Shown here: piece by piece, positions 1 to 58,803 of the stretch
Numbering within the stretch: position 1 is the stretch's first letter
Layout of the letters: the number at the start of each line of letters is the position of its first letter
DNA from: Spirochaetia bacterium
Lineage (GTDB): Bacteria > Spirochaetota > Spirochaetia > Sphaerochaetales > Sphaerochaetaceae
Direction of reading: 5' to 3'
NCBI GenBank assembly: GCA_009930325.1
Contig: RZYO01000005.1
Location: 1 to 58,803 of the forward strand
Length of the DNA: 58,803 nt
The notes under the pieces: model-generated
What the model was told of the DNA's origin: nothing
The model's database searches: none
Seen by the model: only the letters and a program-made list of their open reading frames with translations
Made by a program: the position numbers and the translations under genes

Positions 1-135
1 AAATAATAAATTTTCTTCAGATAATTATCTGGTTGAATTTTTGTAATTATAAATTGTATGAATTAGAAATTTCAGTAGAGAACTCGCGACTCATGAGTAA
101 TATTAAAAGTTCCATTTTTATTGTATTTTATAAAC

Positions 136-756
136 ATGAATGAAAAAGAATATATACTAAAGATTTATGAAATTTTGGATAAAAATTCTAAAGATAATAT
201 AGTTTTTTTAGATAGAAAAGATCCTTTTCAATTTTTAATTTCCGTTATTTTATCAGCTCAAACAACTGATAAAATGGTCAATATTGTTACAGTTGAATTA
301 TTTGAAAAATACAAAAATGCAAAACAATTAGCTAATGCAAATTATGATGAAGTATGTAATATAATTAAACCTACTGGGTTTTATAAAGTAAAAGCTAAAA
401 ATATTATAAATTGTGCTAAAGCTTTAACCAATAAAGAAGTTCCTAATAATATTGATGAATTAATTAAACTTCCTGGAGTTGGAAGGAAAACGGCAAATTG
501 TGTTATTGGAGATATTTATCATCAAGGTGCAGTAATTGTAGACACTCATGTAAAAAGAGTTTTGAATAGATTAAATGTAGTAAATGAAAAAGATCCAACA
601 AAAATAGAAATGAAAGTAAGAAATCTCTTAGAGGAGAAGTATTTATACAGATTCTCTATGACAGTAAATTTACATGGTAGAGAATGTTGTCATTCAAGAA
701 AACCTAATTGTGATAGTTGTGTACTTAATTCGTTTTGTCCAAAGATAGGTGTATAA
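136..756 (+). CDS. nth: Endonuclease III (Nth), DNA glycosylase/AP lyase
   Basis: Base-excision repair enzyme that removes oxidised pyrimidines and cuts the abasic site. Seen in the 206-aa protein: a helix-hairpin-helix LPGVGRKTA at residues 112-120 with the Schiff-base lysine K118, the catalytic aspartate D136 in VDTHVKR, and a C-terminal [4Fe-4S] loop with Cys 185, 192, 195 and 201 (C-x6-C-x2-C-x5-C). This is full length for the family. I chose the ATG at 136; an in-frame TTG at 121 would add five residues without a better ribosome site. The last 32 bases overlap, tail to tail, a hypothetical gene on the other strand. The product assignment is firm; the start is less so because no clear Shine-Dalgarno is visible. 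Confidence 0.95.
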   Translation: MNEKEYILKIYEILDKNSKDNIVFLDRKDPFQFLISVILSAQTTDKMVNIVTVELFEKYKNAKQLANANYDEVCNIIKPTGFYKVKAKNIINCAKALTNKEVPNNIDELIKLPGVGRKTANCVIGDIYHQGAVIVDTHVKRVLNRLNVVNEKDPTKIEMKVRNLLEEKYLYRFSMTVNLHGRECCHSRKPNCDSCVLNSFCPKIGV

Positions 757-1228
757 AATCTAACTGTTCATAAAATATATTGTTATTTTTTTCTTCTATT
801 TCAATTAATTTTAACCGATAATCTTTTAAAACAATTTTGTCAAAATGAATTAATAAATCTGTTTTATTTCCTAATAAAATATAGGGGTTTTTAAAGTTGT
901 TATTTAACAGATTGAGATATTTTGAATTAAATGTTGTATTATTAAAACAAAGTTGAGCAAATAAAGAGTCACAACATACGTTGCTCTCAGCTGGAATAAA
1001 TGAAGTTAAGTCTGTATTAGAAATATCTTTTGAAAAAATAAGGGGTTTATTTGAAAAATCAATATGCAAATTATTAAAATTGTTTAATTGAGTTTGTCCC
1101 AAAATTACAAAAGGTGGTAAAATATTAAAACTTGGATCATTTGTTTTTAAAAATAATTTACGTTTAACATTTTTTAATTTTAATTCATCAATCTCATTCA
1201 ACATAAAAGTAACTAATTTAATTTTCAT
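725..1228 (-). CDS. Hypothetical protein, 167 aa
   Basis: I do not recognise a family. The protein is soluble, rich in Asn, Leu and Phe, with no signal peptide or membrane segment and no nucleotide-binding motif. It contains a Cys pair (VCCDS) near the middle and hydrophobic beta-like stretches such as NPYILLGNKTDLL. It runs convergently into nth with a 32-base overlap and is divergent from rpmB. An alternative start at 1204 (residue 9) is possible. The absence of stops over 500 bases of AT-rich sequence supports a real gene, but the function is unknown. Confidence 0.6.
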   Translation of the reverse strand: MKIKLVTFMLNEIDELKLKNVKRKLFLKTNDPSFNILPPFVILGQTQLNNFNNLHIDFSNKPLIFSKDISNTDLTSFIPAESNVCCDSLFAQLCFNNTTFNSKYLNLLNNNFKNPYILLGNKTDLLIHFDKIVLKDYRLKLIEIEEKNNNIFYEQLDFIHLSLDKTN

Positions 1229-1582
1229 AACTTAACAATAATATTAAAAAAAAATGTTTAAAACTAGTATACATACAAAAAAAATGATTGTTTTTGTAAT
1301 ATTTTTGATCAATAAGGTATAGTAAAATATTTTGTTATTTTATACAATAATAACATGTTATTTAAATTATAAGTAAAAACAAATGGAAAATATAATGAAT
1401 ACTTTGCAATTAGCTATCAAAAAGGTATTTACACAATCTGTTTTATTTGTTAATTTGCTTAGAGTTGAACTGCGCTTTTCAAAATACCTTGCGTAATGCT
1501 CACGAGTGATTTTTCTCGTGCAAGGCTCTCTGGATAGCAACAACGTTTTAATAATCAATATTTTTTATAAGGTGGATATAGT
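1229..1582. other. Intergenic region, divergent promoters and leader
   Basis: No gene is supported here. The left half is nearly pure AT and holds a 14-bp perfect palindrome, AATAACATGTTATT at 1349-1362, which could be an operator. The right half (1413-1538) is more GC-rich and can fold extensively (separate entry). An open frame of 63 codons on the minus strand (1367-1558) looks like a by-product of that folded RNA and not a gene. Confidence 0.5.
1413..1538 (+). ncRNA. Structured RNA / leader upstream of rpmB
   Basis: Seen in the sequence: GCTATC (1413-1418) can pair with GATAGC (1533-1538) to close a domain. Inside it AAGGTATTT (1422-1430) pairs perfectly with AAATACCTT (1482-1490), and CACGAG (1501-1506) pairs with CTCGTG (1515-1520) around an 8-base loop. 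CCTTG (1487-1491) can instead pair with CAAGG (1521-1525), which competes with the second helix. The block is clearly richer in GC than its surroundings and ends 45 bases before the rpmB start codon. It could be an untranslated leader acting on rpmB or a separate small RNA. I do not recognise an Rfam family by eye. Confidence 0.45.
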
Positions 1583-1810
1583 ATGGCTCGTAGATGTGAA
1601 ATTTGCGGAAAGGGAACAGTTGCAGGCAACAATGTTACCAGAAAAGGTCAAGCAAAGAAGAAGGGTGGTGTAGGTCAGCATATTGGAGTTAAATCCAAAC
1701 GCGTTTTTCGCCCCAATCTAGTTACTGTTAAAACAACAGTAAACGGTACTCCACGTACTGTCAAAGTTTGTACACGTTGCCTACGTAGTGGTGCAGTTGA
1801 TAAACTATAA
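1583..1810 (+). CDS. rpmB: 50S ribosomal protein L28
   Basis: Structural protein of the large ribosomal subunit, 75 aa. It starts MARRCEICGKG, the typical L28 beginning, and has two Cys pairs (CEIC near the start, CTRC near the end) in the arrangement of zinc-binding L28 forms. The middle carries the conserved RVFRPNL segment. A ribosome site AAGGTGG sits 9 bases before the ATG. It is expressed as a single-gene unit, bounded by a folded leader upstream and a strong terminator 28 bases downstream. Confidence 0.96.
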   Translation: MARRCEICGKGTVAGNNVTRKGQAKKKGGVGQHIGVKSKRVFRPNLVTVKTTVNGTPRTVKVCTRCLRSGAVDKL

Positions 1811-1837
1811 TTTGTTTTCTTAATGCAACCTGTATGT

Positions 1838-1862
1838 AAAAGAGCCCACCTGGGCTCTTTTT
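1838..1862 (+). terminator. Rho-independent terminator of rpmB
   Basis: AAAGAGCCC (1838-1846) and GGGCTCTTT (1852-1860) form a 9-bp stem, followed by more T. It ends rpmB transcription. It also shows that reading frames extending through it into the next gene are not real N-termini. Confidence 0.9.
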
Positions 1863-1918
1863 CGCATATTAGTCAATTTGTTTACTGTGAAGTTCATTAT
1901 CTTAAACAGGAGTTTTAT

Positions 1919-4306
1919 TTGAAAAATATTAATATACATGCTTTAGAAGCATCAATGCTCTTAAACCAAGAGGGTCGTGAAAAGTTATTAAAACTCAGAG
2001 AAGAAAATAGAGAAAGTAAATTAGTTTTAGTAATTACAAGCGATAAAGAAAAAATATTAGAAGCTGAAGAGCTCATTTCTTTAGCAAAAGAAAATGATGA
2101 AAAAGTATGGATTAAATTAGAAGAAAAAGAAGCATACTTAAACGAAGTCATTTTTAATTTAGTCAGCAATGAATATAAGACTATCTTATCTGATTTAATT
2201 AAAAAAGATTTCACTGATATTGAAGATATATTAAAAAGTGTTTGGTTGGTAGGGGATATCTCTTATGGAACACTAGGTTATTTTGATTCAGTTGTTGGTA
2301 ATTGGATAGCAAATATAGTTAAATTTATTATTGAACACAATAATGATAAGATTTCAATCTTTAATTCAAATGAAATTTTAGCCTATAATTCTGAAATTTT
2401 ACCTGATTTTTCTATTATTATACCTGCTGTTCATAAAATTAGAGAAAGTTTCAATGCTGAAATTTTTGCAGCTAAGTTAGCTGTTATGTTTAACACTCAC
2501 GAATTGATTTTTTGGAATTCAAAATCATTATTAACAACAGCAAATATTAGTGAAGTTCCAAGTGCAACTGTAATAAGACAACTTTGCTATAGTGAAGCAA
2601 CTGAATTATCATTTTTTGGATCAACATTAATAAACTCAAAAGCTATCGTTTATGCTATATCAAAGGGCATTAACGTTTGTTTAAGATGTTGGAAATATTT
2701 TGATGATCCCGGTACTCTTATTAACAATGAAGAAGAAAAAGAAAAAAGACACGCTGTTAAAGGATTTTCAATAGTTCATAATGTTGCATTAATTAGTATT
2801 GAAGGTGCTGGGTTAAGTGGTAGAGTTGGTTTTTCTTCAAAAGTATTTAATTCAATGAAAGCTGCTGGCGTATCAGTTATTTTATATTCTCAAGCTTCTT
2901 CTGAATATTCTATATCAATTGCTGTTCCACAAAATCAAGCAGACAGGGCAATTGAAGCAGTAAGTATTAGTTTTAATGAAGAATTAAGAGAAGATATTGT
3001 AAATTCAATAGATTGTATTACTGATTTAGCAATAATCGCTGCTGTAGGTAACAATATGGCAGGCAAAAAAGGTGTTGCAGGGAAATTCTTTAGTTCTTTA
3101 GGAAAAGCTGGTGTTAACGTAAAGGCAATTGCTCAAGGAGCTAGCGAAAGAAATATTAGCGCAGTTATTGAAGGCTCAGATAGTATTAGAGCTTTAAGGG
3201 CTTTACATGCAGCATTCTTCTTGTCTAAACAAGCTTTATCTATCGGATTGATTGGACCTGGAAATATTGGGGGAACATTATTAGACCAAATTTCTAATGA
3301 ATCCGCTTTTTTATATGAAAAATTTCAAATTGATTTAAGAATTCGTGCAATTGCAAGTAGTAAATTTATGTTATTAGATGAAGATGGAATTGATTTATCA
3401 TCTTGGAGAGAGAATTTTAAAAAGAATAGTATTCCTCTAGATATGGATGAATTTGCAAAGCATGTTGGGGCGACCTATTTCCCTCATCGAGCAATAGTAG
3501 ATTGTTCTTCTAGTAGTGAATTAGCTAATAAATATGTTGATTGGATGAAAGAAGGAATGCATATTGTTACTCCTAATAAAAAGGCTGGTACTGCAAATAT
3601 TGAATATTATAATGAATTATTTGATACTTGCTTAACTACAGGCAGAAGATTTTATTATGAAACTACAGTTGGTGCAGGATTACCTGTAATAGGAACATTA
3701 AAAGATTTAGTTCAAACAGGAGATAATGTTAGAACCATTGAAGGTATTGTTTCTGGAACTTTAGCTTGGTTATTTAATAACTTTGATGGAAGTGTTAGAT
3801 TTAGTGATTTGGTAAAAAAAGCAAAAGAAATGGGTTATACAGAACCTGACCCACGTGATGATTTATCCGGTATGGATGTTGCTAGAAAAACTGTTATATT
3901 AGCAAGAGAATTGGGTTATGAAGTAGAAGTTGATGATATGCCAATAGAAAGTTTAGTTCCTAAAGAACTAGCAAAACTACCTGTAGAAGAATTTATGAAT
4001 CAATTAGAAGAGTTAGATAAACCAATTTTAGAAAAATTTGAACAAGCAAAAAAAGAAAATAAAAGATTATGTTATGTTGGTAAAGTTGATGAAAATGGAA
4101 ATTGCAGTGTATCTCTTAAAGGATATCCAATGAATCATCCATTCTCACAAGCAAGTGGAACGGACAATGTGATTTGTTTTACCACTGATAGATATTCTAC
4201 TCAACCTTTAGTTATAAAAGGGCCTGGAGCTGGAAGAGAAGTTACTGCAGGTGGTGTTTTTTCAGACATTTTAAGATTATCAGCATATTTAGGTGCTAGA
4301 GTATAA
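1919..4306 (+). CDS. thrA: Homoserine dehydrogenase with degenerate aspartokinase domain (ThrA-like)
   Basis: Homoserine dehydrogenase of the threonine/methionine branch. It has the two-domain layout of bifunctional ThrA (795 aa against about 820 in E. coli). The C-terminal half keeps the Rossmann motif GPGNIGG, VTPNKKA, the VGAGLPVI active-site loop and GYTEPDPRDDLSG, so this activity should be intact. Two ACT regulatory repeats precede it (SSEYSISI and ASERNISAV). The N-terminal kinase domain lacks the hallmark KFGGTS start and the GRNGSDYSA loop. Only its end is recognisable (EATELSFFGS, DPGTLI), so it is probably catalytically dead and serves as scaffold or sensor. I chose TTG at 1919 because CAGGAG lies 6 bases upstream; earlier in-frame codons lie in the rpmB terminator. 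thrC follows after 12 bases. Confidence 0.88.
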   Translation: MKNINIHALEASMLLNQEGREKLLKLREENRESKLVLVITSDKEKILEAEELISLAKENDEKVWIKLEEKEAYLNEVIFNLVSNEYKTILSDLIKKDFTDIEDILKSVWLVGDISYGTLGYFDSVVGNWIANIVKFIIEHNNDKISIFNSNEILAYNSEILPDFSIIIPAVHKIRESFNAEIFAAKLAVMFNTHELIFWNSKSLLTTANISEVPSATVIRQLCYSEATELSFFGSTLINSKAIVYAISKGINVCLRCWKYFDDPGTLINNEEEKEKRHAVKGFSIVHNVALISIEGAGLSGRVGFSSKVFNSMKAAGVSVILYSQASSEYSISIAVPQNQADRAIEAVSISFNEELREDIVNSIDCITDLAIIAAVGNNMAGKKGVAGKFFSSLGKAGVNVKAIAQGASERNISAVIEGSDSIRALRALHAAFFLSKQALSIGLIGPGNIGGTLLDQISNESAFLYEKFQIDLRIRAIASSKFMLLDEDGIDLSSWRENFKKNSIPLDMDEFAKHVGATYFPHRAIVDCSSSSELANKYVDWMKEGMHIVTPNKKAGTANIEYYNELFDTCLTTGRRFYYETTVGAGLPVIGTLKDLVQTGDNVRTIEGIVSGTLAWLFNNFDGSVRFSDLVKKAKEMGYTEPDPRDDLSGMDVARKTVILARELGYEVEVDDMPIESLVPKELAKLPVEEFMNQLEELDKPILEKFEQAKKENKRLCYVGKVDENGNCSVSLKGYPMNHPFSQASGTDNVICFTTDRYSTQPLVIKGPGAGREVTAGGVFSDILRLSAYLGARV

Positions 4307-4318
4307 GGAGTTATAATT

Positions 4319-5590
4319 ATGGATTTTGTTTCAACAAGAGGATTATCAAAAACAATAACAGCAGGAGAAGCTATATTAAAAGGGTTAGCTGACGATGGAG
4401 GATTGTATGTTCCTAAAACTTTCCCCTCATTAGTTAATATGAATGTATCAAGTGTATCTTCTTATCCTGAAATGGCTTTTGAAGTTCTTGCTCCTTTTTT
4501 TAAAGATGATAAATATATTAATTTAAATGATTTAGCTTATATATGTATGAATGCTTTTAATTTTGATGTACCATTAATTCAATTAGGTCAAAAAGAAAGT
4601 GTTCTTGAATTATATCATGGTCCAACAGCCGCTTTTAAAGATTTTGGTGCAAGATTTTTAGCTTCATCCTTAGAAACAATAATAAAGAAAAATAATAAAG
4701 AATTAACAATTCTTGTTGCAACAAGTGGCGATACTGGTGGAGCAGTTGCTTCAGCTTTTTATAACAAAGCCGGTATTAAAGTAAAAGTTTTATATCCAAA
4801 AAATAGAGTCAGTGAAAGACAAAAAAAACAATTAACTGTTTTAGGAAATAATATTGAAGCTTATGAAGTTGATGGAACTTTTGATGATTGTCAAAAAATG
4901 GTTAAAGATGCATTTATGGATAAAGAACTCAGTGAAAAATGGGGCTTAACAAGTGCAAATTCTATTAATTTAGGGCGACTTTTGCCTCAAAGTGTTTATT
5001 ATGTTTATGCTAGCCATTTGTTTAGATCAATGTACGGTGAAAATCCAAATATTATTATTCCTAGTGGAAATGTTGGTAATAGTTGTGCTGCTTATTGGGC
5101 GTTTTCAATGGGTGCTCCAATAGAATCAATTGTTCTAGCTGTAAATGCTAATAAAACAATACCAGATTATCTTGATAGTGGGAAATATACACCAAGATCT
5201 AGTATAAAAACATTGGCAAATGCAATGGATGTTGGTGCTCCTAGTAATATGGAAAGATTATTCGATTTGTATGGCGATATTGATTTATTTAGACAATTTG
5301 TCAAATCTTACAGTGTTAGTGATGATGAAATAAAGGCCACTATTAAAAAAACTTATGATGAAACCTCATATATTATTTGTCCTCATACAGCTTGTGCTAA
5401 AAAAGTTTATGAAACATATTACAAAAACCAACCTTCAATATTAGTATCAACAGCTCACCCTGCAAAATTTGAAACTATTGTTGAACCCTTAATTAATAAA
5501 AGTATCCCAATACCAAAGGCATTAGATGAATTATTGAAACTTGATGGAAAATTTACAAGTGTTTCAACAGATTATCATGATATATTTTAA
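4319..5590 (+). CDS. thrC: Threonine synthase
   Basis: PLP enzyme converting O-phosphohomoserine to threonine and phosphate, the last step after the preceding homoserine dehydrogenase. The 423-aa protein has the PLP-lysine motif HGPTAAFKDFGARF, the cofactor loop ATSGDTGGAVA, the glycine-rich PSGNVGN segment and an N-terminal STRG, all typical of the longer bacterial/fungal threonine synthases. AAGGAG precedes the ATG by 8 bases. The gene is 12 bases behind thrA, and no homoserine kinase (thrB) is present between or after them, so that step must be encoded elsewhere. Confidence 0.95.
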   Translation: MDFVSTRGLSKTITAGEAILKGLADDGGLYVPKTFPSLVNMNVSSVSSYPEMAFEVLAPFFKDDKYINLNDLAYICMNAFNFDVPLIQLGQKESVLELYHGPTAAFKDFGARFLASSLETIIKKNNKELTILVATSGDTGGAVASAFYNKAGIKVKVLYPKNRVSERQKKQLTVLGNNIEAYEVDGTFDDCQKMVKDAFMDKELSEKWGLTSANSINLGRLLPQSVYYVYASHLFRSMYGENPNIIIPSGNVGNSCAAYWAFSMGAPIESIVLAVNANKTIPDYLDSGKYTPRSSIKTLANAMDVGAPSNMERLFDLYGDIDLFRQFVKSYSVSDDEIKATIKKTYDETSYIICPHTACAKKVYETYYKNQPSILVSTAHPAKFETIVEPLINKSIPIPKALDELLKLDGKFTSVSTDYHDIF

Positions 5591-5601
5591 TTAATTATTT
5601 T

Positions 5602-5652
5602 AAACTAGCTTTTTTTGATTGTATAAATTTTATAAAAATGGCTAGTTTTTTT
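5602..5652 (+). terminator. Terminator after thrC
   Basis: AAACTAGC (5602-5609) pairs with GCTAGTTT (5641-5648), followed by a run of T. The loop is long, and T-rich and A-rich stretches inside it can extend the stem. It closes the threonine transcription unit. Confidence 0.7.
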
Positions 5653-5677
5653 ATATAAATATATCAACTTTATATTA

Positions 5678-5706
5678 TTGATTGTTCCTTTTTTTGTATG
5701 TATAAT
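5678..5706 (+). promoter_or_regulatory. Sigma-70-type promoter for the EAL-domain gene
   Basis: TTGATT (5678-5683), a 17-base spacer and a perfect TATAAT (5701-5706) lie just after the thrC terminator. Transcription would give a leader of roughly 85-90 bases before the ribosome site AAGGAG at 5788-5793. Confidence 0.65.
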
Positions 5707-5799
5707 TAAGATGTTTTAGAGGCTTTTAAAAATAAGGCTTATAAAATTGATATATTTGTGATTATTGCAATTTAAAATCAGAAATTTAAGGAGCTCATA

Positions 5800-8535
5800 A
5801 TTAAAATTAATTTTAAAAAAATAGATTTTGTAACAATCTTAAAAAGATCAATTTTATTTATTATTCCATTTATTATAATATATATTTTTTTATTTAATTA
5901 TATAAAAAAAATTGAAGTAGAAAAATCTATAGAAATAATAGTAAGTGAACAAAAACAAAAAACCAATACTCTTGATTATATAATTAAGAATTTATTTGAT
6001 GAAAGCATTGAAGATTTATTAGTTATAAAAAAATCTGATGAAATAAATAATTATATAAACGATACGACTCAATTTAATCAGAACGAATTATCGCAACTAT
6101 TTTATAGAATTGCATCAAATAAAAGTAGTTTTGATCAAATCAGATATATAGATTCAAACGGTCAAGAAATTATAAGAGTAAACAATTCTGATAATTCTCC
6201 CTATATTGTAAGCTCTGATTTGTTACAAAATAAATTTGACAGATATTACTTTCAAGAATCAATTAAATTGAATGATGGAGAATATTATTTTTCAAATTTA
6301 GATTTAAATATTGAAAATGGGAAAATAGAAGAACCTCATAAACCAGTAATTAGAATAGCAACCCCTTTATATAATTTAAAAAATGAATTAAAGGGAATAT
6401 TAATTATTAATTATTTGGGAGAAAATATTATAGGTGTTTTTAATAATCAATATAATATTTCAAATAATAATATGAATGACACTTATTTAATTAATAATGA
6501 AGGTTATTTTTTATATAATAAAGATATTACTAAAACTTTTTCTTATATGTTCGATAAAGAAAAACAATATAATTTTAAAGATTTAAATAATATTGTTTAT
6601 GATTATATGATAAAAAATCATAATGGATATATTATTGATAATAATTATATATATTATTTTAAAGAAATTATCCCCACCTCTAATATTGAAAATGTGATGA
6701 GTGATAAATTTAGTTGGTATATTATATCAGATTATAATTTAAATAATTTCCCTGTTATAAAGAAAAGTATATTTTTTTATCTGTCCTTAATGGATTTATT
6801 AGTTTTAGTTATTTTATGTTTATTAATATTTTTTTCAATTTTAATCACTTATTTAAGAAATAAAGATAAAGAACAATTATTAATAACAAATAAAATTGCA
6901 GAAAATACTAATGATGCAATTCTTATCTCAGATAAATTTACTAAAATCATTTTTGTAAATAAAGCATTTGAACAAATTACTGGCTATTCAAAAGATGAAG
7001 TTTTGGGCTTAAAAACTAACTATTTTAAATCAGGTTTACATAAAAAAGATTTCTATCACCAGATGTGGAAAGAGTTAAATGAAACAGGTTCTTGGGAAGG
7101 CGAGCTATGGGATCGTAAAAAAGATGGTTTGTTTTATCCTAAATTATTAAAAATACTTGCAATAAATAAAAAATTAACAAATAAAGTTGATAAGTATATT
7201 GGAATATATTTCGACTTAACTCGTTTAAAACAAGATGAAGAAGATATTACTAAACTAAAAAATTATAATATTGAAACCAATCTTCCTAATGAAAAATTAT
7301 TATTAAAATTACTTCAATCAAATGTCGAATCAGCTAAAAATAATATTTTTGGATTATTTTGTTTCTCAATAGTTAATTACTATGATTTAATAAATAATCG
7401 TGGTGATGAAGAAATAAGAAAAGCAATTAAAGAGTTTATCAAAGAACTTAACTCTTTAATTTCAAAAAATGATTATATTGCTCAAATATCAAAAAATACT
7501 TTTGTAATTGGGTTAGTGAATTATGAAAGTAAAGCTGAAATAAAAAACTTTATAGATATATTTTTTAATTACAATAAAGAAAGTTTAAATGACCAAAAAG
7601 ATTGTTTTTATTTTCAAATTAAAGCTGGTGTCTCAACTTATTCTAAAAATACTATTAATCCAAAAGAATTATTAAGGGATGCTAATATAGCCTTAGAAAT
7701 TGCTAAAACAAATAATACTATTGATTATTTATTCTCATCTTCTGAATTGACAAATGAAGTAAACCATAAAATGGAATTATCAATTTTATTAAGAAAAGCT
7801 ATAATTAATAATGAATTAGATGTACATTATCAACCACAAATTGATTGTAATTCTAATAAAATTATCGGAATTGAAGCATTAATAAGATGGAATAATAAAA
7901 AATTTGGTAATATAGGCCCCTTTGAATTTATACCTATTGCAGAAAAAACTGGGTTTATTATTGATTTAGGATATTGGTTAATTGAACGTATATTTCAAGA
8001 TTATTATAAAATCAAATACATTATCCCAAATGATTTTAAAATATCAATTAATATATCAGCTCTTCAATTTCAAGATAATAAATTAGTTAAAATTTTTACT
8101 GATCTTTCAAAACAATATGATGTCAACTTAAACAAAATAGAAATAGAAATCACTGAAAGCATGCTTGTTAATGATATAAATATTGTTAACAGTCAATTAA
8201 AAAAATTTAAAAATTTAGGTATTTCAATATCGTTAGATGACTTTGGTACAGGATTTTCTTCATTAAGTTATTTAAAAATGATTATTATAGATAAAATTAA
8301 AATTGATAGGAAATTTATAAAAGATTATCCAGAAAATGATAATGGTGGGCTTGCAAAAATTATTGTACAACTTGCTAAAGAACTTGATTTGAAAGTAATC
8401 ACTGAAGGTGTTGAAACAAAAATTCAACTTGACTATATTAAATCTATAGGATGCAATTATATTCAAGGCTATTACTATAGTAAACCATTAACTTTTGATG
8501 ATTTAATTTTGTATATAAAAAAAATAAGAGATTAA
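5800..8535 (+). CDS. Membrane dCache-PAS-GGDEF*-EAL cyclic-di-GMP phosphodiesterase
   Basis: Predicted c-di-GMP phosphodiesterase with an extracytoplasmic sensor. Order in the 911-aa reading: membrane helix about 18-34, extracytoplasmic Cache-like domain to about 320 (signature IRYIDSNGQEIIRV), second helix about 324-352, PAS about 367-475, degenerate GGDEF about 480-645 (the GGDEF site reads ISKNTF), EAL about 660-905 with EALIRW, DDFGTGFSSL and EGVET intact. There is no in-frame ATG, GTG or TTG before TTG 6220, which would delete the first helix and half the sensor. A perfect AAGGAG at 5788-5793 lies 6 bases before an in-frame ATT at 5800 (ATA at 5797 is adjacent), and the nearest upstream stop is at 5773. 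I therefore annotate a rare ATT start; a mutated start codon is the alternative. Confidence 0.8.
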   Translation: MKINFKKIDFVTILKRSILFIIPFIIIYIFLFNYIKKIEVEKSIEIIVSEQKQKTNTLDYIIKNLFDESIEDLLVIKKSDEINNYINDTTQFNQNELSQLFYRIASNKSSFDQIRYIDSNGQEIIRVNNSDNSPYIVSSDLLQNKFDRYYFQESIKLNDGEYYFSNLDLNIENGKIEEPHKPVIRIATPLYNLKNELKGILIINYLGENIIGVFNNQYNISNNNMNDTYLINNEGYFLYNKDITKTFSYMFDKEKQYNFKDLNNIVYDYMIKNHNGYIIDNNYIYYFKEIIPTSNIENVMSDKFSWYIISDYNLNNFPVIKKSIFFYLSLMDLLVLVILCLLIFFSILITYLRNKDKEQLLITNKIAENTNDAILISDKFTKIIFVNKAFEQITGYSKDEVLGLKTNYFKSGLHKKDFYHQMWKELNETGSWEGELWDRKKDGLFYPKLLKILAINKKLTNKVDKYIGIYFDLTRLKQDEEDITKLKNYNIETNLPNEKLLLKLLQSNVESAKNNIFGLFCFSIVNYYDLINNRGDEEIRKAIKEFIKELNSLISKNDYIAQISKNTFVIGLVNYESKAEIKNFIDIFFNYNKESLNDQKDCFYFQIKAGVSTYSKNTINPKELLRDANIALEIAKTNNTIDYLFSSSELTNEVNHKMELSILLRKAIINNELDVHYQPQIDCNSNKIIGIEALIRWNNKKFGNIGPFEFIPIAEKTGFIIDLGYWLIERIFQDYYKIKYIIPNDFKISINISALQFQDNKLVKIFTDLSKQYDVNLNKIEIEITESMLVNDINIVNSQLKKFKNLGISISLDDFGTGFSSLSYLKMIIIDKIKIDRKFIKDYPENDNGGLAKIIVQLAKELDLKVITEGVETKIQLDYIKSIGCNYIQGYYYSKPLTFDDLILYIKKIRD

Positions 8536-8537
8536 TA

Positions 8538-9035
8538 TCATATTTTTTCATTATAAATTTTTTCGATAAGTGCACTCATACTAAGTCCATAGCTAAATGC
8601 ATATTTTTCCAGTGTTGAACATAGAATATTATTATTAATTTTACAGTGTTCTCTATTGCATATGTTAGTTTTATTGATACCTGATATTTTGGCTATTTGA
8701 GATTCAGATAAATTTCTATTAATTCTAACTTGTGATAATTTTAAACATAATTCTTTTGGAGATAAAGATTCTGTTTTAATTACATATTTCATAGTTATTG
8801 AATTTGTTAATCCTGATTCATTTTCTGCAATTAAGAAAAAACAAGAAATAGAAATATTTACAACTGAACAAATTCTTTCAACTGTTGAATATTTAGGATT
8901 CCAACTATCATTTGCATGTCTAATTAAACTGGGTGATATTTTTGCTTTTTTAGCAAAATCATCAATTGATAAATGAGAAATTTTAATTAAATATAATAAA
9001 GCTTTATAATAATTTAATGGAACATACTTTTTCAA
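8538..9035 (-). CDS. Transcriptional regulator with two XRE-type HTH segments
   Basis: Predicted DNA-binding protein, 165 aa. Two helix-turn-helix-like segments can be seen. The N-terminal one (about 20-65) contains LSIDDFAKKAKISPSLIRHA, and the C-terminal one (about 105-150) contains LSESQIAKISGINKTNI. The start is TTG at 9035 with AAGGAG 6 bases upstream. It converges on the EAL gene with only two bases between stop codons. Target genes are unknown. Sequence alone does not tell whether it binds DNA with one or both segments. Confidence 0.7.
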   Translation of the reverse strand: MKKYVPLNYYKALLYLIKISHLSIDDFAKKAKISPSLIRHANDSWNPKYSTVERICSVVNISISCFFLIAENESGLTNSITMKYVIKTESLSPKELCLKLSQVRINRNLSESQIAKISGINKTNICNREHCKINNNILCSTLEKYAFSYGLSMSALIEKIYNEKI

Positions 9036-9390
9036 ATTTAACTCCTTAAAAATCTTTGAAATATTGATGCATTAATATTTAGAAATATTTATATTATTTG
9101 TTATGTAAAAAATATTAACAAAGTATTATTAAAATGTCAAAAATTTAGGAGTTTTATAAAATTAAAATTATTATATTAATTATTTTGAATTTTTTTGAAT
9201 GTTTAGGTTATGAATTTCAGTAGAATTAATTATAATTATAACTATTAGTTATTTAATAAATACTAATAGTTATAATTTAATATATATTTTTATTTACATT
9301 TTTAATAAATGTTGTAGATGTTATAAAGTTAATTAATTATTATAAATATAACAAATTGTTATAAAGTACTGCAAACTCCTTATATTATAA
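9036..9390. other. AT-rich intergenic region
   Basis: No gene is supported. It holds a long inverted repeat (separate entry) and the upstream region of the HTH regulator, where several TATAAT-like hexamers occur but none stands out in this base composition. Confidence 0.4.
9234..9277. repeat. Long AT-only inverted repeat
   Basis: AATTATAACTATTAG (9234-9248) is perfectly repeated in inverse at 9263-9277. The 14-base loop can itself pair (TATTTA with TAAATA), giving a cruciform-like hairpin of about 21 base pairs with one bulge. It lies between the regulator gene and the galK terminator. It has no flanking T run, so it is not an ordinary terminator. Confidence 0.6.
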
Positions 9391-9415
9391 AAAAATTAGT
9401 TTTGTTAACAAAACT
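9391..9415 (-). terminator. Terminator of the galTK operon
   Basis: On the minus strand AGTTTTGTT and AACAAAACT form a perfect 18-base palindrome (9398-9415) immediately overlapping the galK stop codon, followed by AATTTTTT. Confidence 0.75.
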
Positions 9416-10680
9416 TAAGCAAAAGCTATAGTTGGAATTTCTCTAATATTTAGTTCTGTTACACAGCCAATACCAAATACAGTTTCAAGATTTTTAATTA
9501 TTTTTTCAGTTTTATCAAAAGGAATATATGCTTGAACTGTTCCAGCAAAACCACCACCATGAACTCTATATGCTCCTTCACCCTCGAGAGATGTTTCAAG
9601 AACAGCTAATGCTAAACCTAAACCTTGTTCAATTGGTTTGTCATATAAATTTTGAAGATAATTATAAGAACTTTGACCAGATTTATTTACTAATTCTAGA
9701 TACTTATTTATGTCGTTATTTTTTAACGCAATAACCATATCCTCAACTCTTTTGTTTTCATTAAAATAGTGAATAGCTCTAAGCAAAGCACGATCATTTT
9801 TTAAATTATCTCTTAAATCATGTATATTATTAAAAAAATCATCATAACTAATTTCTCGAAGTACTGTCTTATTGAAATAGTTTGCAACAGCTTTCATTTC
9901 ACTAGGAATGGCACTATAGCAATGTGTTAAATCATCATGAGAGCCTTTTGTATCAACAATAATTAAATTATATCCAAATTTTTTAAAATCAAATGGAATG
10001 TTAATTACTTTAGGATTTATATTATCTTTAAAATCTATTGAAATAATTCCACCACTTGCACAAGCACATTGATCCATCAACCCGCTTGGTTTTCCATAAT
10101 AAGTATTTTCGGCAAATTGGCTAATTTTTGCTAATTCAATAGGTGAAAGAACATCTTCATTATAAAGATTATTAAAAATAGTAGCACATAATACTTCAAT
10201 AGCTGCAGAAGATGATAAACCACTTCCTTTTAACACATTTGTAGTTGTATTTGCTAAAAATCCACCAATTTTTAATCCTTTTTGATTAAAAGCATAAGCT
10301 ATACCTCTAAGTAATCCTTGAGTTGTATTTTCTTCATCTTTTCTATAATCCAAATTGGATAAATCTACTTTAACCTCAGGGAATCCTTCACTGTTAAGTA
10401 TAGCAATATTATCATTTGTTTTATTTACTGCAGCTATTGTGTCTAGATTTATTGAAGCAGCTAATACTTTTCCGAGATTATGATCGGTATGATTGCCTCC
10501 AAGTTCACTTCTCCCAGCAGTAGAAAAGAGTAGTGCTGAGTTTTTATTAAAAAGAGTTTGATGAGTCTTTAATAATGAGATATATCTTTTATTTAAATAA
10601 CTAGAATCAAATTTTTTTCCATATAATTTTGGATAGATATCAATTAAAGCATTATTTTCAATACTTTTTACATTAATCAT
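9415..10680 (-). CDS. galK: Galactokinase
   Basis: GHMP-family kinase making galactose 1-phosphate, first step of the Leloir pathway. The 421-aa protein shows the substrate motif GRSELGGNHTDHN (a variant of the common GEHTDYN form), the ATP-binding loop LKGSGLSSSAAIE, MDQCACASGG with the catalytic-region Asp, and a C-terminal HGGGFAGTVQ. It begins one base after the galT stop, and its ribosome site GGAGAAT lies within the last galT codons, so the two are translationally coupled. No galE or mutarotase gene is adjacent. Confidence 0.94.
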   Translation of the reverse strand: MINVKSIENNALIDIYPKLYGKKFDSSYLNKRYISLLKTHQTLFNKNSALLFSTAGRSELGGNHTDHNLGKVLAASINLDTIAAVNKTNDNIAILNSEGFPEVKVDLSNLDYRKDEENTTQGLLRGIAYAFNQKGLKIGGFLANTTTNVLKGSGLSSSAAIEVLCATIFNNLYNEDVLSPIELAKISQFAENTYYGKPSGLMDQCACASGGIISIDFKDNINPKVINIPFDFKKFGYNLIIVDTKGSHDDLTHCYSAIPSEMKAVANYFNKTVLREISYDDFFNNIHDLRDNLKNDRALLRAIHYFNENKRVEDMVIALKNNDINKYLELVNKSGQSSYNYLQNLYDKPIEQGLGLALAVLETSLEGEGAYRVHGGGFAGTVQAYIPFDKTEKIIKNLETVFGIGCVTELNIREIPTIAFA

Positions 10681-10681
10681 A

Positions 10682-11743
10682 TTAATTCTCCATTAATTTT
10701 TTTAGATAATGAGAGGAACTTAGTTCTCTCAATTGTTTTGCTGCAGTTTCTGCGGTTATGTCTCTTTGTGCCATTGCGAGTAATTCATAGCCTACCATAA
10801 ATTTTTTTACAGAAGCAGATCTTAATAAGGGTGGGAAGAAATGAAAATGCATTATATTTCCTAAATAATCATTTCCATCAGTTGGTTTTTGATGAATACC
10901 CATTGAATATGGGAAATTAGTTTTAAATAAATTATCATATTTTATTGTAAGCGTGCTTATTGCTTTTGCAAGATTTATTTCATTCTCCTTTGATAAATCA
11001 TTTAAATTTGTTATGCTTTTATTCAAAGGTAATATCATAGTTTCATAAGGCCATGTTGCCCAATATGGAACTACAACAATAAAATCATCATTGCTATATA
11101 CTGTTCTGATATTTTCTTTTAATTCATATTTTGCATAATCTAATAACATATAGGAGCCATTATCTTTATAATATTCTGTTTGTTTTTGAAGTTCGATACT
11201 AGGTAAATTCGGAATTATCTCTTCTGCCCATATTTGTCCATGTGGATGAGGATTAGAACAACCCATAATTGAACCTTTATTTTCAAAAATCTGAACATGG
11301 TTAATATATGAATAATTACCTAATTCATTATATTGTTCTTTCCATACTTGAATAATTTGAACAATGTCATCAACTTTCATTCTTGATATAGTTAAATCAT
11401 GACGTGGTGAAAAACAAATTACTTTACAAATACCTTTTTCTCCCTTTGCTTGTAATAAATTATTTGGTCCAAAAGAATGACTTTCACTGTCACTGTCTTT
11501 TAAAAGAGCAGAAAAGTCATTAGTAAAAACATAAGTATTCTTGTAATTGGGATTTGTTTCTTTATTACTTCTGGTATTTGTTGGGCATAAATAACATGAA
11601 GGTTCATACTTAGTTGAACTAGGGATTTGAACATCTTCAACTTGTCCTTGCCAAGGTCTTTTGGTTCTATGTGGTGAAACTTTTACCCATTCACCTGTTA
11701 ATGGGTTTAATCTGTTATGAGTTGACTCTTGTAATTTATTCAT
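10682..11743 (-). CDS. galT: Galactose-1-phosphate uridylyltransferase
   Basis: Transfers UMP from UDP-glucose to galactose 1-phosphate. The 353-aa protein has the active-site HPHGQIWA (nucleophilic His in the HPH triad), an N-terminal RLNPLTGEWVKVSPHR, a CYLCP zinc-type motif, and a C-terminal half with HQKPTDG and HFHFFPP. I chose ATG at 11743 with AGGAGC upstream; a start 12 codons earlier would run into the operator palindrome. It is first in galTK, transcribed away from the divergent LacI-type regulator. Confidence 0.94.
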   Translation of the reverse strand: MNKLQESTHNRLNPLTGEWVKVSPHRTKRPWQGQVEDVQIPSSTKYEPSCYLCPTNTRSNKETNPNYKNTYVFTNDFSALLKDSDSESHSFGPNNLLQAKGEKGICKVICFSPRHDLTISRMKVDDIVQIIQVWKEQYNELGNYSYINHVQIFENKGSIMGCSNPHPHGQIWAEEIIPNLPSIELQKQTEYYKDNGSYMLLDYAKYELKENIRTVYSNDDFIVVVPYWATWPYETMILPLNKSITNLNDLSKENEINLAKAISTLTIKYDNLFKTNFPYSMGIHQKPTDGNDYLGNIMHFHFFPPLLRSASVKKFMVGYELLAMAQRDITAETAAKQLRELSSSHYLKKLMEN

Positions 11744-11763
11744 GAATGCTCCTATAATAAATG

Positions 11764-11804
11764 ATGTACACGTGTACATTATATTACCATATATATTATG
11801 TCAA
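11764..11804 (-). promoter_or_regulatory. galTK promoter with LacI-family operator
   Basis: On the minus strand TTGACA (11799-11804), a 15-base spacer and TATAAT (11778-11783) point toward galT. A perfect 16-bp palindrome, ATGTACACGTGTACAT, covers 11764-11779. It overlaps the end of the -10 box and the expected start point. This is the usual length and central CG of LacI/GalR operators and sits between galT and the adjacent regulator gene, so it very probably is that regulator's binding site. Confidence 0.75.
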
Positions 11805-11819
11805 GTAAATGGAGTAAAA

Positions 11820-12776
11820 ATGCAAACTACAAGAGACCAAGTAGCAAAAGTAGCAAAAGTAAGTAGTGCAACTGTTAGTAGAGTTTTTAATAATCAAGAT
11901 TCTGTTTCCGATGAATTGAAACAGAGAGTATTAAGTGCTGCAAAAAAACTTAATTATATTCCAAACAAAGCTGCAGCACAACTAAGGAGAAGGGGCACTG
12001 GAAAAATTGCAGTTGTCCAGATAAATAAAGAAGATAGAACGTACTATTGGGGTTCAATTAAATTATTTGATTGGTTTTATGCTCAAGCACTGAAAGGTAT
12101 GTTAAACGCAATCGAAAACTCTAGTTATCAATTAAGCTTTTATTCGGTAAATGAAAAAAAAGATTTGATTTCAATTTGCAAAAAAGTAGATGCTATTATT
12201 GGATACGATATTGATACAAAAAAAGAAGAATCTTTTTTTAATGAGTTACCAATCCCTTATATTTTAGCACATCATATAAAACCAAATGATAATTATTTAC
12301 ATGTTTCAACAGACAATTATTTTGGTGGTGTCCTGCAAGGGAAATATTTAAAAAGTAAAAATGTTAAAAATCCAATATATATTAGTGGCTATATAAAAAA
12401 AGTTTTATCTCATACTCAAAGAATGGAAGGGATAAGAAAAGAATATCCAAATATTAAAGTCGTAGAAATAGATTTTATGAACTCACAAGAAATAAAAAAA
12501 ATTACTTCATATATTCTACAAAAAATAAAAGATAAAGAAGTGGATGGAATTGCATTTGTTAATGATCTAGTTTTAGTGAAAACTCTTTATAAAATAAATT
12601 TTGACATTCCAATTATAGGGTACGATGGGGCTCCATATATTTCTTTAATAGAAAATGTTGCATCAATTGAATTTCATATTGATAAAATATACGAATTGGC
12701 AATCAATAAAATCATTGGTTTATTAAATGATAAACAAGTAGAAGGCGAAATTATTCTCCCTTCGATATTTGAATAA
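11820..12776 (+). CDS. LacI/GalR-family regulator of galTK (inferred)
   Basis: Sugar-responsive repressor, 318 aa. An N-terminal LacI helix-turn-helix (TRDQVAKVAKVSSATVSRVF) is followed by the hinge segment NKAAAQLRR and a periplasmic-binding-protein-like effector domain ending near IIGYDGAPYISLIENVASI. I chose ATG at 11820 because GGAG lies just upstream and the HTH begins immediately; an in-frame ATG at 11742 would cross the operator. It is divergent from galT. Repression of galTK and release by galactose is inferred from the position and the palindrome. Confidence 0.9.
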   Translation: MQTTRDQVAKVAKVSSATVSRVFNNQDSVSDELKQRVLSAAKKLNYIPNKAAAQLRRRGTGKIAVVQINKEDRTYYWGSIKLFDWFYAQALKGMLNAIENSSYQLSFYSVNEKKDLISICKKVDAIIGYDIDTKKEESFFNELPIPYILAHHIKPNDNYLHVSTDNYFGGVLQGKYLKSKNVKNPIYISGYIKKVLSHTQRMEGIRKEYPNIKVVEIDFMNSQEIKKITSYILQKIKDKEVDGIAFVNDLVLVKTLYKINFDIPIIGYDGAPYISLIENVASIEFHIDKIYELAINKIIGLLNDKQVEGEIILPSIFE

Positions 12777-12940
12777 TACTTATTTTAAGTGAAATATTCA
12801 TGTTTGAAATATGAAAAATGGCTAAAAGCAAACATTGATAATTCTATCAGAATATGTCATAACTTTGGAGAAATATCATTTATAATAAATTTGTATAATA
12901 TAATAATTTTCATTTTTTAGTCAAAAACAATTATTAGATA

Positions 12941-12968
12941 TTGATTAAAGTATATTTTGTGTTATAAT
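12941..12968 (+). promoter_or_regulatory. Promoter of the REC-EAL gene
   Basis: TTGATT (12941-12946), a 16-base spacer and TATAAT (12963-12968) lie 34 bases before the ATG at 13003. The remaining intergenic space after the gal regulator shows nothing else clear. Confidence 0.65.
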
Positions 12969-13002
12969 GACTTAAGAATATAAAAAACAACTGGAGACAT
13001 AA

Positions 13003-14727
13003 ATGGCCGATAATGGTTTAATTTTAATTATAGATGATGATAAAATCCAAAGAAAATTGCTTGTTGGTATATTAAAAAATCAATATAATACTATTGAAGC
13101 AGAAAATGGTTTAATTGGATTAAATCTTGCTAAGGAAAACGCAAAAAAAATATCTTTGATTATTTTAGATTTATCAATGCCAATTATGGATGGCTTTCAA
13201 TTTCTAAGTGAGGCTTCTAAACATTACTTATTTAATGAGATTCCAATTATTGTTTTAACAGCTGATGATCAAGTAAGTAGCTTATATAAGGCATTGGAAC
13301 TAGGTGCTAATGATATTTTACCAAAACCTTTTAATTCTGAAAAACTATTAAATAAAGTAAGTCAAATTATTAATTCATACCAATTATTAAATTTAACTCA
13401 AGATCGTAATTATTTTAATTTAACTGCAAAACAAATTGCTTACGCAAGTGAAGTAGATAAACTAACTGGATTATTTAATAAAGATGCATTTTATAAAATA
13501 AGCAATGAAATTTTATTAGAAAACCCTACTCAAAATTATTATTTAATACGAGGTGATTTTGTTCGTTTTAAATTAGTAAATGAATTATATGGCAAAAAAT
13601 CTGGAGACTTACTATTACAAGCATATTCAAGACATCTGGTAGAAATCTTAGGTAAAGACGCAGTAGTTGCCAGATTTAGTGATGATGATTTTGTTGCATT
13701 AATTAAAAAAAACAAAGAAGATTTGAAATTCGATTTAATTAAAATCGAATCATTCCTTAAAGATTATCCTTTAGACATTTCATTAGTTAATGTATTTGGG
13801 GTATATAAAATTGAAAATCGAGATCTTCCAATTGATTTGATGTGCGATAGAGCTGCATATGCTTTAGCAAAAGCTAAACAGAGTAGAGATGTTAGTGTTT
13901 ATGTTGTTTACAATGAGAAACTAGACAAGTGGCTAAAAATAGAACAAGCAGTTGTATCTGGTATCGATATAGCCATAGAAAATGGTGATATTTTAATTTA
14001 TTTTCAACCTAAATATTCATTAAATGATAAATCAATTGTTGGTGCTGAAGCTTTAGTTAGATGGCAACATCCTTCACTAGGTATGTTAAGCCCTGGTGTT
14101 TTTATTCCAATATTAGAAGCAAACGGTGTAATCCATCAGTTGGATTATTATGTTTGGGATAAAACTTGCGAGAGTGTAGCTAAATGGCAAAAAATGGGTC
14201 TTATGAAAATACCTGTTTCTGTTAACGTTTCTAGAAATAATTTTTATCGTGATAAATTATGGGTAGAAATATTAGATTTAATTGATAAACATGGAATTAC
14301 TCCTGATTGTATTAATATTGAGATTACTGAAACCTCATATATGAATGATCCTGACCAAGTTCAAAGCGTTGTAAATAAATGTCAAGAATCTGGATTAAGT
14401 GTACATATGGACGATTTTGGAAGTGGATACTCTTCATTGAATGTATTAAAAGATTTGGTATTTGATGCATTAAAAATTGATTTAACTTTTTTACAAGGGT
14501 TAGAATCTAATGAGAGAGCAGCTATAATATTGAAATCAATTATGGATATGAATAAATTGTTAAAATTACCTGTAGTTGCAGAAGGAATTGAAACACAAGA
14601 ACAAGAAAACTTTTTAAAAGAAATTGGTTGTGAAGTAGGACAAGGTTTCTTATTCTCAAGACCAGTTGAGGAAAATGTTTTTATTGAAATGTTAAGAAAA
14701 GAAACTTTAAAAAAAGAAGTCATTTAA
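13003..14727 (+). CDS. Response regulator REC-GGDEF*-EAL, c-di-GMP phosphodiesterase
   Basis: Cytoplasmic two-component output protein predicted to hydrolyse c-di-GMP. In 574 aa: REC domain 1-125 with acidic pocket IDDD and phospho-acceptor D56 (LDLSMP) and the switch lysine in LPKPF; GGDEF-like domain about 145-305, beginning with a normal LTGLFN but with RFSDDDF (226-230) in place of GGDEF, so cyclase activity is probably lost; EAL domain about 315-565 with EALVRW (E349), DDFGSGYSSL and EGIET intact. No histidine kinase is adjacent; an orphan HPt protein lies 2.6 kb downstream. It is likely a single-gene unit with its own promoter. Confidence 0.9.
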   Translation: MADNGLILIIDDDKIQRKLLVGILKNQYNTIEAENGLIGLNLAKENAKKISLIILDLSMPIMDGFQFLSEASKHYLFNEIPIIVLTADDQVSSLYKALELGANDILPKPFNSEKLLNKVSQIINSYQLLNLTQDRNYFNLTAKQIAYASEVDKLTGLFNKDAFYKISNEILLENPTQNYYLIRGDFVRFKLVNELYGKKSGDLLLQAYSRHLVEILGKDAVVARFSDDDFVALIKKNKEDLKFDLIKIESFLKDYPLDISLVNVFGVYKIENRDLPIDLMCDRAAYALAKAKQSRDVSVYVVYNEKLDKWLKIEQAVVSGIDIAIENGDILIYFQPKYSLNDKSIVGAEALVRWQHPSLGMLSPGVFIPILEANGVIHQLDYYVWDKTCESVAKWQKMGLMKIPVSVNVSRNNFYRDKLWVEILDLIDKHGITPDCINIEITETSYMNDPDQVQSVVNKCQESGLSVHMDDFGSGYSSLNVLKDLVFDALKIDLTFLQGLESNERAAIILKSIMDMNKLLKLPVVAEGIETQEQENFLKEIGCEVGQGFLFSRPVEENVFIEMLRKETLKKEVI

Positions 14728-15094
14728 TTTTTATAGATTCTATTTATAAATAAAAAAATCATTTTCAATTTTTATCCATAATTTAATATGAAAAATACTA
14801 TTAACTATTAGTAAAATATAATCCATTATTATATTATTAATATAACAATGGTGAATTTATATATATTATTAGACGAAATATATATTACTAATGCAGTTTT
14901 AATTTAAAAAATACTGATTAATACAATTTAAAAATATATTTTAATTTTATAAAAAATGAGATTATTAAAGTCTTTTATATAAATTGTTTTCGGTATATGG
15001 TAAAAAAAAAGTAATAAATTCTTTAAATGTTATTGACATATGTTTGTTTGAAAGGTATCTTTTAAGTATATTTTAATAAAGAGAAGGTACAATT
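14728..15094. other. AT-rich intergenic region
   Basis: No gene is supported in these 367 bases. The only clear element is the promoter near 15033-15061. The rest is very AT-rich, without a convincing terminator for the upstream gene. Confidence 0.4.
15033..15061 (+). promoter_or_regulatory. Promoter of the Orp-like operon
   Basis: A consensus TTGACA (15033-15038), a 17-base spacer and TATCTT (15056-15061) precede the ATG at 15095 by 33 bases. GAGAAGG just before the ATG provides the ribosome site. Confidence 0.6.
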
Positions 15095-15457
15095 ATGAAA
15101 ATAGGTATAGCAACAATAGAAAAAGATTTAAATCAAAATGTAAATCCAACTTTTGGAAGAGCTCCATATTTTGCTGTTTATAATACAACAACAAAAAGTG
15201 TAGAATTTTATGAAAATGAAGCGAAAAATGCACAAGGTGGTGCTGGAATTAAAGCTTCTCAATTTTTAGTAGATTTAAATTTAGATGCAATTATTGCTTA
15301 TAGATTAGGTGAAAATGCTGAAAAAGTATTAACAAGCGCTAATATTATTTTATATTCACCAAAAGAAAATTTAACTGTTCAAGAAAATATTGATTTACTT
15401 CTTCAAAACAAATTAGATACCATGGTTGATATCCATAGTGGTTATCATCACGGTTAA
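15095..15457 (+). CDS. NifX/NifB-C-type (dinitrogenase Fe-Mo cofactor family) protein
   Basis: Small metal-cluster carrier-type protein, 120 aa, of the family named after NifX and the NifB C-terminus. It shows the start MKIGIATIEKDLNQNVNPTFGR, the central NAQGGAGIKASQFL loop and hydrophobic LNLDAIIAYRLGENA. It ends in a His-containing tail (DIHSGYHHG). It starts a three-gene operon with two ferredoxin-type ATPases, an arrangement known in many anaerobes from Orp (orange protein) complexes and related clusters. No nitrogenase gene is present, so a role in nitrogen fixation is not implied. Confidence 0.85.
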   Translation: MKIGIATIEKDLNQNVNPTFGRAPYFAVYNTTTKSVEFYENEAKNAQGGAGIKASQFLVDLNLDAIIAYRLGENAEKVLTSANIILYSPKENLTVQENIDLLLQNKLDTMVDIHSGYHHG

Positions 15458-15462
15458 AGTAG

Positions 15463-16302
15463 ATGAGTAAAATTGCCGTATTAAGTGGAAAAGGTGGAAG
15501 TGGTAAAACTTTTATATCTACTAATTTATCAAATATTATTAATGGTTCAACTTATTTAGATTGTGATGTTGAGGAACCAAATGGTCATATTTTTTACTCT
15601 AATTGTAAATTATTGGAAGATAAAAAAGTTTATAGATTGGTCCCAAACTTTGATAGTGAAAAATGTAATGGATGTCGAGATTGTGTAAATTTTTGTAAGT
15701 TTTCTGCCTTAGCGTTTATTGGAAATAAACCTTTGTTATTTGATGAAGTTTGCCATAGCTGTGGTGGTTGTAATTTAGTTTGTTCTCAGAATGCTATAAG
15801 TGATAAAGAAATAGAAGTAGGGACTGTATCAATTTATTCAAAAAATGATAACACAATTATAAGTGGACAAATGAAAATTGGAGAAGCCTCTGCTGTTTCA
15901 CTAATTAGTGAGGTATTAAAAAACGCAAGTGAGCAATCAATAATAGACTGTCCTCCAGGAAGTGCTTGTTCAACAATGGAAGCAATAAAAGGAGCTGATT
16001 ATTGTATATTGGTCACAGAACCTACTATTTTTTCACTTCATAATATAATGATGATTGTTGAACTAGTAGAATTATTTAATATTCCTTATGGATTTGTAAT
16101 TAACAAAAGTGATGATTCAATTGATTATATAATTGAAGATTATATAAAAAGTATTAATCAAGAATTATTAATAAAAATTCCGTTTTCAACTGAACTTGCA
16201 AAATCAAATGCTAGTGGAAAATTAATAAATATTAATTCAAAAGAAATAGATAATTTTAATCAACTAAAAGTAAAGTTAATAGAAAAAGGTATAATTAAAT
16301 GA
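15463..16302 (+). CDS. Mrp/MinD-type ATPase with inserted 2[4Fe-4S] ferredoxin domain (first copy)
   Basis: P-loop ATPase of the ParA/MinD/Mrp group, 279 aa. The deviant Walker A is GKGGSGKT (residues 9-16), and IIDCPPGSACS is the Walker B region. A bacterial-type ferredoxin insert contains two cysteine clusters, CNGCRDCVNFC and CHSCGGCNLVC. These proteins are thought to move or sense Fe-S or metal clusters. It lies 5 bases after the NifX-like gene and overlaps the next ATPase gene by four bases (ATGA), so the three are translationally linked. The partner ATPase is a diverged paralogue, which suggests a heterodimer. Confidence 0.9.
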   Translation: MSKIAVLSGKGGSGKTFISTNLSNIINGSTYLDCDVEEPNGHIFYSNCKLLEDKKVYRLVPNFDSEKCNGCRDCVNFCKFSALAFIGNKPLLFDEVCHSCGGCNLVCSQNAISDKEIEVGTVSIYSKNDNTIISGQMKIGEASAVSLISEVLKNASEQSIIDCPPGSACSTMEAIKGADYCILVTEPTIFSLHNIMMIVELVELFNIPYGFVINKSDDSIDYIIEDYIKSINQELLIKIPFSTELAKSNASGKLININSKEIDNFNQLKVKLIEKGIIK

Positions 16303-17168
16303 AAAAAATTCTAATAATTTCTGGAAAAGGTGGTACAGGTAAAACGACACTATCTTCATCTTTAATCGAATTATTAAATGCTAAAGCATTTGCTGATTGT
16401 GATGTTGATGCTCCAAATCTTCATTTAGTTAGTCATTACAATGATTCTGATAAATTAGAACAAGATTTTCAAGGAATGGATATTTTTTCGATAGATAACA
16501 CATTATGTAAAAGTTGTGGCAAATGCTATGATGTATGTAAATTTAGTGCAATTGAAAAAGATGATAATAAATTTAAAATTAATCCTTTATTGTGTGAAGG
16601 CTGTGGTGTTTGTGAATTTATTTGCAAATATAATGCTATAAAACCAAATAAAAATATAGTTGGCAAAACACAAATATATAAATCAGAAAAAGTTTTTTCT
16701 ACTGCACAATTAAATATGGGAAGTGGAAATAGTGGTAAATTAGTTTCACAAGTTAAAAAAAATTTAGATGATAATACAAATAATCATAAATTTGCAATAA
16801 TAGATGGATCCCCTGGCATTGGCTGTCCTGTTATAGCATCTCTATCAGCGATAGATTTAGCAATAATCGTAACAGAACCATCTCTTTCCGGATTAAGCGA
16901 TTTAAAAAGAATTGTAACAACAGCCAAAATATTTAAGACAAAAATTTCTATCGTAATTAACAAAGCTAATTTAAATAAATCAGTTAGAAATATGATAAAA
17001 AATTATCTTAGACTAGAGAACTTAGAATTAATAGGTGAAATTGACTATGATGAAAATGTTTCTAAATTAATTAATAAAAATCAATCATTAGCTAATTCAA
17101 ATACAGTTGCTGCAACTCAAATAAAAAAAATTGCAAATAAATTAATTTATAAGCTTGATAGTTTATAA
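16299..17168 (+). CDS. Mrp/MinD-type ATPase with inserted 2[4Fe-4S] ferredoxin domain (second copy)
   Basis: Second ATPase of the pair, 289 aa. Walker A is GKGGTGKT, the Walker B region is IIDGSPGIGC, and the ferredoxin insert has CKSCGKCYDVC and CEGCGVCEFIC. The nucleotide-facing DCDVDAPN segment matches that of the first copy (DCDVEEPN). The ATG overlaps the previous stop. A weak inverted repeat (AACGCCA at 17168, TGGCGTT at 17197) follows the stop but has no T run. The exact client is unknown; in known Orp-like clusters such ATPases act with the NifX-like protein in cell-division or metal-cofactor roles. Confidence 0.9.
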   Translation: MKKILIISGKGGTGKTTLSSSLIELLNAKAFADCDVDAPNLHLVSHYNDSDKLEQDFQGMDIFSIDNTLCKSCGKCYDVCKFSAIEKDDNKFKINPLLCEGCGVCEFICKYNAIKPNKNIVGKTQIYKSEKVFSTAQLNMGSGNSGKLVSQVKKNLDDNTNNHKFAIIDGSPGIGCPVIASLSAIDLAIIVTEPSLSGLSDLKRIVTTAKIFKTKISIVINKANLNKSVRNMIKNYLRLENLELIGEIDYDENVSKLINKNQSLANSNTVAATQIKKIANKLIYKLDSL

Positions 17169-17275
17169 ACGCCAGTAAATGTAATTATAATAATGATGGC
17201 GTTGCTATTATAACATTTGTAATGTATCAAGTGTGAATTTTCTAATAATTTAGTTAAAAATAATCTTTTTTAGCC

Positions 17276-17304
17276 TTGAAAAAGTACCATACTCAATTTA
17301 CAAT
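17276..17304 (+). promoter_or_regulatory. Promoter of the HPt gene
   Basis: TTGAAA (17276-17281), a 17-base spacer and TACAAT (17299-17304) precede the ATG at 17343. AAGGGG lies at the ribosome-site position. Confidence 0.55.
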
Positions 17305-17342
17305 AATTTGATTAGTTTTTAATCTTAAAGGGGAAAACAAAG

Positions 17343-17687
17343 ATGGAAGAAAAACTTAATAAGTTAAAAAATTGGGGATGCGACATTAATGGCGCCCTCG
17401 ATCGGTTTTTAAATGATAAAGATTTATATTATGAATGTTTATCAATGTTTGTTGAGGATCAAAATTTTGCAGCATTAAAATTGCACATTAATGATGCGAA
17501 TCAAAAGAAACCATTTAGTTATGTACATACACTAAAAGGGGTTGCAGGGAATCTTGGTATATCACCACTATTTGAATCATTAAGCGAATTATGTGAAGCT
17601 TTAAGAAATAATGAATATGATCCAAATAGCGGGTTGTTCGAGAGAACTGTTGTTGATTACAATATTTTTCTTGAAATTATGAAGTAA
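17343..17687 (+). CDS. Histidine phosphotransfer (HPt) domain protein
   Basis: Stand-alone HPt protein of 114 aa that would pass phosphoryl groups between a hybrid sensor kinase and a response regulator. The phospho-accepting His lies in VHTLKGVAGNLG (about residue 61), the classic HxLKGxxxxLG motif, within an all-helical sequence. No kinase is encoded nearby. The REC-EAL protein at 13003 is one possible receiver (inference). Its end overlaps the convergent xdhC-like gene by 11 bases. Confidence 0.88.
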   Translation: MEEKLNKLKNWGCDINGALDRFLNDKDLYYECLSMFVEDQNFAALKLHINDANQKKPFSYVHTLKGVAGNLGISPLFESLSELCEALRNNEYDPNSGLFERTVVDYNIFLEIMK

Positions 17688-18657
17688 ATTTTGTAATTAA
17701 TACTTTTACATTTCCGCCACAAATCATTCCCAATTGGCTTGCCTTAGTATTTGATAAATTATGGTAATACAATTGGGTTTTTTTATCATTATTTAATAAT
17801 AGATTTTTGCAATCTTTTATAACTTGAGCTTCAACAGCGCCTCCACCAATAGTACCTTGAATATCTCCATTTTTAAACACAGCTAAAAAGGATCCTTCTT
17901 CTCTTGGTGCAGAACCATTCTTTTCAATTATTCTTGCTACAACAAATTCTTCATTTTCCTTAGCTAATTTTTTTAATAATGGCACATCAAGTTCTATTTG
18001 TTTTTTAGAACCTTTTGTAACCTTAATTATTTCGGAAACAATTGAAATAGCAATTTCTTCTGGAGTTTGAGCATTAATATCTAATCCAATTGGAGAATAA
18101 ATAGTATCAAGAAGAGCCTTATCAATAGACAATTCTTTTTTATTAATTTCTTCGATTATAGCATTTTTTGTAGCTGAAACTTTTGATTTTGATCCTATCA
18201 TTCCTACATATCTTGTTTTTTTTAATAATGCAGATTCTAAACATGATTTGTCATGTTTATGACCTCTTGTTGCAATAATTACAGCAGCATTTGATAAATC
18301 TAAATTTAATATTTCTTTGCTATAATCTCCAAGAATTAAATTTGCATTGGGATATTTATCAGTATTACAAAATTCTATTCTATCTTCAATTATTGTAATT
18401 TTCCAATCCAATAATTGTGCTAATTGATAAACAGCATTACCAATATGACCTCCGCCACACATAACAACTTCTAATTTGCCACCAAGAACTTCTGACAAGT
18501 ATTCACCATCATTTAGTACATCATTAGTGGTAGAAAATAATAATTGTTGTTTATTATTGTATATAGCCTCATTCCCTAAATTGCTTTCATTTAATCTAGT
18601 TCTTCTTTCAATTGTATCATTTAAATTTTCTAAAATTATTTTAAAATAGTTATTCAT
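17677..18657 (-). CDS. XdhC/CoxI-family protein with reversed domain order
   Basis: Molybdenum-hydroxylase maturation factor family (XdhC inserts sulfurated molybdenum cofactor). In ordinary XdhC the XdhC_CoxI domain precedes a Rossmann domain. Here the Rossmann part comes first: GGGHIGNAVYQLAQLL at about 69-84, GMIGSKSK, then SPIGLDINAQTPEEIAISI. The CoxI part comes last (about 235-320): EKNGSAPREEGSFLAV and GTIGGGAVEAQV. The 326-aa protein has no sign of truncation. I chose ATG at 18657 (AGGAAC upstream); an in-frame start 12 codons earlier is less likely. It lies next to serine dehydratase and a second XdhC-type protein. Confidence 0.85.
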   Translation of the reverse strand: MNNYFKIILENLNDTIERRTRLNESNLGNEAIYNNKQQLLFSTTNDVLNDGEYLSEVLGGKLEVVMCGGGHIGNAVYQLAQLLDWKITIIEDRIEFCNTDKYPNANLILGDYSKEILNLDLSNAAVIIATRGHKHDKSCLESALLKKTRYVGMIGSKSKVSATKNAIIEEINKKELSIDKALLDTIYSPIGLDINAQTPEEIAISIVSEIIKVTKGSKKQIELDVPLLKKLAKENEEFVVARIIEKNGSAPREEGSFLAVFKNGDIQGTIGGGAVEAQVIKDCKNLLLNNDKKTQLYYHNLSNTKASQLGMICGGNVKVLITKFTS

Positions 18658-18884
18658 AAAAATAGTTCCTAATATATTTTGGGTTTTCACCAATATTTAA
18701 AATTCTAAATCATCATTTAATAAAAGATGATATTCTTTTCTATCTCTATTCTAAAATATTTTAATTATATTATCCATTCTTTATATTAATAATAAATGGA
18801 ATAATTTTTGAATATTTTATTTAATTATTATTAAAAAGATAAATATAGCTTATTTTTTTAAAAAAATGTTGTAAAGTAATTTTT

Positions 18885-20150
18885 ATGGAATCAATAAGAA
18901 ATTTATATAAAATAGGTTATGGTCCCTCAAGCAGTCATACAATGGGACCAAGATTTGCAACTAACATGTTTTTAAAAGAATGTCCGAATGCAAATAAATA
19001 TAAGGTTATACTTTTTGGATCATTAGCAGCAACAGGCAAGGGACACTTAACTAATGTTGCAATTGAAGAAGTATTTTATTCAATTAACAAGCCAATAGAA
19101 ATCATATGGAAACCGGAAGAATTCAAATCCTACCATCCAAATGCATTAACTTTTTTTGCTTATGATGAAAGTGACAAAATTATTCTAGAAAAGACATATT
19201 ACAGTGTTGGTGGTGGTTCTGTAGAAGAAGAAGGTAAAAAAAATCTTAATAAAGAACTAATTTATTCAGATGAATTTAATTCAATGCAAAAAATACTTGA
19301 ATTCTGTGAGAAAGAAGGCCTCCAACTTTGGGAATTTGTTAAACAAATTGAAGGTGTTTCTATATTATCTTATATGGAAGAAGTTTGGGATTCGATGGTT
19401 TTTGCCGTAAAAAAAGGTTTAGAAACTGAAGGGGTATTACCCGGTGGTTTGAAGCTACAAAGAAAAGCTTCAATGTATTATTCAAAAAGCTTAAATTATA
19501 CAGGATCTATGAAACATAATAGTGAAATAATAGCTTATGCATTAGCTGTAAGTGAGGAAAATGCAAGTGGTAATGTTATTGTAACAGCACCAACCTGTGG
19601 AAGCTGCGGTATATTACCATCGGTTTTATATTATCTCTACAAGAACCACCATTTAACAAAAACAAAAATTTTAAATGCATTACTCTGTGCAGGATTAATT
19701 GGAAATCTAGTTAAAGAAAATGCTTCAATAAGCGGTGCAGAAGTAGGTTGTCAAGGAGAAGTGGGCGTAGCTTGTGCAATGGCTAGTGCTGCTGCTACTC
19801 AAATCCTTGGAGGCTCAATATATCAAATTGAATATGCTGCAGAAATGGGGCTAGAACATCATTTAGGATTAACTTGTGATCCTATGTTAGGATTAGTTCA
19901 AATTCCTTGTATTGAAAGGAATGCAATGGCTGCTATAAGAGCATTAGATCATTGTACATATGTTTTATTAAGTGATGGACGACATAAAGTTTCTTTTGAT
20001 GAAGTTGTTGAAGTAATGAAGAAAACTGGGCACGATATTCCACCTTTATATAGAGAAACTTCTCAAGGAGGACTTGCTATGATTCAAAAATGGAAAGAAG
20101 ATAGAGAAAATGCCCTTAAAAATAAGAGCATTTTAGAAAGAAAAATTTAA
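18885..20150 (+). CDS. sdaA: L-serine dehydratase, single-chain iron-sulfur type
   Basis: Fe-S enzyme deaminating L-serine to pyruvate and ammonia, 421 aa. The N-terminal beta-type domain carries GYGPSSSHTMGPR. The alpha-type part has MKHNSEIIAYALAVSEENA, TAPTCGSCGILPSVL, GCQGEVGVACAM and HHLGLTCDPMLGLVQIPC, which include the cysteines expected to hold the [4Fe-4S] cluster. Both halves are in one chain, unlike the split Firmicute enzyme. There is no clear Shine-Dalgarno before the ATG. The 3' end overlaps the convergent XdhC-YqeB gene by 4 bases. Its likely role is amino-acid fermentation feeding pyruvate to acetate kinase. Confidence 0.93.
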   Translation: MESIRNLYKIGYGPSSSHTMGPRFATNMFLKECPNANKYKVILFGSLAATGKGHLTNVAIEEVFYSINKPIEIIWKPEEFKSYHPNALTFFAYDESDKIILEKTYYSVGGGSVEEEGKKNLNKELIYSDEFNSMQKILEFCEKEGLQLWEFVKQIEGVSILSYMEEVWDSMVFAVKKGLETEGVLPGGLKLQRKASMYYSKSLNYTGSMKHNSEIIAYALAVSEENASGNVIVTAPTCGSCGILPSVLYYLYKNHHLTKTKILNALLCAGLIGNLVKENASISGAEVGCQGEVGVACAMASAAATQILGGSIYQIEYAAEMGLEHHLGLTCDPMLGLVQIPCIERNAMAAIRALDHCTYVLLSDGRHKVSFDEVVEVMKKTGHDIPPLYRETSQGGLAMIQKWKEDRENALKNKSILERKI

Positions 20151-21718
20151 TTAATTTTATTTAAAAATTTATATATTGAACTTAATACACCACCTGCTAT
20201 ATTCCGACCTTTGTCTGATACAGTAAGGTGGTTTGCTTCAATTCCTCTAGGATCAATATCAGCGACTTTAAATCCTTTTGAAACTATAAGATCATTAGTT
20301 AATAATCCACGAATCTTACCATCAATAGTTGCTTCAACTAATGTTTCATCAACTTTTGCAATAATATCACCTTTTTGAACAATATCACCAATTTCTTTTA
20401 AAGCAACCCATTTACCTGCAATGGGGCTATGTATTACCCTTTCTTTTCCATATCCGCCAATTATACCTGGTATTCCTGAGTTTTCAATTGCTTTACCTTC
20501 ATAAATTACGGTACCTAAGTAATGGCCTCTTTTTGTTTCTATTATACAATGACAATCTTTATTAACTTCAAATCCTGGGCCCAAAGCAATTACTAATGGA
20601 GCATCTGTAATATTAGTTCCTAAATTCTTTTTTGCTAATATTGCGTCAATTACAATTAATGGTTTAATAATTTTTATTAATGAAGCCTCTTTATCCGCCA
20701 CTATTGCAATATTACCAGATTCTAGAACTTCAAAAATATTTGTTAAATCCTCTTTATTGCATTTTATTGCAAGAGAGCCTCCGACTTCATATTGTCCATC
20801 ATACATTGCTTGAGCAAAAGAAACAGTCCTTCTAATAACAGTTGGTTGATCAGTTTCTAAAGCAATAATTTTAAATCCTAATCGATGTAATTTTAAGATA
20901 GTAGCTGTAGCTAAATCACCAGCGCCTCTGATAATAATAGGTCTATATAAATTGTTTCTTTTTATAGGATTTCTATTTTTTTCACAACTAAGTAATTCAC
21001 TTACAATACTTAAACCAACTTGATAAGGAGTTTGCCCTCCTAAATTCAATCCGATAGGGCAGTGTAATTTAAGATTTTGTTCAGCTGTAATATCTAAATT
21101 TCCAATCAGATTATACATATGGTTGTGGCTAGTCATAATACCAACATACCAAGAATCGGATTGTAAAGCTTTCTTATAATCAGATTCTTCCATAAGAGAA
21201 TGATTTAAAACTAAAATAGCACTATCAGTTGTATTAATCTCACTTAGTGTTAAACCAATATTATCACTTAAAAGTATGGAACTAGCCATAGGAAAATCAT
21301 CTTGAGAAGAATATTCTTTTCTTTTCTCAATAAGAATTATTTCAAATCCAGATTTTGATGCAATTTCAGCAACATTTTTTCCAACATGACCACCACCAAT
21401 TATTATTACTTTAGAAGAATTTTCTCCTATATCAATTGATACTTTTATAAAGTCTTTTTTTAAATCATCATCACGATAAATTTTAAATAAACCGCCTTTT
21501 TTGTCAGATAATGCTTGTTTTGCTTTTTCAATAGCTTTGAATTCTAATAAACCTCCACCAATTGTACCAAAACTATTTCCATTACTTTGTACAAGCATTC
21601 GACCACTTGTTCGTGTTACAATTCCACTATAATCACATAGAGTTACCCATGCAAATGGAATGTTTTTACTTTCAAGTTCTGAGGCGATTTTATAAGGGGA
21701 ATAATTGTTATTTTTCAT
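20147..21718 (-). CDS. XdhC-YqeB fusion, selenium-dependent molybdenum hydroxylase maturation protein
   Basis: Two modules in one protein of about 523 aa. The N-terminal 1-255 is a normally ordered XdhC: CoxI part with RTSGRMLV and GTIGGGLLEFKA, then Rossmann GGGHVGKNVAEIA and CPIGLNLGGQTPYQVGLSI. The C-terminal part (about 260-523) matches the YqeB/EF2563 family tied to selenium-dependent molybdenum hydroxylases (IIRGAGDLATATILKL, ALGPGFEVNKDCH, VIHSPIAGKW). These families are usually separate genes. No hydroxylase subunit is in the window. I chose ATG 21718; ATG 21727 is in frame. Neither has a Shine-Dalgarno, and the promoter sits so close that a leaderless mRNA is plausible. Confidence 0.88.
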   Translation of the reverse strand: MKNNNYSPYKIASELESKNIPFAWVTLCDYSGIVTRTSGRMLVQSNGNSFGTIGGGLLEFKAIEKAKQALSDKKGGLFKIYRDDDLKKDFIKVSIDIGENSSKVIIIGGGHVGKNVAEIASKSGFEIILIEKRKEYSSQDDFPMASSILLSDNIGLTLSEINTTDSAILVLNHSLMEESDYKKALQSDSWYVGIMTSHNHMYNLIGNLDITAEQNLKLHCPIGLNLGGQTPYQVGLSIVSELLSCEKNRNPIKRNNLYRPIIIRGAGDLATATILKLHRLGFKIIALETDQPTVIRRTVSFAQAMYDGQYEVGGSLAIKCNKEDLTNIFEVLESGNIAIVADKEASLIKIIKPLIVIDAILAKKNLGTNITDAPLVIALGPGFEVNKDCHCIIETKRGHYLGTVIYEGKAIENSGIPGIIGGYGKERVIHSPIAGKWVALKEIGDIVQKGDIIAKVDETLVEATIDGKIRGLLTNDLIVSKGFKVADIDPRGIEANHLTVSDKGRNIAGGVLSSIYKFLNKIN

Positions 21719-21725
21719 AAATACC

Positions 21726-21734
21726 ATTATATCA
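21726..21734 (-). promoter_or_regulatory. Extended -10 promoter abutting the XdhC-YqeB start
   Basis: On the minus strand TGATATAAT gives an extended -10 box (TG-N-TATAAT). Its last base is at 21726, so transcription would begin at about 21719, one base before ATG 21718. This fits a leaderless or nearly leaderless transcript and explains the missing ribosome site. Confidence 0.4.
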
Positions 21735-21760
21735 TAAAAAATATAATCATGATAAGAAAA

Positions 21761-21811
21761 TAAATAAAAAAACCTTCAAATTATTAATATTTTTATCAAT
21801 AATTGAAGGTT
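21761..21811 (-). terminator. Terminator of ackA
   Basis: AACCTTCAA (21771-21779) pairs with TTGAAGGTT (21803-21811), and weaker pairing continues inside. Read on the minus strand, the stem is followed by a T-rich run (21761-21770). It lies 24 bases after the ackA stop. Confidence 0.8.
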
Positions 21812-21834
21812 ATATTTTACGAATGAGAAATTAA

Positions 21835-23178
21835 TTATTTAGCATTTGGAGCTTTTACTAAAATTGTTTTCAAGAAAGGTTTTTTTTCAAGATTTTTAAC
21901 AAGTGCTCTAGCTCTAGCCTTATTAACATAATTTGGATCTTCAAATGAATATTTAAAATTAGTATGAATATCATATGTATTATTCATAAGTGCATAAGCA
22001 TCTTCAGTCATTACTAATTCTTCATCAGTTGGAATAACATAAATTCTTGAAGGAGAAGACTCTTTACTAATGTCAAATTCTCCATTTCTACAACGACAAT
22101 TATTATTCTTTTCAACATCAACATCGATTCCTAAATTAGCAATACCTTCTAAAGCAGCAAGTCTAATATGTTCACCCATTTCTCCAACACCAGCGGTAAA
22201 TACAACAGCATCTACTCTACCTAATAAAGCAGCATAAGCCCCGATATATTTTTTAATTCGATGTCCTTCCATTTTGATAGCTAATTGAGCTCTTTTGTTT
22301 CCTTCTTCAGCTTGAGTATGGACATCTCTTCTATCAGTTAGTCCACATAGACCTAACAAACCACTTTTTTTATTTAATGTAGCATCCATTTCAGAAGGAG
22401 TCATTTTTGTTTTTTCCATCATAAAAGGAATAATTGCTGGATCTAAATCGCCGCTTCTTGTACCCATAATTAATCCTTCTAAAGGAGTTAATCCCATTGA
22501 AGTATCAACACAAACACCATTTTTTACAGCACAAACAGAAGCACCATTACCAATATGACAAATAATAACATTTGTATCTTTGTTTTCTTTTCCTAATAAT
22601 ACAGCTGCTCTTTTAGCACAATATAAGTGAGAAGTTCCGTGGAAACCATATCTTCTTACATTATAATCTGTATACCAACTATAAGGTAGAGCATACATAA
22701 AAGCTTCTTCAGGCATGGTTTGGTGCCAAGCTGTATCCATTACAATTGCATGAGGAATATTAGGCATTACTTTTCTTGCTGCCTCAATACCCATGATATT
22801 TGCGGGCATATGAAGAGGTCCTAAAGGAATTAACTCCTTTAATTCTTTTATAACAAAATCTGTAACTAATTCAGATTTTTTGAATATTTCACCACCATGT
22901 AAAACTCTGTGTCCAACTGCACCAATTTGAGACAAATCACTTATTACACCATACTCGTCATCTACAAGCATTTTGATTATTAATTCAATTGCTTCTTTGT
23001 GAGTTGGAGAAGAAAACTTTGCTGTATATTCTTCTTTATCTTTTGCTTTGTGTTCAATTGTTGAATATTCAAGACCTATTCTTTCTACTACACCAACAGC
23101 TAGAACGTCTTTGTTTGTCCAATCAAATACTTGATACTTTGCAGAAGAACTTCCGCAATTCAGAGTTAGAATCACCAT
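21835..23178 (-). CDS. ackA: Acetate kinase
   Basis: Converts acetyl phosphate plus ADP to acetate and ATP, the energy-yielding end of fermentation. The 447-aa protein (slightly longer than the usual 400) shows [12 protein letters not shown] at the start, HRVLHGG, the catalytic-region [39 protein letters not shown] and [12 protein letters not shown] at 23178 follows AAGGAGCCC. It is transcribed alone; no phosphotransacetylase gene is adjacent. Its promoter carries a perfect palindrome that may be an operator (separate entry). Confidence 0.95.
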
Positions 23179-23227
23179 AATTTGGGCTCCTTAATTAAAA
23201 AATGTCTAAGATTTTTTTTAGAAAATA

Positions 23228-23264
23228 TGTGATAAATTATCACACAAATTAATACGATGTTCAA
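23228..23264 (-). promoter_or_regulatory. ackA promoter with palindromic operator candidate
   Basis: On the minus strand TTGAAC (23259-23264), a 17-base spacer and GATAAT (23236-23241) form a promoter toward ackA. The 17-base perfect palindrome TGTGATAAATTATCACA (23228-23244) covers the -10 box. It resembles Crp/Fnr- and Rex-type sites but matches neither spacing exactly (Crp sites have a 6-base centre, here 7). A redox or carbon-responsive repressor is a reasonable guess. Confidence 0.55.
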
Positions 23265-23305
23265 CTAAGATAATGCAAAAATTATAATATTTTCGTATAG
23301 TATGT

Positions 23306-24370
23306 ATGATAAAAAAAATTTTATTAGCAATGATATATATAAATTTAAGTTTATTGGGTTTATTTTCAACAAATGTCAGTTTAACAAACAACAATTTAAA
23401 TAAAAACTTAAAGATAGATATTTCAGATAAATTCAATAATGTCAGTATAAAATTTGAGAATAACAAAATTGTAGAAGTTAATTCCTTAAAATTATCGATA
23501 AATAATATCCTTATTAAAAAAGAAAAAATTCAACTAAACGAACAGGTAATTGTCGATAACTCATTAAGATACATAATAAGTTTTAATTATAATTTATTTA
23601 AAATTTCTTCTACTATTCCTTCTTTTTCAAATGATAAGATAGATATAAAAATTTTTGAATTAAATTATAATAATTTAATTTTTCAAACTTCCTATTACTA
23701 TAATTATTCAAATTTAAACAATAAGTTTTATTATGATTTTTCAAATTTACTTTATACAAAAAATGGTTATCTTTTTTATTTGGAATATGAATTTAAAAAT
23801 ATTTCCACCAAACAAGAATTAGGTATAACTAATTTAGGTACAAATTATAGCTCTATATATGCTCTCAATTTAAAACATTTTACTTTTTCTTTTAATGTTA
23901 AAAATATAAATGAAAAATATACATATAAAGTTATTTTTAATCATGGAAATTTTAAGTATGAATCAATTGATAAAATATATGATATTTCAATCTATGGAGG
24001 GCAGGGAATAAAAAGAAATAGACAAGTAAAAAGTAAGTTAAAATTAAACTATGATATTAATAACTTCCAAATAATGATTTATTTAAATTTCTTTACTGAA
24101 ATTGATTATGACGTATATCTAAAAAAAACAATTAATAAAGATTTTAAAATAAGAACTATTATAAGAAATAATGAAAATGAAATTGAACTTAGTTTAAATT
24201 ATAATAACAACTTTGCTTTTTATTTTATTTTCAATAATGTAAAAATAAACTTTTCAAATAATATTTTTGATATACAATACAATTTTAAAAACAAAAACAA
24301 TTATAGTTGTTACAATATTAAACTTAATAGTAATAGGGAATTAGAAATTAAATACCAAAGATTTTTATGA
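23306..24370 (+). CDS. Exported beta-rich protein of unknown function
   Basis: I do not recognise a family. The 354-aa protein has an N-terminal signal peptide: basic MIKK, then a hydrophobic run to about residue 22. The rest is very rich in Asn, Lys, Tyr, Phe and Ile, with alternating polar and hydrophobic residues in repeated short stretches (for example FYYDFSNLLYTKNGYLFYLEYEF), as in outer-membrane beta-barrels or beta-sandwich proteins. It has no cysteine lipobox. It ends with an FL, compatible with an outer-membrane C-terminus. No Shine-Dalgarno is obvious. The 3' end overlaps murB by 6 bases tail to tail. Confidence 0.65.
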   Translation: MIKKILLAMIYINLSLLGLFSTNVSLTNNNLNKNLKIDISDKFNNVSIKFENNKIVEVNSLKLSINNILIKKEKIQLNEQVIVDNSLRYIISFNYNLFKISSTIPSFSNDKIDIKIFELNYNNLIFQTSYYYNYSNLNNKFYYDFSNLLYTKNGYLFYLEYEFKNISTKQELGITNLGTNYSSIYALNLKHFTFSFNVKNINEKYTYKVIFNHGNFKYESIDKIYDISIYGGQGIKRNRQVKSKLKLNYDINNFQIMIYLNFFTEIDYDVYLKKTINKDFKIRTIIRNNENEIELSLNYNNNFAFYFIFNNVKINFSNNIFDIQYNFKNKNNYSCYNIKLNSNRELEIKYQRFL

Positions 24371-25282
24371 AAAATCACCTAATAATTGGACTTCGTATTC
24401 CAATTCTATATTAAATTTTTGCATAACTTTTTCTTTACAAATTTGACTTAATTTATAGACATCATCACTAGTTGCTTTATTTTTATTCATAATATAATTA
24501 GCATGTGTATCACAAATAATTGCATCTCCAACACTATAATTTTTTAAGCCACAAGCTTCAATTAATTTTCCAGCGATTTCATCTTTAGGATTTTTAAAAA
24601 TACTGCCAGCACTTGGATAAGTCAAAAGTCCCTTTGTAATTCTATTTTTTGTATTATTATCTTTAACTTGTTTTGCAAAAGTACTGTATTTATTCTTATC
24701 TAAAAAAAAGCCAGCTTCAAAAATCATTACTTTTTCCATATGTTTAAAAGGGCTATCGCGATATCCAAAATCTTCACCATTTCGATCCATTCTATGTGAT
24801 TTCCCATCAAATGTAATATAATCGACATAAAGTAAACGGTCACTTATAGTATATCCATAAGCCCCAGCATTGCCATATATTGCTCCTCCGATTGAACCTG
24901 GGATACCATTAAGACCCTCTAGACCAAGCATCCCGTCATTTTGAGTGATGTTTATTGCTCTATCAAGAGACATTCCTGCTCTACATGAAAAAATATTACC
25001 CCTAATTGAATATCTACATAATTTTGATGTTCTAATTGTTAATCCATCAATAGGTTTATCACTAATTAATAAATTAGAACCTAATCCTAATAAATTAATT
25101 TTTAAATTATTTTCTTTTGCATAATTAATAGCAACAATAAATTCTTCATATCTTCCTGGAGCACAAAAGTATTTTGCTTTTCCCCCAATTTTCATAGTTG
25201 TATATTGAGCTAAAGGAACATCGGTTTGAATTATATCTTCAAACTTGATTTTTTCATCTTCATGGCTTACATTATTATTCAT
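24365..25282 (-). CDS. murB: UDP-N-acetylenolpyruvoylglucosamine reductase
   Basis: FAD enzyme completing UDP-MurNAc synthesis for peptidoglycan. The 305-aa protein contains YTTMKIGGKAKYF, GLGSNLLISD, the long FAD loop GLNGIPGSIGGAIYGNAGAY, YRDSPFK and the active-site Ser motif PSAGSIFKNP, with a C-terminal EVQLLG. I chose ATG at 25282, which gives the normal N-terminus; a TTG at 25318 is in frame but gives an atypical extension. No good ribosome site is visible before either. It is divergent from cysS. Confidence 0.93.
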   Translation of the reverse strand: MNNNVSHEDEKIKFEDIIQTDVPLAQYTTMKIGGKAKYFCAPGRYEEFIVAINYAKENNLKINLLGLGSNLLISDKPIDGLTIRTSKLCRYSIRGNIFSCRAGMSLDRAINITQNDGMLGLEGLNGIPGSIGGAIYGNAGAYGYTISDRLLYVDYITFDGKSHRMDRNGEDFGYRDSPFKHMEKVMIFEAGFFLDKNKYSTFAKQVKDNNTKNRITKGLLTYPSAGSIFKNPKDEIAGKLIEACGLKNYSVGDAIICDTHANYIMNKNKATSDDVYKLSQICKEKVMQKFNIELEYEVQLLGDFS

Positions 25283-25431
25283 ATTTAGTATATTAACAAC
25301 GAATACATATTCTAGCAATGGTAAATTTAAAAAGAGATGTTATAATCAACAATATATTTATTCATTTGTTTATAAATATTAAATTATTTGTTATAATAAA
25401 AATAAATCTAAATTTTTTAAGGATAAAATAC

Positions 25432-26841
25432 ATGTCGATATATTTATATAATACAATGGGCCGAAAATTAGAAAAATTTAAACCAATTAATGATAATGAA
25501 GTAGGTTTATATACTTGTGGTCCTACAGTCTATAATTATGCACATATTGGAAATTTAAGAACTTTTATTTTTGAAGATGTTTTAAAAAGAGCTTTATTAC
25601 ATTCAAATTATAAAGTTAAACATGTTATGAATATTACTGATGTAGGTCATTTAACTGATGATGGTGATGATGGCGATGATAAAATGACAAAAAAAGCTAA
25701 GGAAGTAGGCAAAAGTGTTTGGGAAATTGCTTCTTTTTATACTGATGCTTTTATTAATGATGCTACTGATTTAAATTTATTAAAACCAAATGTTTTATGT
25801 AAAGCTACTGACCATATTTCTGATATGATAGAATTAATTAAAAGATTAGAAAAAAATGGACATACTTATATTAGTGGTGGCAATGTATATTTTTCAATTG
25901 ATACATATAAGGATTATGGTAAACTAGCAAATCAAAACTTAGATGATTTAATTACTGCTGTAAGAGATGATGTAAGTGTTGATGATAATAAAAAAAATAG
26001 TAAAGATTTTGTATTATGGTTCACAAATAGTAAATTTGGTGAACAACAAATGATGTGGGACTCTCCTTGGGGTAGAGGATATCCAGGATGGCATATTGAA
26101 TGTTCTGCTATGAGTATGAAATATCTTGGAGAATCCTTTGATATTCACTGTGGAGGCATTGATGCAATTCCAGTTCATCATACTAACGAAATTGCTCAAA
26201 GTGAAGCTGCTACTAATAAAAAATGGGTAAATTATTGGATACATGGAGAATTCTTATTAGATGAGACAGGGAAAATGAGCAAAAGTAAAGGAGATTTCTT
26301 AACTCTTTCTTTATTAAAGAATAAAGGATATGATCCTATGGATTATAGATTTTTTACTTTAAATGGTCATTATAGATCTCAGTTGAGGTTCAGCTTTGAA
26401 AATTTGGATACAGCAAGAAAAAACAGAGTGTCTATTGTTTCAAAAATACAAGATTTATTAGACAATGATGCTAAGCAAATTAAAATTGTTAGTGATGAAT
26501 CAATATCTCTCCAAAATGAATTTGATGAGTGTGTAAATAATAATTTAAATATGCCTATGGCTATTGCAGTATTATGGAAAACTATAAAAAGTAACATTGA
26601 TAATAGTGAGAAATACACATTACTATTATATTTTGATGAAGTTTTTGGCCTTAAATTTAGTGATATAAAAAAAAGAGAAATAGTTATTCCTAATGAGATA
26701 ATTGATCTTGTTAATTTAAGAATAAATGCTAAAAAAGAAAAAGATTTTAAAAAAGCAGATGAAATAAGAGCCGAAATTGAAAAATTAGGTTATGTTTTAA
26801 AAGATACTGCAAAAGGTCCAGTTTTATCAAAAAAACTGTAA
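25432..26841 (+). CDS. cysS: Cysteinyl-tRNA synthetase
   Basis: Class I aminoacyl-tRNA synthetase, 469 aa. It has the HIGH-type motif YAHIGNLRT with the preceding zinc-site Cys in TCGPTVYN, WHIECSAMS, HHTNEIAQSEA (zinc ligands) and the KMSKS loop GKMSKSKGDF. ATG at 25432 has AAGGAT upstream and matches the usual MSIYLYNT start, so the 38 in-frame codons upstream are not part of the gene. Downstream genes for an ECF sigma factor and its anti-sigma follow closely and may be co-transcribed. Confidence 0.96.
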   Translation: MSIYLYNTMGRKLEKFKPINDNEVGLYTCGPTVYNYAHIGNLRTFIFEDVLKRALLHSNYKVKHVMNITDVGHLTDDGDDGDDKMTKKAKEVGKSVWEIASFYTDAFINDATDLNLLKPNVLCKATDHISDMIELIKRLEKNGHTYISGGNVYFSIDTYKDYGKLANQNLDDLITAVRDDVSVDDNKKNSKDFVLWFTNSKFGEQQMMWDSPWGRGYPGWHIECSAMSMKYLGESFDIHCGGIDAIPVHHTNEIAQSEAATNKKWVNYWIHGEFLLDETGKMSKSKGDFLTLSLLKNKGYDPMDYRFFTLNGHYRSQLRFSFENLDTARKNRVSIVSKIQDLLDNDAKQIKIVSDESISLQNEFDECVNNNLNMPMAIAVLWKTIKSNIDNSEKYTLLLYFDEVFGLKFSDIKKREIVIPNEIIDLVNLRINAKKEKDFKKADEIRAEIEKLGYVLKDTAKGPVLSKKL

Positions 26842-26869
26842 CCCAAGTGTAACAGGATTGTTAATAATT

Positions 26870-27382
26870 ATGAGAATACAAAGTAATGATGAACATGATT
26901 TCAGGTATATGTATGAAACAACTTTTACAATGTTATTTAGAGTTTCTAATAATATTGTAAGAAATGCTGATAGAGCTGAAGAATTATGTCAAGAAGCGTT
27001 TACTAGATTTTTTGATCAAGGGAAAACTTTTCCTTCTGAAAACGATGCTAAATATTGGCTAATTAGAGTGACTAAAAATCTCTCTATTAACGTTATTAAG
27101 AGAAAAAGTCGTGAATTAAAAATGATAGAAAAGGTAAAAAAAGAACCTTTAAGACATGAAAAAAGCGGAGAGGATGTTTTGATTGAAGACGCTATTTGTG
27201 ACCAAGTAATGGATGCTATTTCTCAGCTTCCAGAAAAGTTGAAATTAGTTATTACTTTGAAAACTTATACAGATTTAGATTATAAGGGAATCGGAGAAAC
27301 TCTCAATATTTCTGAGAGTAATGTAAAAGTTAGGGTTTTTAGAGCAAGGAAAATGCTTGAAAAAATACTTAGCCAGGAGTAA
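26870..27382 (+). CDS. ECF-type RNA polymerase sigma factor
   Basis: Extracytoplasmic-function sigma factor, 170 aa. Region 2 lies at about 10-80 (DFRYMYETTFTMLFRV, RAEELCQEAFTRFF, AKYWLIRVTKNLSIN) and region 4 at about 115-165 (QLPEKLKLVITLKTYTDLDY, then a helix-turn-helix with LNISESNVKVRVFRARKML). ATG at 26870 is chosen; TTG at 26858 is in frame but overlaps the AGGA ribosome site. A zinc-finger anti-sigma gene follows after 7 bases, the standard pairing. The target promoters are not identifiable here. Confidence 0.9.
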   Translation: MRIQSNDEHDFRYMYETTFTMLFRVSNNIVRNADRAEELCQEAFTRFFDQGKTFPSENDAKYWLIRVTKNLSINVIKRKSRELKMIEKVKKEPLRHEKSGEDVLIEDAICDQVMDAISQLPEKLKLVITLKTYTDLDYKGIGETLNISESNVKVRVFRARKMLEKILSQE

Positions 27383-27389
27383 ATAATTT

Positions 27390-27941
27390 ATGTGTTTAGA
27401 TGATGCATTGCTTAATTCATATCTTGATGGAGAATTACAAGAACCATGGAAGACTCAAGTTGAAGAGCATCTTTCTTATTGTAGTGGTTGTCAATTAAGA
27501 TTGAACCAATTAAAATCTTTAGTCGAAAAATTAACAAATGCTACTGTTTCTGATGATGATATTTCATTACGTTCACAAAGAGTGTTACAATATTTTGAAC
27601 AAAATAGATTTAATAGCACTCCAAATAAAAGTTTTTTTAAAAAGAAAATTCAATTAAATTTAGTTCCTGCTTTATTAACAAGTGCTGCAGCTGTTGTAGT
27701 AGTATTTATAGGATCTTTCGTTTTATTTGGTTCTAATAGCAAACAAACAAGTCAAATAATGCCGGAAGTAATGATGCCAATTGAATCAAATCAATTAGAA
27801 CAAGTTAGTGTTAAAGAAAAAGCTTCTTTAGATGATTTTACTTTATCTGAAATTGTTCATTATCTTGATTCACAAGGTTATGCCGTAAAACTAGAATTAA
27901 AGACTGTAAATCCATTAGAAGATGTACAGCTAGATAATTAA
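27390..27941 (+). CDS. Anti-sigma factor with zinc-finger (ZAS) domain, membrane-anchored
   Basis: Partner and inhibitor of the preceding ECF sigma factor, 183 aa. The N-terminal anti-sigma domain holds the H-x3-C-x2-C zinc motif (HLSYCSGC, about residues 28-35). A single membrane helix follows at about 91-113 (ALLTSAAAVVVVFIGSFVLF), leaving a short extracytoplasmic tail of about 70 residues. The ATG follows CAGGAG. The topology fits a sensor that releases the sigma factor on an envelope or redox signal (inference). Confidence 0.88.
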   Translation: MCLDDALLNSYLDGELQEPWKTQVEEHLSYCSGCQLRLNQLKSLVEKLTNATVSDDDISLRSQRVLQYFEQNRFNSTPNKSFFKKKIQLNLVPALLTSAAAVVVVFIGSFVLFGSNSKQTSQIMPEVMMPIESNQLEQVSVKEKASLDDFTLSEIVHYLDSQGYAVKLELKTVNPLEDVQLDN

Positions 27942-27960
27942 TATTTTGAACAAATGACAA

Positions 27961-27988
27961 AAAGGAGCTTTATAGCTCCTTTTTTTTG
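27961..27988 (+). terminator. Terminator after the sigma/anti-sigma genes
   Basis: AAAGGAGCT (27961-27969) and AGCTCCTTT (27974-27982) form a 9-bp stem with a TTAT loop, followed by a T run. Confidence 0.92.
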
Positions 27989-28117
27989 TTTACAATAACA
28001 TTTTTATTTTAAATATTTAATTACATTATTTAAAATAAATTTTATTATAATATGTTGTTATCAAGTATTTTTTTTGTTAATATAATCCAACAGCTTATTC
28101 TGGTAGGAGGATAATTT

Positions 28118-30769
28118 ATGAAGGCAGTAGAATTACAAAAAGCCTATGATCCAAAAGATTTTGAAGAAAGAATCTATCAAGAGTGGTTAGATAAAGGTTT
28201 ATTTAGCCCACAAGACAATAATAATGAACACTATTCTATAGTGATGCCTCCTCCAAACGTCACAGGTATCCTTCATATGGGTCATGCCTTAAATAATTCA
28301 TTACAAGATATTTTAATTAGATATTATAGAATGACAGGTGCACCAACTTTATGGGTTCCTGGTACTGACCATGCTGGTATTGCTACTCAAAGTGTTGTAG
28401 AAAAACAATTACTTAAAGAAGGTAAAAAGCGCCAAGATTTAGGTAGAGAAAAATTTTTAGAAAGAACATGGGACGTAAAAGATAAACACCATGGAATTAT
28501 TAAAAAACAATTAGAAACAATTGGGGCTTCCTGTGACTGGTCACGCGAAAGATTTACCATGGATGAAGGTTTATCTAAAGCAGTAAGAGAGTGTTTTGTA
28601 ACATTATATGAAAGAGGTTTAATTTATAAAGGAGAATACCTTGTTAATTACTGTCCTCATTGTGGTACAGCATTAGCTGATGATGAAGTTGAACATGAAG
28701 AAACTCCTGGTAAATTATATGAGATAACATATCCATACACTGATGGTTCTGGCTCTATAACAATTGCAACAACAAGACCTGAAACGATGTTTGGTGATAT
28801 TGCAGTTGCTGTTAATCCAGAAGATGAAAGATATAAACATTTAGTTGGTAAAAAGGTAAAACTTCCATTAACAGATAGAGAAATTCCAATTATTCAAGAT
28901 AGTTTTGTTTCGTTAGAATTCGGAACAGGTATGGTAAAAATTACACCAGCACACGATCCTAATGACTGGGAATGTGGGAAACGTCATGATTTAGAAATAA
29001 TTAATGTATTAAATCCTGATGGAACTTTAAATGATAATTGTCCTGAAAAATATAGAAATATTCAAGCAGCAGAAGCAAGAAAGTTAGTTGTTGAAGATTT
29101 AAAAGAATTAGGCAATTTGATAAGTGAAAAAGAACATAATCATGAAGTAGGGCACTGTTATAGATGTAATACAATAATTGAACCTTATTTATCAAAACAA
29201 TGGTTTGTTAGCATGCAAAGCATGGCCGATAAAGCTTTACAAGCTTGGAAAGATGAAAAAATTAAATTCTATCCAAAAAGATGGGAAAATACTTATTCTC
29301 ATTGGTTAACATCTATTCGAGATTGGTGTATTTCTAGACAATTATGGTGGGGACATAGAATTCCTGTTTGGTATTGTGAAGACTGTGGAAACATGATGGT
29401 TTTAAGAGAAGATCCATGTGAATGTGACAAGTGTAAATCAAAAAATATTAATCAAGAATCTGATGTATTGGATACTTGGTTTAGTTCTTGGTTATGGCCT
29501 TTTTCAACATTAGGATGGCCTGAAAAAACTCCAGACTTTGATAAATATTTCCCAACAACTTCATTGGTTACCGGCTATGATATTATATTTTTCTGGGTTG
29601 CAAGAATGATAATGGCAAGTTTAGAATTTGTTGGAGAAGTTCCATTTAGAGATATATATTTAACTGGCCTTGTTAGAGATAAACAAGGACGTAAAATGAG
29701 TAAAACTTTAGGAAATGGTATAGATCCTATTGATGTTGTAAATCAATATGGTGCTGATGCCATGAAATTTACACTATCCTATATGGCAACTCAAGGACAA
29801 GATATTTTAATTGATATGAACTCTTTTAAATTAGGATCAAGATTTGCAAATAAGGTTTGGAATGCTACTCGATTCTTATTAATGAATTTAGAAGATAGAA
29901 ATTTAATTGATGTAAAAGATATTGAATTAGATACAATGGATAAGTGGATTTATAATAGTTTAAATGAAGCATCACAAAAAGTTGAAATTTCAATGAAAAA
30001 TTATAGATTCAATGATGGTGCAAGTGCTATTTATGATTTCTTTTGGAATGATTTCTGTGACTGGTATGTTGAATCATCTAAACAAAAATTATATAGCGAT
30101 GATAATATAGTTAAAGATAAAGCAATTTCTATATTATTAGACTTACTAGCTGAATCAATGAGACTAATGCATCCATTCCTTTCATTCCTAACCGAAGAAA
30201 TTTATTCTAAATTACCAAATGTAAATGATCAATTAATTAATAGTAAATATCCAAAGTATAGCGAAGATAGAAACTATGAGTTAGAAACAAAAATTGTAAA
30301 TTGCATGCAAGATGCCGTTAGAGGTGTTCGTGCATTAAGAGCTGACTTACAGATAGCTGTAGATAAAAAAATAAAAGTTATTATTAAAACTGACAAAGAT
30401 TTTATAGCAACTAATTTCTTTAAAGAAAAAAATGCTTTACTAATGAATTTTATGAATGCGAACAGTCTAGAGATTGATGATTCTAATAGCTTAGATACTT
30501 CAAAAGCGGTCCCTGTTGCAGGTAGTGGTTTTGAATCTTTCGTTTTTGTTAGAGAAGCAATTGATATTGAGAAAGAAATTTCAAAATTAGAAAAAGAAAT
30601 TCAAGCAGCTCAAAAGAATCTTGAAGGTACTTTAAGAAAATTATCAAATGAAAAATTTTTAGCTAATGCTGCCCAAGTAGCTATTGATAAAGAAAATAGC
30701 AAAAAGGCTGAATTTGAAGAAAAGATAGAAAAAAGTACTAAACATATTGAATTATTAAAAACATTATAA
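28118..30769 (+). CDS. valS: Valyl-tRNA synthetase
   Basis: Class I synthetase, 883 aa, full length. The HIGH-type motif is GILHMGHALN, the editing domain contains TTRPETMFGD, two zinc-type Cys clusters follow (YCPHCG; CEDCGN with CECDKC), the KMSKS loop is GRKMSKTLGNG, and the C-terminal 65 residues form the charged coiled coil typical of ValS (EKEISKLEKEI). The ribosome site TAGGAGG precedes the ATG. The upstream region 27990-28117 is AT-rich with no T-box-like structure visible. Confidence 0.97.
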   Translation: MKAVELQKAYDPKDFEERIYQEWLDKGLFSPQDNNNEHYSIVMPPPNVTGILHMGHALNNSLQDILIRYYRMTGAPTLWVPGTDHAGIATQSVVEKQLLKEGKKRQDLGREKFLERTWDVKDKHHGIIKKQLETIGASCDWSRERFTMDEGLSKAVRECFVTLYERGLIYKGEYLVNYCPHCGTALADDEVEHEETPGKLYEITYPYTDGSGSITIATTRPETMFGDIAVAVNPEDERYKHLVGKKVKLPLTDREIPIIQDSFVSLEFGTGMVKITPAHDPNDWECGKRHDLEIINVLNPDGTLNDNCPEKYRNIQAAEARKLVVEDLKELGNLISEKEHNHEVGHCYRCNTIIEPYLSKQWFVSMQSMADKALQAWKDEKIKFYPKRWENTYSHWLTSIRDWCISRQLWWGHRIPVWYCEDCGNMMVLREDPCECDKCKSKNINQESDVLDTWFSSWLWPFSTLGWPEKTPDFDKYFPTTSLVTGYDIIFFWVARMIMASLEFVGEVPFRDIYLTGLVRDKQGRKMSKTLGNGIDPIDVVNQYGADAMKFTLSYMATQGQDILIDMNSFKLGSRFANKVWNATRFLLMNLEDRNLIDVKDIELDTMDKWIYNSLNEASQKVEISMKNYRFNDGASAIYDFFWNDFCDWYVESSKQKLYSDDNIVKDKAISILLDLLAESMRLMHPFLSFLTEEIYSKLPNVNDQLINSKYPKYSEDRNYELETKIVNCMQDAVRGVRALRADLQIAVDKKIKVIIKTDKDFIATNFFKEKNALLMNFMNANSLEIDDSNSLDTSKAVPVAGSGFESFVFVREAIDIEKEISKLEKEIQAAQKNLEGTLRKLSNEKFLANAAQVAIDKENSKKAEFEEKIEKSTKHIELLKTL

Positions 30770-30786
30770 AATAATAAGATATTATA

Positions 30787-30822
30787 TTAAGGCTTAAACA
30801 AATTGTTTAAGCCTTAATTTTA
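30787..30822 (+). terminator. Hairpin terminator after valS
   Basis: TTAAGGCTTAAACAA (30787-30801) pairs perfectly with TTGTTTAAGCCTTAA (30803-30817), followed by TTTTAC. It lies only 17 bases before the next gene's GTG, so read-through into that gene is possible. Confidence 0.75.
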
Positions 30823-30838
30823 CTAAAAAGGTGATGAT

Positions 30839-31675
30839 GTGAAAAATAATGTAGTTCTTGGAAATATAATTAAAAAAATAAATAGTGATAATACATTTAG
30901 CTTTGAAGGCTATGCTTTAGAAGCAGCTTATTCAATGATAGCAGCAGAAACAAATGTAATCTTAATAACGAATATAAACAAAGATGATGAAGAAATAGCT
31001 TTTTCCAAATTAAAAACATTAGGTGCTAAAATTATAATTCAAGATAATACTAAAACCACAACTATAGATGAAAATAATAAAATTATTGAAATAGCAAATA
31101 GTCTTGAAGTAGATGATACATTAAATATTGATGCGACATATTTATTATTTACTCCCTCTTTATCGCACGATATTGATAGTTCTATATTTAAAAAATTATA
31201 TAAGAAATATAAAATTGCAATCAATTTATCTGGGTTTATGAATTTTATTAAAGATAACAAAATTCATAAAGAGAGATATCAAGAGTTGAATGATAACCTG
31301 AAGTATCTTGAAAACATCTCTTTAGATAAAGAAGACTGTTTTATACAAGAATTTACTCATGATGAAGACGATGTAGCTAAACTATATTATAAAAAAGGGT
31401 GCAAGGAAATATTAGTTACATATTATGATGCATTATTTAATTATAACAAAGGTCTTTTTTATAGATGCAAATATGTTGTCGAAGATGAAATTAATAGAGA
31501 AAAAACATCAACTATTACATTGGCTGCTTATATTTGTTATAAAGATAATTTAATAGAAGAAGAAGCTCTATTTAAAGCTACTTCTCTAGCTTGTTATCAA
31601 ATGGATGATAAAGATATTAATAATTTAACTCAAGAAGAAATAATTAATAAAATGATAGACATTGGAATTGTATGA
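30839..31675 (+). CDS. Degenerate PfkB/ribokinase-like protein
   Basis: The 278-aa protein has the order of secondary structure of PfkB-family sugar kinases. The N-terminal part resembles the substrate-lid region (FEGYALEAAYSMIAAETNV, then KLKTLGAKIII), and a middle segment FTPSLSHDIDSSIFKKL leads to AINLSGFMNF. The family's catalytic GAGD loop is not there: the equivalent position reads STITLAAYICYK. The ATP-binding signature is also missing. I see it as a probable non-kinase descendant, function unknown. The start is GTG at 30839 with AAAGGTGAT upstream. Confidence 0.55.
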   Translation: MKNNVVLGNIIKKINSDNTFSFEGYALEAAYSMIAAETNVILITNINKDDEEIAFSKLKTLGAKIIIQDNTKTTTIDENNKIIEIANSLEVDDTLNIDATYLLFTPSLSHDIDSSIFKKLYKKYKIAINLSGFMNFIKDNKIHKERYQELNDNLKYLENISLDKEDCFIQEFTHDEDDVAKLYYKKGCKEILVTYYDALFNYNKGLFYRCKYVVEDEINREKTSTITLAAYICYKDNLIEEEALFKATSLACYQMDDKDINNLTQEEIINKMIDIGIV

Positions 31676-31692
31676 TTGAATATATCAAATAA

Positions 31693-31731
31693 AAAAAGGC
31701 AACTTAAAAGTTAATTTAAATTGCCTTTTTT
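31693..31731. terminator. Bidirectional terminator
   Basis: AAAAAGGCAA (31693-31702) pairs with TTGCCTTTTT (31721-31730), with A and T runs on both sides. It can end both the PfkB-like gene on the plus strand and the U32 peptidase gene on the minus strand. Confidence 0.85.
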
Positions 31732-31734
31732 ATA

Positions 31735-33024
31735 TTAAGTTCTATCAGTATTTAATACTCTTGTTGATTTAATTTCACCATTATTTAAACGTCTAATAAT
31801 ATAACCTTCTTGAACTGGTTTATCTGTTTGTAAATATTGAACTTTCCCATGGTCAATTTGATCAATTTCTTCAAAATCACTATTAAGCAATTTAAAATCA
31901 GAATCTACAATATTCAATACATCTTTACCTATGTACTCAATAGTTTGACCTTTTTTAACTTGAAATCTAACATCTAAATCCCAAATACCTTTTTTAACTT
32001 CTTTATTAATAATTCCAATAAAAAGATAATTTCTTTCATAACCATCAACTGTTGGTTCACTTATATCATCATTTTCACTTCTATCAAAAAAGAAGGCTGT
32101 TGAATATTTTCTATGACTTATATTAAATAAATCTTTTCGATATTCACTTAATAAAGGATCTTTATCAATTGCTTTTCTATAAGCTCTTGTTACTACAGCA
32201 TTATAATAAAGGCTTTTCATTCTACCTTCAATTTTCAAACTATTTACACCAGCATCAATTAGTTTATCAACATAATCAATCATGCATAAATCTTTACTGC
32301 TTAAAATTGTTGTAAAGCCATCTTCTTCACTAATTGTATAATACTCTCCAGGCCTCTCATATTCTTCTAAAGCCAAGGTTTCACTCTTTAAGACCTTTTC
32401 TAAATTTTCATTTGCCATTAGTCTATAATTCCATCTACAAGAATGAGCACAATCACCTTGATTTGCGCTTCTTGAGGAAAAATAAGAAGATAATAAGCAT
32501 CTTCCAGAGTAGGCCATACACATAGCTCCATGAACAAATGTTTCAATCTCTAGATCAGGTGCAGCTTGTTTAATTTTTTTAATATCTTCTATTGAAGCTT
32601 CTCTTCCTAATATTACTCTTGAAAAGCCTAATCTTTGATAAACTTTTGCTGCAGATGAATTAATACAACTTGCTTGCGTGGATAAATGTACTTCAGCATT
32701 TGGTAACTCGTTTTTAATAATATCCATTGCACCAATATCAGTTACTATAAAGGCATCAAATGGCCAATCTTTTAATTCTCTAGCTTGTTCTCTCAAATCA
32801 GATAGTTGATCTTCATGAAAAATTATATTCATTGCACAATAAAGTTTTTTATTGTTAAATTGATTTTTTACTTTTATTAATTCTTCTCTTTGATTTAAAT
32901 CTATATTTTTTGCATTTGCTCTTAATGAAAATTTAGGTAACCCCATATAGGCTGCATCTGCTCCAAAAGCAAATGCAGTCTTAAGTTTTCTAATATCTCC
33001 AGCAGGGCTAAGTAGCTCAACCAC
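31735..33024 (-). CDS. Peptidase U32 family protein (TrhP/RlhA-like)
   Basis: Member of the U32 family, many of which act in RNA hydroxylation (tRNA uridine-34 or 23S rRNA) and not as proteases. The 429-aa protein has ELLSPAGD at the start, GADAAYMG, and the signature region FVHGAMCMAYSGRCLLSSYF followed by DCAHSCRW, whose cysteines are the proposed Fe-S ligands. KIEGRMKSLYYNAVVTRAYR follows. I chose GTG at 33024, since a strong AAGGAGG lies 6 bases upstream, inside the last lon codons. The gene overlaps lon by 8 bases, so the two are coupled. Confidence 0.88.
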   Translation of the reverse strand: MVELLSPAGDIRKLKTAFAFGADAAYMGLPKFSLRANAKNIDLNQREELIKVKNQFNNKKLYCAMNIIFHEDQLSDLREQARELKDWPFDAFIVTDIGAMDIIKNELPNAEVHLSTQASCINSSAAKVYQRLGFSRVILGREASIEDIKKIKQAAPDLEIETFVHGAMCMAYSGRCLLSSYFSSRSANQGDCAHSCRWNYRLMANENLEKVLKSETLALEEYERPGEYYTISEEDGFTTILSSKDLCMIDYVDKLIDAGVNSLKIEGRMKSLYYNAVVTRAYRKAIDKDPLLSEYRKDLFNISHRKYSTAFFFDRSENDDISEPTVDGYERNYLFIGIINKEVKKGIWDLDVRFQVKKGQTIEYIGKDVLNIVDSDFKLLNSDFEEIDQIDHGKVQYLQTDKPVQEGYIIRRLNNGEIKSTRVLNTDRT

Positions 33025-35482
33025 GTAGAGCCTCCTTGACAGCATTAGATACAGCTTCACTAATTAGTTTTACCTGATAATTATTATTATTTTGTTTTTG
33101 TATTTCTGGTCTAATTGCTTCTTTATCATTTGGGAAAGCAATTTCTAAGACTTGAGAAACATCATCAACAATATGGAAAGTGATTCCTTTTGTAACTTTT
33201 TCATCAAGCTTGTCTAAATCTTTTTTATTTTGTTTAGGAATAATTATTTCTTTAATTTTATTTCTCTGTGCAGCTAAAACCTTTTCTTTTAACCCACCGA
33301 TAGGCATTACTTTTCCCATAAGTGATAATTCACCAGTCATAGCCAATTTAGGTTTAATTATTTGATTTGTAATTAATGAATATATAGCTGTTGTCATTGT
33401 AACACCAGCGCTAGGCCCATCTTTTTTAATAGCGCCTTCAGGAACGTGAATATGAATATCATAATTATTAAAATAGTCATAATCAATTCTATATTTTTCA
33501 CAATTACATTTTAAATAAGTATAAGCTATATTTATACTTTCTTTCATTACATCACCAAGCTGTCCAGTTAATTGCAATTTACCATTACCTCTAGCAGCTT
33601 GAGCTTCGATTGCAAGGGTATCACCACCCATAGCAGTCCAGGCTAAACCAATTGCCATACCAGGTGTATTTGCAACAATTATATTATCACTTGTAAAATA
33701 AGGAATACCTAAAAATTCTAAAAGATGATCAGATGTAACATTAATTGGTAATTCAATATCCTTATTTTCAACAATTTTAATTGCAAATTTTCTATTAATC
33801 TTATTTAAATTCTTTTCAAAGTTTCTTACACCAGCTTCTCTTGAATATTCTTCTGCAATCTTTTTTAACATTAGAGGAGAATAGATTATATCGCTCTTAT
33901 CTAATCCCATTTTAGAAAGTGATTTAGGAACAAGGTATTTTTTACCTATTTGAACTTTTTCATCAGCAGTATATCCACCAACTTCAATTAATTCCATTCT
34001 ATCTAATAATGGACCAGGTATACCGTTAATACTATTAGCTGTTGCAATAAAAAATACATTTGACAAATCAAAAGGTAAGTCAAGATAATTATCTCTAAAA
34101 GAATTGTTTTGTTCTGGGTCTAATACTTCTAATAAAGCAGAGGCTGGGTCTCCTTGGAAGGATTGTCCCATTTTATCAATTTCATCGATAAGAAATAGAG
34201 GATTATTGGTTTTACAAGTTTGTAAACCTTTAATAATTTTACCAGGAATAGCACCAACGTATGTTCTTCTATGTCCTTTTATTTCACTCTCATCTTTCAT
34301 ACCACCTACTGAAAATCTAAAATATTCCTTATTTAAAGCAGTAGCAATTGAACGACCAATACTTGTCTTACCAACACCTGGAGCACCAACAAAACAAATA
34401 ATTGCGCCTTTATTATCTTTTTTAAGAGCTCTTATTGCTAAATATTCAAGAATTCTATCTTTAACATCATTCATACCATAATGATCTCTATTTAGTACTT
34501 TTCTAGCATTTGCAATAGAAATCTTTTTATCTGATGAAGGTGACCAAGGTAAATTTAAAATATTTTCAATATAATTCCTTGTAACATTAAAGTCAGGGAC
34601 TATCATATCAATACTTTTTAGTTTCTCTATTTCGTCATAAACTTTTTCTTTAACTTCTGTGTTAAAATATTTTTCAACTTCTTTTATTCTTTTTTCAAAT
34701 TTATCAATTAGTGCAAGTTTTGGATCACTTGCCATGCCTAATTCCATTTGAATAGTTTTTAATTCTTGGCGCAAGAAGTATTCTCTTTGCTGTCTTTCAA
34801 CTTTTTTATTTACTTTAAATAAAATACTTTTTTGAATTCTAGAGATTTCTTGTTCATTTTTGATATGAATTAAAAGTTTTTCAATTCTTTCTCTAATGTC
34901 AAGACACTCCAATAATTCTTGTTGGTCTTCACCATCAATTTCTAGATTAGATATTAAGAAATCAGCAAGTTTTCCTGGTTCTTCAATATTAATCATATTT
35001 AATTTTAATTGCTCGTTAAGCATAGGGTCTTGTTCAGCGAGTTTTTTTATTTCTGTGAAAAGCTGTCTTGCCCAAGGAATTAATTCTTCCTTGTTATAAG
35101 ATTTATCACTTAAATAATCTACTTCAGCAATTAAATATTTTCCACTATCTAAAAAAGATTTTACATAAAATCTTTTAATTGTAGATATGAAAACATGAAC
35201 TCCACCATCAGGAAGTTTTATTTGTTTTATAATTTTAGCAGCAGTACCAACTGCGTATAATGACTCATCATCTTCTATAGTATCTTTATCATTTTCTTTT
35301 GATAAAAGAAGGCCAATCATACCTCCATGTTTAATTGCCTTATTAATTACATCAATGTCTTGAGATTCAGTAAACATTAGATGAGTTAATAGGCCTGGGA
35401 AAACAGGTACAGGTCCAACTGGTAATATAAATAGGTTAGAAGGCAAAGATCTCTCTTCATCTATTAGATCTATATCTTTCAT
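33017..35482 (-). CDS. lon: ATP-dependent protease Lon
   Basis: Cytoplasmic AAA+ serine protease for misfolded and regulatory proteins, 821 aa. The N-terminal substrate domain begins LFILPVGPVPVFPG. Walker A is GAPGVGKT (366-373) and Walker B is PLFLIDEID (about 428-436). The C-terminal protease domain has the Ser691 motif KDGPSAGVT and the catalytic Lys734 in GGLKEKVLAAQR. ATG follows GGAGG. Its last codons supply the ribosome site of the U32 gene. Confidence 0.97.
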   Translation of the reverse strand: MKDIDLIDEERSLPSNLFILPVGPVPVFPGLLTHLMFTESQDIDVINKAIKHGGMIGLLLSKENDKDTIEDDESLYAVGTAAKIIKQIKLPDGGVHVFISTIKRFYVKSFLDSGKYLIAEVDYLSDKSYNKEELIPWARQLFTEIKKLAEQDPMLNEQLKLNMINIEEPGKLADFLISNLEIDGEDQQELLECLDIRERIEKLLIHIKNEQEISRIQKSILFKVNKKVERQQREYFLRQELKTIQMELGMASDPKLALIDKFEKRIKEVEKYFNTEVKEKVYDEIEKLKSIDMIVPDFNVTRNYIENILNLPWSPSSDKKISIANARKVLNRDHYGMNDVKDRILEYLAIRALKKDNKGAIICFVGAPGVGKTSIGRSIATALNKEYFRFSVGGMKDESEIKGHRRTYVGAIPGKIIKGLQTCKTNNPLFLIDEIDKMGQSFQGDPASALLEVLDPEQNNSFRDNYLDLPFDLSNVFFIATANSINGIPGPLLDRMELIEVGGYTADEKVQIGKKYLVPKSLSKMGLDKSDIIYSPLMLKKIAEEYSREAGVRNFEKNLNKINRKFAIKIVENKDIELPINVTSDHLLEFLGIPYFTSDNIIVANTPGMAIGLAWTAMGGDTLAIEAQAARGNGKLQLTGQLGDVMKESINIAYTYLKCNCEKYRIDYDYFNNYDIHIHVPEGAIKKDGPSAGVTMTTAIYSLITNQIIKPKLAMTGELSLMGKVMPIGGLKEKVLAAQRNKIKEIIIPKQNKKDLDKLDEKVTKGITFHIVDDVSQVLEIAFPNDKEAIRPEIQKQNNNNYQVKLISEAVSNAVKEALRG

Positions 35483-35549
35483 ATTTCCTCCGAAAAATTA
35501 TTTCTTTATTTAAAAGTAATAAAAAAACTACTATGAGAATAGTATTAAT

Positions 35550-36173
35550 TTACTCTTTTTTTAACCATTTTACACCTAAATAGCAGAAAGGAGTATCTAG
35601 TAATGCAAATATTATCTTAAAAATCCAATAAGGTATTATTAATGATATAATAAAAGACGTATTAAATTTAGGATTAATATTATAAAAAGCAATGAACATA
35701 AATATTGTTGTGTCGAATAATTGACTTATCATTGTTGAAACATTATTTCTGATCCATAAGTGTTTTTCTTTTGTTATTTTTTTTACTAATGAAAAAACTA
35801 TAATATCAATATTTTGGCTTATTGCAAAGCTAATCAAAGAAGCTAAAGTCATTCTTAATGTAGAACCAAAAATATTGCTATATTCCTTATTTAAAGAATA
35901 ACTAGAATCTGGAGGAATAACAACACATAAAGCTACCATTAAGAAAGAGAAAATTAACATTATAATAGAAATCCTTACAAAAAATAATGCCCTTTTTTTA
36001 CCTTTTACTTCTCCAATAATATCAGTTATTAAAAATAGAACAGGCATAAAAAAAATTCCTACAGAAACTCTTATATTAAATAATGAAATAATTTTAGTTC
36101 CTATTGTATTTACAAGTACCATAGAAGTAATAAAAAGTGCAAATAAAAACAATTCTTTATTGTCTGATTTCAT
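35550..36173 (-). CDS. Queuosine precursor transporter (YhhQ/VUT family)
   Basis: Integral membrane protein, 207 aa, with about six hydrophobic segments. Conserved blocks of the YhhQ family are visible: FLITDIIGEVKGKKRA, then SQNIDIIVFSLVKK, and KHLWIRNNVSTMISQLFDT. The family imports queuine or preQ precursors for tRNA modification (established for E. coli YhhQ). ATG at 36173 has GGAG 9 bases upstream. I looked for a preQ1 riboswitch upstream and saw none that fits the consensus. Confidence 0.87.
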   Translation of the reverse strand: MKSDNKELFLFALFITSMVLVNTIGTKIISLFNIRVSVGIFFMPVLFLITDIIGEVKGKKRALFFVRISIIMLIFSFLMVALCVVIPPDSSYSLNKEYSNIFGSTLRMTLASLISFAISQNIDIIVFSLVKKITKEKHLWIRNNVSTMISQLFDTTIFMFIAFYNINPKFNTSFIISLIIPYWIFKIIFALLDTPFCYLGVKWLKKE

Positions 36174-36533
36174 ATAATAAAACTCCAAAATTTTGATAAC
36201 AAATTAATAACATGAAAGCATTTAAAAAACAATACTTACAAAAATTAAAATAGTATTCTAAAACGATCATTTAGACGTCTCCCGCTAATAATAATTATAA
36301 AAAAAGCAAAATACATAAAAATGATAAATTGATGTATATAAAAATTAATTACAAATAAAATTAATTATTTAGTAAATTTCTCAAAAATCATTATAAATTA
36401 AAGAAATTTAAAATTTTTACTAACTTACAATAAATAAGTGTTGCATTTTGTTGCAAATGTGATATTATACAAGCATTGAAGTACGAATTACTAATAAAAT
36501 TGAAATAATAAAGTAAGACTTAGTGGAGGACTT
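36174..36533. other. Intergenic region, divergent promoters
   Basis: No gene is supported. Most is AT-rich. A GC-richer patch at about 36263-36294 contains TCTAAA...TTTAGA pairing (minus strand) and could belong to the leader of the transporter gene. The carbamate kinase promoter lies at 36441-36468. Confidence 0.35.
36441..36468 (+). promoter_or_regulatory. Promoter of carbamate kinase gene
   Basis: TTGCAT (36441-36446), a 16-base spacer and TATTAT (36463-36468) precede the ATG at 36534. Confidence 0.5.
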
Positions 36534-37478
36534 ATGGAAAGCAAATTAATAGTTATCGCAATTGGTGGGAATTCATTAATTGAAGATGCAAAACATGTAA
36601 CAGTAGAATCACAATATGAAGCAGCAAGAAAAACTGCAGCACACATAGCAAGATTAGTTAAAGATGGTCATAGAGTAGTTATAGCTCATGGAAATGGTCC
36701 TCAAGTAGGTTACATTCTATTAAGAGCAGAACATTCAACAGATATTTTACACTCTGTACCTTTAGATTCATGTGTTGCTGACACACAAGGTGCTATTGGA
36801 TACCAATTACAAATGGCTTTAGATAATGAATTTGAAAAAGCAGGCTTAAAAAATAAAGTTGCAACAATTGTAACTCAAGTAGAAGTTGCTAATGATGATC
36901 CTTCTTTTAACAATCCTTCAAAACCAATTGGTAGTTTCATGAGTGAAGAAATTGCAAAAGAAAGAATGGAAAAAAATGGTTGGGTTTGTAAAGAAGACTC
37001 AGGAAGAGGGTGGAGACGTGTTGTTGCTTCTCCAAAGCCAAAAGCAATTGTAGAAATTGAAACTGTTAAAATTCTTGGTGATAATGGTATTACTGTTATT
37101 GCTGCAGGTGGTGGTGGTATTCCAGTTGTTAGAAATGAAGATGGTTCATTAAAAGGAAAAGAAGCTGTTATTGATAAAGATTTAGCTGCTGCTTTAATGG
37201 CTAAACAACTTGGAGCTGACTTATTTGTAATTTCAACTGCAGTTGAAAAAGTTTGTTTAAATTTTGGTAAACCAAATCAAAAAACTTTAAATACTATTTC
37301 TACTAAAGAAGCAAAACAATATATAGACGAAGGTCATTTCGCTCCTGGCTCAATGCTTCCAAAAGTTCAAGCTATTGTAGACTTTGTTGAAAGTACTGGG
37401 AACATGGGATTAATAACTGATCCTGCTAATTTATATGATGCTTTACACGGTGACCAAGGTACCAAAATAATTAAATAA
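36534..37478 (+). CDS. arcC: Carbamate kinase
   Basis: Makes ATP from carbamoyl phosphate and ADP, 314 aa. It shows VIAIGGNSLI at the start, AHGNGPQVGYILLR, DTQGAIGYQLQMAL, the central AAGGGGIPVV and the C-terminal FAPGSMLPKVQA. GGAGG lies 6 bases before the ATG. It stands alone between a promoter and a strong terminator, with no arginine deiminase or ornithine carbamoyltransferase nearby. The carbamoyl phosphate therefore probably comes from a pathway encoded elsewhere, such as agmatine, ureide or purine breakdown. Confidence 0.95.
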   Translation: MESKLIVIAIGGNSLIEDAKHVTVESQYEAARKTAAHIARLVKDGHRVVIAHGNGPQVGYILLRAEHSTDILHSVPLDSCVADTQGAIGYQLQMALDNEFEKAGLKNKVATIVTQVEVANDDPSFNNPSKPIGSFMSEEIAKERMEKNGWVCKEDSGRGWRRVVASPKPKAIVEIETVKILGDNGITVIAAGGGGIPVVRNEDGSLKGKEAVIDKDLAAALMAKQLGADLFVISTAVEKVCLNFGKPNQKTLNTISTKEAKQYIDEGHFAPGSMLPKVQAIVDFVESTGNMGLITDPANLYDALHGDQGTKIIK

Positions 37479-37509
37479 TAATACCTATTATTTGCCTATA
37501 TTTACTTTT

Positions 37510-37538
37510 AGCTGCTTCAAGAATTGAAGCAGCTTTTT
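37510..37538 (+). terminator. Terminator after arcC
   Basis: AGCTGCTTCAA (37510-37520), a GAA loop and TTGAAGCAGCT (37524-37534) form an 11-bp perfect stem followed by TTTT. Confidence 0.93.
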
Positions 37539-37565
37539 ATTGAATATTAAATAAATTGTAAAAAA

Positions 37566-37581
37566 TTTCAAACGTTTGTAA
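37566..37581. promoter_or_regulatory. LacI-family operator 1 (upstream of the inositol-locus regulator)
   Basis: The perfect core CAAACGTTTG lies at 37569-37578 with flanking TTT and TAA. It matches the sites at 39011 and 44714. It is about 210 bases before the regulator's ATG and just after the arcC terminator, which suits autoregulation. Confidence 0.65.
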
Positions 37582-37793
37582 TAATTTAGTATACATAAAT
37601 ATAGTTAATTTTTTTTTATTATTTTCGTAAAATGGTTTAAAATAAAGGGTAAAAAAATCAAATTTTGTATTCAATTACTAAAAAAACTTTATTAGCATTT
37701 ATTTTTTGAGAGATATATATAATTCATAAAATTATTATATATATACTTATTTAAAATTTAATTATATAATAATTATTATATTTGTGAGGACTT

Positions 37794-38819
37794 ATGGCTA
37801 ATAATGTAACTATAAAAGATATTGCTGCTCTTGCTGGAGTTAGCTATTCAACAGTTTCAAGATGTTTAAATGATAGTCCTTTAGTATCTGATAAGACAAA
37901 AAAAAAGGTAAATGAAATTGCAAAAAACCTTGATTTTGAATTTAATGCAAATGCTAGAGGTTTAATAACAAGTACTGCTAATGCTGTAGGTATTGTTTTA
38001 CCTGAAGGTTTTTCTCAAGTAAATGTTAATGCTTATCATGGATTATTATTAAATTCATTACGAAATAGCTTAGAGAAAAGAGATGTTGATTTAATTGTAA
38101 CTTATCAAACAAATCATTTTACAAATCAAAATAATATCATAAGACTTGTTAATAGGAAAAAAATTGATGGCTTGATTTTATTAATCGAAGATCCTTCGCT
38201 TGAAACTATTTCTTTCATAAAATCAAGAGACTTCCCATCAGTTTTTGTTCATTATCCACCATCAACAAAAATTAATGATTTTGATGTAATTTATACAGAT
38301 CATTTTGTTGGTGGACAAATAGTTGCAAAACATTTATTTGAAAAAGGGCATAAAGATTTTACAGTATTTAGTGTTGAAGAATATCACAAAGAATTTAAAT
38401 TAAGAGAAGAAGGCTTTTGCCAAGAAGTGTATAAACATGGAGGCACCATAAATAATTTAAAAACAAAATTAGATTATTGGAGCGCAAAAAAATGCTGTGA
38501 AGATAACATGGAATCAATAAAGAATACTTCTGCAATATTTGGCTTAAATGATTTAATTGCATTAGGTGTTATGAGAGCTTTAAAAAATGAAAATATCAAT
38601 ATCCCTTCTGATATAGCTATAGTTGGCTACGATAATAGTGAATTTAGTGAATATTCAAATCCTTCTCTTACTACAATACATCAACCCAGAGAAGAATTAG
38701 CTCTTTTTTCATTAGAAAGATTATTCTCTCAAATTAATAAAGACTCTGATAATGATAATATAAATCTTAAAAAGAAAATTAGTATACAACCAGTTCTAAT
38801 TGAACGTGATTCAACTTAA
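37794..38819 (+). CDS. LacI-family regulator of the inositol locus (inferred)
   Basis: Repressor-type regulator, 341 aa. The HTH VTIKDIAALAGVSYSTVSR (residues 5-23) is followed by the hinge NANARGLITS and a sugar-binding domain with IFGLNDLIALGVMRAL and IAIVGYDNSEFSEYSNPSLT, close to the classic LacI C-terminal signature. GAGGACTT precedes the ATG. It is the first gene before a 14-kb cyclitol operon in the same direction, and operators of the LacI type lie in front of it, of the transporter gene and of iolB. The effector is probably an inositol or an early intermediate. Confidence 0.92.
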   Translation: MANNVTIKDIAALAGVSYSTVSRCLNDSPLVSDKTKKKVNEIAKNLDFEFNANARGLITSTANAVGIVLPEGFSQVNVNAYHGLLLNSLRNSLEKRDVDLIVTYQTNHFTNQNNIIRLVNRKKIDGLILLIEDPSLETISFIKSRDFPSVFVHYPPSTKINDFDVIYTDHFVGGQIVAKHLFEKGHKDFTVFSVEEYHKEFKLREEGFCQEVYKHGGTINNLKTKLDYWSAKKCCEDNMESIKNTSAIFGLNDLIALGVMRALKNENINIPSDIAIVGYDNSEFSEYSNPSLTTIHQPREELALFSLERLFSQINKDSDNDNINLKKKISIQPVLIERDST

Positions 38820-38840
38820 TTAAATAATATTATATGCATA

Positions 38841-38870
38841 AAACTATCGATTATTCGATAGTTTTTTTTG
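38841..38870 (+). terminator. Terminator after the LacI gene
   Basis: AAACTATCGA (38841-38850), loop TTAT, TCGATAGTTT (38855-38864) and a T run. It separates the regulator from the transporter operon. Confidence 0.92.
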
Positions 38871-38973
38871 ATTAATTAATTTAGCAAACCATATACTTGT
38901 ATACAAAATCTATTATTTAAATATATTTTTATAGACATCTCTTTATCGATAATATTATATTTATTTTTTTTAC

Positions 38974-39024
38974 TTGACTGATGTTGTTTCTAGTTATTAC
39001 GACATAGTTATGAAAACGTTTGCA
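38974..39024 (+). promoter_or_regulatory. Transporter operon promoter with LacI-family operator 2
   Basis: TTGACT (38974-38979) with a TATTAC box about 15 bases on (38995-39000) forms a plausible promoter. Operator TGAAAACGTTTGCA (39011-39024) follows immediately, with the same AAACGTTTG core as the other two sites, in the position expected for repression. The ribosome site AGGAGG precedes the GTG at 39063. Confidence 0.65.
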
Positions 39025-39062
39025 AATACACAAAAAGTAATTTGTTGATTTAGGAGGCTTTT

Positions 39063-40571
39063 GTGAATAATGTAGAAAACATTCTAGAACTATCTGGAAT
39101 AACTAAAATTTATCCAGGTGTTGTTGCATTAGATAATGTTAGCATGAATGTAAAAAGAGGTGAAGTTCACGGATTAATAGGTGAAAATGGTGCAGGAAAA
39201 TCAACTTTAATAAAAACTTTAGCTGGAGCCCACAAACCTAATAGTGGAGAAATTTTTTACGATAATAATACTTATGAATATTTTTTACCACATCAAGCAA
39301 TGGAATTAAAAATTGCTTGTATTTATCAAGAACTAAACCAAGTTCCTTTTATGAGTGTAATGGAAAATATTTTTTTAGGAAGAGAATTATATACTAAATC
39401 AGGTTTATTAGATTTAAAAAAGATGGAAGCTGAAACAAAAGCAGTCTTAAATGAATTTGAATTAAATATAAATCCTCATAAACAACTTGGACTTCTTGGT
39501 GTTGGTAAAAGACAAATGCTAGAAATATGTAAAGCTGCACATGCCAATTCTAAGTTACTAATTATGGATGAACCAACTGCTTCTTTAAGGGAAAAAGAAA
39601 CAAAAGAATTATTTAAAATAATTGATAAATTAAAAAAGAAAGGTGTAACAATAATTTATATTTCCCATCGATTAGAAGAAGTACAATATGCTTGTGATTC
39701 ATTAACTGTATTACGAGATGGTCAAGTTGTAGTTGATGGAGTAAGAGTAAATGAAACTTCTGTCGATGATATGGTCTCTTATATGGTTGGCCATGACATC
39801 AAACAAAAATATCCCAAAAAAGAATTTGCTATCGGAGAAAAAGTTCTTGAAGTAAAAAATCTAACATCAAAAGGCGTCTTTAATGATATTAGTTTTGATG
39901 TAAAGAAAGGGGAATTATTAGGATTTGCTGGATTAGTAGGAGCTGGTAGAACAGAACTAATGAGAGCGATTACTGGAGCAGATCCTTTTGATAGTGGTCA
40001 AATCTATATTGATGGAGAAAAAGTAACTATCAATACTCCAAAAGATTCTATTGAACATGGCATTGCTTTTTTAACAGAAGATAGAAAAGGACAAGGGTTA
40101 ATTTTACTTCAATCTGTTGAATTCAATTCAACTCTAGTATGTTTAAACAATTTTAAAAAGAAAGGTTTTTTAAATCTATCAAGTATTGCAAGTGAAACAA
40201 AAAAACTTGTTAAGGATTTACGTATTAAAGTTCCCCATATTTATACATTAACTGGTGCCTTAAGCGGAGGTAATCAACAAAAAGTTGTTTTAGCAAAATG
40301 GTTAATTACTAAAGCTAAAATATTTATTATTGATGAACCCACACGAGGAATTGATGTTGGAGCAAAAATTGAAGTTTACAATTTAATAAATCAATTACTC
40401 GATAATGGAGCTGCGGTAATAATGGTAAGTAGCGAAATGGATGAATGCATGGGAATATCAGATAGAATAATAATAATGCATGAAGGAGACAAAATGGGGG
40501 AAATATTAAGAAAAGATTTTACCCAGGAGCGAATCATGTATGCAGCATCTGGAATTAAAATAAAAAACTAA
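39063..40571 (+). CDS. Sugar ABC transporter ATP-binding protein (RbsA/MglA type)
   Basis: Cytoplasmic ATPase of a carbohydrate importer, 502 aa, with two ABC modules. Module 1: Walker A GENGAGKSTL (about 38-47), Walker B LLIMDEPTAS. Module 2 has the usual RbsA-type altered Walker A GLVGAGRTEL, an intact LSGGNQQKVVLAKWL signature and IIDEPTRGIDVG. The start is GTG at 39063 after AGGAGG. It heads the operon with a permease and a binding protein three and four genes downstream; a dehydrogenase gene is inserted between. The substrate is inferred to be an inositol from the downstream enzymes. Confidence 0.94.
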   Translation: MNNVENILELSGITKIYPGVVALDNVSMNVKRGEVHGLIGENGAGKSTLIKTLAGAHKPNSGEIFYDNNTYEYFLPHQAMELKIACIYQELNQVPFMSVMENIFLGRELYTKSGLLDLKKMEAETKAVLNEFELNINPHKQLGLLGVGKRQMLEICKAAHANSKLLIMDEPTASLREKETKELFKIIDKLKKKGVTIIYISHRLEEVQYACDSLTVLRDGQVVVDGVRVNETSVDDMVSYMVGHDIKQKYPKKEFAIGEKVLEVKNLTSKGVFNDISFDVKKGELLGFAGLVGAGRTELMRAITGADPFDSGQIYIDGEKVTINTPKDSIEHGIAFLTEDRKGQGLILLQSVEFNSTLVCLNNFKKKGFLNLSSIASETKKLVKDLRIKVPHIYTLTGALSGGNQQKVVLAKWLITKAKIFIIDEPTRGIDVGAKIEVYNLINQLLDNGAAVIMVSSEMDECMGISDRIIIMHEGDKMGEILRKDFTQERIMYAASGIKIKN

Positions 40572-40585
40572 TAGAGGGTTAATAT

Positions 40586-41584
40586 ATGAATAAAATTAAA
40601 ATTGCAGTAATAGGCCTTGGAAGATTAGGAAGTTTCCATGCAATTAATTTACAGACTAGAATTTTTAATGCTGAGTTAGTAGCAGTTTCAGAAATAAATG
40701 AAACAGCATTAGCAAATTTTACAAATAAATTTCCAGCAGTAAAAGGGTATAAAGATTATAAAGAAATGCTAAAAGATGAAAGTATTGAGGCTGTTGTTGT
40801 TGCTTCATCTACTAGCACTCATGCAACTACTGTTATTGATTGTATTAAAGCAAACAAAAAAATTTTTTGTGAAAAACCAATTGCAGTAAGTTTAGAAGAA
40901 GCAAAAGAAGTACAAAAAATTGTTGATGAAAATGATGCATATATTCAATTAGGATTTATGAGACGGTTTGATAAACCATATGTAAAAGCTAAAGCTCAAA
41001 TATTAAAAGGAGAAATGGGTAAACCTGTATCATTATTAGCAATTTCAAGAGATCCAGGCTGTCCTCCAATTGAATTTGCAAAACACAGTGGTGGTTTAGT
41101 TAACGATATGGCAATTCATGATATCGATTTATGCCGATGGTTAATGGAAAGCGAAGTTAAAGAAGTTTTTGCTCACGGTGGTGTTGTAAAATTCAAAGAA
41201 CTTGGAGAAATTGGAGATATAGATCACGTAAATATTTCAATGATTTTTGAAAATGGAAAAATGGCATTAATTGAGGCTAGTAGAAATTCTGCTTATGGCT
41301 ATGACATTAGAACTGAAGTTATTTGTGAAAATGGAGCAGTAGCAATTGGAAATATTCAAGACGAATCAACCATATATAAGATTCCAAACAAAACTTATAT
41401 CAATACAATTGGTGGTTTTCTAGAAAGATTTGAAGAAGCTTATTTTAATGAGATTAATGTTTTTGTAGAAAATATAATAAATGATATCAAACCTAGCGTA
41501 ACAGCTATTGATGGACTTAAAGCAATTCAAATTGCTGATGCAATAAATGAAAGTCTAAAAACTAATAAAATAGTAAGATTGTAG
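40586..41584 (+). CDS. Gfo/Idh/MocA-family dehydrogenase, inositol 2-dehydrogenase-like (copy 1)
   Basis: NAD(P)-dependent oxidoreductase, 332 aa. Rossmann motif GLGRLGSFHA (about 10-19), the catalytic Lys motif FCEKPIAVSL, and the second-domain triad region LVNDMAIHDIDLCRWL with Asp and His in place. These are the features of inositol or inosose dehydrogenases (IolG/IolX/IolW). It sits between the transporter ATPase and permease genes. With two more paralogues in the operon, it could act on scyllo- or another inositol isomer (inference). Confidence 0.9.
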   Translation: MNKIKIAVIGLGRLGSFHAINLQTRIFNAELVAVSEINETALANFTNKFPAVKGYKDYKEMLKDESIEAVVVASSTSTHATTVIDCIKANKKIFCEKPIAVSLEEAKEVQKIVDENDAYIQLGFMRRFDKPYVKAKAQILKGEMGKPVSLLAISRDPGCPPIEFAKHSGGLVNDMAIHDIDLCRWLMESEVKEVFAHGGVVKFKELGEIGDIDHVNISMIFENGKMALIEASRNSAYGYDIRTEVICENGAVAIGNIQDESTIYKIPNKTYINTIGGFLERFEEAYFNEINVFVENIINDIKPSVTAIDGLKAIQIADAINESLKTNKIVRL

Positions 41585-41590
41585 GAGAAA

Positions 41591-42589
41591 ATGATGAAAG
41601 AAGGTGTGTCAAATAAAAAATCGTTTGTAAATTTTATTAAAAAATTAAATCAACGTAATAGTGCAACAGGAATAATTATGAGCTTAATTGTGTTATGTAT
41701 AGTAATAACAATTTTAGCTCCAAGATTTATTACTATTGCAAACTTAAAAAACGTTTTATCTCAGGCTACAGTAAACGCAATCATAGCTATTGGAGAATTT
41801 TTAGCAATTTTAACAGCAGGTATTGATTTATCTATTGGGTCAATTTTAGCATTTTCAATAATGATGCTTGGTATTTTTGCTGTGAATTTACAATTAAACC
41901 CTATTCTTGCAATGTTATTAGCTTTAGCAGTTGGTACTTTATTTGGATTTTTTAATGGTTTCTTGTTAACAAAATTTAAACTACCTCATCCATTCATTTC
42001 TACTATTGGTACAAAAATGATAGGTGCTGGATTAGCTTTAGCAGTAACAAATGCAATGCCTATTTCAGGATTTGCTCCTTCAATTCAATTTATTGGAAGT
42101 AAAAGTTTTGGGATACTACCAGTTAGTGTATTACTTGTTGTAATAGTCTATACATGTATGTATTTCTTTATGAATAGAACAGCTACTGGACGCTACATAT
42201 ATGCTGTTGGAGGTAATAAAGAAGCAACAAGATTAAGTGGTATTAATGTAAATAAAGTATTATTGATTGTATATTCATTAAGTGGTTTCTTCGCTGCTTT
42301 AGCAGGTATTGTTTTAGTAGGTAGAGTAAATGCTGCTTATCCTTTAGCAGGAAAAGACTATGAAACAGATGCTATCGCTTCAGTAATTATTGGTGGTGCT
42401 AGTTTTGCTGGTGGTGTAGGTCAAATTCAAAACACTATCATCGGTGTATTAATTATAGCTGTATTAAGAAACGGATTAAACTTATTAAATGTTGATTCAG
42501 CCTACCAAACAGTAGCAATTGGAGTTGTTATTATTTTAGCTGTATATCTCGATGTTCTTAGAAATCAATCTTCAAAGATTAAAAAATAA
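41591..42589 (+). CDS. Sugar ABC transporter permease (RbsC type)
   Basis: Inner-membrane permease of the ribose/galactose/inositol class, 332 aa with about 8-10 hydrophobic helices. Family hallmarks: an N-terminal segment ending ITIANLKNVLSQ, EFLAILTAGIDLSIGSI, TGRYIYAVGGNKEATRLSGI and GGASFAGGVG. AGGAG precedes ATG 41591 (a second ATG follows at once). It works with the ATPase at 39063 and the binding protein at 42624. Confidence 0.94.
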   Translation: MMKEGVSNKKSFVNFIKKLNQRNSATGIIMSLIVLCIVITILAPRFITIANLKNVLSQATVNAIIAIGEFLAILTAGIDLSIGSILAFSIMMLGIFAVNLQLNPILAMLLALAVGTLFGFFNGFLLTKFKLPHPFISTIGTKMIGAGLALAVTNAMPISGFAPSIQFIGSKSFGILPVSVLLVVIVYTCMYFFMNRTATGRYIYAVGGNKEATRLSGINVNKVLLIVYSLSGFFAALAGIVLVGRVNAAYPLAGKDYETDAIASVIIGGASFAGGVGQIQNTIIGVLIIAVLRNGLNLLNVDSAYQTVAIGVVIILAVYLDVLRNQSSKIKK

Positions 42590-42623
42590 AAAATTTTACA
42601 TTTCGAACAATAAGGAGGAAGAA

Positions 42624-43589
42624 ATGAAAAAGTTAAGTAGAGTTTTATTAGTAATGGTTTTAGCATTAATGCTTGTTCCAACACAAGTTTTTGCTAATGG
42701 TTCAAGTGAAAAAGCAGCTGATAATGGCAAACCAACAGTTGCAGTTGTATTAAAGACATTAAGTAGTGAATATTGGAAGAGAGTAGAAACAGGTTGTGAT
42801 CAAGCTGCTGCCGAATTAGGTATTAATTTAATTAAATTAGGCCCTCCAACAGAAGATGCTGTAGAACAACAAATTAACATGGTAGAAGATGCACTAACAC
42901 AAAATCCTGTAGCTTTAGTATTTTCTCCATCTCAACCATCAACTGCTGTTAATGTAGTTAATAAAGCAAAAGATATGAAAATCCCAGTTATATTAGTTGA
43001 TACTCCAATGCCTGATGGTTTTACAAATTATGATTCATATGTTGGAACAGAAAACTTCCAAGCTGGTGTTAAAGGTGCTGAAAGTTTAATCGCATCAATG
43101 AATGGTCAAAAAAATGTTAATGTAGTATTAATTGAAGGTGCTCCTGGTAATCCATCATGTACAACTAGAACTGATGGTGCAGAACAAGCATTTAGAGCAG
43201 CTGGTTATAATATCTTATCAAGACAACCTGGTTATAGCGATAGAGAAAAAGCTTATAATGTAATGCAAAATGTATTACAAACAAGTAGTGATATTGATAT
43301 CGTATTCTGTGCTAATGATGAAATGGCTTTAGGTGATGTAAGAGCTTCTCTACAAGCTGGAGTAAAAGCAAAGATTATGGGTGTTGATGGAAACAAATCT
43401 GCATTAGAATCAATCCTAGCAGGTGAATTATATTCAACAATTGCTCAAAGACCTGAAGGCATGGGATATTTATCTGTACAATATGCAATGAAAGTTGTAA
43501 ATGGCGAAAAGATTGAAAAATATGTTGACGCTGGTGTAGATATTTATACAAAAGAAAATGCTCAAAAAGCTTTAGATGCTTTAAACTAA
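42624..43589 (+). CDS. Sugar ABC transporter substrate-binding protein (RbsB type)
   Basis: Periplasmic-binding-protein type 1 domain, 321 aa. The signal peptide (MKKLSRVLLVMVLALMLVP to a likely cleavage after FA) gives a mature end NGSSEKA, a form common in spirochaete binding proteins. The body contains VAVVLKTLSSEYWKRVETG, IPVILVDTPMP, GVKGAESLIA and CANDEMALGDV. ATG at 42624 is set by AAGGAGG; 24 in-frame codons upstream overlap the permease gene and lack a signal sequence. A perfect hairpin follows the stop codon. Confidence 0.93.
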   Translation: MKKLSRVLLVMVLALMLVPTQVFANGSSEKAADNGKPTVAVVLKTLSSEYWKRVETGCDQAAAELGINLIKLGPPTEDAVEQQINMVEDALTQNPVALVFSPSQPSTAVNVVNKAKDMKIPVILVDTPMPDGFTNYDSYVGTENFQAGVKGAESLIASMNGQKNVNVVLIEGAPGNPSCTTRTDGAEQAFRAAGYNILSRQPGYSDREKAYNVMQNVLQTSSDIDIVFCANDEMALGDVRASLQAGVKAKIMGVDGNKSALESILAGELYSTIAQRPEGMGYLSVQYAMKVVNGEKIEKYVDAGVDIYTKENAQKALDALN

Positions 43590-43600
43590 TTTTAATTAAT

Positions 43601-43628
43601 ATGCACTTAAAGTTTTCTTTAAGTGCAT
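43601..43628 (+). promoter_or_regulatory. Perfect intercistronic hairpin after the binding-protein gene
   Basis: ATGCACTTAAAG (43601-43612) and CTTTAAGTGCAT (43617-43628) form a 12-bp perfect stem with a TTTT loop. No T run follows and the next gene starts 20 bases later. It therefore more likely protects the 3' end of the upstream mRNA or partly attenuates than terminates fully. Such elements raise binding-protein levels in other ABC operons. Confidence 0.6.
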
Positions 43629-43647
43629 AATATACCTAGGTGAAAAA

Positions 43648-44655
43648 ATGGCAAATATTGGAATTATTGGACTAGGTTCAATGGGATTATATCATTGTGA
43701 TAATATTTTAAAATGTGATAATAGTAATATAGTTGCTGTATCTGATATTAATAGAAATGGATATGAAACACTTATCAATAAGGGTATTCATGATTTAAAC
43801 TACTATGAAGATCCAATAAAATTAATTAATGATCATAATGTTGATGCAGTACTAATTGCTTCTCCAGATTCAACTCACTTTGATTTATTAAAAAATTGTA
43901 TAATATCAAAGAAAAAAGTATTTTGTGAAAAACCGATTTCTTTAAATAGTAAACAAGCTTTAGAAATTATCAATATGGAAGTTCAATTAAACACACAATA
44001 TGTTGCTTTAGGATTTAACAGAAGATTTGACAATAATTTTCTCAATATGAAAAAAATTGCAGATCAATTAGTAATTGGTGAAAGCCTATTATATAAAGGG
44101 GTTCATAGAAATGAGAAAGCTTTCTATGAAGCAAATTCAGCATTTATTTTAAATAATACCTCAGGTCATGATGTCGATATATCTTCATTTCTACTAAATT
44201 CAAGACCAATGGAAATAAGTGTTGTTGGATTAAAAAGTAACCCATTATTAAATGATGATTGTGCTGATTTATTAATTCTAAATATTTTAATGGAAAATAA
44301 TAAAATGGCAAGTATAGAAATATTTGTAAATGCTCGATACGGATATGAAGTAATGGCTCAACTTGTTTGTAACAAAGGCGCAGTTGAATACTCAAATAAT
44401 AAAAATATTACTATCAAATCAGATAATAAATATTATAGTAAGATTACTAGTGATTATAGAAAATATTTCGAACAATCATATTTAGATGAAATGATAAATT
44501 GGACTTCATTTTTGAATGGAAAACAAAAACTAAAAATGGCAACAGCTTTTGATGGTTATATTGCATTAAAAACTACAGAAACTGCTGCAAAGGCTTTATA
44601 TAGCCACACCTTTGAAAAAGTAAATCTCATTAATACTCCAAGTATATATTTGTAG
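43648..44655 (+). CDS. Gfo/Idh/MocA-family dehydrogenase (copy 2, altered catalytic Asp)
   Basis: Oxidoreductase of 335 aa with Rossmann motif GLGSMGLYH and the FCEKPISL lysine motif. In the second domain the usual D-x3-H-D segment of inositol dehydrogenases reads NTSGHD: the Asp four residues before the His is Asn, and the Gly-Gly before it is missing. The substrate or activity may therefore differ from the other two copies. An ABC binding-protein gene precedes it; a promoter and operator follow before iolB, so it ends the first transcription segment. Confidence 0.85.
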   Translation: MANIGIIGLGSMGLYHCDNILKCDNSNIVAVSDINRNGYETLINKGIHDLNYYEDPIKLINDHNVDAVLIASPDSTHFDLLKNCIISKKKVFCEKPISLNSKQALEIINMEVQLNTQYVALGFNRRFDNNFLNMKKIADQLVIGESLLYKGVHRNEKAFYEANSAFILNNTSGHDVDISSFLLNSRPMEISVVGLKSNPLLNDDCADLLILNILMENNKMASIEIFVNARYGYEVMAQLVCNKGAVEYSNNKNITIKSDNKYYSKITSDYRKYFEQSYLDEMINWTSFLNGKQKLKMATAFDGYIALKTTETAAKALYSHTFEKVNLINTPSIYL

Positions 44656-44674
44656 TAATTAAATTAAATATATC

Positions 44675-44727
44675 TTGACAAATAAGTATTAATTTCATGA
44701 TAATGATATTAAATTCAAACGTTTGCA
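44675..44727 (+). promoter_or_regulatory. iolB promoter with LacI-family operator 3
   Basis: TTGACA (44675-44680), an 18-base spacer and GATAAT (44699-44704) form a good promoter. Operator TTCAAACGTTTGCAA (44714-44728) lies directly downstream with a perfect CAAACGTTTG core at 44716-44725. It would give a second, separately repressible transcript for iolB and the genes after it. Confidence 0.72.
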
Positions 44728-44760
44728 AAACATTTGAATAAACACAAATAGGAAGAATCT

Positions 44761-45567
44761 ATGATCGTAAAAAATGATGGAAAATTTAATATTGGATATA
44801 CTCCAATCACAGAAATTAATGGAAAAAATAGTGATATGTTGTTGGATTTTGGAATCCTTAAATTATCAAAAGGAGAAAGTTATAAATCTGAACTTAATCT
44901 AGAGAGAGCATATTTATTAATTAATGGAAATATTGAATTTACCTACGAAAACAAGAGTGTGCAAGCTGCAAGATTTTCTTGTTTCGATGAAGAACCAATT
45001 ACCCTTCATGTTTGTAAAAATGTTAAAGTTCAAATCACGGCTTTAGACGATAGTGAAATTTGTGTTGAAAGATGTATTAATGATAAATTATTTGATACAA
45101 AACTATATACAAAAGACGATGTAAGAACTGATATTTTTGGAAAAGATGTATTAAACAATACCTCAATAAGAAGTGTTAGAACAGTATTTGATGGTGAAAT
45201 TGCGCCATATTCTAATATGGTAATTGGTGAAGTAATTAATCATCCTGGTAAATTTTCAAGTTATCCACCTCATGATCATCCACAACCTGAAATCTATCAC
45301 TATAGATTTTTCCCTAAACAAGGCTTTGGGGTATCAATGTTAGACGATGATGCATTTATAGTAAAAGATGGTGATTCTTCATTAATTCATCCTAATACTA
45401 CTCATTCCCAAGTTGCAGCTCCTGGATATGCTATGTACTACATATGGATGATTCCTCATTTACAAGATGATAGGTGGCTTCCAACTACTAGATATTATAG
45501 AGAAGAACACAAGTGGCTATTAGATAAAGATGTAGAAATTTGGCCACAAAAAAAGTTTGAAAAATAG
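44761..45567 (+). CDS. iolB: 5-deoxy-glucuronate isomerase
   Basis: Converts 5-deoxy-glucuronate to 2-deoxy-5-keto-gluconate in inositol breakdown. The 268-aa bicupin has the family core GEVINHPGKFSSYPPHDHPQ, which includes the metal-binding His residues, followed by EIYHYRFFPKQGFG and HPNTTHSQVAAPGYAMYYIW. AGGAAG precedes the ATG. It is the first gene after the internal promoter and is followed 11 bases later by iolD, whose product supplies its substrate. Confidence 0.93.
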   Translation: MIVKNDGKFNIGYTPITEINGKNSDMLLDFGILKLSKGESYKSELNLERAYLLINGNIEFTYENKSVQAARFSCFDEEPITLHVCKNVKVQITALDDSEICVERCINDKLFDTKLYTKDDVRTDIFGKDVLNNTSIRSVRTVFDGEIAPYSNMVIGEVINHPGKFSSYPPHDHPQPEIYHYRFFPKQGFGVSMLDDDAFIVKDGDSSLIHPNTTHSQVAAPGYAMYYIWMIPHLQDDRWLPTTRYYREEHKWLLDKDVEIWPQKKFEK

Positions 45568-45578
45568 GAGTAATTAAT

Positions 45579-47459
45579 ATGTCAAACACAATAAAATTAA
45601 CTGTTGGACAAGCAATAGTCAAATTTCTTGATAATCAATTTGTTAACTTTGATAACAGAGAAGAAAAATTCATTAATGGTGTCTTTGGTATTTTTGGTCA
45701 TGGTTGTGTCGTTGGTTTAGGGGAAGCTTTAGAACAAAATAATCATAGTCTAAAATTTTATAAAGGATGTAATGAACAAGGAATGGCACATAGTGCTATA
45801 GCATATGCTAAACAAAATAATAGAAAAAAAATCATGGCTGTTACAACTTCAATCGGCCCTGGAGCTATGAATTTAGTAACAGCTGCAGCCTTAGCTACAA
45901 CAAATAGAATACCTGTTTTATTACTTCCAGGTGATACTTTTGCTTGCAGACAACCTGATCCTGTACTACAACAATTAGAACAATTCCACGATTTTGGAAT
46001 TACATCTAATGATGCATTTAAACCTGTTTGTAGATATTTTGATAGAGTAAGTAGGCCTGAGCAGTTAATGACTGCTTTGCTAAATGCAATGAGAGTTTTA
46101 ACTTCTCCTGTTAATACTGGTGCAGTTTGTGTTGCTCTTCCTCAAGACGTTCAAGCAGAAGCATATGATTATCCAGTTGAATTTTTTGAAAAGAGAATTC
46201 ATTACATTGATAGAATTGAACCTAATGTAAAAGTTGTTGATGAAGCAATTAAAATCTTTAAAAACAGTAAAAAACCTATAATAATTTGTGGTGGTGGTGT
46301 TAGATTCAGTGAATGTGGTGAAGAATTAGCTCAATTTGCTTCAAAATATAATATTCCATTTGGAGAAACTCAAGCAGGTAAAAGTGCTATTGAATTTTCA
46401 CATCCATATAACTTAGGTGGTATTGGAGTAACTGGAGGGTTAGCCGCAAACGAAATTGCATCAAACGCTGATTTAATTATTGCAGTTGGAACACGTTTAT
46501 CTGATTTTACGACCTCAAGTAAATGGTTATTTGCAAAAGACAATGTCAAAATAATATCTATTAATGTTAATGATTTTGATGCAATAAAAATGAATTCATT
46601 ACCATTAGTATGTGATGCAAAAAAAGGTTTAATTGCTTTAGACAATCAACTTGAAGAAATAAATTATAAAGCTTCATATACCAATGAAATTATTGAAATT
46701 AAGAATGAATGGGATAAAGAAGTTGATAGACTTTATACAACTGAGTTAGGACCAAATAACAGATATTCTCAACTCAGAGCTCTTGGAATCATGAATGAAG
46801 AACAGTTTGCAAAAAATAGTATAGTAGTTGGAGCTTCTGGCTCTCTTCCTGGTGATATGCAAAGAGTTTGGAGAGCATATGAAAGAGAAACTTATCATAT
46901 GGAATATGGCTATTCATGCATGGGATATGAAGTAAGTGGTGCATTAGGTGTAAAACTTGCAAATGAAGAAGTCGAAGTATATTCCATGGTTGGTGATGCT
47001 AGTTTTGTAATGTTACATTCAGAATTACTAACAGCTCTAGAAAATAACATAAAAATAAATATTATGTTATTCGATAATAATGGTTTTGGTTGTATTGATA
47101 ATCTTCAAAGATCACAAGGTATTCCAAAATTTGGTTGTGAACTAGTTTATAGAGGAAAAGACTCTAATCGTATTGATTCAACTGGTGAAAAATTACAAGT
47201 ATCATATGCAATGATTGCAAAAGGATATGGATGTGATGTTTGGACTGTTCATAACAGCGAAGAATTAAAAAAAGCACTTGAAGAATCTAAAAAAAGTACT
47301 AAATCAACATTAATAGATATAAAAGTAGATGAAGATTCTATGAGTGGCTCTTATAAAAGTTGGTGGAGAGTTGGGACTCCTGAAGTTTCACAAAAACAAA
47401 GTGTCATTGATGCTTATAAAAAACTGCAAGAAGAAATTAAAAAAACTAAAAAGTTTTAA
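45579..47459 (+). CDS. iolD: 3D-(3,5/4)-trihydroxycyclohexane-1,2-dione hydrolase
   Basis: Thiamine-diphosphate enzyme that opens the inositol-derived ring to 5-deoxy-glucuronate, 626 aa. The N-terminal domain has the conserved Glu in [11 protein letters not shown] and [15 protein letters not shown]. The C-terminal cofactor motif is MVGDASFVM...[14 protein letters not shown] follows AGGAG. The presence of IolB before it and IolE after it fixes the pathway. This ring-opening step is specific to inositol catabolism, which is the main evidence for the operon's substrate. Confidence 0.95.
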
Positions 47460-47472
47460 AAATGAGGTTTAT

Positions 47473-48363
47473 ATGGATACAAAGAAGGTCAAACTAGCAA
47501 TAGCACCTATTGCTTGGACAAATGATGATTTACCTGATTTAGGAAAAGAAAATACATTCGAGCAATGTGTTAGTGAAATGGCTTTAGCTGGGTTTACTGG
47601 AAGCGAAGTTGGTAATAAATACCCAAAAGATCCAAAGGTTTTAAAACCAATGTTAGACTTGAGAGGAATAAGTATTTGTAATCAATGGTTTAGTAGCTTT
47701 TTAACTACCCAAGATTTAGAAACAGTAATAAAAGATTTTAATTTACAATTAGATTTTTTAGAAGCTATGGGAGCATCTGTTATTGGACCTGCAGAACAAG
47801 GAAATAGCATACAAGGAACAACTTTAAGTGTTTTTGATGAAAAGCCTACTTTTAATGATGAACAATGGGAAAAAGTTGCAACTGGACTAAACACTTTAGG
47901 GAAAATAGCTAGAGATAGAGGTTTTAAACTATCCTACCATCATCATATGGGCACGGGATGTCAAACAATTGAAGAAACAAAAAAACTCATGGATTTAACA
48001 GATAAAAGATATGTATTTTTAACTTTTGACTCAGGTCACTTTGCGTTTTCTGGTGAAGATCCTGTTGAAGCTTTAAATCTATTTATTGATAGAGTGGCTC
48101 ACGTACATCTAAAAGACATTAGAAAAGATGTAGTAGAACAAGTTAAAAAAGATAAATTAAGTTTCTTAGAAGCAGTAAGAGCAGGAGCTTTTACGATTCC
48201 AGGTGATGGGTGTATTGATTTTCCTTCAATTTTCAAAATATTAGAAGAACATAATTATGAAGGCTGGATGGTTGTTGAAGCAGAACAAGACCCAGCAAAA
48301 GCAAATCCATTAGAATATGCGATTAGAGCAAGAAAATATATAAGAGAAAACACTGGTTTATAG
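47473..48363 (+). CDS. iolE: myo-Inosose-2 dehydratase
   Basis: TIM-barrel metalloenzyme removing water from 2-keto-myo-inositol, 296 aa. It starts with the family's [15 protein letters not shown]. Metal-site segments follow: [27 protein letters not shown] and the late Glu in [10 protein letters not shown] chose ATG at 47473, which follows GAGG and gives the correct N-terminus; 43 in-frame codons upstream overlap iolD. Its product is the substrate of IolD. Confidence 0.94.
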
Positions 48364-48372
48364 GAGAATAAT

Positions 48373-49398
48373 ATGAATAAGTTAAGAGTTGGAATTATAG
48401 GTGGAGGCAGAATTGGTAAAGTTCATGCACAAAGTATTACTAATTTAGTTCCTAATGCAACAATTGTTGCAATTGCAGATCCTTTTATGAATGAAAATTT
48501 AGAAAAATGGGCAAAAGATAAAGGAATTAATGAAACATATAAGGATCCTTATGATATAATAAACCATAAGGATATTGATGCTGTACTTATTTGTTCTCCT
48601 ACCGATACTCATACTCAATTAATTCAAGCAGCAGCTAAGGCTAAAAAACATATTTTTTGTGAAAAACCTGTAGATACTGACTTAAAAAGAATTGATGAGA
48701 CAATGAAAGTTGTTAGAGAAAATAATGTACTTTTCCAAATTGGATTTAATAGACGCTTTGATCATAACCATAGTGCTGTTAGAGATGCGGTTTTGGAAAA
48801 TAAAGTTGGAGATGTCCACGTAATTAAGGTAACTTCAAGAGACCCTGAACCACCAAGTCCTGAATATGTTAAGGTTTCTGGAGGGATTTTCTTAGATATG
48901 ATGATTCATGATTTTGATATGGTCAGATATTTAAGTAATAGTGAAGTAAAAGAAGTATATGCTACAGGTGCTGTATTAATTGATCCAGAAATTGGAAAAG
49001 CAGGAGATGTTGATACTGCCATGGTAATGCTTACGATGGAAAATGGAGCTCTAGCTATTATTGATAATTCAAGACAAGCTGTTTACGGTTACGATCAAAG
49101 AACAGAAGTTTTTGGCTCAAAAGGTTGTGCAAAAGTTGAAAATGATAGAAAGAGTTTAATCGAGGTTAGTACAAAAGATAGTGTAGAATCACAAAAACCT
49201 CTTTATTTTTTCTTAGACAGGTACATTGATTCTTATGCTAATGAAATTATTGATTTTATCAATTCAGTTCAAAATGGTGCTGAAATAAAATGTGGAATTG
49301 AAGATGCTATAAGACCTGTAGAAATAGCTTTAGCTGCATCTAAATCCCTAAAAGAACACCGTCCTGTATTGATAAGTGAAGTAGCACTCTCTAAGTAA
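48373..49398 (+). CDS. iolG: Inositol 2-dehydrogenase (Gfo/Idh copy 3)
   Basis: Oxidises myo-inositol to 2-keto-myo-inositol, 341 aa. Rossmann motif GGGRIGKVHA, catalytic Lys motif FCEKPVDTDL, the RRFDHNH segment and GGIFLDMMIHDFDMVRYL with the Asp and His of the catalytic triad all match IolG. Of the three paralogues here it has the most typical IolG sequence and lies directly behind iolE. AGGAG precedes the ATG. Confidence 0.93.
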   Translation: MNKLRVGIIGGGRIGKVHAQSITNLVPNATIVAIADPFMNENLEKWAKDKGINETYKDPYDIINHKDIDAVLICSPTDTHTQLIQAAAKAKKHIFCEKPVDTDLKRIDETMKVVRENNVLFQIGFNRRFDHNHSAVRDAVLENKVGDVHVIKVTSRDPEPPSPEYVKVSGGIFLDMMIHDFDMVRYLSNSEVKEVYATGAVLIDPEIGKAGDVDTAMVMLTMENGALAIIDNSRQAVYGYDQRTEVFGSKGCAKVENDRKSLIEVSTKDSVESQKPLYFFLDRYIDSYANEIIDFINSVQNGAEIKCGIEDAIRPVEIALAASKSLKEHRPVLISEVALSK

Positions 49399-49408
49399 GG
49401 AGGAGAAA

Positions 49409-50059
49409 ATGGGCGTAATCACAATTTCAAGAAAAATGGGTAGTGAAGGAACTTATATCGGTAGAAAAGTAGCACAAAGATTAAACATGGCTTATGCAGA
49501 TAAAGCTTTTATTTCGAGAATTATGCGAGAGTATGGATTTAGTGAATTTAAAGAAGTTTATGATGAAGCTCCTGCTTTTTGGGATAGATTTCGAACATTT
49601 AGAGAACAAACAATTGATTTTTTAGCAAAAACTGAACAAGCAATTGGTAAAGCAGACAATGTAGTAATCGTTGGTCGAGGTGGTTTTGGTATTTTTGAAA
49701 ATTACAACGATGTTTTAAACGTTAGAACTAAAGCTCCAATGGAAATTCGAGTAAAAAGACAAATGGCAGAACATGGCATGAGCTATGAAGAAGCCTTAAA
49801 ACACGTAGAAGAAAATGACAAAATAAGAAAATCTTTTGTTGAATCTGATTTTAGATTTGATTATCAAAATACTAATAATTTTGACATGATTATTAATACT
49901 GGAATTATTGAACCTGATAAAGCTGTAGATTATATATGTGAGGTATATCAATCCTTAATAAAAAACGGCAGAAGTAGTACCTCAAAAAATTTAAGTGATC
50001 TAGAAGTAGATCCAATATTATTAAAATTTGTAAAAGAAGAATTAGATAAAATTCGTTAA
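49409..50059 (+). CDS. Cytidylate-kinase-like P-loop protein
   Basis: 216 aa of the Cytidylate_kin2-type family, whose members are mostly uncharacterised. The N-terminus reads ITISRKMGSEGTYIGRKVA, a P-loop variant (residues 5-22) with Arg-Lys where many P-loops have Lys-Ser/Thr. VVIVGRGGFGIF follows at about 86-96, a lid-like RQMAEHGMSYEEAL at about 117-130, and the FDMIINTG motif near 158. AAGGAGG precedes the ATG. It lies 10 bases after iolG and 12 bases before the GAPDH-like gene, so it belongs to the operon. It could supply the missing sugar-acid kinase step or have a regulatory role; neither is shown. Confidence 0.82.
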   Translation: MGVITISRKMGSEGTYIGRKVAQRLNMAYADKAFISRIMREYGFSEFKEVYDEAPAFWDRFRTFREQTIDFLAKTEQAIGKADNVVIVGRGGFGIFENYNDVLNVRTKAPMEIRVKRQMAEHGMSYEEALKHVEENDKIRKSFVESDFRFDYQNTNNFDMIINTGIIEPDKAVDYICEVYQSLIKNGRSSTSKNLSDLEVDPILLKFVKEELDKIR

Positions 50060-50071
50060 GGAGTTGTATTT

Positions 50072-51091
50072 ATGAAGAAAGTAAAAGTAGGCGTTGCCGG
50101 CTATGGAACAATAGGACAAAGATTAGCTGATGGAGTGGCATTACAAGAAGATATGGAATTAGTAGGAGTAGCAGATGTTGCTCCAACATTACCAATACAA
50201 GCTTTGTATGAAAAAGGAATGCCATACAAATTATTTACAGCTGCTCCTGATAAAATAAATTTATTAACTGACAAAAATATTCCAGTTAGTGGAACTTTTG
50301 AAGAATTAGTTAGCGAAGTTGACATTATGTTAGATGCAACAAATGCTGGAATTGGAGCAATTAATAAAAAGTTATATGAAAAATATAATACTAAAGCTAT
50401 ATTCCAAGGCGGAGAAAAAAATGATGTAGCTGATATTTTCTTCCATGGATATGCAAATTATGAAAAAGGATTAGGAGCTAATTACTTAAAATTAACAAGT
50501 TGTAATACAACTGGATTAATTAGAGCAGTTGATGCAATTGATAGACAAGTTGGTGTTTCTAAAACAGCAATAACAATTATAAGAAGAGTAGCAGATCCTG
50601 GTGATTATCATAGAGGATTAACTAATGCTTTAGAAGTAGCACCAGCTCCTAACCATCAAGCGTTGGATTTAATGACAATAATGCCACATATTGATGCTAC
50701 AGGTATTTTAGTTCACACTCCTGTAACTCATGGTCATATTATCACATCAGTATTAACTCCAAAAAACAAAATAAGTAAAGATGAATTATTAGAAATTTTC
50801 AATGCTCATCCTAGAATTAGGGTAGTTAGCTTAGAAGATGGCTTTAAAGGAAATGCTTCATTGTTTAAATATGCAAGAGATCTTGGCAACCCAAGAGGGG
50901 ACATGTATGAAATTGCAGTGTTTAAAGAATCTATTGTAAATAGTGGTGATGATATAATGTTTGCAATTAATATTCCTCAAGAAGCTGTAGTAATTCCTGA
51001 AAATATTGATGGTATAAGAGCAGCATTAAGAATGCAAGAAACAAGAGAAGAAGCAACAAGTGCAACTAATAAATATTTAGGTATGAAATAA
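50072..51091 (+). CDS. Archaeal-type (class II) glyceraldehyde-3-phosphate dehydrogenase homologue
   Basis: 339 aa, aligning by eye over its whole length with archaeal GAPDH and not with the bacterial GapA family. Seen: Rossmann AGYGTIGQR, an acidic D35 after beta-2 (GVADVAP) where archaeal forms often have Lys-Thr, suggesting NAD over NADP; IFQGGEK; the catalytic Cys144 in SCNTTGL; RRVADP (171-176); and the THGH histidines (220-222). Near the phosphate pocket the archaeal KGPINA and SHHGPD read RGLTNA and NHQALD, so the substrate may differ. It overlaps the PGK-like gene by one base (TAATG). AAGGAG precedes the ATG. Confidence 0.85.
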   Translation: MKKVKVGVAGYGTIGQRLADGVALQEDMELVGVADVAPTLPIQALYEKGMPYKLFTAAPDKINLLTDKNIPVSGTFEELVSEVDIMLDATNAGIGAINKKLYEKYNTKAIFQGGEKNDVADIFFHGYANYEKGLGANYLKLTSCNTTGLIRAVDAIDRQVGVSKTAITIIRRVADPGDYHRGLTNALEVAPAPNHQALDLMTIMPHIDATGILVHTPVTHGHIITSVLTPKNKISKDELLEIFNAHPRIRVVSLEDGFKGNASLFKYARDLGNPRGDMYEIAVFKESIVNSGDDIMFAINIPQEAVVIPENIDGIRAALRMQETREEATSATNKYLGMK

Positions 51092-52338
51092 TGAGTAAAA
51101 AATTAGGCTTTAAATCCATAGAAGAAAGGGATGTAAATAATAAAAAAGTATTGTTAAGATTAGATATAAATTCACCAATTGATGTTAATACAAAAAAAAT
51201 TGTTAACACTAATAGAATAGATAAATCTTTAAAAACTTTAAATTATTTAAAAAATCATGGAGCAAAAGTCGCAATTATTGCTCATCAAGGCGATACCTTA
51301 GATTATCAAAATTTAATTTCACTTGAAGAACATGCTAAAATTTTAGCTTCAAAATTAAATACTAAAGTTGAATACATTGATGATGTTTGTGGACCTGCTG
51401 CAATAGAGAAAGTTGAAAAATTGAAAAGTGGTGAATTTATAATCTTAGGTAATTTACGTTATCTAGGTGAAGAATTATCAACATTTGAGAATAGTGTAAA
51501 ATTAAGTGACGAGCAAATGTTAAATACTTATTTAGTGAGATCTCTTGCTCCTCATTTCGATTTATATGTAAATGATGCTTTTTCAGCTGCTCATAGAAGA
51601 GCACCAAGTATGGTAGCTTTTCAGTTAATATTACCAAGTGCAGCAGGATTCTTATTCTTTGATGAAGTATCAACTTTGTCAAAAGTAATGAATAATCCAA
51701 AATCACCTTGTGTATTTGTATTAGGTGGAGCAAAAATTTCTGATGCTTTTTCTATGATGGAAGAAGTATTAAAGAAAAATATTGCAGATAAGATATTAAC
51801 TTGTGGAGTAACAGGCGAAGTCTTTTTAATAGCTAATGGAATAGATTTGGGTTCTGAAGTTTATTCATTTTTAAGTGATAGAGGTTTGTTGGATTTCATT
51901 AATCAAGCAAAAGACTTACTTAAAACTTATAAAGATAGAATCTTAATGCCAATAGACTTAGCTTATCAAGAAGGAAATAGTAGAATTAATAAATTAGTAG
52001 AAAATAAAATGGACGATTTCTTATACGCAGATATTGGAGATACTACAATAGATTATTATTCTACCTTAATTGATAGTGCAAATACTATATTTGTTAATGG
52101 ACCTGCAGGAATGTATGAAAATCCAGTTTTAGAAAATGGAACAAAAAAACTACTAATAGCAATTTCCGAATCTAAGGGATTTAGTGTTGTTGGTGGTGGA
52201 GATAGTGTAACTGCAACAATGAAATTTACAGATTATACAAAAATGAACTACATTTGTACTGCAGGGGGGGCGATGGTTAGATACTTATCTGGTAAGAAAC
52301 TCCCCTTAATAACTGCAATGGAGCACTCTAAACAATAA
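51091..52338 (+). CDS. Archaeal-type phosphoglycerate kinase homologue
   Basis: Acyl-phosphate kinase fold, 415 aa, closest by eye to archaeal PGK (LLRLDINSPIDVNT, YVNDAFSAAHRRAPS, LPSAAG, NGPAGMYENP, LSGKKLPLITAME). Kept: R23, D25, N27, R42, H65, R123, H168-R169, the catalytic K215 in LGGAKISD and the TAGGA loop. Changed: the HQ(S/G)RPG segment of PGKs reads HQGDTLD, with D68 in place of one of the Arg residues that hold the 3-phosphate of 3-phosphoglycerate. With the coupled GAPDH-like enzyme it may form or use a different acyl phosphate. It is the last gene before a terminator. Confidence 0.85.
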   Translation: MSKKLGFKSIEERDVNNKKVLLRLDINSPIDVNTKKIVNTNRIDKSLKTLNYLKNHGAKVAIIAHQGDTLDYQNLISLEEHAKILASKLNTKVEYIDDVCGPAAIEKVEKLKSGEFIILGNLRYLGEELSTFENSVKLSDEQMLNTYLVRSLAPHFDLYVNDAFSAAHRRAPSMVAFQLILPSAAGFLFFDEVSTLSKVMNNPKSPCVFVLGGAKISDAFSMMEEVLKKNIADKILTCGVTGEVFLIANGIDLGSEVYSFLSDRGLLDFINQAKDLLKTYKDRILMPIDLAYQEGNSRINKLVENKMDDFLYADIGDTTIDYYSTLIDSANTIFVNGPAGMYENPVLENGTKKLLIAISESKGFSVVGGGDSVTATMKFTDYTKMNYICTAGGAMVRYLSGKKLPLITAMEHSKQ

Positions 52339-52352
52339 AAAAATAATTATGG

Positions 52353-52392
52353 AGTGAAGGAGTTTTCTCTTTCACTTCTTTTTTTTTCTTTA
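52353..52392 (+). terminator. Terminator of the inositol operon
   Basis: AGTGAAGGAG (52353-52362), loop TTTT, CTCTTTCACT (52367-52376, one G-T pair) and a long T-rich tail. It separates the larA-like gene from the operon, at least partly. Confidence 0.85.
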
Positions 52393-52441
52393 TTCTAACA
52401 TAGAGTAAACAAATACAAAGTTAATTTTAAAAAGAGGTTTT

Positions 52442-53680
52442 ATGAATTATATAATTGAATATAATAAAAATAAATTAAATATAGAAATACCAGATGATTC
52501 AACAATTATTACTCCAAAAAATGTAATAACAAAAGATCAAATTAATATTATTAATGAAGGATTAAATAGACTCTATAATAGTGAATCAATTAATGACTTT
52601 GTTAAAAACAAAAATAAAATATTAATAATTGTAAATGATGGAACAAGACCAACTCCAACATCAAAAATATTAGAAGTAATATATCCTTTAATAGAAAAAA
52701 AAGAAGTTACTATAATTGTAGCAACAGGAGTCCATAGAATTGCAAATGATAATGAAATAAAAAAAATATTAGGCAATACCTATAATAATTTAAAAGACTA
52801 TGTAGTATCTCATGAGGCAAAGAAACAAGAAGATTTGATTTTCTTAGGCAATAGCAGAGCAAATACCCCATTAGAAATAAATAAAAGAGTTATGGAAAAT
52901 GATGCATTAATAATTATAGGAAGCGTAGAACCACATTATTTTGCAGGATACACTGGTGGAAGGAAAGCTATAATGCCTGGAGTAGCTTCTTATAGATCAA
53001 TTGAAGCTAATCACAAAAGGGCATTGGATCCAAGAGCAAAAGCATTAAATTTAGTTGATAATCCTGTTCATCTAGATATGGTAGATGTATTAAACTTACT
53101 TAATAATAAACCTATCTTTTCAATTATGAGTGTAATGGATAGGAATCATCAAATATATGAAATCACAAGTGGTGATATAAATAAAAGTTTTGATGAGGCA
53201 ATTGAAAAAGCAAATGAAGTATTTACGTGTGAAATAAATAAAAAGTGTGATATTGTTATTTCAGTTGCAACATCTCCTATGGATATAAACCTATATCAAT
53301 CACAAAAAGCACTTGATAATGGTAAACTAGCACTCAAAGAAAATGGAATATTAATTTTAGTTTCTGCATGTAGAGAAGGTGTAGGAGAAGAAGCATTTTA
53401 TGATTTATTGAGTTGTAGTAATTCCCCAAAAGAAGTTTTAAAAACAATAGAAAAGAATTATAAATTAGGATATCACAAAGCTGCAAAAATGGCAGAGATA
53501 ATGACTTGGGCTCAAATATGGGTAATAAGTGAATTAGAAGACCAATTATGGGATAACATATTTATTAAACAATTTAAGAGTGTTCAAGAAGCTATAGATA
53601 AAGCACTTAGCATAAAAGGTGAAAAAGCAACCTTAAGTTTATTAACAGATGGTTGTATTACTGTTCCTTTAATTAAATAA
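52442..53680 (+). CDS. LarA-family nickel-dependent 2-hydroxyacid racemase/epimerase
   Basis: 412 aa of the LarA family, which uses the nickel-pincer nucleotide. All known cofactor and substrate positions are visible: R69 in DGTRPTP, H98 in ATGVHR, H165 in EPHYFAGYTGG, the cofactor-linked K175 in GGRKAIMPG and H191 in ANHKR. Family members racemise lactate or malate or epimerise sugar acids such as gluconate. larB, larC and larE for cofactor synthesis are not in the window. AAGAGG precedes the ATG. The position just behind the inositol operon suggests a polyhydroxy-acid substrate, but a terminator lies between. It abuts the convergent TSUP gene. Confidence 0.9.
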   Translation: MNYIIEYNKNKLNIEIPDDSTIITPKNVITKDQINIINEGLNRLYNSESINDFVKNKNKILIIVNDGTRPTPTSKILEVIYPLIEKKEVTIIVATGVHRIANDNEIKKILGNTYNNLKDYVVSHEAKKQEDLIFLGNSRANTPLEINKRVMENDALIIIGSVEPHYFAGYTGGRKAIMPGVASYRSIEANHKRALDPRAKALNLVDNPVHLDMVDVLNLLNNKPIFSIMSVMDRNHQIYEITSGDINKSFDEAIEKANEVFTCEINKKCDIVISVATSPMDINLYQSQKALDNGKLALKENGILILVSACREGVGEEAFYDLLSCSNSPKEVLKTIEKNYKLGYHKAAKMAEIMTWAQIWVISELEDQLWDNIFIKQFKSVQEAIDKALSIKGEKATLSLLTDGCITVPLIK

Positions 53681-54457
53681 TTAAAATAAGGTTTTAATAA
53701 ATAACATAATTACAATATAATAAACACTTAAAATTACAATAACATTATAAACTTTCTGAGGAATTATTTTTATTAAATAAATTGATGCCCCAATTCCAAC
53801 AGACAAGCCTAAAAGCATTGCACCTGTAATTTTAAGTGTATCAAATGATATATTTTTCCAAAAGAAAGCAAAAATTATTATCTTAGTTATATTCAAACAA
53901 AAGAAAAATAAAGCTGTAGACCCTACAAATTCCTTTTTCTCTTTTGTTTGTCTAAAAAAATAAATGCAAGTAATTGCCCCTGCAGCGTTAGAAACGGTAC
54001 AAATTCCAGACAAAAAGGAAAGAAAAAGGGTAAAAGGTTTATTTAAAGGTTTATTTTCATCATTAACATTTTTTTTATTCTTATAATATTTATTAATTTC
54101 TTGATAAGTAATCATAACAACCATTAACAATAAAAAAAATGAAATAAAAATTGTAAAAAATTTATCATCAATATTTGATACAAAAAAACTAGTGATAATT
54201 ATACCAATAATGGCTAGCGGTGCAAAATATTTTACAGCCTTAAAATTGATGTCCTTACGATATAAATATATAGGAACAATATCCCCTAATAAATATATGG
54301 GTGCTAATATACCAATTACTTGTTTTGAAGGAATTATTGATAATAATAAATACATACATATTACAGATAAATTCCTGAAGCCACCCTTATCAAGTCCTAA
54401 AAAGAAGGCTGCAATTGTAAGAATAAAAAAATTTGAAGCAATAAAATCATTAGTCAT
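53681..54457 (-). CDS. TSUP-family (TauE/SafE-type) membrane permease
   Basis: 258-aa integral membrane protein with about eight hydrophobic segments. Typical TSUP features: an N-terminal FFLGLDKGGFRN (the family's G-x-G region), the middle LSFLSGICTVSNAAGAIT and a closing helix. TSUP proteins move small organic or sulfur-containing anions (sulfite, sulfoacetate, lactate-like acids). Its ATG lies 5 bases after the DUF4105 stop, so both are on one transcript. It converges on the racemase gene with no gap. The substrate is unknown. Confidence 0.87.
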   Translation of the reverse strand: MTNDFIASNFFILTIAAFFLGLDKGGFRNLSVICMYLLLSIIPSKQVIGILAPIYLLGDIVPIYLYRKDINFKAVKYFAPLAIIGIIITSFFVSNIDDKFFTIFISFFLLLMVVMITYQEINKYYKNKKNVNDENKPLNKPFTLFLSFLSGICTVSNAAGAITCIYFFRQTKEKKEFVGSTALFFFCLNITKIIIFAFFWKNISFDTLKITGAMLLGLSVGIGASIYLIKIIPQKVYNVIVILSVYYIVIMLFIKTLF

Positions 54458-54461
54458 GGCA

Positions 54462-55760
54462 TTACCTTGTTGTTCTAAATATAAAACTATGTATGAAAAA
54501 ATATATAAATATTGGTAATATTATAATTATATTGTTTTGATAAACTAGATTTGTAAGCAAAGCTTTAAATATTAAAACAACAAACAAATATCCACAATAT
54601 ATCATTGAAGCCTTTTCAAATATAATTAATTTTATAGTAGATCTTTTTTTTCTTGATAAGGTATTTAATGATAAAATTAACATAATAAAAAATATAAAAG
54701 GATTTAATACATATATATTTTCATTATTCCAAGCTGGTTGAATATGGGAAAATAAAGTTAAATAAAAAATACAAGAAGATACAATTAGTAAAAATAAAAT
54801 AACTAACGAATTAAAAATACCAAATAAACAATTATCATAGTCTTGTTTTAATACTTTAAAAAATAAGGAAATACTTCCAAGAATAAATCCAAATAAACAG
54901 TAAAATATAATATGATTACTCGATTTCTCTTTTTCAAAAACAGATGAAGTCTTTGATTTATACAAATAAATTTCTTGAGTATCTATCTTTCCATATTCCT
55001 TTATTGCAGATTCCAAATACTCAGGTAAAAACATTTTTTGCCAAGTTGTTATTTTAGAGTCACACTTATTTCCTAAAAAACTGTTTAATACCCAATTAAC
55101 AAATAAAGAGGAATCGAGCCCTGCCGAAGATAAACTTCTATATGTATCAAAAAAACTTTCTTTTTGAGCCCAAGTTTTAAAATCATTATCAGTAATCCAA
55201 TTAATAATATCCCTAATTCTTGTAGCACAATTATCTTCATAAAAATCATAAAGATAAATATTATTTCCACTTTTTGCATTAAAATTTAAATAATTAATTA
55301 TATCAATTTTTTTTATATTTGAAACATTTAAGATTAATTTAGTTATCGTTCTATCCTCATCTATAGGCCCTTCAAGTCTTGATTCAGAATAAGAAGGAAG
55401 CAATAAATAATACATTTTACCTTGGATAAAATTTTTATAGAAATCTTCACTATTGAAACTGAAAACACCATAGTCATATATAATCGATACATTATCACTT
55501 TGTTCTACCATTAATGCAGAATGTCCAAACCAACTATAGATTTCTTTGCCAGGAGCAATTGTAATTAAAGAGATTTTAGTATTGTTTAATTCTTCAAGAT
55601 TATAATTGTCTAATGATTTTTCTTTTGAAAAGTTATTTAAATTTCTTTCACTTGGAAAAGGGTTGTCTAAGACTCTATTTTGTGCAGAAAAAGCAAAAAG
55701 AGGAAAGTTAAATAATAAAAAAATAAAAGGTAATAAAATATAGTGCTTAACTTTAATCAT
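54462..55760 (-). CDS. DUF4105 (Lnb-type N-terminal) exported membrane protein
   Basis: 432 aa. A signal peptide (MIKVKHYILLPFIFLLFNF) precedes a periplasmic domain of the DUF4105 type at about 60-270. It contains SWFGHSALMV with its conserved His, YDYGVFSF and the Cys-containing YEDNCATRIRDI. About five membrane helices fill residues 285-430. This domain has been compared with papain-like/NlpC amidases. The activity is unproven. It is co-transcribed with the TSUP gene. No clear ribosome site precedes the ATG. Confidence 0.8.
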   Translation of the reverse strand: MIKVKHYILLPFIFLLFNFPLFAFSAQNRVLDNPFPSERNLNNFSKEKSLDNYNLEELNNTKISLITIAPGKEIYSWFGHSALMVEQSDNVSIIYDYGVFSFNSEDFYKNFIQGKMYYLLLPSYSESRLEGPIDEDRTITKLILNVSNIKKIDIINYLNFNAKSGNNIYLYDFYEDNCATRIRDIINWITDNDFKTWAQKESFFDTYRSLSSAGLDSSLFVNWVLNSFLGNKCDSKITTWQKMFLPEYLESAIKEYGKIDTQEIYLYKSKTSSVFEKEKSSNHIIFYCLFGFILGSISLFFKVLKQDYDNCLFGIFNSLVILFLLIVSSCIFYLTLFSHIQPAWNNENIYVLNPFIFFIMLILSLNTLSRKKRSTIKLIIFEKASMIYCGYLFVVLIFKALLTNLVYQNNIIIILPIFIYFFIHSFIFRTTR

Positions 55761-55876
55761 AATAACATTTATAATAACATAGTATATTTATCAAGGCTAT
55801 AGGATTTTAATTAAATATATAATTGTTAATGCAAAATTATTGTATAATAAATTTGAAAAATTAAGTATGAGGAAAT

Positions 55877-56608
55877 ATGGAAAGAAATATAATTACACAA
55901 GCAATTGTTCTTCATTCGAGACGAGATGGAGTAAATAATAATAATTTAACCATTTTAAGTTTAGATTTAGGAATAATAACTGTGAGAGCTTTTGGGTCAA
56001 AAACAAGTAAAAAAGCACCAAAAGCATTTAGATTCCAGGAAGGTCAATTCTTTATATATTTTAATCCTACAAACAAGCAATATATATTAAAAGATGTAAA
56101 TTTAATAAGTTCTCATGATTTAATTTCAACTGAGTTTTCAAAAATATTAAGTGCCTCATTAATGAGTGAAATAATATTAAAAACTTATAATGACAATTTA
56201 GCATTTACATATAATTTATTTACAAAATGTTTAGATTTATTAGAAGACAACTCAATAAATGAAGATATAATAATTATTCAATTTATACTAAGAATAATTA
56301 AAGATCATGGATTTATTGAAGATTTATTACATTGTCCAAGTTGTGATAAAATATATACTAATGATGAAATTATATATTTTTCCGATTCATTAACCGTACC
56401 TAGTTGTAAAAATTGTTCTAATTCTTCTAATATGGTATTACCACCAAAGGCGAGGAAATATTTAAATTTATCATTATCTGTTAGTGTTGAAGAAGCAATT
56501 GCTATTAAACTTTTTGATTCAACCGCTTCTAGAATAAAAGCATATGTGATAAAATGGATGATTAAAATTATAGGGCATCCATTAAAAAGTTTGAATATAT
56601 ACAATTAA
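55877..56608 (+). CDS. recO: DNA repair protein RecO
   Basis: RecFOR-pathway mediator that loads RecA on gaps, 243 aa. The N-terminal OB fold begins ITQAIVLHSRRDGVNNN with VRAFGSKTSKK. A helical part follows, then a zinc-type motif (HCPSC ... SCKNC). GAGGAAAT precedes the ATG. recJ follows after 13 bases, so two single-strand-gap repair genes share a transcript. Confidence 0.93.
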   Translation: MERNIITQAIVLHSRRDGVNNNNLTILSLDLGIITVRAFGSKTSKKAPKAFRFQEGQFFIYFNPTNKQYILKDVNLISSHDLISTEFSKILSASLMSEIILKTYNDNLAFTYNLFTKCLDLLEDNSINEDIIIIQFILRIIKDHGFIEDLLHCPSCDKIYTNDEIIYFSDSLTVPSCKNCSNSSNMVLPPKARKYLNLSLSVSVEEAIAIKLFDSTASRIKAYVIKWMIKIIGHPLKSLNIYN

Positions 56609-56621
56609 ACAAAGGGATTTT

Positions 56622-58751
56622 ATGAACTGGATAAAAAAGAGTATAGATTTTGAAGAAGTAAAACAATTATCAAATAGATATAAAGTTGATTTATTAACAT
56701 GTTCAATTTTAGCTAGGAGAAGAATTGTAGATAGAGAAAAAGTAAAATTTTTTTTAGAAAATGATTTACTATTTTTACACAGTCCTTTTGAATTTAGTGA
56801 TATGGAAAATGCAGTAGAAAGAGTTCTAGATGCAGTTGAATCTAAAGAAAAAGTTAGAATTTTTGGGGATAGGGATGTTGATGGAATTACTAGTACTGTA
56901 CTTATTGTAAATGAATTAAAAAGATTAGGCTTAGATATTAGTTATACTGTTCCTGATGGAAATGATCCATATGGTATGACTTTAGAAAAAGTGAAAAAAG
57001 CAAAAGATGAAGGAATAAGTTTAATTATCACTGTCGACTGTGGTATCAGTGAAGTAGAAGAAATTGAATATGCAAATTCTTTATATATTGATACAATAAT
57101 TTTAGATCATCATATTAGTTCAAAAAATTTACCAAATGCATATGCAATAATAGATCCTAAGAAGAAAGACAGTAATTATCCTTTTGAACATTTAGCAGGA
57201 TGTGGAGTTACTGCAAAATTCATTTGGGCTCTTCGTTTTGCAAATACTCAATATTTTAATGAAGATTATATTTTATTACATGCCCAACCAGGCAATGATT
57301 CAGTAATTATTCAAGCAATGAAAATTAGAAATTTAGTTGTAAAAGATAGAATAATTGAAATAATAAATCTTGGTTTAGCAAATCCACAACAAAGTAAAAT
57401 TATAGATTTTATAAATTGTGGTATTCCAATAATTGTTTTAGATGAAGAAGTTGAAAAAAAACAACTTAGTAAAGCTTTTAATTCAAAAGTAGATATATTT
57501 GTACATGATATTAGAAAACAACTTAATTCAACATTTCCTATGTTAAGTAATAAAAGTCTATTTGCATTAGCTGAAGTTTCAAAAAGTGGACGTTATAGTG
57601 AAATTTTGAAAGATGAATTAGATGTTTTGATGGGTATTTTTAACTCATTAATTTTTAATAATGAACCATTATTATCAACAGAATTTGATAAAGTTTTAGA
57701 TTTAGTAGCAATTGGAACGGTTGCCGATATGATGCCTATGGATGATGAAAATAGAATTTTAGTAAGACGTGGTTTAAAAGTTCTAAGCACTAATCCAAGA
57801 AAGTCATTATTACCTTTATTAGCAAATAATAAATTGTTGAATAAAAAAATATCAACAACAAATATTGGGTGGAATATTTCTCCTACTATTAATTCAGCTG
57901 GGCGATTAGGGAACCCACAAGTTGCAATAGAAATGTTTCTAGCTGAAAATGATGAAGAAATTGAAAAATACTCAACAGAATTAATTTCATTTAATAAAGA
58001 AAGACAAAAATTAGGTGATGAAGCTTGGCATAGCATGCAAAATGAAGCTCAAGATAATTATGTAAAAATGGGCTCAAAATTAGTATTAGTTAAAGATACA
58101 AAAGTATATAGGGGAATCACTGGGTTAATGGCTTCACGATTAATGAATACATTTAAAAGTCCTAGTATGGTTATTTGTGATAATGAAGATGGCACATTGA
58201 CTGGAAGTATGAGATCACCAAAAGGGTTTCACATAACAAAATTTTTGTCAACTTTTGATAATCTATTAATTAATTATGGAGGACATGCAAACGCAGGAGG
58301 CTTTTCATTAAATAAATGTGACTTAAATGACTTTGTTATCCTTATTGAAGAAAAACTTGATCATATGGATGATCTTGAAGAAATTGATGAAGATAACATT
58401 GAAATAGATTGTGTTTTGAAGGAAAAAGATTTAAATCCAGATATTATGAATTTAGTTGAACTGTTTGAACCATATGGTCAAAACAACAACCCTTTAATTT
58501 TTCAAATTGAAAAAGCATTATTAGTTGATTATAATTTTATTGGTGGTGGTAAAAATGGCGGTAGAAATGTTAAATTGGTAATTTCGTATAATAACTATAA
58601 GTGGCCTTGTATCTATTGGAACGGTGGGAAAAATATTGAAGATAATTTTAAAAAAGACATGTTTATAGACGTTGTTTTCAGAATGGGATATAATTCATAC
58701 CAAAGCTCAGACTCAATACAGTTAACAATAATTGATATAAAGCAAAGTTAA
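56622..58751 (+). CDS. recJ: Single-stranded-DNA exonuclease RecJ
   Basis: 5'-3' single-strand exonuclease of the DHH family, 709 aa, longer than the about 570 of E. coli because of an insert in the middle (about 215-360). Motifs: GDRDVDGITS (Tyr/Phe usual at the third place is Arg), TVDCGISE, LDHHISS, GCGVTAKF, AIGTVADMMPM and the DHHA1 motif GGHANAGGFSL. The C-terminal OB-type domain ends SIQLTIIDIK. AAGGGA precedes the ATG. The stop is 52 bases before the window end, and what follows there is non-coding. Confidence 0.93.
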   Translation: MNWIKKSIDFEEVKQLSNRYKVDLLTCSILARRRIVDREKVKFFLENDLLFLHSPFEFSDMENAVERVLDAVESKEKVRIFGDRDVDGITSTVLIVNELKRLGLDISYTVPDGNDPYGMTLEKVKKAKDEGISLIITVDCGISEVEEIEYANSLYIDTIILDHHISSKNLPNAYAIIDPKKKDSNYPFEHLAGCGVTAKFIWALRFANTQYFNEDYILLHAQPGNDSVIIQAMKIRNLVVKDRIIEIINLGLANPQQSKIIDFINCGIPIIVLDEEVEKKQLSKAFNSKVDIFVHDIRKQLNSTFPMLSNKSLFALAEVSKSGRYSEILKDELDVLMGIFNSLIFNNEPLLSTEFDKVLDLVAIGTVADMMPMDDENRILVRRGLKVLSTNPRKSLLPLLANNKLLNKKISTTNIGWNISPTINSAGRLGNPQVAIEMFLAENDEEIEKYSTELISFNKERQKLGDEAWHSMQNEAQDNYVKMGSKLVLVKDTKVYRGITGLMASRLMNTFKSPSMVICDNEDGTLTGSMRSPKGFHITKFLSTFDNLLINYGGHANAGGFSLNKCDLNDFVILIEEKLDHMDDLEEIDEDNIEIDCVLKEKDLNPDIMNLVELFEPYGQNNNPLIFQIEKALLVDYNFIGGGKNGGRNVKLVISYNNYKWPCIYWNGGKNIEDNFKKDMFIDVVFRMGYNSYQSSDSIQLTIIDIKQS

Positions 58752-58803
58752 ATTTTAAATTATGTTTAATTTAATAGATTTCTTTATAAAATAAATACTT
58801 ATT

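Follow-up and report, generated by a model that had tools for sequence, protein, structure and literature searches.

In established inositol biochemistry, IolB yields 2-deoxy-5-keto-D-gluconate (DKG; HOCH2-CO-CHOH-CHOH-CH2-COO-), in which the C3/C4 configuration is D-threo, as in transketolase donors; that is, DKG is xylulose-5-phosphate with CH2-COO- replacing CH2-OPO3. In a survey of inositol users, eight out of 15 were without both IolJ and DUF2090 (PMC9007349). For phosphoglycerate kinase (PGK), the 3-phosphate is held by Arg65, Arg122 and Arg170 in the pig enzyme, closure of the human enzyme involves salt bridges from Arg65 and Arg170 to Asp218, and the residues that in our numbering are D25 and N27 bind the 2-oxygen of the substrate (PMC7729029). 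In carnitine degradation by Acinetobacter baumannii, malic semialdehyde is converted to D-malate and further to pyruvate via a decarboxylating D-malate dehydrogenase (PMC11353897). Here we report on a spirochaetal gene cluster in which a PGK paralogue appears to have been retuned from 1,3-bisphosphoglycerate to (R)-malyl-1-phosphate and, together with a type-II glyceraldehyde-3-phosphate dehydrogenase (GAPDH-II) paralogue, to take part in an inositol degradation that bypasses IolC, IolJ and IolA. Based on sequence comparisons and gene context we assign a probability of roughly 75% to this reading.

The window, i.e., the whole stretch of DNA that was analysed, is 58,803 nucleotides long and originates from a Spirochaetia bacterium (Sphaerochaetaceae; assembly GCA_009930325.1, contig RZYO01000005.1). 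Here, IolG, IolE and IolD (over their curated cut-offs), an IolB-type isomerase, and GAPDH-II, PGK and LarA homologues form one cluster, with the iol genes upstream of GAPDH-II followed by the PGK-like and the LarA-family genes; all genes listed below are on the forward (+) strand. At the head of the cluster is a LacI-type regulator gene (37794-38819; ORF identified by eye) and thereafter the genes for a sugar ABC transporter (39063-43589), comprising an ATPase (39063-40571), a permease (41591-42589) and a binding protein (about 42624-43589), with the gene for a second IolG-type inositol 2-dehydrogenase located among them (40586-41584; TIGR04380 370.6 bits, cut-off 355). These are followed by a Gfo/Idh-family dehydrogenase that is IolG-like and scores below the equivalog cut-offs (43648-44655), and an IolB/KduI-family isomerase (44761-45567; PF04962 165.5 bits), which scores below the TIGR04378 cut-off and is proposed to convert 5-deoxyglucuronate to 2-deoxy-5-keto-gluconate. 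Next are IolD, the trihydroxycyclohexane-1,2-dione hydrolase (45579-47459; TIGR04377 916.8 bits, cut-off 715), IolE, the inosose dehydratase (47473-48363, where the start is an internal ATG of a longer ORF; TIGR04379 419.2 bits, cut-off 290), and IolG, the inositol 2-dehydrogenase (48373-49398; TIGR04380 469.7 bits, cut-off 355). A gene for a cytidylate-kinase-like protein (49409-50059; PF13189 124.4 bits) separates IolG from the GAPDH-II gene; a cytidylate-kinase-like gene is also present in two of the other loci, L033 and L072.

The PGK homologue (51091-52338, +) is an open frame of 415 amino acids, which covers the whole Pfam PF00162 model (353.5 bits, cut-off 27) and is a proposed malyl-phosphate kinase, the substrate being suggested by the gene context. 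The AlphaFold2 model (mean pLDDT 92.2) is most similar, among PDB structures, to the Pyrococcus PGK 2CUN (TM 0.85). The original prediction, made by eye, was that Asp68 replaces human Arg65, and both alignment methods agree with this: D68 (codon at 51292-51294, +) falls in the Arg65 column in the HMMER alignment to 2CUN and 1VPE as well as in a MAFFT alignment with 11 ordinary PGKs (nine of them from spirochaetes), where the column is Arg in ten, including the PGK of the same genome, and Lys in 2CUN. The substrate and catalytic residues that were said to be kept, R23, D25, N27, R42, H65, R123, R169 and K215, are indeed all present, and with the exception of K215 (Lys in 81 and Arg in five) they are invariant among the 86 homologues aligned. 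Accordingly, the equivalents of the catalytic and 2-hydroxyl/carboxylate-binding PGK residues D23, N25, R38 and K215 are retained (D25, N27, R42 and K215 in the window), and the equivalent of human Asp218 is invariant in the PGK-like family. Of the three 3-phosphate positions at which a PGK is expected to carry a basic residue (Arg65, Arg122 and Arg170), the first is D68 in the window homologue, and the other two are retained as R123 and R169.

Among 113 homologues, position 68 is Asp in 103, Ser in nine and Gly in one, and it is basic in none of them (0/113). We searched the homologue alignment around position 68 for a conserved basic residue (Arg or Lys) that might compensate and found none. 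Only two basic residues are newly fixed in the PGK-like family, R150 (Lys in ordinary PGK) and R397 (Glu/Ser in ordinary PGK); of these R397 is a candidate compensating residue only and shows no covariation with D68. The window PGK homologue very probably does not act on 3-phosphoglycerate, and its natural substrate is probably one without the distal phosphate while the acyl-phosphate chemistry is retained. In this respect the direction of the original prediction is backed by the operon context discussed below, but its argument, which was founded on the negative charge, needs to be corrected. The Ser/Gly members constitute a single early-branching clade within the PGK-like family in our tree, and their loci still adjoin iol or transketolase genes. 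Because this clade occurs in the same gene context, the constant family feature is, as judged from the alignment, the loss of the basic residue at position 68 and not the Asp itself. Moreover, since R123 and R169 are always kept, a distal anion is still expected in the substrate, with a carboxylate being a better fit than an uncharged group. One residue is insufficient to define specificity, and it is the conserved operon that identifies the likely substrate.

The GAPDH homologue (50072-51091, +), a proposed phosphorylating (R)-malate-semialdehyde dehydrogenase, is of type II, i.e., archaeal-type, and scores well over the NF003251 cut-off (405 vs 185 bits). It overlaps the PGK-like gene by one base such that the PGK start is inside the GAPDH stop codon (TAATG). 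This pairing is general: among the 51 well-covered loci, i.e., those with 5 kb on both sides of the PGK-like gene, GAPDH2 is on the same strand in all (51/51) and within 200 bases in 50. The catalytic C144 is kept in 108 of the 109 members, the window included, and motifs near the substrate site are altered in nearly all members (PSHHGPD to PxHQAxD, VPTTLMH to VHTPVTH and GPINAI to GLTNAL). Archaeal GAPDHs share the unaltered motifs, which are assumed to take part in phosphate binding. Hence, judging by the sequences, the PGK and GAPDH homologues seem to have diverged in parallel.

The route that we propose starts with the conversion of inositol to DKG. A transketolase would then use DKG as donor, passing C5-C6 on to an aldose phosphate and leaving (R)-malate semialdehyde, OHC-CHOH-CH2-COO-, as the residue, since DKG matches xylulose-5-phosphate with a carboxylate for the phosphate; (R)-malate semialdehyde would in turn correspond to D-glyceraldehyde-3-phosphate with the same replacement. 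From this aldehyde the GAPDH homologue, using NAD(P)+ and Pi, would generate malyl-1-phosphate, the analogue of 1,3-bisphosphoglycerate, from which the PGK homologue would produce D-malate and ATP (D-malyl-1-phosphate + ADP to D-malate + ATP). In this step the distal carboxylate, being shorter, would be left to R123 and R169, with no further need for Arg65. Finally, LarA would racemise D- to L-malate, which malic enzyme would convert to pyruvate, while in other genomes a D-malate-type dehydrogenase would make pyruvate directly. None of the enzymes has a new fold, and the proposed chemistry is that of glycolysis applied to another substrate.

With respect to the gene context elsewhere, the PGK-like paralogue is present in 22 genomes of the window's family, nearly all with GAPDH2-PGK-LarA together with iol genes, and IolD scored over the cut-off in 19 of 22 tested genomes carrying the PGK-like gene vs none of the eight without it. 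Outside the family we examined 80 loci, many of them from metagenome bins with provisional names, and according to the record names these belong to Bacillota/Clostridia, Spirochaetota, Chloroflexi, Synergistaceae, Fusobacteria, Latescibacterota and Proteobacteria. Split transketolase genes are found in 25 of 28 iol loci compared to three of 23 non-iol loci (p=3e-8; the loci are not phylogenetically independent and the value is uncorrected for relatedness). The operon in Carboxydocella (L091), which is complete and typical in its gene order, encodes a transporter, GAPDH2, the PGK-like protein, TktN, TktC, IolB, IolD, IolE, IolG, LarA, a phosphofructokinase-family protein and malic enzyme. No transketolase gene is adjacent to the PGK-like gene in the window; elsewhere in the same genome there are split-transketolase homologues that are 64% and 56% identical to TktN of a spirochaete locus (L072). 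The transketolase idea was prompted partly by one locus (L044); its broad linkage across other phyla, and the alternative of a D-malate dehydrogenase, emerged later. As a separate matter, the NGGTHM motif of the module TktC (GEDGxSH in Carboxydothermus, 6YAJ) was considered as a specificity change and was rejected, since both split transketolases of the window's own genome have this motif as well.

Downstream of the PGK-like gene is a gene for a LarA-family nickel-pincer racemase homologue (52442-53680, +), which on the basis of profile and residues is proposed to be a malate racemase converting D- to L-malate. The closest solved relative is the malate racemase Mar2 (6D6Z), and the best NCBIfam is the LarAH6 malate racemase with 382.4 bits, below the cut-off of 500; LarA of the Carboxydocella operon passes this cut-off (601 vs 500). 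The catalytic residues (histidines and lysine) and the malate-binding lysine are kept in all 74 neighbour LarA proteins, the window included, where K346 corresponds to Mar2 K351, which is part of the GHK motif and probably binds the second carboxylate of malate (PMC7583248). Neither LarE nor LarC, which are needed for the NPN cofactor, turned up in the draft genome of the window (92% complete) or in several complete relatives; both are present in a genome of the same genus (G079), and LarE is present in the tested Carboxydocella and Clostridium genomes (G496, G498).

Malic enzyme is encoded in 28 loci, 27 of which also have LarA. In their place, six other loci have a gene for a decarboxylating dehydrogenase of the TTC family (tartrate/D-malate type), for which 3FLK is the closest PDB entry; LarA and malic enzyme are missing from all six. 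The case for D-malate as the product is made most strongly by the finding that two unrelated solutions for handling it fill the same slot. Mar-type LarA and TTC-family enzymes act on tartrate too, and 5-deoxyglucuronate is an aldehyde within the same pathway, so the substrate of the pair could be a hydroxy-acid aldehyde of greater length or higher oxidation state, such as 5-deoxyglucuronate, giving 2-deoxyglucarate, or tartrate semialdehyde, with LarA or TTC taking the tartrate-like product. We regard this as unlikely considering that malic enzyme is adjacent in 28 loci, that transketolase is linked to iol, and that a PGK pocket in which the distal arginines are kept would not easily accommodate a six-carbon substrate.

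In our tree the PGK-like family forms a clade separate from ordinary PGK (branch support 100/98). Within this family a gammaproteobacterial branch carries both K215R and R397Q and may have a different role. The genome of the window (a 3.5 Mb draft) has, on a different contig (C247), neighbouring genes for an ordinary GAPDH and an ordinary PGK, and given this ordinary gap-pgk pair the window PGK homologue is considered to be a dedicated paralogue. Yeast PGK mutants with changes at R65 remain active. On this ground, and with a structure of the R65Q yeast variant available in the PDB (1QPG), Asp68 could be tolerated drift in an ordinary second glycolytic pair for glyceraldehyde-3-phosphate and 3-phosphoglycerate that is co-regulated with inositol use; the fold and the catalytic residues are after all kept, and NCBIfam calls the partner a type II GAPDH, over the cut-off. 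Loss of the basic residue in every one of the 113 members across many phyla is, however, not drift, the genome already has its ordinary pair, and both the parallel changes in GAPDH and the linkage to genes for malate handling (malate racemase, malic enzyme or the D-malate-type dehydrogenase) would be left unexplained. We therefore consider a second glycolytic pair unlikely.

Profile searches in which the positive controls matched revealed neither IolC over the cut-off in 15 genomes of the window's family nor the IolC-fused aldolase domain DUF2090 in 30 genomes of the family. IolA over the cut-off was likewise absent from 15 genomes of the family (five of 14 controls were over the cut-off), and outside the family IolC was present in only one of ten tested carriers. 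The missing IolA, and malonate semialdehyde being the usual inositol product, could suggest that the pair replaces IolA by converting malonate semialdehyde from IolC-IolJ to malonyl phosphate (GAPDH) and then to malonate and ATP (PGK), but we rejected this as highly improbable since IolC and IolC-DUF2090 are missing too, such that no malonate semialdehyde would form, malonate is without the chiral 2-hydroxyl for LarA, the residues in contact with the substrate 2-oxygen (PMC7729029), D25 and N27, are invariant, and transketolase, malic enzyme and the D-malate-type dehydrogenase would remain unexplained.

Returning to the malate route, about half of the loci with the PGK-like gene are without iol genes nearby, and therefore inositol cannot be the sole source of the substrate. 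One such candidate source is indicated by a locus (L105) with a gene over the GABA-transaminase cut-off, and related loci have such a gene together with malic enzyme and LarA; in loci of this type 4-amino-3-hydroxybutyrate would also give malate semialdehyde. This raises the prospect of a general malate-semialdehyde module, in which the GAPDH-II and PGK paralogues are followed by racemase/malic enzyme or D-malate dehydrogenase, that would serve several upstream pathways in many phyla and conserve energy as malyl phosphate; we consider this about as likely as not. The inputs to such a module would be inositol via transketolase and possibly 4-amino-3-hydroxybutyrate or carnitine-type compounds via a GABA-transaminase-like enzyme, among others. 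If it exists, it would represent a recurrent natural ATP-forming reaction with a malyl phosphate intermediate.

In the open-licence literature searched we found no description of this inositol-to-malate route. If correct, it would be an undescribed way of degrading inositol across several groups of mostly anaerobic bacteria, and a third way to finish inositol breakdown beside IolC-IolJ and the IolC-DUF2090 fusion. GAPDH and PGK, among the best known of all enzyme pairs, would then have widespread paired paralogues that use a different substrate and that databases now label as glycolytic. It would spare the ATP cost of IolC and gain one ATP by substrate-level phosphorylation, which matters for fermenters, and it could account for inositol users without IolJ or DUF2090 (PMC9007349).

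Comparing with known systems, the window family shares with archaeal-type PGK (Pyrococcus horikoshii 2CUN) the whole fold, the catalytic lysine, D25, N27, R42, H65, R123 and R169, and also the lack of a lysine at position 219. Unlike archaeal-type PGK, it has Asp/Ser/Gly for Arg65/Lys, has gained R397, has a conserved insertion with F132 and E133, and is always paired with the modified GAPDH-II and often with malate-handling genes. The window LarA resembles the LarAH6/Mar2 malate racemases (PMC7583248) in keeping the residues for catalysis and NPN binding as well as the lysine that binds malate, but it is divergent and below the family cut-off, and no genes for NPN synthesis were found in the draft genome. 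Carnitine degradation in A. baumannii has the same proposed intermediates, and six loci here have a related decarboxylating dehydrogenase, while the A. baumannii route uses a plain aldehyde dehydrogenase (MSA-DH) with no acyl phosphate and no ATP (PMC11353897). In contrast to that route, the GAPDH/PGK pair here would conserve energy. A synthetic 2,4-dihydroxybutyrate pathway reportedly activates the other carboxyl group of malate with aspartokinase-type enzymes. This pathway has malyl phosphate and malate semialdehyde as intermediates in common with the proposed route, but it is engineered and runs in the direction from malate to the semialdehyde (PMC12104201). Finally, IolG, IolE, IolD and an IolB-type isomerase in the window are as in classical inositol catabolism (IolG-E-D-B-C-J-A), whereas the window's family is without IolC, IolC-DUF2090 or IolA over the cut-off and transketolase, GAPDH-II, the PGK-like protein and LarA stand in their place; the classical pathway yields DHAP and malonate semialdehyde, and the proposed product here is malate.

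The PGK-like gene, encoding a homologue of phosphoglycerate kinase and a proposed malyl-phosphate kinase, and the adjoining type-II GAPDH homologue gene (GAPDH2) are accompanied by other candidate upstream genes at several loci fetched from other records (L numbers). A class III, GABA-transaminase-like aminotransferase gene adjoins them in L105 (where it scores above the TIGR00700 cut-off), L131, L143, L110 and L163, together with malic enzyme and the proposed malate racemase LarA in L131, L143 and L110; these aminotransferase-bearing loci possibly function in 4-amino-3-hydroxybutyrate degradation. A putative further upstream pathway is present in L073, L077, L078, L079 and L145, where the PGK-like module is accompanied by an HpcH/HpaI aldolase of the GarL type and a protein of the Asp/Glu racemase family, with an additional aldehyde ferredoxin oxidoreductase in L077 and L079.

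The inositol degradation (iol) clusters also carry additional genes. A cytidylate-kinase-like protein (PF13189) is encoded within the iol operon of the window (49409-50059) and is shared with two related loci, L033 and L072. In some Sphaerochaeta-type genomes (L041, L042, L043, L164 and L165) a second split transketolase and an FGGY-type kinase, the latter assigned by eye, are located between the iol genes and the GAPDH2-PGK-LarA set. Elsewhere in the window, in the 15463-21727 region, we noted by eye two adjacent MinD-type ATPases with ferredoxin domains followed, on the opposite strand, by a pair of XdhC-like genes (products of 338 and 526 aa) with an L-serine-dehydratase-like gene between them.

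L033 has two GAPDH2 copies, one (4166-5194) matching the other (10420-11448) at 1024 of 1029 bases; one precedes LarA and the other the PGK-like gene, and their sequences suggest a recent duplication or gene conversion.

Over the whole PGK-like family, the catalytic lysine K215 is replaced by Arg in six sequences and R397 by Gln in six, and these sequences are apparently those of the gammaproteobacterial/alphaproteobacterial branch (L089, L096, L099, L101, L129 and L139), some members of which are adjoined by DUF6152 or amidohydrolase genes.

All LarA catalytic residues are kept in the window's own draft genome (G000) and in G093, G113, G115 and G090. LarC and LarE, known enzymes of nickel-pincer cofactor (NPN) synthesis, were not found in these five LarA-bearing whole genomes, in which NPN would be either supplied from elsewhere or made via another pathway.
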